This document shows, piece after piece, positions 1-64,000 of a stretch of DNA of 64,000 nt (the stretch's first letter is position 1; each line of letters opens with the position of its first letter). Under the pieces are notes generated by a model, which was not told the origin of the DNA, did no database searches, and saw only the letters and a program-made list of their open reading frames with translations. The translations under genes were made by a program, and so were the position numbers. This DNA comes from Apostichopus japonicus (lineage: Eukaryota > Echinodermata > Holothuroidea > Aspidochirotida > Stichopodidae): the NCBI RefSeq assembly GCF_037975245.1, contig NC_092569.1, forward strand, positions 18,719,001-18,783,000, read 5' to 3'.

Positions 1-345
1 ATAAGAAGGTACTTGGCAATGCTAAGAATGAGTAAACTGTTCTTCAAGTAAAACATTTGATAACAATCACATCACATTTTAGGTAACGTGACCATTACAG
101 GCATATATTTTCTTCATTACCACATTAACTAAATTTCATTTACTCGACTTCTAAGGTAAACTATTGATGTTTAGTTGCAAGAGTCTGATTCCAACTTTTT
201 CGTTTTATATGCAATATAAACAAATTTTAGAAACCCAAAATTCCTTAAGGAATTCAGTTGTTTATTAACAGTAAACACCGTTTAAATATCTACTTTCATA
301 ATTATTAAATCGTTTTAAGCTCACTTTTCCCTTCTTTTATTGCAG
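1..345. other. Intron of P1, left window edge
   Basis: Matches, with indels, the P2 intron 1 sequence beginning near 14532, so this is intron DNA left of the small exon at 346-391. No coding signal was seen. Confidence 0.6.
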
Positions 346-3300
346 AATGCCAGACAACCTCCCCTCGAGGATATAGACAGCACAATTCCACGTACGTATT
401 ATTTTATTTTGCTTTTAATACCCTAACAACTGTTGTTACACTTTATAGCAAAACTCTGATCGATTGCTTCAAAACATATTTTTTTTTGTAAAACAAATGT
501 ACATTTTTATGATATATTCATACCCCAATCAATTCTTTTTTATCTACATTGACATATTTGTTTGTTAACTAAAAGCTCGACGAGCTTTATCAACCTTTAT
601 GGAGATTATCCTAAAAAACCTCAGTTTATCGTTCAGGATAGAAGCAAATATTTTCGCTATTTAGCTTGGTGTTTTTTTTTTCATCTATTGATATTAATTA
701 CGAAAATACAATTTTTGTCAAATTCTGGGCTTAATGAATCTAAGCAGCTCGAAAATTGTTAACACACAACAATTTCGTATCGTGTGGACCCACAGCGTTT
801 GTATACATATTTATAATGTTATCCGTTAATAATGTTGATTCAAATACTGTAATGGACATAATAACTATTATTACACCACGAAATCAATCATGCACCTCGC
901 TGATGAGAGTTTACTACAAAAATTAACATTTCATTGAAAAATGTAAACGTTGTTGTTAATGGTAGGACCAATAGGAATTAGTCATATTGTCGCAATTTCC
1001 ATTCTTGTCCATTTTTTGAGCTTTTATATGCTGAAATTGGTTTCCTTTTCTTTAAATCGCGTAAAACATTTGTCATTCTTCGCCAATAGTATTGAAGGCA
1101 ATATCAGCATCAAAAATGAAAACACTTGCACTTTGTAAATTTCTTGTTTCAATTACTTTTATTCATGTACAGTCATGTGAAAACATATCCCTTGATAAAT
1201 TACTCATTATTAATTAAGAGCTATATGAATGATTTGTTTTACAGAGTCCTATTTCTTTTACCGTCAATCCGAGTTTGCCGTAGACTGTTACGATGCTATG
1301 CATCAATGTTCCTCCTCTGTCGACAGCGGCGTCTACCCCATAAAACCCGCTGGTTATCCGGAACCATTTGAAGTTTACTGCGATAATAGCTTAGAAAATG
1401 GTGGATGGACGGTATGCGATCTAATATTTCTTATTTCCAAGTTAGCATGACCATTTTTTCTACGTTTTTTTTTTTCTGGGGGATGTCACGATAATGATAT
1501 ATTAATAACGAAATATTAAAACTGAACTGTTGTTTTGATTTTCTTTCATGTGTGAAAAGCGCTTACATATAATGAAGTGTGAATGGGCAACGAATCGTTT
1601 ATATTCGAATGAATGATTTAAACCCAAATTCATTATCTTTATTAAGGGAAAAACTGCGTAAGTCTGATTGCCTGCAAGTGTCTTCTTTTGAGCAACGTAT
1701 GGTCAGTTTAACTCATCATAAAAGCTAGCTCCAAAACTATAAAAGAAAAAACATTTTTTTAAATAGTTATATATGGTTTGTCAACAGGTACTGCAACGTA
1801 GACTGGACGGATCAATTGACTTTAATAGGAAATGGGAGGAATATGAGGCTGGATTTGGATTTCTCTTAAATGAGTTTTGGCTTGGAAATGATAGAATTGC
1901 ATATCTAACAAACCAGAGAACTTACCAACTTCGAATTGAAATGACAAAAGCAGATGGCTCCATGTTTAATTTGTCATACGACGACTTTCGCATCAGTGAC
2001 GGCTACAGTAACTATAAACTCGTCAGTGTCGGACAGGCTAATTTAACGTCAGGTACGTTGTAGTTCTATACCCATTATAGTACTGCAGTGAAAAGCAACA
2101 GAGGTCGTTTCATATGTTCTTTGACCATCACATGTACATAATCACCTGAATAGAAACTATCATTTGTTAGTTTGATGCAGTATTTAATATGACAACATAT
2201 CAAATCTTCCTACGAAACTAATCAATGACTTAATATATTAAACTTAAACACATAGTACAAAAACTACAATTTTATCAGACGTACCATGCTCAATATACCT
2301 TCTTCTGAAAATCGGGACTAAAGTTATTCATAAACAATGATTTGATTGGAAAATAACTGTTATAATTCATCTTATTTAAGATCAGACAATTGTGATCCAA
2401 CTGTTGCAATCCAAACTATTGTGATGTAGACTATTATGATCCAACCAAACAGTATTTGGGCTAGTAATTTTTGTTATTGGTTTGGGAAGTTATAAATTAT
2501 TTTTAAATATACCAACCGCAGACAAGAATGTCAAAACAAACCATGTTAGTCTCGTATGATTCCACAGCAAACAAGATGGAGTTGTATATCTTCATTTACC
2601 GTTATTGCAAATTATTTTGTCAGCCTCCTTTGTATTTGTATTCTTTCCTCTTTGCTTACCATAATTTACTACATGGACTGTTGTATATTTTGATTTCTCT
2701 TAAATGCAATGCTCAGTGGACAATATTTTCATGCTATGTTTTCTTTGCAGACGTCCCTATAACTTTTTGTCCAACCAACAAAGTGTTTGGCAACTGTGAG
2801 GGCTCTTGTGCTGACCCGGACGGTTGCATTATTTCTAGCAGTAGTGAATCAACTACATGTGTTTGCCCTTCTGGTTACCTGATGGACGGTGATACTTGTC
2901 AACCCATACAAGAGTGTGGATGTTACCTCTCTGGGGCCAATGATGGCAGGGGAAAAGTTTTGCCGGTAATGTTCACCCTCGATTGTTAATAACAATTGTC
3001 TAAAATATCATCAAAACTGATATTAACTTCAATAGTTGTGTTCTGTCGAACAAATTCATTTAATCATTCCCAATCGTAAACATCGAATGCTAACTATTTT
3101 TGATAAAGCACATGATTGCATGTAAATTATACGCAAGATTTGCTTTGTTCTTGTTTCATGAGATATCTTTAACTCAAAAAGGTGTGTAATTATCCTCTTT
3201 GAGCTAGCAGGCAGTGTGTATTAGATTTTTTGTGAGTTTGGGGCATTGCTTCATTCTAATGGTGATTTAACTTTATGTAGGCCTACATGTAACTTACAAA

Positions 3301-5861
3301 TGTTGTTTGAAGTTAATTCATCAAAGTTCTGTTTATCAATTGCAGGAGGGAGAGGAATACATTGCTCCCAATTGTCAGAGCAGATGTTCCTGCAGTAATG
3401 GTCAGTTAGATTGCGATGACAGCTATCAGTGCCACCCTAACGCAATCTGTGAAGAAAGAGACGATCTCTTGCAGTGTTACTGTAATGCAGGGTACACGGG
3501 AAACGGTTTGTTATGTACAAGGCTAGTACTACCGTCAGACTGCCAAGAAATATACGAAAGTGGAGAGAGAGATAATGGTATTTACCAAATCAAGCCAACG
3601 TCTTGGACTGGTTTGCCTTTCAACGTTTACTGTAACATGACAGATGGAGGAGGTTGGACGGTAAGGTGCAGCCCATTGTATTCAATTTGAGTGGTAAATA
3701 ACGCATAACCAATTGGTGTGCCTCTATTTCTAACTTGTAATATGTTACCTGAATCATGATCGGCGGCGAGGAAATAAGAATAATTTAAAGATGAGTCAGT
3801 TGCTGAATGAACATGAAAGGAACAGAAAGAATAGATATGTGATCCTTTTTATGTATGGAGTTAATTAGAGTTTTACTTTTTGTCAAGTATTCTTTGGGGT
3901 CTAGTAACCGGTAGATCACGACAATAAAGAAAGAGTGGTTGTAATGTTTTGCCACATTTCTGTCCAAGCTTTTATTTCGATTACGTTTCTTTCGTATTAC
4001 AGGTTTTCCAGCGTCATATTGACGGATCTCAAGATTTCTTCCTATACTGGGATAATTACAAGTAAGGTTTCGGTAGTCTTACCAACAACTTCTGGTTAGG
4101 CAATGACAAGATATACAGCTTTACGAACCAACGAAGTTATCAACTGAGAGTAGATTTAGTCAATAACAACGGAGTGCCTTATTTTGCTAAATACGACTTT
4201 TTTCGTATCAACGACGAAAATGACAACTACAGACTCCAACTGGGTAGTTATCGGTCCGAAAGCAATGCAGGTAAGTCTGAAAGATACGCAATGTTATTGA
4301 AAGATATTAATGTAACTAAAAATGTAAATGTTAAAAATAAAACAGAGGTTTTAACAATTGCTAGTTGTAAACATCAACTTAGTATTATGTTGTTGAAGCT
4401 GACTTAATTGTTTCAGATGAACCGTTCTCCTGGAAATATATTGTAGTCCATAACAAGCTGAATCAGTACTCTATTGTCATCATGACATATGTTATTCAAA
4501 AGGTTTCCGTTTCATTTTTAAGTTGTTGTTTACTTGACTTGACTTGGCATGAAATGTGATACATTTGAACCTGCTCTTAGCTCTCTTTATTTTTGATAAA
4601 CGATGTCCTAACCAAATACCAACCTGCATTTAACGATGGATTCATCGGTTTTGGAAAAGACCAAAGACATTTTACAAATTATCAAGCATGGTTACATTAG
4701 CCATGAAACTGCTAACGATGGTTTCTATGGCTAACAATTTTCCGCTGATTTAAGAAACTTAATGCGTCTTTCCCCTATTAGACAATACAATGCATTTTAT
4801 GATAAACAGTCAAGACCGCTATACGTTTACATACCTTTATACTCGGAAAAAAATCTGATCACACCTAATTCAGAAAGATGACCAAAAGGAAACAACAAAA
4901 TGTGTGACTGCGACAAATGCAACATTTTTTTGAACAGAGATCAACATTCACGCTGAGGAAGCTAGTCAAAATAACCACAAAAATAACATATTGTTTACAG
5001 TTTAATGCAATTCTATAGCAAATGGCATGTTTACACTCTCCACTTCTAAAGGCATTTATAAATTTACATGTCAAAGAAAAACGTTACTACCGAAAGCAAT
5101 ACTAGGACATATACGTTTGATGGAACACAGTGCATTTATGGAGGGACAATTAAAAAGTAGATATGACAACACCATACCCTTAGCCCGAATATCATCATTC
5201 AACTGGAAACAAATATTTATGATATTATAATTTAAACGATTTTTTTTATAAAATAAAATGTTTATAGATGGAAGCAGCGAAAGGTCGACAACTAGTTCAA
5301 ATGTTCACCATTTCGAACTATTTTAAATGCTAACCGACGGTTTTAGTTAGCACTCTTGTTCCTCGTTGCACACATTCTCACCAATAGACACATACACACT
5401 GCAGATGCAATTCAATTATACTCTAAGAAAGATTCATCTGTACCTTGGTTGTAAAACAACTAAATCAGACAGTGTTACTAATATGCCGAATTTAATCTCA
5501 CCGGGGTTCTTGATATTCACATAATGTATTATATTGTCAAAGGTCAAATTTCTTACGTACGTATAAAAAGTAAGCTAACTTCATTTTATTACCTCTGTTT
5601 GCTACAGGAGACAGTCTTACGTATCACAACAACGTTCCATTCACCACACGTGACCGTGACAACGATGCTTCGGGTAGCAACTGTGCAAAGGATTATTTTA
5701 GTCATCATCATATTCATTATTATAACGGTGCATGGTGGTACCGTTATTGTGCTTAATCGTCTCTCAACTCTCCATATGGCCAGAACAGTTTCGATTGGCA
5801 CCATCTTCCTTCTGGTGACAAAAACATCAAATTTTCCGAGATGAAACTTCTTCCGGTATGA
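346..5861 (+). pseudogene. P1: mosaic fibrinogen-domain gene (FBG half, TIL, EGF-like, FBG), two in-frame stops, 5' exon outside window
   Basis: Secreted FReD-type protein, probably lectin-like by family. Exons read from ORF continuity, GT-AG sites and matching phase: 346-391, 1245-1411, 1788-2052, 2751-2965, 3346-3660, 4003-4270, 5608-5861. The first FBG portion runs from a YFFYRQ start through GGWT and FWLGND but has no third exon. The next exon holds a nine-cysteine TIL-like module, then CRC/EGF-like cysteines (ending NAGYTGNGLLC), then a second FBG with DGGGWT, FWLGND, DRDND, NCA and AWW motifs. TAA at 4063-4065 replaces the CAA (Gln) of copy P2, and TAA at 5754-5756 replaces the TAC (Tyr) of P2. 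The final stop is TGA at 5859-5861. The signal-peptide exon seen in P2 should lie left of base 1. Either stop would truncate the second FBG domain, so this is a pseudogene, a null allele or an assembly error. Confidence 0.75.
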
Positions 5862-5904
5862 TGACTAGTGTGCTTATACGTCACAGAAAATAATCGTATA
5901 AAGT

Positions 5905-5910
5905 AATAAA
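5905..5910 (+). promoter_or_regulatory. AATAAA polyadenylation signal of P1
   Basis: Canonical hexamer 44 nt after the P1 stop. The aligned P2 sequence near 20780 reads AATAAC and has lost it. A second hexamer conserved in both copies lies at 6561-6566 and 21441-21446 and may be a distal site. Confidence 0.4.
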
Positions 5911-6365
5911 GCTCTTAAACGATACTAATGTGTGTTTGTCAATAAGCAGCTGACATCTGATTCATAGAGAAGTAATCTAATGGATCGCTTTCCTTTTGGT
6001 CGAAAGAAGACACGATAATTGATTTTGTGGATGAGCTTAAATGTAAAAGAATAAAAATTAATATTAAAGGCACAAAAAACTTAACGGTATTTAGTAACAT
6101 ACTTAAATTTCAATTAAACAAAACATGAAAAGTAGTTGTACATTAAAATATAATTTAAGATTCTTTGTTGTAAGTCATGGACTAGTTTTATTAAGTTTTT
6201 TTGACAAAAAAAAACATTATTGCTTCAATTTAAATGACATTGAAAGGCATTTCGATTACATTGGTTGATTATCAACAAGTTACATTAGAAAATGTTTTAG
6301 ATGCCTGCTTTAATGCGTAGTAGATTTTACGTATCAGTAATAAAGAATAATATACACTGTTTGAT

Positions 6366-6396
6366 TTATTATTATTTTTATTATTATTATTATTAC
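6366..6396. repeat. TTA-rich microsatellite
   Basis: Imperfect run of TTA/TTT triplets in the 3' flank of P1. The aligned P2 flank lacks most of it, so its length changed after the duplication. Confidence 0.6.
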
Positions 6397-6806
6397 ACTT
6401 TTTATGTTAACGTCTTCATGATGGGTTTGACCAAACGGTTACTGTCATTCCGATATGTCTTCATACCTGTTTGTATCTTTGTACTACTGTGTTCATACCC
6501 TTTTTCCTCTTTGTATTGATTTATGTTGGACCGTAAGAGTGACCTAAAGATAAACTTACGAATAAAGAGAAAATTTCGTAATCAAACTTGGTGTTTTAGT
6601 TTTATTTTGATAAATATGTGGAGCTTCACACTGAAGTGATGCGAGCATCTCAAAATCAATAGAATAGAAATGAACCAAAGATGGCAGGCAAATCTTGATC
6701 GGCTTATTAAAGCCGTAAGCTGACCGAAGTCAGTCTCTTACATTCATATTTAACGTCCATGATTATGAATTGTTAATTGTCAACAACTCTGTAACTGGAC
6801 GACACA

Positions 6807-6885
6807 CATTAATCTGGGAGTGACTCGAACCGGGGACCTTATGATTGAAAGGCACCGGCGTTAACCACTGAGCTAACACTCCACG
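6807..6885 (-). mobile_element. tRNA-derived SINE head or tRNA pseudogene
   Basis: On the minus strand an A-box-like TTAGCTCAGTGG is followed by a B-box-like GGTTCGAGTC. The ends GGAGTG and CACTCC pair like an acceptor stem. A normal T-stem does not form, so this is not a sound functional tRNA. A shortened, degraded remnant lies at the aligned place after P2 (about 21690-21740), so insertion predates the P1/P2 duplication. Confidence 0.55.
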
Positions 6886-7138
6886 ATATCGCTTAAGTCT
6901 AATATCGATTAGGTCTGTGGAAATAAGCTCAATAGAGACGATTGTTTTTACTACAAGGACATTCAAAGACATAATCATACTGAAAACAGCTCAAGAGAAT
7001 ATCTTTTGGATTCAAGCTGATTAAGACAATTAAACTGTCCTAGTTCCTTACGTTGAAATATTTATATCTTCACGGTACCCTTAAAAGAATTGTCTGGTAT
7101 CCCCTAGAAGTTACCTTAAAGAACTATAAAAAATAGTT

Positions 7139-7988
7139 ATGAGAACGCTAATGTTGCGTTTGACAGAGAAACGATTTTTCAATCGAGTTCAGATGATTAT
7201 TTCAAATATACTTTGAACAGTACAGAACGTGACGTCAGCTTCGCAAATGCTGACTTCATGCGACATAACCCACTCTCCATACAGTTTCTACAGTAATCCA
7301 AACATAAGCCGCATTTGAATACAGATAAATTTCTGCCTTAATTGTTGGTGAAATTTCTTATAAATCATATATGTTTTAATAAAATCGTTACTGGACGTCA
7401 TAAATGTAGTGCATCTGGACCTTTTGTGTAACACAAGATAAGTTTCAACAGCAAACTCTTCGTTGTTTATACATCGCGCTGTCCAGCTCCAACGCGAAGA
7501 ATGTTCGCATGTAGTCTACTCTACTAACGTAAACAATCGGACCGTTCTGCGAATTTTTTTAAAACATGCTTCTAAAATATGAGAACGCTAATGTTGCGTT
7601 ATAAAGAGAAACGATTTTTTAATCGTGTGGGATGGATATTTCGAATATACTTTGAACATTACAGAACGTGACGTCAGCTTCGCAAATGCAGATTGCTACA
7701 TAACCCACGCTCTATACAGTTCCTAAAGTAATCACAACAAACACCGCGTTTGAATACAGATTAATTTCTTCCTTAATTTTCGGTGAAATTTCTTATAAGT
7801 AATATATGTTTAAAAAAAAAATCGTTACTGGGCGTCATAAATGTAGTGCATCTGGAACTGTTTTTGTAACACAAGATAAGTTTTAACAGCAAAATCTTCG
7901 TTGTTTATGCATCGCACTGTCCAGCTCCAACGCGAAGAATGTTCGCACGTAGTCTACTCTAACGTAAACAATCGGACCGTTCTGCGAA
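7139..7988. repeat. Tandem duplication, two copies of about 410 bp
   Basis: 7139-7553 and 7579-7988 both begin ATGAGAACGCTAATG and end near ACCGTTCTGCGAA, with scattered substitutions and small indels between them. They are separated by a short T/A-rich spacer. The block is absent from the P2 3' flank. No conserved reading frame links the copies. Confidence 0.8.
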
Positions 7989-8917
7989 GCCTAACTTCTC
8001 GGTACTACATTCTACTCTGACATCGATTCCGCCAAGTTTTAGCTTTCGGTGTTCCAAATACTTTTCAAGTTTCCTTTTACTGTCAAGTGTATCCGTGAAT
8101 TTTATTTCAGCGATTTTTGAAGAAGAGTTATGAACTGTGGTTTGAGTATGAGAGAGTATTATGTACAACGCTATATGTACGTATAACAACTGGGCATGGT
8201 AGGCTGTATACGTTCGTGATGTGTACATATTATATAATGGGCAATGACTTGTGCGTGTACACGCCAGGGTGTATTTGCTGCGGATCACCAAATCGATGCG
8301 TTCGAACAAACGGTGCTTTTGGTGAGAAACTGGGGAATTTGAAAACCAGATTTCTACAAGAAGAAAACGTCGAATGGGACAATCTTCACATGGTTAAAAA
8401 GAGAAAAATAAAAACTACGAGAACAATGTATCAAAATCTTCCACCAGACAATTCTTTTAACAACAAGTTACCCAAGATGGAGTCTAGGTACGGAATCAAC
8501 GCATATTGACTACATTGACACTCTCAGCTCCTGCAGTACTAGCCCCCTTCCACGGAAACTAAATTGTACATTGTGAGGCATAATTACACCGTTGCCATTT
8601 TTTGGTCTCTGTTTTGGTAAAAATACATGGTAAAGTTGCTAACTAATTTTCCAATTCCGGTGCCGTTAAAAACATTACAGTAGTCTACACCCTCGCATCT
8701 TCTGAATTTTGACCTGTATTTGGAAGACACTTTTTCATGACGGTGAATCCGTTTAGAATATGTCATGTGATAATCCAAAATAAGCTCCATTCCTAGAACC
8801 TCCAACCCAACAACAGTCTTCTTCTCTCAATGCAGCTCTGTGGTTTTACATAGAATGCAACTGGTGTTTGATGCCAGGTTAAGTTAAATATAGGGATCTA
8901 CCCCCATCTAAGGAATA

Positions 8918-9010
8918 TATAGCGCAGTTGGTAGAGCACATGCATGTCTTGGAGACCAAAGATTGAGTCATGTTCTAGCCAATAACTCATGTACTCTTTG
9001 TGAGTATATA
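8918..9010 (+). mobile_element. tRNA-derived SINE-like element
   Basis: A clear A-box region (TAGCGCAGTTGGTAGAGCAC) is followed after about 30 bases by a weak B-box (AGATTGAGTCA) and a tail shared with a second copy near 34123-34210 (CTCATGTRCTCTNTGTG-like). Ends are not defined. Confidence 0.5.
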
Positions 9011-9729
9011 CTTTTGTTTTATGAAATGAAGCAGAAGCTACAGGTTTCAAAGTTTTATTTGTTGTCACAAGGCACACCACTGGACAGAGCTTCATGTTGT
9101 CAACAATAGGAGATGATTCCTAATAATTGTATAAGTTTATTGTTCTTTGAAGTGGACCATGCTGTTTAAGTGTGCTGATTTCCCTTCCTTTACTGATATT
9201 TGTTTCTATACAACCAGCTTCACACATTAAATGTTACCTTGAAAGACTGTAAGAAACGTATGAAATAGTCAGAGTAAACCCGTATCGCATCCAGTAAACC
9301 AAAATGAAGCAAACTAAACATGGCAAAGCTGTATACATAAAAGAATACGAAACATTGCAATTGTGCATGGCATATCACATTACAAATAATTTATGCTACA
9401 AGAATTAGAAAAATATATAGGCTATATATAAATAATATAGTTCGTATCAGTGTTATAAAAACGTTTATCATAGATGCATGCTTATCATGTCCAATAGTGA
9501 CAGTAAAGCAAAGAAAATTTAGTAAAGATTCACTACATTTCTGTACCTATCAATCGAACGGAATATTCAGTTTGAAAAAAAAAAACATATGATCGCGGTT
9601 TACATAGCTTGTAACAATAATCAACTTTAAAGGAGAAATGCAATAAATTCATGACTATTCGAATCCAATACACAACATGCATAATTCTTTATGTCATGCA
9701 CTATGATTCTTTATGTATTCTTTATGTAT

Positions 9730-9840
9730 CAAGCTGTAATATATTAATACATTTCAACATTACAAGCTGTAATATATTACAAGCTGCAACATTACAAGCT
9801 GCAACATTACAAGCTGTAATATATTAATACATTTCAACAT
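9730..9840. repeat. Short tandem repeat of ACAAGCTGTAATATATT / ACAAGCTGCAACATT units
   Basis: Units of about 15-17 bp sharing the core ACAAGCTG recur, and the longer phrase TATTAATACATTTCAACAT occurs at both ends. Intergenic. Confidence 0.7.
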
Positions 9841-11846
9841 GAAAACTTAGCATAAAAGCCAATTTTCTTGTTAATGTCAAGTTAAAATATAATGCAATGT
9901 TAAACAGTAACATATGTACCATTGTACTTTTATTTCTTGCATTGATCATGCGTTCCTGACTAGCGTTCCATTTTAAAACATGAGTATGCTTTGATACGTG
10001 AAAAGAGCATCTGTTTACTGACATCACAGCAGTTTATTAAAGCGCCATCTTACGTTTCGGTGCTTACAGTGTAACATTACTCCATAGTGATGTTGCTTTG
10101 GCAATGACATTACCGCTTGCCAGATTCATAAACTTAAGGATGCCCTACAGGGTAGCTGAGAGTCGGGTTGGGCTTTGGGACAATGATATCACCGGGAAAA
10201 CTTTTAACACTTTATTTAGTATATATGACGTAAATGAAAACGAATTATTCTTACGGTGATATTTCGCAGAATCCGCTGATTGAATATGGCCCTACCCCCA
10301 CCCCCCTGATGCACCTATTATAGGAACTGAAGGTCTTCAGCCAAGAGAAAACGATGTAGCCGTAAACTATAATTTCTTTAGAGAAGTCTTGCGGTCAATA
10401 AGAAATATCGGTGAACGCAACACCGTGAATGCAGTACTTATTCATCACGGACATAGCTACTATATATAGTAACTGTATTCATTACAGTTTGTAACCCAAA
10501 TATGAAACGTCTGTATTAAATATGTTCAAAGAAACACAAATAACATGTACAATATTGTTGCCTTATTTGCACAATCATAAGTTGAGATATCAATGTAACG
10601 TCCCAATGTCAAATTCGTATGTAGCTTCTTCGAACTAGCCTTGCATTATTCCAGGCATCCACATCTAAAACATTACTTATGTTCTTTGTACTATTTGTGT
10701 TTCAATACACCGATCACGATTATACTGGGATCGAAACATCTGGACCTTTAGTTTATATATGTTTTAAAATTCATTTTATTTTCGTCTCTCTTCAAACCAA
10801 TCCCGATGATAGAGTAGGGGAAGTCAAAACACAATGAACTTAATAACTGACGTCAAAAACGCTCCAAATGTCTATCAAATTACTGCAAATAATTCCCTCT
10901 GAAGAAATCGCCGATTTTAAATGTGTCTCCAAAGAGTGCAGTGTTTGCTCGTCGACTGAAGTGCAACACAACAGCATTTACTGCTAGAATCATAATCGAT
11001 TCGCAATAGACTATACCGGGAAATTCTAACAACAACTTCCTTTCCCAACGTTGGCATCAGTGCCGGAGGTCGTTGATAAATCATCGCATATGCGTTATGA
11101 TCATTTATACATATAGCAGTGTAGAGTCTTGTTCCATATTATAACTAGTGTAACGCTAGTATTAGTCTTCATGTTGCTGAAGTATAATATTTAGTATTAA
11201 ATAGATTGAGCAAAAGATAGATCACCTTGAAGGTAACATTGAAAACCGCTTGATACCCCGGTAGCGTGTTAATATCGAGCTGTGATATACAGCTCACAAA
11301 TGCCATCTTTACTCTGATTGACACATATTTAATTAAGTTTAGGCAGAAGATAACCTGGGCATGAATGCTAATACAAGATCTTTCACTGATATATAAACTC
11401 TCTTCCTCATTCCCATTACCTTTCACAAGTTTAAACGATGAAGTTAAACAGTGGGAAACCTCAGTTAACATATTGCATTAAAACATAATGTATGGTTAAA
11501 TGTGCTGTACCACACTCAGGTCTGTGCAGTGTCAATGGGGCGTTGACCACATGGTCATGACTGACAAGCGGAGACTAGTTTGGCTGCTATCAAGACACAA
11601 TTTACGGTAAAGAAACATGTCTTCTCTTTTAAAGGTATTCCGTCCTAAGATTTGTATTACCAATACTTTCCCTTGGAGTAAAGAGGTATGTGAGGTATTA
11701 CAATATGTAACAACCAGTTACAAACGAGTTCTTCTGATAGTCAAATTAAGTGGCTTACGTTAAGTTCAAAGTACACAATGTTTAGGTGCTGCTGAAGGGA
11801 ATAACGTTGACCTCTGTAGCTGTGTATATGCACAGGGGTGCTAAAC

Positions 11847-11850
<4 letters not shown>

Positions 11851-11881
<31 letters not shown>

Positions 11882-11882
11882 C
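11851..11882. repeat. TA dinucleotide microsatellite
   Basis: About 16 uninterrupted TA units, upstream of P2 exon 1. Confidence 0.9.
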
Positions 11883-12360
11883 ATTGCTATCCTTATTATA
11901 CTTTTATTTTAAATATATAAACTATTTCATTGCTATTATGATTAATTTAATGATCATGTTTTGCTTTGTTTGGTTATGTAACTCTGTAGATGTACTCTAT
12001 GGCTGCGATTTATTTTACAAAAACACCCAAGATCTTCGGTCGTATTACGATTATGCCCTTGCTATTATTTAATATATTGACGCCATGGTCTTGGCATTCA
12101 TCCAAATAGTCACGCGATCTATAGCCTACGGTGGCTCTAAGATCAAACTTGGATATGGCACGGTATCTATGTTACCCTTAACTAACCTTAAAACAACTTC
12201 TGATTACGTTACTTTTTTAAAAAGCCAAACACGTTGTGGCATCAGCTTTTTACCGTACTCTCCTACTTCCTTGTAACTCCTAGCCACCGTCAGAACAAAA
12301 ATACCTAAAATACTTCATTAAGACCTCAGACGAGCAGCAAACGTAACCTCTTCCACCACG

Positions 12361-12444
12361 ATGCTGTGTATTGTTCGTTTTACGGCCTATGCCGTAATTT
12401 TACTTATTTCGTTGACAACGAAGAACGCTGTCTCACAAGAACTG
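12361..12444 (+). CDS. Signal-peptide exon 1 of P2
   Basis: Short exon of 28 codons. It starts MLCIVRF, continues with a hydrophobic core (AVILLISL), and ends in a small/polar stretch (NAVSQEL) compatible with signal peptidase cleavage. It ends in phase 0 at a good donor, CTG followed by GTGAGT. The next phase-0 acceptor giving an open exon is at 14956. The equivalent exon of P1 is not in the window. Confidence 0.7.
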
Positions 12445-15400
12445 GTGAGTTGAGTTTTAAGTATACATTTCTTTCAAAATGTTTTACATTTCTGGTACAG
12501 TACTTCCAGAAATCTTGATTTGGTAAAATTGATAAAAGGTGATAGCTTAGTCTGGATGACTGGTCTATTCGTATACATCTCTGTATTAAGGAGAACGCAT
12601 TAGACTGCATAGATTCGAAATTTAATTATGAATTCACATTTTTTTTGTGCAAAAAAACAGTACTTACGAATCAAACATTTGCTTTGTCACAAACATTTGC
12701 TTTAAATGTCGCATACAGTATATTGTTGTCTTCATCACATAGTGGCAACTGTCACGTGGACCATAGGCCTAGTTCCATCACTTAAACAATATGATAATCG
12801 TTTATTGTTATATGGAGCATCCTTTTGGAACCTTCCTTTTATGCAATAGTGTTTCAATGTGGTTTAATTTAAGCAACTTTTACTACCTTCCAAAATTAAA
12901 CTACACAGAATCGTTACAAATTTGATCAAAAAGGGGTTTTCTTTCAATATGAAAGTGGTGCAATCTATCTGATAATTAAACTTTGCCAGTTTTATTTAAA
13001 TATGTATATAAAAATCAAATTCTCTAAATAATTTGCTTATTATTGGATTCATAGCAGAGCTGTGCCGATTTAATATGAACTTAAATCATGTTTGGTTATT
13101 AGTGTTAGCTGCACTGCATCAAACAACCTTGAGCAGATCATATATTAGTTTAAGTCGTTATTATTATTATTTACTTTGGACATTAATGAAATTGATCAGG
13201 TACAACAATTTAAAAATTGTCAATGAACATTGCTAGTTATTATCTTTGACAGAGCAACTGGAAGATAATGCATCGTTCTCAAGAAGCTACTTGTAGCTTA
13301 AAGCAAAAAAAAAAAAAGGGTTTACATGTATCCCCTACTTAACTATATTATAAAAACAGACTCTTGTATATTCATTTAATTAATGTTGTTTGGTTATATC
13401 TTTTCTGGAACACATTTTCTTCTAAAATTTCCATTGTCATAAACATTTTGATCACGCTTATTTTGTAGTTTCTCCGTTACTTGAGACTGATTGAGATATT
13501 TTTTTAGTTTTAATTTTTACATTCGTTTTCAATTTTTATTGAGATATTTAGTCCCTTAGTTGTCAAATTGGTTTCCATTGAAAGACTACTTAAATTAACT
13601 ATGTGAAATTTTTTGGCAAAAGTATTGGTCATTTTCATTGGTCACAAATTGATATCGTTTTCATTAACATAATCATATTTACATTGCAAATACGTTATTA
13701 TTATACTTATAACTATATATGTATGCGTTAATTGAAAATGGTTGGTTAGATACTTCAGGTAGGTTAAAATAAAGAAACTGTGGTACATAATTGAAAAAAA
13801 TGTAAGATATCTTTTCTTTTCCAAACAATAACGTGTAATTGATTTGATCATTTCAAAATGTGTATACAAATTTTAATATCCGAATTTCCTTCACAAGGTA
13901 CCAGGTATGTAAGTTACCAACTCGGAGAAGTATATCCCAGTTAGTAGGGCAATGGATTTAACATCCTAGAAAATATCTTTTCTGTATCATTCCTAGCACA
14001 ACTTTAAATTCCTCTACAAACAAACGAAAGTTATTCTCCCATCCATTGTACACAACGTTTGATATCATAGGTGAAATTTAACCCTATAATACTATAGCAA
14101 CAGTTACAGCTAATATTTTCTTGTGGCAGATTGCACTGATAGTATTGATTATAGATATGTCGTACATCATATAACACTCCGTAACGAATGATATCGTGTA
14201 CTTCTTCTTATTACTGTCTGACTTAAATTCAGGTTAAACATTTCATATTATTCTTTGTCGACGCAAGTAGCTGTTGCAACGATTTAAGATATAGTAAATG
14301 CACAATTTTTACCCTTTAAGTTTGAATAAACAATTTTTAACAAGTACTTTTTCCAAATGTTGTTGCAATTCTTAAATTGTGTGAAAACAAATATATTGCA
14401 GTGTTTATATGAAATGAACACCAATTACTTCAATCTACTTGATAAACTTTCTTATTTAACGGAACGTATATTTACTAGAACTACGGTACGTGTTTGAGAG
14501 GTTTACGATCTTCTAATGGATTTCAACAAGTCGATACTTGGCTATGCTGAGAATGAGTAAACTTTTCTTAAAGTAAAACATTTGATAACAATGTTCTGAA
14601 TTTATATTATTAACATCATTTCTGATAATGGTATTACAGCTGTATATTGGCATTTTCTACGTAGTAATCCAGTTTGTGTGAATTTTATTCATCACATGTT
14701 TAGGTTACGTGATCATTAAAGGCATATATTTTCGTCAATACCACCTTAACTAAATTTCACTTCGTCGACTTCTACGATAAACTATCGATGTCTATTAGCA
14801 AGATTCTGATTCCAACTTTTCCGTCTTTTTATACAATATATACTAATTTCAGAAACCAAAATTCCTTAAGGGAGTTCAGTTGTTTATGAACAGTAAACAC
14901 TGTTTAAATATCTAGTTTCATAATTTTAAAATAGTTTTAAACTCACTTTTGACAGAATACCCAACAAACTCTCCTCGAGGATAAATACAGCAAAATTCCA
15001 CGTATGTATTATTTTGCCATTTATACCTTAACAACTATTGTTTCACTTTATAGTTAAATCTTATCGATTGCTTCAAACATATTTTCTTTTGTCAAATGAA
15101 TGTTCATGTTTATGATATATTCTTACCCCAATCACATTGTTTCATCTTCTTTTGTCATATTTGCTTGTTAACTAAAAGCTCGACGAGGTTTATCAGCCCC
15201 TATGGAGATTATTTTACAAAACATCAGTTCATTGTTCAGGTAAAGAAGCAAACATTTCCATTGTTTAGCCTGGTGACTTTGTGTTTTGTTTTGTTTTCAT
15301 TTGGTGCTATTAATTATGAATCTACATTTTTTGTAAAAGTATGCGTTAAGCTCGTAAACATGTACAAATACAATGATGTCATATCGTGTCACAGAATTTG

Positions 15401-17583
15401 TGCGTATGTATAATGTTGATTCTTTCCCAATACCTTTATTAACATAATAACTCTTATTGCAGCAAGAAATCAATATACACAACGCTTATAAGAATTTTAG
15501 TACAACAATTAACATTGCATTAATAAATGGAAGCGTTGTTTTTAAAGTTAAGACCGATAGGACTGATAGGAATTACCCATGCTCGCTGCAACCTCTTTTC
15601 AACATATAACTCTCCTACATTGTTCTCAGTTTGTTTGTGCTTTAGATGCTCAAGTCGATTCCATTTTCTTAAATCGCTTAAAACATTTTTCATACTGTGC
15701 CAATAGTATTGAATGCAATGTCAGCATCAAAAATGAAAACAGTTACATTTTGTAAATGTCTTGTTTATATTTCTGTTTATTCATGTATTGTGATGTGAAA
15801 ACATCTCCCTTGGTAAATAACTCCTTATTCATTAAGCTCTATATGAATTGTTTTACAGAGTCATATTTCTTTTACCGTCAATCCGAGTTTCCCGTAGACT
15901 GTTACGATGCTATGCACCAATGTTCTTCCTCTGTCGACAGCGGCGTCTACCTCATCAAACCCGCTGGTTATCCGGAACCATTTGAAGTTTACTGCGATAA
16001 CAGCTTAGAAAATGGTGGATGGACGGTATGCGATTTAATATTCCTATTTCCAAGTTGACATGACAACTCTTTCTACTTCTTTTTATTAACAAAATAACTT
16101 ACTTTCATCATTTTAAAAATAACGTGAAATAGATGCCTTTGTATCTGCCGTAGTTTTAATAATTGTATCTAGATTGAGAGTGTATTATGTGATTTTACAG
16201 TTTATCGTGTCTTTTCAATTAACGAGAAGGTAATTATTTTCTTTACTCAACCGATGAAGTAAGATGAAATTGGCCGGTTTGGGTGATAAAAGCATTTCAT
16301 CTTAATAATTTTAATTTTCGATTCTATTAGATACGATAACAATAGTTGAAATATTAAGAGTGATGTTCGTTATAGCCAGGCATATCTTTTGTTCGAAATA
16401 TTGAACTGTAGATTTCGTTTTCTTTTATGTGTGAACAGCACTTATATAATGAAATATGAAGAAGCGACGAATCGTTTATATTCAAATGAATGATTATATT
16501 TATAACCAAAATTAACTATTTTCATTAAGGTCAGAATTGCTTTAGACTGATAGCATTAAGTAATATATGATGAGTTTAAACTCATCATAAAAGCTGGCTC
16601 CAAAACTAAAAAAAATCATTTCTTGGAAACCCTTTACATCTGGTTTGTCAACAGGTACTGCAACGTCGACTGGATGGATCAATTGACTTTAATCGAAAAT
16701 GGGAGGAATATGAGGCTGGATTTGGATTTCTCTCAAATGAGTTTTGGCTTGGAAATGATAGAATTGCATATCTAACAAACCAGAGAACTTACCAACTTCG
16801 AATTGAAATGACAAAAGCAGATGGCTCCATGTTTAACTTGTCATACGACGACCTTCGCATCAGTGACGGCTACAGTAACTATAAACTCGTCAGTGTCGGA
16901 CAGGCTAATCTAACGTCAGGTTCGTTGTTGTTTTATACCCTTTATAGTAGTACCGTAAAAAGCAACATAGGTCGTTTGCTATTTTCTTTGTCAATCAAGT
17001 GTACACGATCATTGAATAGAAACTATGATTTTGTAGTTTGATGCAGTATTTAATATGACAACATATCAAACTTTCTTACGAAAGTAATCAATGACTTAAT
17101 ATATCAAAATAGTACAATAAATACAATATTAATCAGTGTACTTTCCAATGAGAATTTGGGACTGTTAACTAAGGTTGGAAAATGACTGTTATAATTCATC
17201 TCATTCAAGAGCAGACAATTGCGATGCAACTAATGTAATCCAAACTATTGTGATATGATCCAACCAAACAGTATTTGGACTAGTAAGTTTTGTTATAGGT
17301 TTTAGAAGTTATAAATGATTTTTAAATATACAAACAGCAGACAACAATTTCAAAACAAACCATGTTAGTCTCTTAAGATTCCACAGCAAACAAAATGGAG
17401 TTGTATCCCTTCATTAACCGTTATTAAATATTATTTTGTCAACCTCCATAGTAAATGTAATCGTTCCTCTTTGTTTACCATAATTGACTACATGGACTGT
17501 TGTATACGCACTCATTTATTTGTGATTTCTCTCAAATGCATTGTTCGGTGAAACAATATTTTCATGCTATGTTTTCTTTGCAG

Positions 17584-17798
17584 ACGTCCCTATCACTTTG
17601 TGTCCAACCAACAAAGTGTTTGGCAACTGTGAGGGCTCTTGTGCTGACCCGGACGGTTGCACTAATAACAGTAGTAGTGGCTCAACAACATGTGTTTGCG
17701 CCTCTGGTTACCTGATGGACGGTGATACTTGCCAACCCGTACAAGAGTGTGGATGTTACCTCTCTGGGGCCAATGGTGGCAGGGGAAAAGTTTTGCCG
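17584..17798 (+). CDS. TIL-type cysteine-rich exon of P2
   Basis: One exon of 71 complete codons with the cysteine rhythm of trypsin-inhibitor-like (TIL) modules, including FGNCEGSC, CVCASGYLMDG and ECGCYL. It is bounded by a phase 1 acceptor and a phase 0 donor. It continues into the next exon (EGEEYIAPNCQSRCSC), which completes a TIL plus short cysteine-rich tail as in vWD/TIL assemblies. The P1 counterpart is 2751-2965. In a normal FBG gene the third FBG exon, carrying the calcium site and ligand pocket, would occur at this position. Confidence 0.7.
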
Positions 17799-20700
17799 GT
17801 AATGTTTACCCTCGTTAATTAATAACAAATGTCTAAAATATCATCAAAACTGATATTAACTTCAATCGTGGTGTTCCGTCGAACATAGTCATTGAATCAT
17901 TCCCAACCGTTAACACCAAATGCTTAATATTTTTGATAAAGCACATGTTTGCATGTAAATTATACGCAAGATTTGCCTTGTTCTTGTGTCATTAGATATC
18001 TTTAGTTTAAAAGCAACTATTCTAATGATATTTTAACTCTTTTGTACATTTAACTTACAAATGTAGTTTGAAGTCAATTCAAAGTTCTGTGTATCAATTG
18101 CAGGAGGGAGAGGAATACATTGCTCCCAATTGTCAGAGCAGATGTTCCTGTAGTAATGGTCAGTTAGATTGCGATGACAGCTATCAGTGCCACCCTAACG
18201 CAATCTGTGAAGAAAGAGATGATCTCTTGCAGTGTTACTGTAATGCAGGTTACACGGGAAACGGTTTGTTATGTACAAGCCTAGTACCACCGTCAGACTG
18301 CTAAGAAATATACGAAAATAACGAGAGAGATAATGGTATTTACCGAATCAAGCCAACCACTTGGACTGGTTCGCCTTTCGACGTTTACTGTAACATGACA
18401 GATGAAGGAGGTTGGACAGTAAGGGGCAGCCTGTTGTTTTTAATTTGAGTTGTAAATAACGCATAATCATTGCCTGAAGATTGGTTACAGCTTTACTGTG
18501 GTATTCAAGAATTCATGGGAGGTCTAGTAACTTGTAGTTCACGTTCGGCAATGAGGAGAGAGAGCCTGTCAGGTGTTGTCACAATTCTGACCAAGCTTGG
18601 AAATCTCAATTACGTTTTGTTCGTATTACAGGTTTTCAAACGTCATATTGACGGATCTCAAGATTTCTTCCTATACTGGGATGATTACAAGCAAGGTTTC
18701 GGTAATCTTACCAACAACTTCTGGTTAGGCAATGACAAGATACACAGCTTCACGAACCAACGACGTTATCAACTGAGAGTAGATTTAGTAAATAGCAACG
18801 GGGTGCCTTATTTTGCTAAATACGACTTTTTTTCGCATCAACGACGAAAATGACAACTACAGACTCCAACTTGGTAGTTATCGGTCCGAAAGCAATGCAG
18901 GTAAGTCTGAAAGATACGCAGTGCTATTCAGGGATATTAAAGTAGCACATGAGGTAAATGTTCAAAGGGCAACAGTGACAATTGCTAGTTGTAAACATCA
19001 AATTTGTATATAGTTGTTGAAGCTGACATAATTGTTTCAGATGAACCTTTCTCCTGGAAATATAGTGTAGTCAATAATTAACTGCATCTGTACTCTATTG
19101 TCATAATGACGATGTTATTCAATAGGTTTCTTTTCATTTTTATGTAGTTGTCGACTTGACTTGACATTAAAATGTGATACATTTAAATGAACCAGTAGCT
19201 CTCTTTATATTTAAATACAGTGATTTAACCATATGCAAACTTTCCTGTACGTTTTCGCAATTCCATGAACCAAACAAATTATGCAAATCAGTTTACCATG
19301 AATGCTTTAGCCATGAAACAGTTAACGGTGTTTACTATGGCTAACATTTCTCCGTGGTTTTCAGAAATGTTAAGAATACAAAGTTAATGCGTCTTGCCCC
19401 TATTAGATAAATACAAAGCATTTTATGATAAACTGTCAATACCGTTACACCTTCATACTCGGAACAAATCTGAACACGTCTGATCCAGAAAGAGAGAGTT
19501 TAGGCAAACTTGGAAGTATAAGTTTATTAAGCTTGTTTACATAGTAGCTAATGGTTATGTTCTTGTTTAGGAAAAATAAGTCATAATACGGAAGGAAGTT
19601 ATTATGATAAAGATTGTTATACGACCAAACGGAAACGACAGGATTTGTAAGTGCGCCAAATGCAGCATTTGTTTGAACAGAGATCAAGTGTATTCACAAG
19701 ATATATTTGCCAAATCAACAACATATCTATTCACGCTGGGAAAATTATTCCAAAAGGAACAAAGATTAACGTCTTTATTACAGTTTAATGCAATTCTAAA
19801 GCGAATTATATATTTACACTTTCCACTTCCAAAGGCTTTTATAAATGTACATGTTAAAGAAAGACGTTACTTTTCCGCAAACAATACTAGAACATATATG
19901 TTTGATGGAGCACAATGCATTTAGAAAGGGACCATTACAAATTAGATATCACAACACCGGCCCATACCGTAAGCCCGCATATCATCACTCAACAGAAAAT
20001 AAATATTAATGATATTATAATATAGAATTATTGTGTATAAAATCAAATGATTATATATGGAAGGAACGGAACATCGACAAGTAGTTCAAACATTCACCAT
20101 TTGAAAATATTTCAAATGCTAACTGACGGCTTGTGATAGCAAAACTTAGCTGACTTTGTTTCCGGTACTCACCCACCCACCCCCTGTCTCACAATTACAC
20201 ACACTGCAAATGGAATTCAATTATACTCTAGGAGAAATCAATCCGCAACGTGTTTGTATAACAACCGCCCGAACAAACCCCCTCCCCCCACACACCCCTC
20301 CTACTCCCTAAGTCAGAAAAGGTTACTAATATTCCGTTTCTAACAAATTTAACCACTCCGCTGTTCTTGGTTTTCACATTACGGATTTTACTGTCAAAAA
20401 GTCCAAATTTCCCTAACATCTAACATAAGGTACGTATAAAATGTGAGCTAACGTTATTGTATCACCTCTATTTGCTACAGGAGACAGTCTCACGTATCAT
20501 CACAACCAACAATTCACCACACGTGACCGTGACAACGATGCTTGGTCTAGCAACTGTGCAAAGGATTATGGTTGTTATTATTATTATTACTATTGTAACG
20601 GTGCATGGTGGTACAATTATTGTGCTTACTCCTCTCTCAACTCACCATATGGACAGAACAGTTTCTATTGGTATCATCTTCCTTCCGGTAATAATAACAT

Positions 20701-22485
20701 CAAATTTTCCGAGATGAAACTACTTCCGGTATGATGGCTAACCTGCTTATATTTCACAGAACATAACCGTATAACTTAATAACGATCGTCGACGAAACAC
20801 TTTTTCTTTGCTGCTAATGTTTGACAAAAGCAGCAAGAATTTGCTATAATAAGATTAACATAGTATTTATCTGAAGGATGACTGTTCTACTGGTCGTAAG
20901 AAGATACAAATAATTCATTTTGAAGATGAGCTTTAAGGTAAAGAATCAAATTAATATTGTAGGCATATTTAACTTAACGGTATTTAGTTACATACTGAAA
21001 TTTCAATTAAACTAGATAATAAATGTAGTTGTACGTGCAAGTATAATTTAAGATTCTCTGTTTTAAATTAACTAATTTTATTCTGTTTGTCGGTAAGAAA
21101 CTATGATTGCTTTATGCAGCTTAAATGACATTGAGAGGCATTACGGCTACATTAGTTGATTATCAACAAATTACCATACTATATGCCTAGTCTTCTGCGT
21201 AGTGAATTTTACGCATTAGTAATAAAGAATACAATACTCTGTTTGAATTATTGTTAACACTTTTTAAGTTAACTTCTTCACGGAATACTTCAATATGGCA
21301 CTTTATGGTTTTGACCAATCGGTAACTGCTTTCCAATTTGTTTTTATACGTGCCTGTTTGTTTATACTACTGTTTTTATCATTTTTATCCTTGTGTTGCT
21401 TTATGATGGACCGTAAGAGTGACCTAAACATAAAACTATGAATAAAGAAGAAATTTCTTAATCAAACTTTGTGTTTTCGTTTCATTTTAATAAATTTGTG
21501 GAGTTTCACACTGCAGTAATGCGAGCAGTTAAAACTCAATGGAATAGAAATAAACCACAGAATCTGGCAAAAATGGCAAATCTTGACCAGCTTATTAATA
21601 ATTAGTATTATAGTAAAATATAAGTAATCGGTAGTAAGTATTTAATGTTTAACCAAATTTCGTATAGAATAGTTTGAACGGGATGGGAGTGTCGGCACCT
21701 CTAACTCAACTATCTCACCATAGATCACATATTAATCAAAATATCACTTAAGCGTGTTGAAGCGATCTGAACAGAGGCGATTGTTGTTGACACAAAGACA
21801 TCCAAAGACATAATCATACTGAAAACATCCCAATGTGAAGTGAGATTATCGTCGATATTCAAACTGATTAAGACAATTAAACTGTCCCAGCCCCGTACGT
21901 TGAACTATCTACATTGCCACGATACCCTTTACAACATATTACCCAAGATGGAGCCTAGGCACAGAATCAACGCAGTTGAATGAATCAATACTCTCAGTTC
22001 CAGCAGTACCCCCCCCCCCCCAATTTCGGAAACAAAATGGTACATTCTGAGGCATAACTAGACCGCTGTTATAAACAGGTCTCTAATTTGGTAAAAACAC
22101 ACGGTTAAGTCGCTAACTAATTTTGAAATTTCGTCGCCGTTGAAAAAGTAGTCTACACCCTCGCATCCTGACATGTATTTGGAACACACTTTTTCATGAT
22201 CATGAGAATCTTTTTAGACGGTAACTGGTAATGTATTGTGACATCTTTTATAGAGACGACATGTCTGCTGATAACACATTGTGACATTCTCGATTTCAGC
22301 TCTACAACTTTCCTTTTTGCTCTCCTACCTTAAGCTTTAATGAGTTTTGTGTCGGTCCTTAATGCTCAACTGATGGCCCGTAGTGGGTCTATTTTATTAT
22401 GACACTCAAACTATATACTATATATCAACATTCTTTAACTTGCAGACGAGCATGGGGAAGAAGAAAGACAGATACTTGCTGTAGT

Positions 22486-22918
22486 CAGGGACGTGGCTAG
22501 AGGGGTGGGGGGGGGGGTGTCTCAACCCAAACTTGGTAATACTGACGATAGATGGAAAATTGGGGTGCGATAGCCGGAATTTCCGACTGTCGCACTCTAA
22601 TTTACCTAGGCCTATTCATATATTCCTGTGATTGTGAATGACCTAAAAATTGAAAAATTCCGGTCAAAATTGACTTTTAATCAGTTATATAAACATCGTA
22701 TGATTTCGAATACGCTCAAGAAAATGCCTAATAGAACTACCGTACAGCGTTCGACAGCTTCAATTCGGTTTATTTATGTACTCATTTTGCGCAGGGGGGG
22801 GGGGGTTCAGGGCAGCAGTCGGAATTTTCTGGCTTCAAAACCCATCCAGTTGGAATTTCAGCCACTACCCACCCCTCCCCCCCTCCCTCCCAATCATCAG
22901 GCCTTAGCTACGTCCCTG
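22486..22918. mobile_element. hAT-type MITE, 433 bp
   Basis: Terminal inverted repeats start CAGGGACGTGGCTA on the left and read CAGGGACGTAGCTA on the complement of the right end. Both sides are flanked by the 8-bp duplication GCTGTAGT (22478-22485, 22919-22926). An 8-bp target duplication and CA-G-start termini fit the hAT superfamily. The interior has long G and C runs and no transposase. Confidence 0.8.
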
Positions 22919-23280
22919 GCTGTAGTACAAATCCATTTAGAACACGAAAGAGCAGAACATTGGCCAAACTAGATTCGAACCAGTGAACTCATGAATATGT
23001 ATATGTCATATGCATATGTACAAAAAAGTTCAATTTCCTTTAACCTCCAACCAAACAACAATGTGCTTCTCTTAATGCAGCTAAGATATTTTTGACAGTA
23101 TAGCTGTTGCTCTTATCAAACTAATAGACCGTTTTATGCTTTTTGTACAAATTTTTTGCTCTTTGAAGTGGAACATATTGTTTTAGTCTGCTGATTTGCG
23201 GTTCCTTTGCTGATATTTGTAACAAAACAACCAGCTTCACACATTAAATGTTTATTTGAAATACTGTAAGAAGCTATACA

Positions 23281-23332
23281 TGGGCAGCTATAGGGGTAGC
23301 TATACGGGGGCAGCTATACGGGGGCAGCTATG
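23281..23332. repeat. Minisatellite of about 16 bp (GGCAGCTATACGGGG)
   Basis: About three and a half units. A shorter array of the same unit lies at 34591-34639, in the paralogous position before gene B. Confidence 0.7.
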
Positions 23333-23826
23333 CACTAGTTGTCACGTGGGGCCTCTGCAGCTATACTTTCGTGTAACTCGATACCAACCGAAAGCTTTCA
23401 TCTCCAGACAAAAGAAAAAAAGATGTTATGATATATTTAACGTTTTGTCTACTTTTATCCTTTTGAGGGGAGGGGGGGTTAAGTAGCACATTCTACTGCG
23501 ATACGTCACTCTCTAAGAGAATTAAATTTAAGCTTTAAGCAATACAAGTAAAAAAAGAAAGAAACAACAAGTCAAATAAATTTAATTACTTGAATCTTTA
23601 TTTCAACTAAATGTATGTCAATCACCATTATAATAAAATCAATAGTTTTTTTCAGCGTTGCATTTACCATGATATTTTATGTTGATTCATATTTTTTGAG
23701 GTAAGTGTTTTTGTTTTCAGGCGTTGCTGCTTCAATTCGAGGTTTTCCGCCTCATTAAAGCAGTATGATTATGAAATGTACTTTAACGTTCTTGATATGA
23801 TATTACGGCAAGACTCACTGTACACA

Positions 23827-26800
23827 TCAGATAGGTCGAATTTTCATTTCTGTGAACATCAAGTTGTAGTGACCTCCAGGTAAATTATCCCACTCAATAC
23901 TATTATCATTTCCACTGGCGGCAAAGTAGTTCGAGTTAAGGTCAGAAGCATCGCAACCATTGTACCACCAAGCACTACGATGATTAACTGCACAGTTATA
24001 ACTACTATGACGGTCATTGTCACTGTTGTATGTAGTGAAGGACATATTCCTGTGATAAGCCATGGAATTATGGTCTGTAGAAAGAACAACATATACACAA
24101 ATGTGTAACAACATGCACAGTTGGAACGAGTTCTTTTTCACATGGGACTGTACACTGAATATCTATATGAGAATATAGCTAAACATAATTTCTTAAAACT
24201 AACTGATATGTGTTTTTTTTTTTTTTTTTTTTGTATTCAACCATATCAGGTTCTGAATTTTCTTTAAACGAGGGTTAGTATTCATGTTTTGTATATTTTG
24301 TTTCTCAAAACAGTCAATTTTGTTTAATTGTGAATAACTGTTTGAGTTCGCAAGGCGAGTTAATTGATTTCCATTCTTTTTTAGTATTTCACAAGAAATT
24401 ATAACCAGTGGTTTATTGGTGTAGTGTGCTTGCCTCTGTGTATTAATCTAATTCTCATAGGCAATTATGATGGTATGTAGTCATAAATGGCATTATCAAG
24501 CCTTTTGACGTTTGCCTATATTTCTCTCAAATAATATTGAAGGTAATGCATTTCATATTTGGTTACTTTAATGTTATCGGTCCTCATTTTGACATCTTTA
24601 TTTGTTATAAATATATAATTAATTATATTAATTAATTTATATATATATAATTACTATATTCGTATTTATTAAACATTACACTGAACTCGTTTTATGTCAT
24701 TTTTAATTCTCTCAACGTGTGTTCTTTATTCATTCAAGTGGTAACAAGGCAATTGGCTTCAAATATAGGTAATCACATTTATTTCTTCTAAACAAACCTA
24801 GCGGAGGAACGTATCAAAGTTTCAACACAGCCAAAAGTGACAGAAGTATAAATCAATTAGGCTATATATTTTAGTTCATAATTTTTAAGAACACTAAACC
24901 AAACTTTCAGTGAATTCACCATAACTACTCATATCGAGGTACCAATAATGATTATTAGTATTATTTATCAAAGTATCCAATTTATACTTTATAGTAACGT
25001 ATGTTAGCCGATTTTCTTTCTTTTTTTGCGTTTGACGTGAGTCTGTAGAGGTAGACGCACTCAATCCGAGAGATCAGGAATCGCACTTTTGTTGCCATGG
25101 TTTTCATTATTTGAGGCAAACAAAGGGATATCAATTTCGAGTCAGTTCCCTTTACAAATAAAGTATTTCTATGTATTTTAGATTTAATGTTAGAAAGTCA
25201 AACTACAGTTCGCTTTATTCTGCTGACGAATGGGAGGGACTTTTTCTGCTGTTATAGGCTTTAAATACATTCAGAGAGACTGATTTTCGTTCTGTAGTAT
25301 GTTTTCTTGTTCCTTAAACTCGCTACGTAGGAACAAGAAATATCTAAAAGATGATGCTCACAGGGGTTCTGAGACATAGAGTACTGTCATATATATATAT
25401 TTTTTTGTCGTACACTTTGCCGATCCCCTTCTTGTATTCCTTCGAAAAGTTACTCGGCAAATAACTAAAGTCTTTCTCAAAAAGGCTAGTCGGCCTTTTA
25501 AAAATGGTGAATGAACGCCTTTGACGACTAGCTAACATCTCTAAATAAATACTTCTGTTCAATAGGATAGCAATTTTATTGGGTTTCTTAACTAATGTAT
25601 AGGTTCCACGTAAGTTGCTATCATATTTAAACCTTGGAAAATTATAGTATCGTAATAGAAACATTAACCTTTGTGAGAGCAAAAGCAGAAAAACATGCAC
25701 TTAAACTTTGAAATAAACATTTTGAAAAAAAAACTGTTTCGATGATAAAGTCTATTTAAAAAAATTAAAAGGACAGAGAATGTAGAGGTTTTAGAAGATA
25801 GATACGTATATAGATGTATGTACTTACTTGCTGTACTTTCTGACAGATACCCTCCTAGATCTACCATTCTGTATTTACGCCACTCATCACTAATACGATG
25901 TAGAGGTAATGTAGAGGTAATGTAGAGGTAATGTAGAGGTAATGTAGATGTAATGTAGAGGTTCAAGAAGATAAAAATGTATGTACTTACTTGCTGTACT
26001 TTCTGGCAGATACCTTCCTAGATCTACCATTCTGTATTTACTCCACTCATCACTGATCCTAAATAGATCGTACTTGGCGAAGTAAGGAACGCCGTTCGCA
26101 TTATTCATGTCAATACGAAGTTCATAATCTTTCTGGTTTGTCAAGTCAGATATTTGATCGTTTCCAAGCCAGAACTCTCTCATTAGAAAGCCAAAACCTT
26201 GTTTGTACTCATTCCATGTCCGGTAGAAGTCAACAGATCCATCTACTCGTCGTTGGATTACCTGACATGAATGATAGAGGATACGCTATAGGTTTGCAAT
26301 AATTATGTGAAGTGCCTGTTACATAATATAACTATTAAAGTGACGTCAAAGGCGAGAGGATCTGTTAAATACTGAAGTATACAACAGTGTCTGGATATTT
26401 TTATACATTACTCATGATGACGGTTGCCAAAGTGACATTTATTTCCGGTGGTCAAAGAGGACACAAAATGTTGTTACACAAGTTGGTGAAACCCTCATTC
26501 CTACAGTCTGTTTTAAAGATAGGATTTTCTTAAGTTTGATGATACTTATCAATTATATTTTATTAATTATTTAAATTGTTTGATTCATTCATGCATTATT
26601 AATGTTATATATTATATACCTGAAAGATGCACAGCAAGTATAACGAAGTAATCATGAAAGCAATTAGCCAAACAGTTTGTTTACTTTTGACAGGAATAAA
26701 TATTATTTTGGAGCGAATACAATCAACATTAAGATTGTATCACACATCATGTTACAGGAATATGATTTGTTGATTTCAAGAACATACGTCATGGTTTAAT

Positions 26801-29800
26801 GTACCCACCACGCTATCAATACCATCATATAGATTGTATTGATTTTGTTTAATAGAGATGACATTATCATCTTGTAAGAACCATTTCACTTTTTGTACAT
26901 AAAGTAGCCGAACTGTTATATAAAGGAATCGAAATTGGGAATGTTTACAGGAATATATAATGAACATTTGATGAAGATGATAATGCAGTTACAAAGATCG
27001 TTTAATAGTTGACAAATGACAACACCCCATATCTCCGACTGAATATCTGCACTCGTTCTACTAGCTACATTCGTTTATTATTTAAATCCTCCAGTCAAAA
27101 CTTCATGAAGAATGCCCCTCCTCCCCCCTACCCCATCCCTTTCCCTTCAAACTCTATTTTGTTTTGAAAAATACACAATACTTACAGTCCAACCGCCACC
27201 ATCAATCGAGTTGTTACAAAAGACCATAAAAGGTTCAGGAGTATTATCTGGTTGAATCATAAAAACACCGGATTCTGTATTTTGATCGTCACATTGCTCG
27301 TAAACTTCTTGACAATCTCTGGGATACTGTGGTTCCTGGTAGTAGAAGTAGGATGAACCTGAAGATAAAGAAACATCTTAGCTTCAAGTTAAGTATGTAA
27401 GTGTTCAAACGTGACCTTGCGGAACTAATATTCAAAGCATTTAACAACATATTACAACTTTAAATTTCTAGTTGTGAAGAAGTAGCAGTCAAATGTAAGA
27501 TTTAAATCTTTAAAATAGAATTTATACTTTAAGATTGAAAGGGATGGTCTAGTTTAGACATTAAACAAGGTCAAAATAATCACAGTTAATTTCAAACTTG
27601 AAATGTTTTCCGTCATCACATGAAAATGGATGATATATACTCACTGCTTGTGTCTCTCCTTTGTCTCAATCGGGAATTATATTCTGTTTTCTCCGAACCG
27701 CCCTGAAAGAACATTTTTACGCTTGTATTACGCATTAATATTTCAAAGATTCCAAATATGAGTTAAAGTTTTAAATTGGAAGCCACCCGACCTGTTAATT
27801 GTAATCCATAAGCCCTTGTTTAGGTGTCGTAAAACAACTGCTGATTATTTTTATTATATTATTATAATTGACACTCTTAAAGTTATCAATGAAAATGACA
27901 TGACATTATTCATGTAGAGGAATTCACTTGTGGAATATTACTTTGCTTTGATCTATAGATAAAAATTTTATGGTAACCAAGTAAAAATAGAACAAAACGT
28001 AAGAATATTTCACAGTCTTTAATTGAATTAATGTGCCGTACAATATTTTTCGTCTAAAACTTGGTATTTTAGAAATCCTTAGATTGTATATTATTATACT
28101 ACTAGTAACAAGTTTTAATGGAGTCGCATTACTTTGGATTTTACCAAGTAAAAATAGAACAAAACGTAAGAATATTTCACAGTTTTTAATTGAATTAATG
28201 TGCCGTACAATATTTTTCGTCTAAAACTTGGTATTTTAGAAATCCTTAGATTGTATATTATTATACTACTAGTAACAAGTTTTAATGGAGTCGCATTACT
28301 TTGGACTTTACCTTTGTCAAAGGAAACATTACAAAACGTTTAAGGTTTTTTTTATTTTTTTATTTTTTTATTAATACTTTAAGCGGCCATTAAGTCTCGA
28401 TCAGAGTAGATATTTGATGATTTCTTTTTAGTTTAATTATTCTACGTTTTGGTTAATCTTTGATGTTTAGATTTAATAAACACGCCAGAAACTGACAAAC
28501 AAAATACTTTATTGCCCCTCTCTATGTGTCGTAACCAACTTCAAATTCAGCAGAAAACAAGAGACAAAAAAAAACTGCATTCAATGTAAATTGTGCAATT
28601 GGTAATATCTCTATGAATCGAACGATACATTTGCCACTGAAGTTTTATCAACTCGGTAACCTGATTGTAAGACACATCCGATGTCTAAAATATCCTCAAA
28701 CTTTAATTACACCACTCAAATTTTACTTAAAACAATACGTGCGTTCAATTATTTATGCAAAATGTTGACATTTTTTAGATTTAAGTTACCATTTCTGTAT
28801 GAGCTATTTTACGGTAGGCATGTAGTGCTTTACAATTACATTAACATTGATCAAATTACATAGTTTTGAGAAGTAATCACAAGTTTGTGATTAGCAAAAG
28901 AGTAATTGTAAATTACATCAGAATTACTGCGATGTGGTTATCAAAGTGTGTCAACACTGTTTAAATATTTTTGTTCACATCATATTTCATGGATTTGCTG
29001 AATCGTTTCAAGTTATATATTTCCAAAAGTATTCAATTTTTAATTTGTTGCAAAATATTTATTTTCGAGAATGCTCTAATTTGAAGGCGTTACTGCCTTA
29101 ATACTACTTTTATACCTTTTTATTTATTTATAGGCTGTAAAAAACCACCAACATTAGATAAAGGCGGGACTTATAACTGCACAGAACCACTCTGTGGTTT
29201 ATTGAGTGAAGGATGTTACAAATATTGAAGTTTTGTTTATGTCAATATGGACATAGATAAGTGGTTTACTATATATATAATATAACAAAATGTTATTTCA
29301 ACACAATTGTTAACTGATGCAATCACATATTAAATTTATTCTGTATTTGCAGTGTCTGAACTTGAAGTAATATGTTCATAAATGTAACAGAAAGTTACAT
29401 TCTCTTCTGAAACAAAATATGCAATGGGGTTTACGGTTTATGATGATAGCCTTTCCCGCAATAAAACGGTGGCATAATAAAACATTATTAAGAGTTATTG
29501 CTTGTGTCATCCAATTATCACAGTTTGGCTTAATTGTAAGGATGAATATTATGAAATGTACATTTTAACTAACGAACGACCATATTTTCAACACATATAC
29601 TCTCCACAAAGCAGAACATTCACTATGAAAAGAGATGGTTTGGATATGTGGGTAATCCTGTAAATGTTTTATTAGAGAGCGTTTATTTGTCTAATAACAA
29701 ATATTTTACAAACTGCTATTCGAGAGATGGTTGGTCATGATAAGTCATTTTCCAAAACTATCTTTAAATATTGTTTGAAAAGTTGAATGGTTTACACCAA

Positions 29801-30283
29801 CACTATAGGTTATATATGATTGAGTAATGCACAGTTACTGGGTTTCTTTCCAACATTAATGAACATGAATTGTCTTTGACAGAGAGCGAGACAAGTATTC
29901 TTGAGTTAAGAATTATGAAGTATTAAATTATATCGACGCTTGTCCTGATGGAATAAAGCCGCAGCAAGTTATGAATAGCCTAACTTAAAGATTGTGTGAT
30001 TATTATGAAACAAAAGCTAACGAAAGAAAAAAACATTCTTTTTTTAATTCAATGCATTCGATCATTTCAACATTTTAAAAGTTTGGAATAAGTTTTGGGT
30101 TTCAGTTCTGATATCATTTGTGTTAAAATGGTTGAACTCTGATAAAATAAAAGAAAGTAGTGTCTACTGTAATAACTGACCAGAAATGAAAATAAGGCTA
30201 CAACTCACCGATTTCAAAGAAGACAGAGAGCTGCCGAATTCAGACAGAAATCCAAAAACCAACAAAATAATCTTGATCTTCAT
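23827..30283 (-). CDS. FReD gene A: secreted single fibrinogen C-terminal domain protein
   Basis: Five coding exons on the minus strand, in order: 30283-30209, 27702-27645, 27358-27186, 26261-25991, 24074-23827, giving about 274 residues. Exon 1 is a signal peptide (MKIKIILLVFGFLSEFG). Exon 2 is a short basic linker (SRLRQRRD). Exons 3-5 form one full FBG domain: YPRDCQEVYEQC, DGGGWT, QRRVDGSVDFYRTW, FWLGNDQISDLT, NCAV, WWYNGCD, then MKIRPI and stop. All donors and acceptors are GT-AG and all phases match (0,1,0,1). An AATAAA signal lies 225 nt past the stop (23597-23602). The start was chosen at the signal-peptide methionine; an upstream in-frame methionine (ORF start at 30415) is unlikely because paralogs share the MKIKII start. 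Probably an extracellular recognition lectin; ligand unknown. Confidence 0.85.
25828..25975 (-). repeat. Partial exon 4 copy plus 12-bp minisatellite, intron 4 of gene A
   Basis: 25828-25899 repeats the last 70 or so bases of exon 4 (encoding ISDEWRKYRMVDLGGYL) with its GTAAGTA donor but without the 5' part or acceptor. It is joined to tandem TAGAGGTAATG-type 12-bp units up to the true exon. One partial copy is present in A, three in B, two in C. Confidence 0.75.
27977..28310. repeat. 167-bp tandem duplication in intron 1 of gene A
   Basis: 27977-28143 and 28144-28310 are nearly identical, both starting ACCAAGTAAAAATAG. Genes B and C have one copy each, so the event is recent and private to A. 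Confidence 0.85.
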
Positions 30284-32656
30284 GTTGAGCAATACAGGTG
30301 AACAAATCGTCGAGATTAAGACTGATAGCACTTCACAGCAGGAGAACGAACGCAAGAATGAATTCAAAGCCAATCTGACATTCTCGATATCACTAAATTG
30401 TCTTACTTGAAACAAAGGAGATTGATGACGTAGTCGTTCTATTCAATTGTAAGGATGCTGTGACGCATCTGTTTCAATTTTAAGGAAGTATTGCAAAAAT
30501 AGTTCAATACCATTGAAAGAACTTATCTTGATGTTTTGACTAATCGAAATTACAGTTGCAAAATTTATTAGCGTCTCATATTGAACGCCATACAAGGATA
30601 TACAATATTTATGTTTAGATCATAGTAAATGTGTAATATTCAGTTAAGTGATCAGATAATGAGATCAGATTATGAAGACCGATAAGCGAAAGTAATTAAT
30701 ATGCTACTGCTGTTTCAAACAATAACTGGCAGATATATAATTTAAAAAATTAACGTTGAACATAACACAAGAAGTTACTTTTAAAACAAGTAAATCTAGA
30801 CTCGGGCAACAATATATTTTAAAGAAGATTAATGTAATCAAGCAGATCAGAATGATTTTATTTGTTTCATGTTAAAAAATTTCTTTTACAGGAATCATTT
30901 TATCACTTACAGGAATCTGCCAAACTAATAAAACCACATTGATGACTCGTTTGACTCGTTTTGACTCTTTGACAAGAATCTGACATGAAGGTTAAATATA
31001 GAAAATGTCAAACCAGATAAAATAATTAATTATATGCTTATTCAACTCGATCAAATGATGGTCGAGCGTTAATGTTATTAATATGAACCTTAAAAAATCT
31101 CTAGGATTGTCAATTTACCCAATCTTTGAGCCACAGTTAGACAAACATAGTTAGCAAAGATCTTTACCTTACGGATGATTCAACCAGAAATGTAACATTT
31201 GGGATATTTTTGTATAGCCATAGACGATTGTGTTGCTTCATATAGGCTACCTCAGAATTGCAATGTACACGCGTGCATCGCATTGCTTTAGTGTTATACC
31301 AATGAATATATGAATGGAACAATCAGGTCACTTGATGCGGTTTTAGAAGGGCAAAGTAGCTCAACGCCTGCAGACTATAGTTGTCTGATTTGTGGATGAA
31401 CGTTACATTAGAATTGTGACATTTGCCCAAAATATATATATTACTTACACCACCTCATTAGTTGAATTAGCTTAATGTCCATGGATAAATTAAGCAAGTT
31501 TTTTTTGCTTCGTATATATCTAATAGATGTCACGTGACAATACATTTTATAGCCCTGCTGCAAGAATGCGCCGAAAGTTGTTTGTATTGTTATATGACGT
31601 AGGCCTACACTTGAAAAGAATGGCACAGCAATCCTTTCTTAGTGAGATAAAGGTATCGAAGTATTTCGAAGAAACATGTTTCCCAATGGTGTGTAAATGT
31701 ACAGGTCATATCTAATAACTGAATAACTCAACCAGAACTGTAACATTTATGATCGTTTTACCGCCATGGACAATTGTGTTGCTTCATGTATCTCAGATTT
31801 CAAGGTACACGCGTGCATCGCATTGCTTCAGTGTTACGTCAGTGAATATATGAATCAGCCAGTTTACTAGGTTACTAGGTTACTACATGCGGTTTAAGAA
31901 GTAGCTCAACTGCTGTAGACTGTCTGATTTGAGAATGAACGTTGAATTGTAACATTTGTTCTAAATGTTGTAAGTGACCTTTGCAAGTAGTGAAAGTTAT
32001 ATAATTGCTGAGTGTCTTCCTACATAAGTTATTTTTGTGTGTCAAAATAGTGAAAGTTGTCACGTGACAACATAGGGTGAGATGTTTCAATTGGTCGGTC
32101 GATCTGTTTAACTGTTGTTCCATCTTTATCGACACAGTATACGGCACACGATACACAGCTGTTTCTTGCAATCTAGGCAAGGGCTTAGTCATTGGTACAA
32201 TTCGCCACGAATGTTCGGCTCCTACGTATCGATTCCGTGTGTATTAATCAGAACGCTATGAATGATACATGACCATAAAATATCGGAACATATAGTTACA
32301 GTACACGGTAAAATCATTTAGGAGAGAAGTGGTGTACTAAGCCATTGCAAAGTCTTTTATACACAATCGCAGAAATTCTTTCCTGCAAGTGTAAAATAAG
32401 TCTCTTCTTAAAATCTTTCCAAGTGCATAATATATTACACATCATGCGACACTAGGTCAAATTATTAACAAATTGTAAACGCAATAACTGTGGAGCTTGG
32501 ACGAACTTCATTTCTTGAATATAGTTCTACCTTAAGTATTGCTGCGCAACATCGTACACATAAATCATGTCACTTGCTGCTATTGTCTGCTGTTAGTGGT
32601 TGTGACAAGTGTCTGCTCTTCATGGCTGCTAGCTTCAAACCAATTTGAAGTTTACA

Positions 32657-32734
32657 ATGGAAGAGTCAAGCTTAAGTTTAGTAAATTCATACTCAATGCA
32701 AGCTATCGGTAAAAGATCCTTATGGATGGGAAGT
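32657..32734 (+). pseudogene. Orphan duplicate of TRNAU1AP exon 1 in block A, intact
   Basis: A 78-nt copy of the first coding exon of TRNAU1AP, open from its ATG to the same GTAAGA donor, ending QAIGKRSLWMGS. It differs from the real exon by two serine-to-leucine changes (residues 6 and 8). Flanking DNA on both sides also matches the TRNAU1AP 5' region (59.2-60.8 kb), up to about 33528. No copy of exon 2 follows it locally. It is on the same strand as TRNAU1AP, so it could serve as a distant alternative first exon, or it may be inert. Confidence 0.8.
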
Positions 32735-34122
32735 GTAAGAACTTTTTTTTTCTTTTTGCGCTGCTGTTATAGTTACGTACGCTTCGTACTCTGATCTGTA
32801 CGGCCGGTTGAACCTGGCATATGGTTGGTTTAAATGTATTAGACTAAGTTATATACAACATCGAGTATGCATGAAATTACATTGGGACCATTTCCGCGAC
32901 AAAGAAATGTACATGCCTAGTTTACAAAATTGTAGTCTGGCATCCATTTACCGGAATTAAAACCATGCAACAAGTTGGCAAAATGGTGCATTTTGACGTT
33001 TTCTTGGTTTTGAACATACAACTATGCAATCATTGTTAGTCTAGCGGAATTTGACCATAGCAACGGTTAAATCATGCCATTGAAAGATAATAAAAGAGAA
33101 AAATCAAAGGGATTGGTAAGGATACCAATTATCACTGAAGTTTAAGAGCTAACATAAATCTCCTAATGACTTCATCATGTTTTTGGTATTTACTGATGAA
33201 TGCAGAATGGTAATTATAAACACGACAGTTATACTGTATTTTGGTGTCAGTCTCTACAGACAGTGGTATTTGTCGTTGGCCAGTATGTCTAGATAGTTGC
33301 TACTGCCCCTAGTGTATCCAATATGTAACTGTTTGAGTGTCGCCCTTGTATATCTAGGGATATGCTAGTGATAGCAGCTGATGTATACGTAGAACATTGT
33401 ATCTCAAACTCTAGTATTGATACATACTGTACTGTTGGCCTAGAGCATTGTTTTAATCATACGAGATCAATAAATTTGCATAAAGTAACCCTCATGACTA
33501 CTGTTAATGAATGACTAATGAGACAAGATTCACCTTAATGAAAAAGTGTCTTCCAAATACAGGTCAAGATCCAGAAGATGCGAGGGTGTACACTACTTTT
33601 TCAACTACACCGTAATTTCTAATAAAAGTAGCAACTTCACCATGGTTTTTACCAAAACAGGAACCGAATAATAGCAAGGGTATAATTGTGCCTCACAATG
33701 TACAATTAAGTTCTGGGGAGGGGGCTAGTACTGCAGGAGCTGAAAGTGTCAATGTAGTGAAGATGCGTTGATTCCGTGCCAAGATTTCATCTTGGGTAAT
33801 TTGTTGTTGTTAAGGGAACCGTTACGATGTTAGGAACTAGGACAGTTTAAGTTTGTTGATTGAGAGGTGCGAGGACGTTCGCTTTCTCGTTCAAACCATT
33901 GTTAGACTAAAAGAAATTTGGTTTAACAATAAATACTAATCACCAATCACTTATATTTTATCATCATAATTAACGTAATAATTTCTGATATTGCCGATCT
34001 TCACTTTTTGCGTGCCTGCCTGCTTAGCTTTATTTGCTACGTACACGGTATGTAAGGTATTGTGGTACTTCCACCGTAGAATTCTTAGAGCTAAATGTAG
34101 GGATCGACTCCGTCTAAGGGTT

Positions 34123-34210
34123 GTATAGCACAATTGATAGAGTACATGCAAGACTTGGAGGCCCAAGTTTGAATCCTGTTTGAGCTAATAATTTATGTGC
34201 TCTCTGTGTG
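34123..34210 (+). mobile_element. tRNA-derived SINE-like element, second copy
   Basis: Same family as the element near 8918: TAGCACAATTGATAGAGTAC (A-box), then AAGTTTGAATCC (good B-box) and a related tail. It sits at the join between blocks A and B. Confidence 0.5.
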
Positions 34211-35142
34211 TTTATACATTCTAGTCCAAAGACTTTTCCATCTACAAATGAAGTGAAGCAGAAGCTATAGCTTTTAATTCACTGTTTTGTTTTTTACCAT
34301 TCCAAATTTTGCTATTTCCTTTTCATCTTATTTTTGTTTATTTCAAAATGATAGTGGTATATAGATACATGGGAAAGACACAACCGTATTTACTTTCTTG
34401 TCGCTAAGATGTTTTTAGCAGTTCCTTTCGCTCTTATTAAATTAATAAAACGTTTTATGCTTTCTGTACAAGTTCATTGTTCTTTGAAGTGGAACATATT
34501 GTTTTAGTCTGCTGATTTGCCTTCCTTTACTGATATTTGTTACAAAACAACCAGCTTCACACATTAAATGTTAACTTGAGGGACTGTAAGAAGCTATACA
34601 GGGGCAGCTATAGGGGCAGCTATACGGGGACAGCTATGAACTAGTTGTCACGTGGGGCCTCTGCAGCTATATTTTCGTGTCACTCGATACCAACCGGAGC
34701 TTTCATCTCCCAACAAAAGAAAAAAATGATATGTTATGATATATATTACGTTTTGTCTACTTTCCTCTTTGTTTTTTGTTTTTTTGGAGGGTGTTAAGTA
34801 GCACATTCCACTGCGATGCGTCACTCTCTGAGAGAAATTAAATTTAAGCTTTAAGCAATACAAGTAAACAACAAGAAAGAAACAACAAGTCGAATAATGT
34901 TAATCACATGAATCTTTATTTCAACTGAATGTATATCAATCACCATTATAATACAATCACTAGTTTCTTTTCAGCGTTGCATTTATCATGATATTTCATG
35001 TTAATTCATATTTTTTTGAGGTAAGTGTTTTTGTTTTCAGGCGTTGCTGCTTCACCTCTATGTTTTCTGCCTCATAAAAACAGTATGTTTAATGTACTTT
35101 GACGTTCTTGATATGATATTACGGCAAGACTCACTATAGATA

Positions 35143-38100
35143 TCAGATAGGTCGAATTTTCATTTCTGTGAACTTCAAGGTGAAAGAACCTCCAGGTAAA
35201 TTATCCCACTCAATACTAGCATCATTTCCACTTGCGGCATAGTAGTTCGAGTTAAGGTCAGAATGATCGCAACCGTTGTACCACCAAGCACTATGATTAG
35301 TAACGGCACAGTTGCTACTATAACGGTCATTGTCACTGTTGTATGTAGTAAAGGACATATTCCTGTGATAAGCCAGGGAATCATGGTCTGTGGAAAGGAT
35401 AGCATACATACATAAATGTGTAACAACATGCACAGTTGAAACGAGTTTCTTTTTCACATGGGACTGTACACTGAATATCTATAGGAGAGTATATCTAAAC
35501 ATTTTTTTAAACTAACTGATATGTGTTTTTTTGTTTTTTTAACAGCCATATCAGGTTCTGAATTTTCTTTGAACGAGGATTATTATACATGCTATGTATA
35601 TTTTTACTTCAAAACAGTCAATTTTGTTTTATTGTGAATAACTGTTTGAGTTCACAAGGCGAGACAAGATACGTCCAAAGTTAATTGATTTTCTTTTTTT
35701 TTTAGTATTTCACAAGAAATTATAACTAGTGCTTATTGGTGTAATGTGCTTGCATCTGTTTATCAATCTAATTCCCATAGGCAATTATGATGGTATGTAG
35801 TTATAAACGGCATTTATCAAGCCTTTTGACGTTTGCCTATTTTTATCTCAAATAATATTGAAGGTATCGCATTTCATATTTGGTTACTTTAATGTTATCG
35901 GTCCTCATTTTGAAATCTTTATTTGTTATTAATATATAATTAATTATATTAATTACTTTATATATAATTACTATATTCGTATTTATTAAACATTACACTG
36001 AACTCGTTTTATGTCATTGTTAATTCTCTCAACGTGTGTTCTTTATTCTTTAAAGTGGTAACGAAGCAAATGGCTTTCAAATATACGTAAACACATTTAT
36101 TTCTTCTAAAAAAAACTTGTGGAGGAGTGTATCAAATTTTCAACACAGCCAAAAGTGACAGCAGCATAAATCAATTAGGCTCTATATTTTAATTCATAAT
36201 TGTTAAGAACACTAACCAAACTTTCAGTCAATTCACCATATCTATAACCTTATTTCGAAGCACCTATAATTCATTATTAGTTTTATTAATCATAGTATCC
36301 AGTTTATACTTAATAGTAACGTATATTAGCCGATTCTGGGGGTATTTGATGTGTGTTTTTAGAGGTACACGCAATCAACCCGAGAGATCAGGAATCGCAC
36401 TTTGGTTGCCATGGTTTTCATCATTTGAAGCAAACAACGTGACTTAAACTTCGAGTCAGTTCCCTTTACAAATAAAGTTTGTCTATTTTGTTTTTTTAGA
36501 TTTAATGTTAGAAAGTCAAACTACAGTCCGTTGTATTCTGCTGACGAATGGGAGGGACGTCTCCTGTTGTTATAGGGCTTTTAAATACATTCAGAGAAAC
36601 TGAATCCCGCTCTATCGTATGTCTTCTTGTACCTTAAACTCGCTACTTAAGAACAAGAATTATCTAAAAGATGCTGCTCACATGGGCTTTGAGATATAGA
36701 GTAAATAAACTTACTGTCATGCATATTTTTTACTGTACACTTTGCCAATCCCCTTCTTGTATTCCTTCAAAAAGTTACTCGGCAAATAACTAACTGTCTC
36801 GAGAAAGCTAGTCGGTCTTTTAAATATGGTGAATGAACGTCTTTGACGACGGCCCACACGTTAAGATTACATTTTATACGAGAATGAATGCACTAGCTTA
36901 CGTCTCTGAATAAACACTTCTGTTCAATAGGATAGCAATTTTATTAGGTTTCTTGACTAATGTATACGTTCCATGTAAGTTGTTATCATATTTAAACCAT
37001 GGAGAATTATAGTATCTTAATAAAAGCAACAACCTTTGTGAGAGCAAAAGCAGAAAAGAGCATGCTATTTAACTTTGAAGTAAAAATTTGGAGGAAAAAA
37101 TGTTTCGATGATAAAGTCTGTTTTAAAGAATTGCAAATGTAATAGGACAGAGAAAGTAGAGGTTCTAGAAGGTAGATATGTTTGTACTTACTTCCTGTAC
37201 TTTCTGGCAGATACCCTCGTAGATCTACCATTCCGTATTTACGCCACTCATCACTAATACGGTGTAGAAGTAATGTGGAGGTAATGTACAGTTAAAGTAG
37301 ATGTAATGTAGAGGTTCTAGAAGATAGAAATGTATGTACTTACTTTCTGTACTTTCTGGCAGATACCCTCCTAGATCAACCATACCGTATTTACTCCACT
37401 CATCACTTATACGATGTAGAAGTAATGTAGAGGTAACGTAGAGGTAATGTAGAGGTATTGTAGAGGTATTGTAGAGGTAATGTAGAGGTTCAGGAAGATA
37501 GAAATGTATGTACTTATACTTGCTGTATTTCTGGCAGTTACCCTCCTAGATCTATGATTCCGTATTTACGGTAGAGGTAATGTAGAGGTAATGTAGAGGC
37601 AATGTAGATGTAATGTAGAGGTTCTAGAAGATAAAAAGTATGTACTTACGTGCTGTACTTTCTGGCAGATACCTTCCTAGATCTACCATTCTGTATTTAC
37701 TCCACTCATCACTGATACGAAATAGATCGTACTTGGCAAAGTAAGGAACGCCGTTAACATTATTCATGTCAATACGAAGTTCGTAATCTTTCTGGTTTGT
37801 CAAGTCAGATATTTGATCATTTCCAAGCCAGAACTCTCTCTTTAGAAAGCCAAAGCCTTGTTTGTACTCATTCCATGTCCGGTAGAAGTCAACAGATCCA
37901 TCTACTCGTCGTTGGATTACCTGACATGAATTATAGAGGAGAACGTTATAGGTAGTCTGCAATAATTATGTGAAGTGGCTAATATCAGTAACATAATATA
38001 ACTATTAAAGTGATGTCACAAGCGAGAGGATTTGTTAAATACTGAGGTATACAACAGTGTCTAGATATTTAAATACATGATAACGGTTGCCAAAGTGAAA

Positions 38101-41100
38101 TTTATATTTGGTGGTCAAAGAGGACACAAAATGTTGTCACACAAGTTGGTGAGACCCTCATTCATACAGTATATTTTAAAGATAAGATTTTCTTAAGTTT
38201 GATGATACTTATGAATTATATATTAGTCATTATTATTAATTATTTAATTAATTAATTAGTAATTAATTATTAATTACAAACCTGAAAGACGTACAGCAAG
38301 TATAACGAAGTAATCATGAAAGCAATTAGCCAAACAAATCAGTTTCTTTACTTTTAATAGTAATAAATAATATTTTAGAGCGATTACAATCAACATTAAG
38401 ATTGTATCACACATCGTGTTACAGGAATGTGATTTGTTGTTTATTTCAAGAACATATGTCTTGGTGTCCTGTACCCACCGCGCTACCAATACCAACATAC
38501 AGATTTTATTGATTTTGTTTTGGAGCGAATACAATCAACATTAAGATGGTATCACACATCGTGTTACAGGAATATGATTTGTTGATGATTTCAAGAACAT
38601 ATGTCTTGGTGTCCTGTACCCACCGCGCTACCAATACCAACATATAGATATTATTGATTTTGTTTAATAGAGATGACATTGCCATCATGTAAAAACCGTT
38701 TCATTTTTTTACATAAAGTAGCCTACATGTTATGAAATTTAAAAGGATCGAAATTGGGAAAGATTACAGGAATATATAATGAAAATTTGATGACGATGAT
38801 AATGCAGTTACAACGATCGTTTAATAGTTGACGAATGACAACACCCCAGATTTCCGACTGCATCTCTGCACTCGTTCTACTAGCTACATTCGTTATTATT
38901 TAAATCCTCTAGTCAAAACTTCATGTAAAATGCCCCTCCTCTCCCCTATCTTATCCCTTTCCCTTCAAACTCTATTTCGCTTTGATAAATACAAAATACT
39001 TACAGTCCAACCGCCTCCATCAATCGAGTTGTTACAAAAGACCATAAAAGGTTCAGGAGAATTATCTGGTTGAATCATAAACACACTGGATTCTGTATCT
39101 TGGTCGCCGCATTGTTCGTAAACTTCTTGACAATCTCTGGGATACTGTGGTTCTTGGTAGTAGAAGTAAGATGAACCTGAAGATAAAAAGTAAGCGTCTT
39201 AGTATCAAGTAAAGTTTGTCATTCTTCAAACGTGACCTTGCGGAACTAATATTCAAAACATTAAACCGCATAATACAACTATAAATCACTAGTTGTGAAA
39301 AAGTAGCAAGCAAATGTAAGATTTCAATCTCTTAAATATACTTTTCGCTTTAAAATTGGAAGGGATGGTCTAGATGAGACATTATAACACGTACAAGGTC
39401 AAAATAATCAGTTAATTTCAAACTTTAAAAGGTTTTCCGTCACCACACGAAAAGGGATGATATATACTCACTGCTTGTGTCTCTCCTTTGTCTCAATCGG
39501 GAATTATATTCTGTTTTCTCCGAACCGCCCTGAAAGAACAGTATTACGCTTGTTTTACGCATTAATATTTCAAAAGATTCCAAATTTGAGTTAAACTGTT
39601 AAATTGGAAGCTACCCGACCTGTAAGTTGTAATCCATAAGCCCTTGCGAGTTTCTCCCACATTTGTGATCGCTAAGGCGTCGTAAAAATAACTGCTGATT
39701 ATTATTATTATATTATTATAAATGAAACTTTTAAAATTATTAATCAAAATGACATGACATTATTCATGTAGGGCAATTCACTTGTGGAATAGTACTTTGC
39801 TTTGCTATAGATAAAAATGTTATGGTAACCAAGTTAAAATAATAACAAAATGTAAGATTATTTCACAGTTTTCAAATGAATTAATGTCCCGGACAATAAT
39901 TTTGGTGTAAAAGTTGGTATTTTAGAAATCGTTAGATTGTTTATTATACAACTACTAACAATTTATAATTACTCCCATGGAGTCGCATTACTTTGGACTC
40001 TACTTTTCACAAAGGAAACATTACAAAACGTTAAAGGTTTTGTTCATAAATAATACTTTTAAGCTGCCATTAAGTCTCGAACGGAATAGATATATTTGAT
40101 GATTTCTTAGTTTGATTATTCTATGTTTTGGTCAATCTTCGATGTATAGATTTACTAAACACGTCAGAAACTGACAAACAAAAATACTTTATTGCACCGC
40201 TCTGTGTATCGTAACCAACTTTAAATTCAGCGGGAAACAAGAGACAATAAAAGTCTGCATTCAGTGTAAATTGTACAATTGGTAATATCTTTATGCATAG
40301 AACGTTACATTTGACAAGTTATCAACTCCGTAACCTGATTGTAAGACACGTCCGATGTCTGACATATTCTCGAAATTTAATTAGACCACTCAAATTTTAC
40401 TTTTAACAACACGTTTGTTCAATACTTTATGCAAAATGTTGACATTTTTTTAGAATTAAGTATACCATTCTGATTATTCTGTATGAGCTATTTTACGGTA
40501 GACTTATAGTGCTTTGCAATTCCCTGGTGGAAATTCCAGTTGAAATTTTGAACTGGGTTCAACTGGAATTTTCTATACGGAAATTGGCCCAAATTTGAAC
40601 TAGGTTGAAATGGGTAAACTGGGTCCAACTGGTTCAACTATGTTTTACTGGGTCCAACTGGTTCAAGTTCAACTATGTTTTACTGGGTCCAACTGGTTCA
40701 ACTATGTTTTACTGGGTCCAACTGGTTCAACTATGTTTTACTGGGTCCAACTGGTTCAACTATGTTTTACTGGGTCAACTATGTTTTACTGGGTCCAACT
40801 GGTTCAACTTTATTTTACTGGGTCAACTATGTTTTACTGGGTTCAACTGGGTCAACTATGTTTTGCTGGGTTAAACTGGGTGAACTATGTTTTACTGCTT
40901 TTATTTTTAAATAGTTTAAACTGGGATTCTCAACTGGTGTTATCTACACAATATAACACCACACTATAAGAAGTTTTCATTATTTTTACAGTAGATCTAT
41001 ACTGTATGTGTTAGGGTGTTAGCCACTGAAAATAAATGTTTGTTCTTGATCAGAGAACTCTGGATTTGGTGTGATGACCAAATACAGAGCAAGACACATA

Positions 41101-44100
41101 AAAAAATGGAGAACTCAACTGGATTGGATCAAAAGAAATTATAATTATGAAAAACAAACAAAGTACAGTTGATCTTGGATCAGTCAAAGAATTAAATGAA
41201 ATAACTTACAGTGGTGAGGTGCGCACCCAAAATATAAAGAAATACACTTAATTTAAAAGTATGTTCTGGTGATTTGGCCTGCTGGTGATATCAAGTATTC
41301 TACGACCTCAGATCTTCCACGACATCAGATCTACAACCTCAGTATAGTTGATCCCCAATAAATGGTATGTCCGATCCCAACAAAATACAGTAGTATCCTT
41401 TAATTTATATGAAATATTGTCCAGGGTATCCTTTCAGTAAAATAATGTCAATATCCTTTGTACATAGTAAAATAATGTCCTTTATAAGTGATGGTGTCCC
41501 AGAATATCCTTTATGTAAAATAATATCCTTTATAGTAAAAAGTATCCTTTAAAATAAATAGTGTCCCAGACTATCATTGAGTATCACAAATTCCATAAAA
41601 TAATAAGGTCTACAGTAACTTGAACTATGTAAATTAAGGTTTAAAACAAACTATCTAGATATTAAACTATCTTTCTCTTCTTTTACAACTGCCTTGCTCA
41701 GATACTCATAGCCAACTGCCTAACTACCTATACCCTCACAAAACTCCTTTGTTCCTAAAATATATACACACAGACCCCATTTCCTGTGAGGGAATTATTT
41801 CGAGGAAGAACAAGATAGTTGCCTAGCAACCCAGAAGAGAGAAAATTGTTAATCAACCCCTTTGCTGACACACGACAACATACAAATATACTGTACAAAT
41901 GTTTAACCCTCTGTACAGTGAACACTGCACTAATAAACAAGTAAAACTATGGTACCAAACAAAACTTTATGTAAGAGCTGACCATCTTACACTGCACTAA
42001 TGAAGCCTCACTTAAAATTAGATTGATATTTTAATCATATGTTCATAATGTTCAGTGTAGGGCATCCTCACATTTGTAGCATATACGTGTATGCTGTATA
42101 CTTCACTAATGACTTTTGCAAAGTATGTTATTATGCCAATAGGACACTTCATGTTTGAAACAACAATCAAGGCAATTGCGTTAATTTTGAAATATCTGTG
42201 AGCTTCTTTTGTTTGTGACACCTTAAGAAGTTGCCATTATGTTCGCTAGTTGACAATAGCTTTCCTAAAATCATGCGGCTAAATATAGTGTTAACTTGAG
42301 TATAACTACTGTAGGTTAGGCCCTTATAAAGTATAAGCTAGTCAACTAAAACGTTAGAATATGTCTAACGTTAGTAAATGTACCATGTAGTATACCTAGT
42401 AGGGAACCGGTTTGTTAGGCCTAGCCTATACTATAGTCCTAGGCCACTATATACAAAGTTTCTGTTCAATTCAAATATTTATGATAAAGAGCACGTTTAT
42501 AATCAATTATAACGTTACAAGTATGTAACAATAATATAAAGATACTGCAAGATCACAAAGGAGGGAACTTAGCCGCGGTAATTATTTGAAATTGTTGGCA
42601 AAATCGGTTACAAATGCAATTCTGCGAAGCTTCTGTTGGCGTTTGTGGTTTGCGGATTCGGAATTTATAAATTTAGCCCAACGCAAGACAAATGTCAAAG
42701 TTCAAATTTAGTCGGATCATACTATTTAGCACTAGGAAGGCATTTTGCCTACCAATTGTTCAAATCGCCGAACAAAGTATAAACATAATTTTTTCAAATT
42801 TATTATATAGTAAATATTTCATATCTTTAATCATTGCGGTACAAAAGTTTAATCGTTTAATCATAACTGTGATAAATATGACAAAGATTTATTTTACACC
42901 CCTCATAAGTTGGCTAGTTTAGCATTTTCAATATATTACGATACGGTTACTGCTTACGAACTTACATTTGATTATTACGCCAAAAATAAAAGCAGTCAAC
43001 ATAGTCCAGACCCAGTTGAGCCAGTGTGAAACCTAGTTCAACCCCAACAGGGAAAGTTCACCAGTAAACATAGTTCAAACCCAGTTGGGCTTGTGCAAAC
43101 CAGTGAAACCTAGTTAAATCCCAGCTGGGTCAGTTCACCAGCCAACAGTCCAAACCTAGTTGGGCCAGTGCAAAACCAATGAAACCTAGTTCAACCCCAA
43201 CAGGGCAAGTTCACCAGTCAACATAGTTCAAACCCAGTTGGGCTAGTGCAAAAACCAGTGAAACCTAGTTGAAGCCCAACTGGATCAGTTCAAACATAGT
43301 TCAAATTCAGTTTGGCCTGAACAAACCCAGTTGAACATTGTGTAAACCCAGCTGAACCTAGCTCATGTACAGCATAGCCCAGTTGGAACCCAGTTAAACA
43401 CAGTTAAAAACCAGTTAAACATAGTAGGCCCTAGTAGAACCTAGTTGATTTTTTTAACTGGGTTCTACTGGAATTTCTACCAGGGTTACATTAAGATTGA
43501 TCAAATAACAGAGTTTTGAGAAGTATTTACAAGTTTGTATTAACAAAAGAGTGTTTTTAAGTTACTTTAGAATTACTGCGATGTGGTTATCAAAGTGTGT
43601 CAATACTGTTAAAATTGTTTATTTAACATCATATTTCATGGATTTGTTGAATCGTTTCAAGAAATATATTTCCAAAATTATTCAAAATTTAATTTGTTGC
43701 AAAATATTTTCTTTCAAGAATGCCCTAATTTAGAGGGGCAAATGTCTAAATACTTCTTTTATCTTTTGATTTATTTTGTATATTTTCCTTACACAATTAT
43801 TTGGCCTGTAAAACACCACCAACAATAGATAAACGCATGACTTTTAACTGTACGGAAGGACGATTTATTTAGGTCGACATGGACATAGATAAGTGGTTTA
43901 CCATATATATTGTGTATAATGTTATTATGAAAATGTTATTTCAACACAATTGTAAACTATGGTAATCACATATTAAACTTATTATGTGTTTGCAGTGTCT
44001 GAACTTGAATTAATATGTTCATAAAGGTAACAGAAAGTTACATTCTCTTCTGAAACAAAATATGCAATTGTGTTTACGGTTTATGATGATAGCCTGCTAT

Positions 44101-45437
44101 TCGAGAGATGGTTGGTTCTGATTAAAAAAAATCCAAACTATCTTTGAATATTGTTTGAAAAGTTGAATGGTTTACATAAACACTATAGGTTTTATATGAT
44201 TGAGTAATACACAGTTACTTGGTGTCTTTCTAACATTAATAAACATGAATTGTTTTAGACAGAGAGCGAGACAAGTATGCTTGAATTAAAAATTCTGAAG
44301 TATTAAAGTAACTTGTCCTGGTGAAATAAAGCCGCAGTAAGTTATGAATAGCTTCACTTAAAGATTGTGTGATTATTATTAAACGAAAGCAAACGAAAGA
44401 AATAAAACATTGTTTGGTTATTTCAATGCATTCAATCATTTCAACATTTAAAAAGTTTCTTTTATCTTTTCATTTATTAAACTTATTCTGTATTTGCAGT
44501 GTCTGAACTTGAATTAATATGTTCATAAAGGTAACAGAAAGTTACATTCTCTTCTAAAACAAAATATGCGATGGAATTTACGGTTTATGATGATAGCCTT
44601 TCCCGCAATAAAATGGTGGCATAATAATACATTATTAAGAGTTTTTGCTTAAAATATATAGCATAAAAGCTCTCTTATGTCATCAAATTATCACAATTTG
44701 GCTTAATTGTAAGGATACATATTATAGAATGTACATTTTAATGAACAAACGATCACATTTGCTACACATATACCATTCACAAAGCAGAACATTCACTATG
44801 GAAATTTTCCAGCGATGGTTTGGATGTTTGGGTAATTGTGTATATGTTTTATTAGAGAGAGTTGATTTGTCGAACCGTACAAATATTTCAAAAACTGCTA
44901 TTCGAGAAGATAGGTTTTTTCAAACTATCTTTGAATATTGTTTGAAAAGTTGAATGGTTTACACAAACACTATAGGTTTTATATGATTGAGTAATGCACA
45001 GTTACTGGGTTTCTTTCCAACATTAATAAACATGAATTGTTTTAGACAGAGAGCGAGACAAGTATGCTTGAATTACAAATTATGTAGTATTAAAGTAACT
45101 TGTCCAGGTGAAATAAAGCCGCAGTGAGTTTTTAATAGCTTCACGTAAAGATTGTGTGATTATTATCAAACGAAAGCAAACGAAAGAAAAAAACATTGTT
45201 TTGTTAATTCAATGCATTTGATCATTTCAACATTTAAAAAGTTTGAAGTAAATTTGGGGTTTCAATTCTGATTTGTGTTAAATGGTTGAACTCTGATAAA
45301 ATAAAAGAAAGTAGTGTCTACTGTTATAACTGACCAGAAATGAAAAGAATGGTAAAACTCACCGATTTCAAAGAAGACAGAGAGCTGCCGAATTCAGACA
45401 GAAATCCAAAAGCGAACAAAATAATCTTGATCTTCAT
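35143..45437 (-). CDS. FReD gene B: secreted single fibrinogen C-terminal domain protein
   Basis: Paralog of gene A with the same five exons: 45437-45363, 39529-39472, 39176-39004, 37920-37650, 35387-35143, about 273 residues. Signal peptide MKIKIILFAFGFLSEFG. The FBG domain keeps YPRDCQEVYEQC, GGGWT, FWLGNDQISDLT, WWYNGCD and the MKIRPI terminus. No stop, frameshift or lost splice site was seen in the coding exons. Intron 1 is about 5.8 kb, against about 2.5 kb in A and C, because it contains a 2.96-kb transposon (40522-43485) and a local duplication. Intron 4 contains three partial copies of the end of exon 4. AATAAA on the minus strand lies at 34915-34920. Likely the most intact member of the group together with A. 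Confidence 0.85.
37192..37640 (-). repeat. Three partial exon 4 copies plus minisatellite, intron 4 of gene B
   Basis: Partial copies at about 37192-37263, 37345-37415 and 37520-37570 (the last shortened) repeat the 3' edge of exon 4. They are separated by arrays of a 12-bp unit (GTAGAGGTAAT core). At least the first two keep donor-like sequence next to the GKSTA-type codons; the third is disrupted. Confidence 0.75.
38373..38660. repeat. 144-bp tandem duplication in intron 3 of gene B
   Basis: Two adjacent copies share GGAGCG/TAGAGCG starts and the phrase GTCTTGGTGTCCTGTACCC. Gene A has a single copy near 26700-26850. Confidence 0.75.
40522..43485. mobile_element. Non-autonomous DNA transposon, 2.96 kb, in intron 1 of gene B
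   Basis: Ends are inverted: left CCCTGGTGGAAATTCCAGT, right complement CCCTGGTAGAAATTCCAGT. Genes A and C show the empty site (CAATTACATTAAC, CAATTGCATTAAC), which defines both ends; TT is duplicated at the insertion. Inside each end lies a degenerate minisatellite: 40606-40920 (30-bp units built on GGTCCAACTGG) and 43000-43440 in the opposite sense (CCAGTTG, CCTAGTT). The centre is AT-rich with a repeated TATCCTTTA motif (41390-41570). No transposase was recognised. The long open frames over the left array are an effect of its period being a multiple of three. Confidence 0.8.
43980..45270. repeat. Local partial duplication in intron 1 of gene B
   Basis: The stretch from GTATTTGCAGTGTCTG... 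near 43990 through the GAGTAATRCACAGTTAC phrase to about 44460 recurs at about 44490-45270. Genes A and C have a single copy (29350-30080, 54320-55160). Confidence 0.65.
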
Positions 45438-47174
45438 GTTGAGCAATACAGGTGAACAAATCGTCGAGATTAAGACTGATAGCACTTCACAGCAGGAGAA
45501 CTAACGCAAGAATGAATTCAAAGCCAATCTGACATTCTCGATATCACTAAATTGTCTTACTTGAAACAAAGGAGATTGATGACGTAGTCGTTCTATTCAA
45601 TTGTAAGGATGCTGTGACGCATCTGTTTCAATTTTAAGGAATTATTGCAAAAATAGTTCAATACCATTAAAAGAACTTATCTTGATGTTTTGACTAATCG
45701 AAATTACAGTTGCAAAGTATTTACGTCTCATATTGAACTCCATCCATCGTATTGCTTTAGTGTTATACCAATGAATATATAAATCAAACAATCAGGTCAC
45801 TTGATGCGGTTTCAGAATGCCAAGTAGCTAAACGCCAGCAGAGTAGTTGTCTGATTTGTGGATGAACGTTACATTAGAATTGTAACATTTGCCAAAAATA
45901 TGTATTACTTGTTTCAACTCATTAGTTGGGATTACCTTAGTTGCTCATGGTTTAAATAAGCAAGTTTTTTTGATGCTTCGTAATATCTGATAGATGCCAC
46001 GTGACAATACAATTTATAGCCCTGCTGCAAGAATGCGCCGAAAGTTGTTTGTATTGTTATATGACGTAGGCGTACACTTGAAAGGAATGCAAAGTAATCC
46101 TTTCTTAGTGAGATAAACGTATCGAAGTATTTCAAAGAAACATGTTTCCCAATGGTGTGTAAATGTTCAGGTTATATCTAATAACTGAATGACTCAACCA
46201 GATGTGTAACAATTATGATCGTTTTACCGCAATAGACGGTTGTTTTGCTTCATGTATCTCAGATTAACAAGGTACACGCGTTCATCGCATTGCTTCAGTG
46301 TTACGTCAGTGAATATATGAATCAACCAATCAGGTTACTACATGCCGTTTTAAAAGTAGCTCAACTCCTGTAGACTGTCTGATTTGTGAATGAACGTTGA
46401 ATTGCAATATTTCTTCTAACTGTTGTAAGTGACCATTGAAAGTAGTGAAAGATAAATAAGTGCTGAAGGTCTTCCTTCATAAGTGTTTTTTTTTTTTTTT
46501 TTGTCAAAATAGTGAAAGTTGTCACGTAACAACATAGGATGTTCCGACGTATGGTACATATTTAGGTCATTATTTCTTCTCAGTTAGATGTTTCAATTGG
46601 TCGGTCGGTCTGTTTAACTGATTTCGTTCCATCCTTGTCGACACAGTACACGGCACACGGTACACAGCTGTTTTCTGAAATCTAGCTATAGGCTTAATCA
46701 TTGGTACAATTCGCCACAAATGTTCGGCTCCTACGTATCGATTCCGTGTGTATTCAAATTAACGCTTTGAATGATACATGACCATACAATATCGGAACAT
46801 ATAGTGACAGTACACGGTGAGATCATTTAGGAGAGAAATGGTGTACTAAGCCATTGCAAAGTCTTTTATACACAATCGCAGAAATTCTTTCCTGCAAGTC
46901 TAAAATATGTTTCTTATTGAAATCTTTCCAAGTGCATAATATATTACACATCATGCGACTCGAGTAAGGTTGGCGGTCCAACTAAAAAAAAAAATTGTAA
47001 ACGAAATAACTCTGAAAGTTGAGCTTGGATGAACTTCATTTCTTGAATATAGTTCCACCTTATTTATTGCTGCACAACAGCGTACAAATAAATGCTGTTA
47101 TTGTCTGTTGTAAGAGGCTGTTGCAAGTGTCTGCTCTTCATGGCTGTTATCTTCAAACCAATTCGAAGTTTACA

Positions 47175-47236
47175 ATAAAAGAGTCAACCTCAGGTTCAGT
47201 AACTTCATCCTCAATGCAAGCTATCGGTAAAAGATA
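47175..47236 (+). pseudogene. Orphan duplicate of TRNAU1AP exon 1 in block B, decayed
   Basis: Second duplicate of the same exon. The start codon is ATA instead of ATG, and about 21 bases covering the SLWMGS codons and the donor are deleted, so the SMQAIGKR codons run straight into AC-AAGAAC. Flanks match the other two copies. It cannot act as a coding exon in its present form. Confidence 0.75.
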
Positions 47237-48100
47237 CAAGAACTTCTTTTCTTTTGCGCTGCTGTTATAGTTATGTACGCTTCGTACTCTGATCTGTGCG
47301 GCTGGTTGAATCTTGGCATATGGATGGTTTGAATGTTTTGGACTAAGTTATATACAACATTGTGTATGCAAGAAATGAATTGGGACCATTTCCGCGACAA
47401 AACGCCTAGTTTACAACATTGCAGTCTGGCATCCATTTTACCGGAATTAAAAACATGCAACAAGTTGACGACATTTTGGGTTTTTTTTTATACGTTTCCT
47501 TGCTTTTGAACTTCAATCATTGTAATCATTGTAAGTCTAGCGGAATTTGACCATAGCAACGGTTAAATCATGCCATTGAAAGATGATAAAAGAGAAAATC
47601 AAAGGGATTGATAAGGATACCAATAACCACTGAAGTGTAAGAGCTAACATAAATCTCCTCAGAACTTCATCATGTTTTTGGTATTTACCGATGAATGCAA
47701 AATTGATATTAATTTAAAACGACAATAATACTGTATTCTATATATGTGTCAGTCTCTACAAACAGTAGCATTTGTCGTTGTCCAGTATGTCCAGATAGTT
47801 ACTACTGCCCCTGGTGTGTCCATTGTGTAACTGTTTGAGTATAACCCTTGTACCTCTAGGGATTTGCTAGCGCTATCAGCTGGTAGTAGACGTAGAACAT
47901 TGTACCTCAAACTCTAGTATTGATACATGCTCTACTGTAGGCGTTGAGCATTTCAATGTTTAAATCATGAGATATTAATAATTTTGCATAAAGTAACCCT
48001 CATGGTTGAAAGAGAGTGTGCACCTCCACAACCGGGGGATCCACGCCTGAGAGTTTCGCGGGTCCGGAGGGGTGATGTTACTCTTCTCCGACTAAATGTA

Positions 48101-48405
48101 AGGAAAATCAACAGCTGAACGCCCACAGACCCTACCAACATACCCCACTCCCTTCCCTCCTTCCCCCTCCCTTGCGCAAATCATTGAACTGCCAGATATA
48201 TTACCAGAAATAATCCAAGTCCTTACTGAAAGGAAATTTATGGACGCCACTGGAAGGAGGCTGTTGACGGAGGGTTCCGTAGCCATCCTAAACTACCTTC
48301 CCAATGCTTCAACAGATGCGAACATCAAACATTTAAACACTTCAAACTTCTTCTTTATTAGTTTCAGAAAACTTAATGTTTACATGAGAGACTGTAGGAA
48401 ACGTT
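48101..48405 (+). other. Unrecognised open stretch of about 100 codons at the block B/C junction
   Basis: The plus frame is open from after a TAA to a TGA. The part from about 48178 reads like protein (IELPDILPEIIQVLTERKF, then DATGRRLLTEGSVAILNY). It lies in sequence with no counterpart at the other block junctions and no start codon before the internal methionine. It may be an exon fragment carried in by rearrangement, or chance. No family is recognised. Confidence 0.25.
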
Positions 48406-48860
48406 GAAATAGTTGTCATGAGGGACTTCTGCAGTTAAACTTTCGTGTCACTCGAAACCAACTAAAGGTTCAATCTCCAGAAACAAACGATGTGGAATGA
48501 TATGTAATCAGGCTTTTTACTTGTTAAGTAGCACATGCCAATGCGATACTTCACTATCTGGGAGAAATTAAGTTTCAGCTATACAAATAAGACAAGAAAA
48601 CAGCAAGGCCAATAGTTTCAATAACATTAAATCTTTATTGATTTCTACTAAATGTATATCAATCAACCATTATTATACAATCACTAGACTCTTTTCAGCG
48701 TCTGCATTTATCATGATGTTTTATATTGATTTACATTTTGTTGACAGTGTGTGCTTTTTCTTCAGGCTTTGTAGCTTCAACTCTGAGAATTTCCGCCTCA
48801 TTGAAGCAATTATATTTTGATGTTCTTGACATGATATTACGGCAAGATTCACTGTAGACA

Positions 48861-49927
48861 TCAGATAGGTCGAATTTTCATTTCTGTGAACTTCAAGTTG
48901 TAATCACCTCCAGGTAACTGGGTCCACTCAATATTAGCTTGATGTCCACTGGTGCCAAAGTAGTTTGAGTTAAGGTCAGACTGATCGCAATTATAGTACC
49001 ACCAAGCGCCATGGTGACTAGCGGCACAGTTATTACTATAAATGTCATTGTCCCTGTCGTATGTAGAGAAGGACATATTCCTGTGATTAGCCAGGGAATC
49101 ACGGTCTGTAGAAGGAACAACATATACACAAATTTGTAACAAAATTCAAAGATCATACGAGTTCTATTTCACATCTGAGAATCAGCATCTGTAGAAAGAA
49201 TATCCAACATATAAACAAGTATTTTTTCACATGGAACTGGATATTTAATATCTATTTGAGAGTACATCTTAACATAATTTATTAATTGAATTTAATTGAG
49301 ATGTTTTATTTATGTTCTGAATTTCTGTTAGAGAGTGGAAATTCAAAATTTGTATGTTGTTGTGGATGAAAATAGTTGTAATTAATATAACCGTTATGTA
49401 TATATTGTTTTCCAAACAATCAAATTTTTTATACATACGCCTTTATACATATGTATTTGTGATGGACTGTTTGAGTTCAAATGGATGAGGCAAGGTACTA
49501 ATAAAACTTGGTTTTCCTTTTTTTCATAGTATTTCACAAGAACAACTTTCAACCGGTGTATATCTGTTTATAAGTAATATTATCACTAGCAATCATCATG
49601 GTGTGAAGTCATTTATTGTATGATAAAGCCATTAGGGTATGTCTTTTTCTTCTCTTAGTAACACTGAAGGTATTATATTTCTTACTCAAATTTAAAGTAT
49701 GTGTTATTCATTCATTCTAATTTCTGTATTCGTATTTATTTAACATCACACTGTTAATTATCTCAATATCTGTACTTTATTCTGTCAAGCGGTTATGAAT
49801 CAAATGGATTTTAAATGCAGATCATCACGATACTTTCTGCTAAAAAAAACCGTTGTGAAGGAACGTAAGAAATTTTCAGCAATAATTAACAGCATACGAA
49901 ATAAATTTGGCTAGGAAAATTTAACCG

Positions 49928-49988
<61 letters not shown>

Positions 49989-52900
49989 CAAGTTTTGGAA
50001 ATTAAATAAACGAAACGAAACGATAAGAACACACGATATCAGGAAATCGGAACTCGTAAATTTGTTGCCATGGTATTAATAATTTGAACGAATAACGGGA
50101 TATTAAGTTCCAGAGTCAGTTCCCTTAACAAATAAAATATGTATTTTAGATTATTGTATGATATATTCTTAATAAAGCTGTGAATGCACTCTTCTACAAC
50201 AAATCCAAACGTGTAACAAAAAGTGTGTACCGAGTGAGACGTGTTGAAAGAATGTGGTAATATGAAAATTTAACAAGTCAACTATTATTTTTAAGCGTTC
50301 GGATCATAAACGGCGGTAGGTAATATATAGTACGAATTCGAACTATTGTTTGCTTCAGTCTGCAGACGAAATAGAATACATAACATTTAGACAAACTTAA
50401 TTACCCTTATGTTTGTTTGCTTGTACTTCAATCTTGCTACGAGAGAACACGAATTATCTAAACGATGCAGCTCACATGAGATACAATCCTTAAACTAGAT
50501 CCTCCTTATGTCACGCACTTTTTTTAAATGCTGTAGCTTCCGGTACACTTTGCCAAATTCCTCCCCGTTCTCCTTACAAATACGGTGTGCAGTTGTTTTG
50601 TTCGCTTTTCGATACAATGCTCGGCAAGTCACAGAAGTCAGTCTCAAATATGCTAGTTGACCTCAAAAAGTGGTCAACGTACGCCCTTGACGACGGCCCA
50701 GAAGTTAAGATGAAGTCCTATACAAGAATATGTGCACTTGCCAACGTCTCTAAATATAAACTTCTGTACAATTTGATGGCAATTTTATTCGGTTTTTGGC
50801 TACTGTTTATGTTTCACGTTAGTTGCTATCATATTTAAACCATAGAGAATTATCGTATCTTAATAGAAGATTAACAAGTTTGAAAGAACGAAAGCAGGAA
50901 TGAGTATACAATGCAAATTTGAAGTATACATTTTGAAAAACTGTTTCGATGTAAAGTCTGTTTAAAAAAAAATCAAATGATATAGGACAGAGAATCTAGA
51001 GGTTCTAGAAGATGAATGAACTTACTTGCTGTACTATCTGACAGATACCCTCCTAGATCTACTATTCCGTATTTACGCCACTCATCACTTATACGATGTA
51101 GAGGTAATGTAGAGGTAATGCAGATTTAATGTAGAGGTTCAGGAAGATAGAAATGTATGTACGTACTTGCTGTACTTTCTGGCAGATACCCTCCTAGATC
51201 TACCATTCAGTATTTACGCCACTCATCACTTATACGATGTAGAGGTAATGTAGAGGTAATGTAGAGGTAATGTAGAGGAAATGTAGATGTAATGTAGAGG
51301 ATATGTAGATGTAATGTAGATGTTCTAGGAGATAAACAAGTATGTACTTACTTGCTGTACTTTCTGGCAGATACCCTCCTAGATCTACCATTCTGTATTT
51401 ACTCCACTCATCACTGATACGAAATAGATCGTACTTGGCAAAGTAAGGAACGCCGTTAATATTATTCATGTCAATACGAAGTTCGTAATCTTTCTGGTTT
51501 GTCAAGTCAGATATTTGATCGTTTCCAAGCCAGAACTCTCTCTTTAGAAAGCCAAAGCCTTGTTTGTACTCATTCCATGTCCGGTAGAAGTCAACAGATC
51601 CATCTACTCGTCGTTGGATCACCTGACATGAATGATAGAGGAGAACGTTATAGGTAGTCTGCAATAATTATGTGAAGTGGCTAATTTCAGTAACATAATA
51701 TAAGTATTAAAGTGACGTCACAAACGAGAGGATTTGTTAAATACTGAAGTATACAACAGTGTCTGGATATTTTAATACATTACTCATGGTGACGGTTGCT
51801 AAAGTGACATTTATTTTCGGTGGTCAATTAGGACACAAAATTTTGTCACACAAGTTGGTGAGACCCACATTCATACAGTATATTTTAAAGATAAGATTTT
51901 CTTAAGTTTGATGTTACTTATTAATTAAATAAGTAATGACCATTAATTATTTAATTAATTAATTAATTAATTATTAATTATATACCTGGAAGACGCACAC
52001 CAAGTATAAAGAAGTAATCATGAAAGCAATTAGCAAATAAAATCAGTTTGGTTTAAAAGGATTAAAAGGATCGAAATTGGGAATGTTTACAGGAATATAT
52101 AATGAACATTTGATGAAGATGATAATGCAGTTACAACGATCGTTTAATAGTTGACAAATGACAACACCCCAGATTTCCGACTGCATCTCTGCAGTCGTTT
52201 TACTTTCGTTTATTATTAAAATCCTCTAGTCCAAACTCAAAAATGCCCCTCCTCTGCCTTATCTCGCCGACAATCATCCTTTTCCTTTCAGAATTAACAA
52301 ACTCTATTTCGATTTGAAAAATACAAAATACTTACAGTCCAACCGCCTCCATCAATTGAGTTGTTACAAAAGACCCTGAAGGGTTCAGGAGCATTATCTG
52401 GTTGAATCATAAAAACACCGGATTCTGTATCTTGTTCGTCACATTGTTCGTAAACTTCTTGACAATCTCTGGGATACTGTGGTTCCTGGTAGTAGAAGTA
52501 GGATGAACCTGAAGATAAAGAAAGCATCTTAGCTTCAAGTTGAGTATGTCATTCTTCAAAATTGACCTTACGGAACTTATATTCAAACATTTAACACATA
52601 TCAAACCTTTAAATTTCTAGTTGTGAAGAAATAGCAAGCAAATGAAAGATTTCAATCTCTAAAAAAAGACTTTTATGCTTTAAGATTAAAAGGGATTGTC
52701 TAGTTTAGACATTAAACAAGGTCAAAATAATCACAGTTAATTTAAAACTTAAAAATGTTTCCGTCGTCACATGAAAAGGATGATATATACTCACTGCTTG
52801 TGTCTCTCCTTTGTCTCAATCGGGAATTATATTCTGTTTTCTCCGAACCGCCCTGAAAGAACAATTTTACGCTTGTATTTGGCATTAATATTTCAAAGAT

Positions 52901-55364
52901 TCCAATTTAAGTTAAACTGTAAAATTGGAATCCACCCGAGTTGTAATCCAGAAGCCATTGCGGGTTTTTCCAACATTTGTGGTCGCTTAGGCGTCGTAAA
53001 AAATAACTGTTGATTATTATTATATTATTATAATTGGAACTTTTAAAATTATTAATCAAAATGACATGATATTATTCATGTGGGGGAATTCACTTGTGGA
53101 ATATTACTTTGCTTTGATCTACATATATATAAATGTTATGGTAACCAAGTAAATATAGAACAAAACGTAAGAACATTTTACAGTTTTTGATTGAGCTAAT
53201 GTGCCGTACAATATTTTTGGTGTAAAACTTGGTATTTTAGAAATCGTTAGATTGTATATTCTACTACTAACAATTTCAAATTATTTCCATGCAGTCACAT
53301 TACTTTGGAATTTACTTTGGACAAAGGAAACATTACAAAACGTTTAAGGTTTTTTCTTTAAATAATACTTTAAGCTGCCATTAAGTCTCGATCAGAGTAG
53401 ATATATATTTCATAGTATCTTAATTTGATTATTCTATGTTTTAGGGGAATCTTCGATGTATAAATTTAATAAACACGTCAGAAACTGACAAACAAATATA
53501 CTTTATTACCCCGCTCTCTGTGTTGTAACCAAAATCAAATTCAGCAGAAAACAAGAGACAAAGCAAATCTGCGTTCAATGTAAAGTGTAAATTTGGTAAT
53601 ATCTCTATGAATCGAACGTTATACATTTGACAAGTTATCACCTCGGTAACCTGATTGTAACATCCGATGTCTAAAATATTCTCGAAATTTAACTAGACCA
53701 CTCAAATTTTACTTGAAACAACACGTATGTTCAATACTTTATGCAAAATGTTGACCTTTTTAAGGTTTAAGTATACCATATTGATAATTCTGTATGAGCT
53801 ATTTTACGGTAGGCTTATAGTGCTTTGCAATTGCATTAACATTGATCAAATAACAGAGTTTTGAGAAGTATTCACAAGTTTGTGATTAACAAAAGATTGT
53901 TTGTAAGTTACTTTAGAATTACTGCAATGTGGTTATCAAAGTGTGTCGATATATACTGTTAAAATTGTTTATTTCATGGATTTGTTGAATCGTTTCAAGA
54001 AATATATTTCCAAAATTATTCAACTTTAATTTGTTGCAAAATATTTGATTTCAAGAATGCCCTAATATGAAGGCGCAACTGTCGAAATACTTCTTTTATC
54101 TTATTATTTATTTTGTATCTTTTCCTTAAACAATTATTTAGCCTGTAAAACACCACCAACATTAGATAAAGGCATGACTTTTAACTGTATGGAAGGGCGT
54201 TTTGCTTATGTCAATATGGACATAGATCAGTGGTTTACCGTATATATTATGTATCATGTAATTATGAAAATGTTATTTCAGCACAATTATAAACTAAGGT
54301 AATCACATATAAAACTTATTTTGTAGTTGCAGTGTCTGAACTTGAAGTAATATGTTCATAAAGGTAACAGAAAGTTACATTCTCTTCTGATAAAATATGC
54401 AATTGTGTTTACGGTTTATGATGATAGCCTTTCCCGCAATAAAATGGTGGCATATTAATACATTATTAAGTTTATGATGATAGCCTTTCCCGCAATAAAA
54501 TGGTGGCACATTAATACATTATTAGGAGTTGTTGCTTAAAATACATAACATAATAGCTGCCTTGTGTCATCAAATTATAACAGGTTGGCTTAATTGTAAG
54601 GATAAATCATATGGAATTTTCATATCAATAGACAAACGATCACATTTGCTACACACATATATATACCCTTCACAAAGCAGAATATTCACTATTGAAATTT
54701 CCTAACGATGGTTTGGATATTTGGGGTACTTGTGAACATGTTTTATAACAGAGCGTTTATTGGTCGAATTACAAATATTTCACAGACTGTTATTGGAGAG
54801 ATGGTTGGTTCTGATAAGTTTTTTTTCTCCAAAACTATCTTTGAATATTGTTTGAAAAGTTGAATGGTTTACACACACACTATAGGTTTTATACGATTGA
54901 GTAATGCACAGTTACTGGGTTTCTTTCCAACATTAATAAACATGAATTGTTTTAGACAGAGAGCGAGACAAGTATTCTTGAATTAAAAATTCTGAAGTAT
55001 TAAAGTAACTTGTCCTGTTGAAATAAAGCTGCAGTAAGTTATGAATAGCTTCACTTAAAGATTGTGTGATTATTATGAAACAAAAGCTAACGATAGAAAA
55101 CTTTTTCTTGGTGGGGGGGGGGTGTGTTAACGCAATGCATTTGATCGGTTTAACATTTAAAAAGTTTGAAGTAAGTTTGGGTTTCAATTTTTATATCATT
55201 TGTGTTAAAATGGTTGAACACTGATAAAATAAAAGAAAATAGTGTCTACTGTAATAACTGACTGAAATTAAAAGAAAGGTACAACTCAAAGATTTCAAAG
55301 TAGACAGAGAGCTGCCGAATTCAGACAGAAATCCAAAAACGAACAAAATAATCTTGATCTTCAT
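48861..55364 (-). CDS. FReD gene C: secreted single fibrinogen C-terminal domain protein, exon 1 donor lost
   Basis: Third paralog: 55364-55290, 52852-52795, 52508-52336, 51622-51352, 49105-48861. Exons 2-5 are open and in phase and encode linker plus FBG domain (EQCDEQDTESG, GGGWT, FWLGNDQISDLT, AWWYYNCD, MKIRPI). Unlike A and B it keeps the acidic DRDND calcium-site motif. The signal-peptide exon is open (MKIKIILFVFGFLSEFG), but the donor that reads GTGAGT in A and B reads TTGAGT here, so normal splicing after exon 1 should fail. No obvious replacement donor lies in the next bases. The gene may be silenced, may use another first exon, or may make a non-secreted product. AATAAA on the minus strand is at 48634-48639. 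It lies head-to-head with TRNAU1AP. Confidence 0.75.
49930..49986. repeat. TA dinucleotide microsatellite
   Basis: Uninterrupted run of about 28 TA units in intron 4 of gene C. Genes A and B lack it at this place. Confidence 0.9.
51027..51330 (-). repeat. Two partial exon 4 copies plus minisatellite, intron 4 of gene C
   Basis: Copies at about 51027-51099 and 51166-51238 repeat the 3' edge of exon 4, each followed by TAGAGGTAATG-type units. Same organisation as in A and B. Confidence 0.75.
54414..54525. repeat. 56-bp tandem duplication in intron 1 of gene C
   Basis: The phrase GTTTATGATGATAGCC ... ACATTATTA occurs twice in direct succession; A has it once. Confidence 0.8.
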
Positions 55365-56087
55365 GTTGAGCAATACAGGTGAACAAATCGTCGAGATTAA
55401 GACTGATAGCACTTCACAGCAGAAGAACGAAAGCAAGAATGAATTCACAGTCAATCTGACATTCTCAATATCACTAAATGGTCTTACTTGAAACAAAGGA
55501 GATTGATGACGTAGTCGTTCTATTAAAATGAAAGGATGCTGTGACGCATCTGTTTCAATTTTAAGGAAGTATTTGCACATCAGTTCAAAACCATTGAAAT
55601 AACTTAGCTTGATGTTTTGACTGATCGAAATTACAGTTGCAAAATATATTAGCGTCTCATATTGAACTCCATACAAGGATATACAATATTTATGTTTAGA
55701 TCATAGCAAATGTGTAATATTCAGTTAAGTGATCAGATAATGAGATCAGATTATGAAGACCGATAAGTGAAAGTAATTAATATACTACTGCTGTTTCAAA
55801 ACAATAATTGGCAGATATATAATTTAAAAAATGTACGTAGAACATAACACAAGACGTTACTTTTAAAACAAGTCAATCTTGACTCGGGGAACAATATATT
55901 GAAAGAAAATTAATGTAATCAAGCAGATCAGAATGATTTTATTTGTTTCATGTTAAACATTTTCTTTTACAGGAATCATTTTATCACTTACAGGAATCTG
56001 CCAAACTAATTAAATTACATTGAGGACTCGTTTTGACTCTTTGAACAGAATCTGACATGAAGGTTAAATATAGAAAATTCAATCTGA

Positions 56088-57428
56088 TAATTTAATCTAG
56101 ATTTCAAATACGAATTACTTCTAGATTTATGACATTGAATGAGTATGCTTGTCCGGGTTAAATCGGATCACTTTCGAACTTTTCTCATGGCACAAAGCTG
56201 ATCGGGTGAACAGTATACATTGTAACAGTACTTATATCATGAAAATGGGCAAAATTTACAATGGATTATATGCTGTACATTTTCCTGGCTTCTTTCCTCT
56301 GTGTAATCCTTCTCCCTTATCGCTATCGCTCCTCCCTGTTTCCCTTCTTTCATCTTCATATCTACCTCCACCCCACCCAGATCTTCTCTTTCGAAGCTAC
56401 GCGCTGTCCTCACAAACGTACACTTTCTTTTATAAAGAGACATAGTCCAACTCCAAATCTCAATAGATTATCTTGAATGTGTAAAAGTAAGTTGGCCTGA
56501 CGTTTCGATCCTAGCAGGATCTTCTTCAAAGGCTAAATGACAAGTAACAGTAACAGAAGGGACAAAAACACGCACAGAATACAGACAGGTTAATGAGCAT
56601 GTTGAACACAAAGAGATATATGTAAGGGGATTAGTAGACAATGGATGGAGAGAAGAAAGAAAGAACCAACAGGGGAAGAGGAGAGGTGGGAGACAAACAG
56701 TGGAGGGACAAAGAGAGGATTAAGGGAAGGGGTATGGAATAAACTGGAGAAGGACAAAGACAGATAGATTAACTTGATATTACAACAGGTCAACAGTGAG
56801 GCGTTCATTATAAGATCATTTTAAAATTTAGACATTCAGAAGTGCTTAATTGGTGAAGTATCTGCATCAAATTTGCAAAGATTTCCCTTCAGATCAAGAA
56901 ATATTGATACAGCTTGAACAACTTTCCCCCAAAATCAATACGCCTTTAAACTTTTATACTTTAATTCTGTGAACTCTTATGTTTGCCATTCTTATGTCTT
57001 TTTACCCTTTATCATCTTGTATTTGTCTTATATGTATACATATGCGAGCTTGTAATTTCCCTTTTGGGATGAAATAAAGTTTTACTTACTTACTTCCTTA
57101 CTTATATATAGGACTATTCGTCCAAATTCTTTCCAGCTTCAAATACTAAAGGTGTTGTCCAAATGGATATGTAAATATGTCTTCAGTTGTTTAATTGCAG
57201 AGGATTAGGGCAATAAGCTGATAAACATGTTTCAAGCCAAACAGATTTTATGGTGATTTTAATAACATTCATGACGTGATTCCGTTCTAGTACTAATCAC
57301 ATATGTAGTTCATTTCAATTCTAATTGAGACAAATGTCTACAACATTTTTCTATTTTTTCTTACCTGTGAATGAGACAAATTTGAAATAAAAAAATGTTT
57401 GTTTTGCGTCGAAATGATGAGAACTGGA
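56088..57428. mobile_element. Block C-specific insertion of about 1.34 kb, unclassified
   Basis: Flanks match block A around 31005-31015, where nothing is inserted. It contains a purine-rich tract (56640-56760) and the phrase GACGTTTCGATCCTAGCAGG, whose GATCCT-AGC-AGGATC core can form a hairpin. Exact ends, target duplication and class could not be fixed, and no coding frame was recognised. Confidence 0.45.
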
Positions 57429-57713
57429 TAAAAAAATAATAATTAATTATATGCTTATTCAACTCGATCAAATGATGGTCGAGGGGTAATGTATATTAAT
57501 ATGAACCCTAAAAAATCTCCAGGATTGTCAATTTACCCAATCTTTGAGCCACAGTTAGACAAACATAGTTAGCAAAGATCTTTACCTTACGGATGATTCA
57601 ACCAGAAATGTAACATTTGGGATATTTTTTTATAGCCATAGACGATTGTGTTGCTTCATATAGGCTACCTCAGAATTACAATGTACACGCGTGCATCGCA
57701 TTGCTTTAGTGTT

Positions 57714-57894
57714 CTTCTTCTTACGTTGCAGAAACCCATAGGGCATAAGCGCAACGAGGCAATGGAGATAAAGTGCCTTGCCCAATGACACAACGCAGTG
57801 ATCTGGACAGGGCTCGAACTTGTAATCCTTAGATCACAAGTCCACTGCCTTAACCACTTGCCCACAACGCCCAACCCCCCACCCCCCCCCCCCC
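57714..57894 (-). mobile_element. tRNA-derived SINE, 181 bp
   Basis: On the minus strand the head has an A-box (GTGGGCAAGTGG) and a B-box (AAGTTCGAGCCC). The body contains CATTGGGCAAGGCACTTTA, a phrase I recall from broadly distributed invertebrate and vertebrate SINE families, and the tail is AAG repeats. It interrupts TTTAGTGTT as seen uninterrupted in block A (about 31290) and is bounded by GTGTT on both sides (57709-57713, 57895-57899). Confidence 0.8.
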
Positions 57895-57992
57895 GTGTTA
57901 TATCAATGAATATATGAATCAAACAATCAGGTCACTAGTTGATGCGGTTCTAGAAGACCAAGTAGCTCAACGCCAACAGACTATAGTTGTCT

Positions 57993-58361
57993 CAAGGGCG
58001 TAGGAACCGGGGACTGGGGGCGCCAGCCCCCCCCCCCAGTGAAAAATATGGAGGGGCGGAAGTATCATTCCGCCCCCGCTTCGCAAGTCAGAAAACCCCT
58101 TTTTCATTTCCAAATGAGAAAAAAATCTCATTTGGAGCACCAAATTGCATCTAAGGCCAGGTGAAAATGCAAAATTATATACAAAATGGAGTGGGTGGGT
58201 TGAAGTGAGCTATATTGCACCAAATTGCATCTGAGGCCACCTGGAAATGCAAAAAATTACCAAAGGGGAGGGGGACACCCCCTCCCCTTAGACCCCTCCT
58301 CCAGGCCGGCCATCAGTCTTCAGCCCCCCCCCCCACTCAAAAGTACCTTCCTACGCCACTG
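57993..58361. mobile_element. hAT-type MITE, 369 bp
   Basis: Left end CAAGGGCGTAGGAA, right end complement CAGTGGCGTAGGAA, flanked by the 8-bp duplication AGTTGTCT (57985-57992, 58362-58369). Block A shows the empty target once at 31379-31386. Interior is GC-rich with an internal direct repeat (CACCAAATTGCATCT twice). No transposase. TIR start and 8-bp duplication fit hAT. Confidence 0.85.
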
Positions 58362-59784
58362 AGTTGTCTGATTTGTTGATGAACGTTACATTAGAATTGT
58401 AACATTTGCCTAAAATATATATTAGCTAAAGTATTTCGAAGAAACATGTTTCCCAATAGTGTGTCGTTCCATTTGTTTCGACACAGTATACGGCACACGA
58501 TACACAGCTGTTTCCTGAAATATAGCCAAGTGTTTGATCATTGTTACAATTCGCCATGAATGTTCGGCTCCTACGTATCGATTCCGTGTGTATTAATCTT
58601 AACGCTATGAATGCATGATACATGACCATAAAATATAGGAACGTATTGTGATAGAACACGGTGAAATAATTAAGAAGAGAAATGGTGTATTAATTAGCCA
58701 TGGCAAAGTCTTAACACACAATCGCAGAAGTTGTTTCCTGCGAGTGTAAAATATGTCTCTTTTTGAAATCTTGCCTAGTGCATAATTAATACACATCGCC
58801 GCGAATGTTCGGCTGCAGCGTATCGATTCATTGTATATTAACTTGAACGCTGTGAATAATACACGACAATCTAATATTAGAACATAGGCTATGGTCTCTA
58901 TAGGCTTTTCATTGTATTCTGGCCTGTTCACATGGATCCGCTGTGTTGGAAACTACACTGCCATATTAGAAACTATCGCTGCATAGACAATACACACGTT
59001 CGAAGTACATGTAGATCTTGAAAATAACACGGGGTACTTTAGCTTTAAAAATGATCTTTTATTGCATTGTCATCAAGACTTTGAGAGCAAGACTTAAGTA
59101 TTTGAGGTCAAATCTGAGCTCACTGAGTCTTTAAAGTCAAGCGGGTCATGCATGTGAAAGTCAAGTCCTCAGTCTCAAAATCATGCGACTCGAGTAAGGT
59201 TGGCGGTTCGAGTCGCCAACACTAGGTCAAACTATATTAAAAAAAAGTGTTAACGCAAAACTCTGAATCTCGAGCTAGGATGAACTTTATTTGTTGAGTA
59301 TAGTTTCAACTCAATTATTGCTGCCTAACAGCCTACACATAAAGTATGTTGCTGCTATTGTCTACAAGTTTATTCAATCTCTGTGCACCTCACTCGTGTG
59401 AGGAATGTAGAGTACAAATATGCCTACAAAGTTCATATGACAACAACGTTGACAAAAAGAATTTAAAAAAATGTTTACATGGAAAATGGTGGCGCCAGGC
59501 CCCAGACGTATAAGAAGAAATGTGGACGGAAATGCGAAATGGAAAAGAATAAATGCTTCACATGCATAAGTGGATGAAAAATAAAAAAATAAAAGAAAGA
59601 AATAAAAAACTACTTTACAATGCCTATGGCAAGAAACTATTGAAATTTGTAGTAAATTTCTCTGCAAAGCTTAACAAGGTTGGAAATGGTTGTCCTGCTA
59701 CTTGTTCTGCTATTATTGGCTGCTGTGTATTAGTTAGTGTCTGCTCTTCGTGGCTGCTAGCTTCAAACCAATTCGAAGTTTACA

Positions 59785-62700
59785 ATGGAAGAGTCAAGCT
59801 CAAGTTCAGTAAATTCATACTCAATGCAAGCTATCGGTAAAAGATCCTTATGGATGGGAAGTGTAAGAACTTTTTTTTTTTGCACTTCTTTTATAAGTTT
59901 GTACGCCTCGTACTCTGATATGTACGGCTGGTTGAACCTGGCATATGGTTGTTTTGAATGTCTTTCGCTTAGACAAGATATGTACAACACTGAGTACGCA
60001 TGAAAATGCATTGGGACCATTTCCGCGACAAACGAATTTACATGCTTAGTTTACAAAATTACAGTCTGGCATCCATATATACTGTACCGTAATCACACAA
60101 AAAAATCATCCCACAAGTTGGCGAAATAGTGCCTTTCTTTGAGTTTTTCTTTCTTTTGAACTTTAAACCTGTACAATCATTCTTATTCTAGCGGCATTTG
60201 ACGAAAGCATTGGTTAAATCATGCAGTTGAAAGATAATAAAAGAGAAAAATCAAAGGGATTGGTAAGGATACCACTGAAGTTTAAGAGCTAGTCCTTACA
60301 TAAATCTAGCATCGCAAAGTTACCTACTGTACAGTATAAGATTTTTTTGGGTAGCAGCTAAACTTACCCCTGTGACTTCATCATGTTTTGCTATTTACCA
60401 ATGAATGCAGAATTGGTGTTCATTAAATACAACAGTAATAAGTGTGTTTTGTGTGTCAGTCTCTAAATACAGTACAGTATTGATCATTGGCCAGTATTTT
60501 CGAGCAGCTGCTACTGGCCCTGGTGTATCTAATTCTGTAACTGTTTCAGTGTCACCCTTCTGATATCTCCAGGGAGTTGCTGCTACTGAAAGCAGAAGTA
60601 GGTTAGAAGAACATTGTATCTCAAACTGTAGTATTGATCAATACATACGGTACTATACTGTACTGTAGGCATATTAATAAAATAAAGCATTTCAACTTAC
60701 TGTATATAGAGAAATAAATAATTTGACATAAAGTAACCTTCGTGACTACTGTTCGTGATTGACTAATGAGACAAGTGTATTAGCACGACAAATATATATG
60801 TAGTTAGTTTTAAATTAATGTAGTACTGCAAGGATACTGGAAATACATTTCCAACACAAAACAAATTGATGGTACTGTACATACATTCCCTTTTTTGTAC
60901 TTAACAATCAACAGTTAGATTCCAGTATTGATGAAGTGGTGATCACTGCTGCATTTGAAAAGATGGGAGAGAGGCCGCAGCGAGTTAAATTCATCAGAGA
61001 CAAAGTCACTGGGTAAGTGACCACATAGTTGTGTTCATGAATACAGTATATACTGTACCTTCAATGTGTATTTCCAAAAGACAGATCTATGTTTCTTACT
61101 GTATATCAGCCATTTTCAGTATCTGGATCTTAATTAATTGTTTGATATATAAAACACATGACGATGTAGCCGGGCAATTCCTTCGTAACATACAGTATGT
61201 TACATTTTGATGTCATTGGGTTCCTTTGGGTATAGACAATTCCTTACAGGGTGTTTTGGTATCTTAGTTGTCATGTAAGTAGTTGGGTACAGTGTCCAGG
61301 CCTACCTGTACCAAAGCATGGAAAGAGGCTAAGAATTGTTGATCAAAGAGCTTTAAAAATGAATAAAAACTAAGATCTAATATGTTAGTTTTACACTAAG
61401 TGTAACTTTTACTATTTTTTTGGTATATACAGTAATGGGTGGTGGACTATGGCATGCCCCTGGAGGTGACAAAAGGTTGTGGACCTTCTATACAGTAATC
61501 AAAGTCATTCTAAGCTGGTTGATTTATCTTCATTTTGTTCAATAACAATTAACACAAATCTAGGAGGGTATCTGCAACTTTTTACAGTAGCACCTAACAA
61601 TTGAAGTATCCATTGTCTCAGTGGTTGGTTTACACTACTGTACCTTTATTCGGAATCGGCAATTTTAAGGTTGAACAGTAGAGTAAGATGTTTGCTTTTT
61701 GTCCGGTCTGTAGGCCTTTTTCACATTTGTTTAATAGAGTGTGCCCAGTGTAACCATGCCATCATTTTCCTTTGGATATTGCTGAATTTTATGATTCTGT
61801 ATTAAGTCATCACAGCGCAAACAAACAGTATAAGAGAATAACTTATTAGGTACTGTACCATACATCACATCACTGTGGGTCAGTTTATATATGTGTGGTC
61901 AACATGTGACCATACTGTATGTCCATCTTATATATGTGAATTAAGGTTTCATATAATTGATTGGTTCATTCATTTTGCCTTATTGGAGGTGAAATTTGTC
62001 GGGTTTATGTAAAATTGTTCTTGTATTTAAAATGGCACAAAATCACCAAGCTTCCTACATCTCTTTCTTTCAATACAAATTAAAACTTCACAAATTTCAT
62101 GTTTTTTGTGTGTTTTTTTTTTCATTTTTTTTTTGTTAGGTTCACAGAATGTTTCTTCCTTTCTTTTTTCTATTTCTTCAAATCCTTAGACTTCCCAACA
62201 CCAGTTTCTGTTTTGTGCAATTTAAAGATCAGGAAGCTGCTGAAAGTACCATGAAGAGAATCAATGGAAAGCCTATACCAAATGCACCACATGTGAGTGT
62301 GTACAATCTAACCTGTCACCACTGTGCACGGAACAGTCCCGGCTTTGGCACAAAAACAAAGCTGCTGAAGTTTCAAAGGGTGTATATAGCATTTCAAGAA
62401 GGTCTTTATTGCAAAGGATTTAAATTTTCAAAGTTCTTTAGTGCAGCGAGCTTAATAAGTACTGTGTTGGGACTTAGTTTAATACTCATAACAATCAACT
62501 TTAATGACAGAATGTACAGTAGGCTAGAGTGACAGTAGACCTAACCTCCACTGAGCTGAAATTGTACGTAGTCTATATTCTTGGTTATTGTCAGTCCAGT
62601 TCAGAGCTTTATAAGTACTGTGTTGGGACTTAGTTTAATACTGATAAAAATTAATACTCATAAAAATCAACTTAAATGACAGAATGTACAGTAGGCTAGA

Positions 62701-63813
62701 GTGACAGTACTCCACTGAGCTGAAATTGCTGTACGTAGATATTCTTGGTTATTGTAAGTACAATCTGGAAAGAAAAATTAAACCAGATAAAATCATAAAA
62801 CAAAATGAAGAAGATTTCTTTATTTTTCGTATAGTAATAAATACAGCAACATTGAAATGATGAGTTTGATTTGACTTTAGAAGATTTATTTTTTTCCTTC
62901 TAAAAAGTCCAGGTTTTGTGTTTTGGAAATTTCTAGGTTTGCACCATTTTGGGAGGGAGGGGGGTAAGGGGCATTCAGCAGGTCTGACCACAGACTGTAC
63001 TGTGTCGTTGGTATACCATTTCAAGTTCAGTACACTGGATAGCATGCATACATATTGGTATACTGACACACAGTTTTATCATGTTTTTTGCAGTTTGTTT
63101 CTATATTATTTACTTTTCTCTTTTCTTCTTTTATCAGCTCAAGTTCAATCTGGCACCTACAAGGAGTGGATCAGAACGAGAGTCGCCCCATCAGAGGTAT
63201 GTCATGAGGAGTCATGATTCTGGAGACACAGGAGAGTCCTCCCCCCTCCCCTTTCCCTTCCCCTCTGCCTCCCCTCCCCAGTTTGTGAAAATAAATGCCC
63301 CCTTTTAAAGTTAGAAAGTGTCCCTTTTTGTATAATCTTTCCAGTTTGTAAATTTATGATAAAGTTTTCTTTTGTTATTTGAACAGTAGCCTATCATGAA
63401 GAAGTTTTAAAAATAGCAGAATTTAATTACAATGTGGCCATTTGGGGAACAATTCACAACCCCCCAAAATGTTTTACTGAGAATTTGTGGTACACAATGC
63501 ACTTAGTGTCCATTTTGTAAGGAGGATTTTAGGTGACTTTGTGACGTGCTCTTGAAATAAAAGTCACACTACCCTTCAAAGTCTGTTCTCTCCTCCTCAC
63601 CCCCTCCCCCCTCACCCTCTCTGTAGTGTTAAACTTAAGGATGCCCATTGGTCACACTGCCCAAATAGAAACAGTAAAAATAGTTCCATCCTTTAACTGT
63701 TCTCAGGAAATCAGAGTTCTCTTTGTTTGTGGGGAATCTGACAGAAGATGTGACAGAGTCCGAGTTGCTTCATTTCTTCAGCTCCAGATACTCAACAGTT
63801 AAGGAAGCAACAT
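59785..63813 (+). CDS. TRNAU1AP: TRNAU1AP (SECp43), 5' five coding exons; gene continues beyond window
   Basis: tRNA selenocysteine 1-associated protein, an RNA-recognition-motif protein that in animals associates with selenocysteine tRNA and supports its modification and selenoprotein synthesis (family knowledge). Exons: 59785-59862, 60915-61012, 62190-62292, 63138-63196, 63707-63813, with phases 0,2,0,2,1 all consistent. Exon 1 ends in SLWMGS, the RNP2 strand of RRM1, with donor GTAAGA. Exon 2 reads LDSSIDEVVITAAF, then GERPQRVKFIRDKVTG. Exon 3 gives the RNP1 strand SFCFVQF and INGKPIP. Exon 4 is the inter-RRM linker. Exon 5 begins RRM2 with canonical SLFVGNL and ELLHFF. The exon order and motif spacing match vertebrate SECp43, apart from a serine-rich N-terminal extension of about 20 residues. 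Remaining exons lie right of base 64000. Confidence 0.88.
59863..60914 (+). other. TRNAU1AP intron 1, holding the segmental-duplication breakpoint
   Basis: Sequence up to about 60772 (GACTAATGAGACAAG) is shared with block A to 33528, and to about 48015 in block B. The rest of the intron is unique in the window. Hence the duplicated unit ended inside this intron. Confidence 0.7.
62455..62757. repeat. Tandem duplication of about 140-155 bp in TRNAU1AP intron 3
   Basis: Copies at 62455-62592 and 62611-62757 both begin ATAAGTACTGTGTTGGG and end at TCTTGGTTATTGT. They lie after the exon 3 donor, so the long open frame that crosses the first copy is intronic read-through. Confidence 0.8.
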
Positions 63814-64000
63814 GTAAGTGCTTTTCATCAACTTACATCATGTGTTGGTTTGACAATTTTTCCATAAAGAATCACAATTTTGAGGTCCAAATTAACAATG
63901 TAGTCACAGTATACACTAGAATACTGTAAGATAAACACAATGTTATGAATCACATTACTAGGGAATCAAACTTAAAGCCTCATCGTGCATTACATTATAA

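Follow-up and report, generated by a model that had tools for sequence, protein, structure and literature searches.

Can a first exon that has been copied far upstream of its gene still open that gene's transcripts? The question is raised by a 64,000-base window of the Apostichopus japonicus genome (C9:18719001-18783000; positions below are those of the window), for which a preliminary description had claimed an intact copy of exon 1 of TRNAU1AP at 32657-32734 and its possible use as an alternative first exon. Read directly, the anatomy of this copy (copy A, plus strand) agrees with the first part of that claim: its 78 bases comprise an ATG and 26 open codons with a phase-0 end, and they are followed at 32735-32740 by a splice donor, GTAAGA (AGT/GTAAGA), with the same letters as the donor of the real exon 1. 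In an ungapped alignment with the real exon (copy C, 59785-59862, plus strand), 76 of 78 bases were identical, and the remaining two were C-to-T changes (TCA to TTA at codons 6 and 8) that account for the two Ser-to-Leu differences described earlier; Ser6Leu and Ser8Leu both sit in a serine-rich tail, ahead of the part that aligns with PDB entry 2div (from residue 20). Both copies lie on the plus strand, as had been stated, with 27,128 bases from ATG to ATG, and a transcript from A would need to remove an intron of 28,180 bases (32735-60914) to reach exon 2. The structural requirements of an alternative first exon (start codon, open frame, matching phase and donor) were thus all found in copy A.

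The parent gene was identified as TRNAU1AP (SECp43) by an RRM most like that of SECp43 together with a Trnau1ap C-terminal domain: its joined first exons gave 2div, tRNA selenocysteine associated protein, as the best PDB match (E = 5e-18), and an exon ~4.5 kb beyond the window matched PF17654 (E = 4.8e-11). The real exon 1 was placed by sequence, genome search and this PDB match; exon 2 (60915-61012, plus strand), the acceptor partner for any A transcript, had its edges set by eye, and the real intron 1 between them is 1,052 bases long. Across the genome searched (671,581,487 bases in 35 contigs), exons 2 to 5 were found at one location each, and protein search located exon 1 at copies A and C (the real locus), and DNA search at A, B and C. 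A 301-base DNA query around copy A returned six matches from this genome: A itself, copy B (E = 2e-76), two pieces of copy C (E = 2e-72), and two of 59-69 bases on other contigs (C11 and C5) that do not contain exon 1. The likeness of copy A to exon 1 is far beyond chance. The stretch just before the copy A ATG (32581-32639) belongs to a degenerate TGCTGTTATTGTC-type repeat; C11 and C5 carry copies of it too, and each occurrence is followed by CTTCAAA. No paper turned up in a full-text literature search combining TRNAU1AP with sea cucumber.

How the copies relate to one another was directly visible in a self-comparison of the window, which revealed three colinear blocks of roughly 10-14 kb each, at ~23.1-33.5 (A), 34.4-48.0 (B) and 48.5-60.8 kb (C). 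In every block, a single fibrinogen-domain (FReD) gene on the minus strand stands head-to-head with a TRNAU1AP 5' end, which in blocks A and B is cut within intron 1; the earlier statement that exon 1 was duplicated together with an immune-type gene family therefore holds, with three FReD plus exon-1 blocks seen. The FReD genes span 23827-30283 in unit A (stop codon at 23827-23829), 35143-45437 in unit B and 48861-55364 in unit C, each running from a signal-peptide exon whose ATG lies at 30283, 45437 and 55364, respectively. Three unit-A exons matched Fibrinogen_C (PF00147), and corresponding peptides exist in units B and C; the signal-peptide exon is presumed to belong to the FReD gene on account of its position, its open frame and, in A and B, its donor. 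Head-to-head, the signal-peptide exon is separated from exon 1 or its copy by 2.4 (A), 1.7 (B) and 4.4 kb (C). In unit C, the signal-peptide exon (55290-55364, minus strand) is followed by TTTGAG where units A and B have GGTGAG, with its donor GT, and the unit C FReD gene, which is nearest TRNAU1AP, may have lost normal signal-peptide splicing.

Several further features of the array and its surroundings were observed. Short tandem repeats copying the end of FReD exon 3 adjoin that exon at 25950-26050, 37150-37720 and 50990-51420; their peptide is like ISDEWSKYGMVDLGGYLPEST, and their copy number varies by unit. Between 37571-38345 in unit B and 51272-52049 in unit C, identity reaches 92.7%, the highest value among B/C pieces of more than 200 bases, whereas near exon 1 A and B are the closer pair; gene conversion among the FReD genes may be the cause. 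A second tandem gene pair lies on the plus strand at 70-7082 and 14690-21929; exons of the first matched EGF_3, TILa and Fibrinogen_C, and the second was recognized by similarity alone. A repeat of ~280 bases found at block edges (33527-33808, where it is inverted, 8459-8749 and 21931-22197) may have aided rearrangements, and an element present at 34085-34217 and 8879-9011, with tRNA-like A-box and B-box letters recognized by eye, is possibly SINE-like. Neither ARAGORN (bacterial code) nor Rfam (gathering thresholds) reported an RNA gene in the window.

The TRNAU1AP part of block A extends on both sides of exon 1, from a duplicated 5' flank (32113-32656, plus strand) to a duplicated 5' part of intron 1 (32741-33527, plus strand) that resembles 59869-60775; homology stops at 33527, equivalent to 60775, 140 bases short of exon 2. 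Copy A is thus a truncated, unprocessed duplicate, with intron sequence kept, a cut at the duplication edge and no downstream exons. Copy B (47175-47235, plus strand) is dead: its ATG has become ATA, and a 20-base deletion has taken 17 exon bases along with the GTA of the donor, so that the SLWMGS codons and the donor are gone. Disabling changes are present in copy B and none was found in copy A, and for this reason we call A a passenger duplicate and not a disabled pseudo-exon.

Does the intactness of copy A reflect selection? Taken at face value, two differences in 78 sites, against a pairwise divergence of 15.5%, would indicate constraint (P = 0.0002), yet this signal was mostly gone once changes were split among branches; raw A-C identity misleads because the real exon is itself constrained. 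Branch rates were counted directly in a three-way alignment of 1,268 flank sites, 26 of which have three different letters and were given to no branch, and 61 exon sites present in all three copies, which omits the 17 sites deleted from B (identical in A and C). Private flank changes numbered 48 on the A branch, 77 on the B branch and 155 on the C branch including the stem, placing A and B, in this part, nearer to each other than either is to C. In the exon, the C branch had 0 of 61 (P = 0.0004 one-sided, 0.0007 by Fisher's test), and the real exon 1 is constrained. The rate comparison with copy B that had been suggested was run and gave fewer changes in A (2/61) than in B (6/61, namely the ATA change and five more), but the A tip itself stands at the flank rate (48/1268). 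Exon 1 at the A tip has evolved at the pace of its surroundings, with no demonstrable constraint.

Over the whole A lineage, from the first duplication and with a clock-based stem, 2 changes in 78 sites were seen where ~5.8 were expected (P = 0.064). The value depends on how the lineage is drawn: it ranged from 0.046 to 0.090 with other tip choices and from 0.12 to 0.20 on the 61 sites common to all three copies, rose to 0.43 without the stem and fell to 0.0002 with the whole C branch taken as the A/B stem. This shortfall of changes is only suggestive. Copy B fits neutrality, with 5.9 changes expected and 6 seen. As a positive control, FReD coding sequence (edges taken from splice sites, with ~45 bases of the exon 3 end still counted as flank) was compared with flank in the same way and was slower on the B (17/713 versus 89/1925, P = 0.01) and C branches (36/713 versus 174/1925, P = 0.0006); on the A branch, unit-A coding had 23/713 versus 83/1925 (P = 0.22), in agreement with a version using rougher exon edges (23/743 versus 77/1848, P = 0.22). 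Since even FReD coding sequence was not significantly slower there, the constraint test has low power on the A branch.

Simulations of neutral change address the intactness of copy A from another side. With the A-tip rate, 43% of simulated neutral copies kept the ATG, frame and donor together; the whole-lineage rate gave 20-29%, and all simulation settings spanned 18-48%. Intactness is accordingly weak evidence for use, and one intact-looking copy out of two is unremarkable. A recent conversion of A by C was also considered as a source of the likeness and is not supported, as the A tip has changes in the exon (2/61) and in the 5' leader (3/77) about as frequently as in the flank (48/1268), although B exceeds A in private changes overall (77 against 48). 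An assembly error or haplotype duplication is unlikely, given that most aligned pieces of the blocks are 76-93% identical and only a few short ones exceed this.

The preliminary description had also supposed that copy A brought its promoter along, which holds only in part. The 5' flank was indeed copied (32113-32656), but two stretches at the real locus, of 416 (~58800-59215) and 354 bases (59354-59707), have no counterpart in it, nor in B, so that ~770 of the roughly 985 bases 5' of the real ATG are absent at A. Copy B retains 28 bases (46950-46977) identical to 59180-59207 in C, in the 3' part of the 416-base stretch, which points to loss of this stretch in A/B. Against simple loss, its first 89 bases (58798-58886) are 79-80% identical to upstream sequence at A (32204-32292) and B (46713-46801) and 84% identical over 55 bases to C 58558-58612, a likeness showing that part of the stretch arose by local duplication. 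The ancestor of A and B probably lost part of the upstream sequence, a direction judged by comparing the three copies. What remains of the upstream block (32113-32443) was slower than the intron on the C branch (26/329 versus 105/742, P = 0.003) but not on the A (12/329 versus 27/742) or B branches (16/329 versus 43/742).

These upstream rates bear on two alternatives that involve no full-length protein variant. The copied upstream sequence might still fire, producing a short transcript, either noncoding or with the 45-residue frame to which copy A leads if it is not spliced, that stops within the block or continues antisense across FReD genes B and C, whether or not this affects them. The 5'-proximal bases 32608-32656 are well kept between A and C and the read-through frame exists, as this would require, whereas the upstream block is unconstrained on A and B, and we consider it very unlikely that such a transcript is what copy A amounts to. 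Alternatively, the block might have been kept because its shared intergenic sequence is the promoter or enhancer of the FReD genes, with exon 1 carried inside. The head-to-head order in three of three blocks would fit, as would the 100 minus-strand bases 5' of the FReD ATG (30284-30383, 45438-45537 and 55365-55464), which have 0, 1 and 4 private changes in A, B and C and are kept about as well as the best-kept coding exons. In A and B, however, that leader is 1.7-2.4 kb away from exon 1, and the stretch closer to the exon (32113-32443) was not slower than the intron on either branch; we hold this account of the block to be highly improbable.

The interval that any A transcript must cross was surveyed as well. 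The claim that no other plus-strand gene intervenes is borne out in so far as none of 23 plus-strand stop-to-stop ORFs of at least 70 codons starting at 32735-59784 reached the Pfam curated cut-off, a scan that would miss genes with short exons or without a Pfam domain; the single subthreshold match, to Cuticle_1 (E = 0.0099), falls on a tandem repeat at 40618-40911. Such a transcript would cross two FReD genes and the real TRNAU1AP promoter, along with 48 AATAAA motifs on the plus strand. The motif count says little, because the real intron 1 itself contains 4, and the 42 on the other strand leave no clear excess. The intron to be removed is ~15 times the mean for A. japonicus if the last column of a published table with shifted headings is read as mean intron length (1,845 bases) and 22 times the mean given in the accompanying text (1,286 bases; PMC10344927).

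Together, these observations allow the original proposal to be weighed. A working alternative first exon would start near 32600, lose the 28.2-kb intron by splicing, and yield a TRNAU1AP protein with Leu6 and Leu8, perhaps under FReD-type regulation. The ATG, frame, phase, donor, strand and copied part of intron 1 are all as this would require, the shortfall of changes below the clock-based neutral expectation leans the same way (P about 0.06), and the same layout yields spliced transcripts in Arabis alpina PEP1 (PMC3527215), which makes the idea a reasonable one. Set against it are an A tip with no constraint, two changes that both alter the protein, an upstream sequence that is largely incomplete, and an intron far longer than the table mean (PMC10344927) whose transcript must pass two FReD genes, the plus-strand AATAAA motifs and the real promoter. 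We regard use of copy A as a first exon of TRNAU1AP as unlikely.

Copy A is most likely a passenger first-exon duplicate within a FReD tandem array, without demonstrable constraint. For the order of events, we infer two tandem duplications of a block in which a minus-strand FReD gene faced the 5' end of TRNAU1AP, from its upstream sequence through exon 1 into the first part of intron 1. Block C, on the right, would have retained the whole of TRNAU1AP, leaving A and B with a truncated 5' end that lacks the later exons; upstream sequence was probably lost in the ancestor of A and B, and B would later have lost its ATG and donor, with A spared by luck. We likewise infer that copy A is not used: its likeliest function is none, though it may give rise to low-level transcripts. 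If it were used, an immune-type tandem expansion would have handed a housekeeping neighbor a new promoter and N terminus, an early stage of a variable-first-exon locus. As it stands, copy A is a partial duplicate that looks functional by its motifs yet is here indistinguishable from a neutrally changing copy.

Truncated unprocessed (duplicated) pseudogene fragments occur at the edges of segmental duplications. Copy A resembles them in being a partial copy with intron sequence, cut at a breakpoint and changing at the flank rate, and differs in having acquired no disabling change. The closest parallel for a used copy is PEP1 of Arabis alpina, where a tandem duplication took in exon 1 with portions of the promoter and of intron 1 and left the copies 6.3 kb apart; each exon-1 copy is joined by splicing to a single shared exon 2, the two resulting forms having been cloned, and in one accession the copies differ nonsynonymously (PMC3527215). 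The sea cucumber locus shares the tandem copy of promoter part, exon 1 and intron 1 part with a common exon 2 downstream, but its copies lie 27 kb apart with two genes between them and are known from DNA, whereas the PEP1 forms were cloned. An array of first exons 5' of shared downstream exons also recalls UGT1 and the clustered protocadherins (PMC3325998, PMC1885805); those arrays are transcribed and have a promoter per exon, whereas here one of the two extra first exons is dead and the other no more than a candidate. That FReD expansion has given TRNAU1AP a far-upstream first exon of the PEP1 or UGT1 type, with a distal promoter inside the FReD array and following its regulation, appears to us quite improbable. 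The array itself recalls what has been described in the species: fibrinogen-related proteins (FREPs) of A. japonicus are reported as an expanded tandem family that is upregulated in visceral regeneration and includes a 21-gene cluster on Scaffold75 (PMC5638244), and the array described here shares with them the tandem duplication of fibrinogen-related genes.
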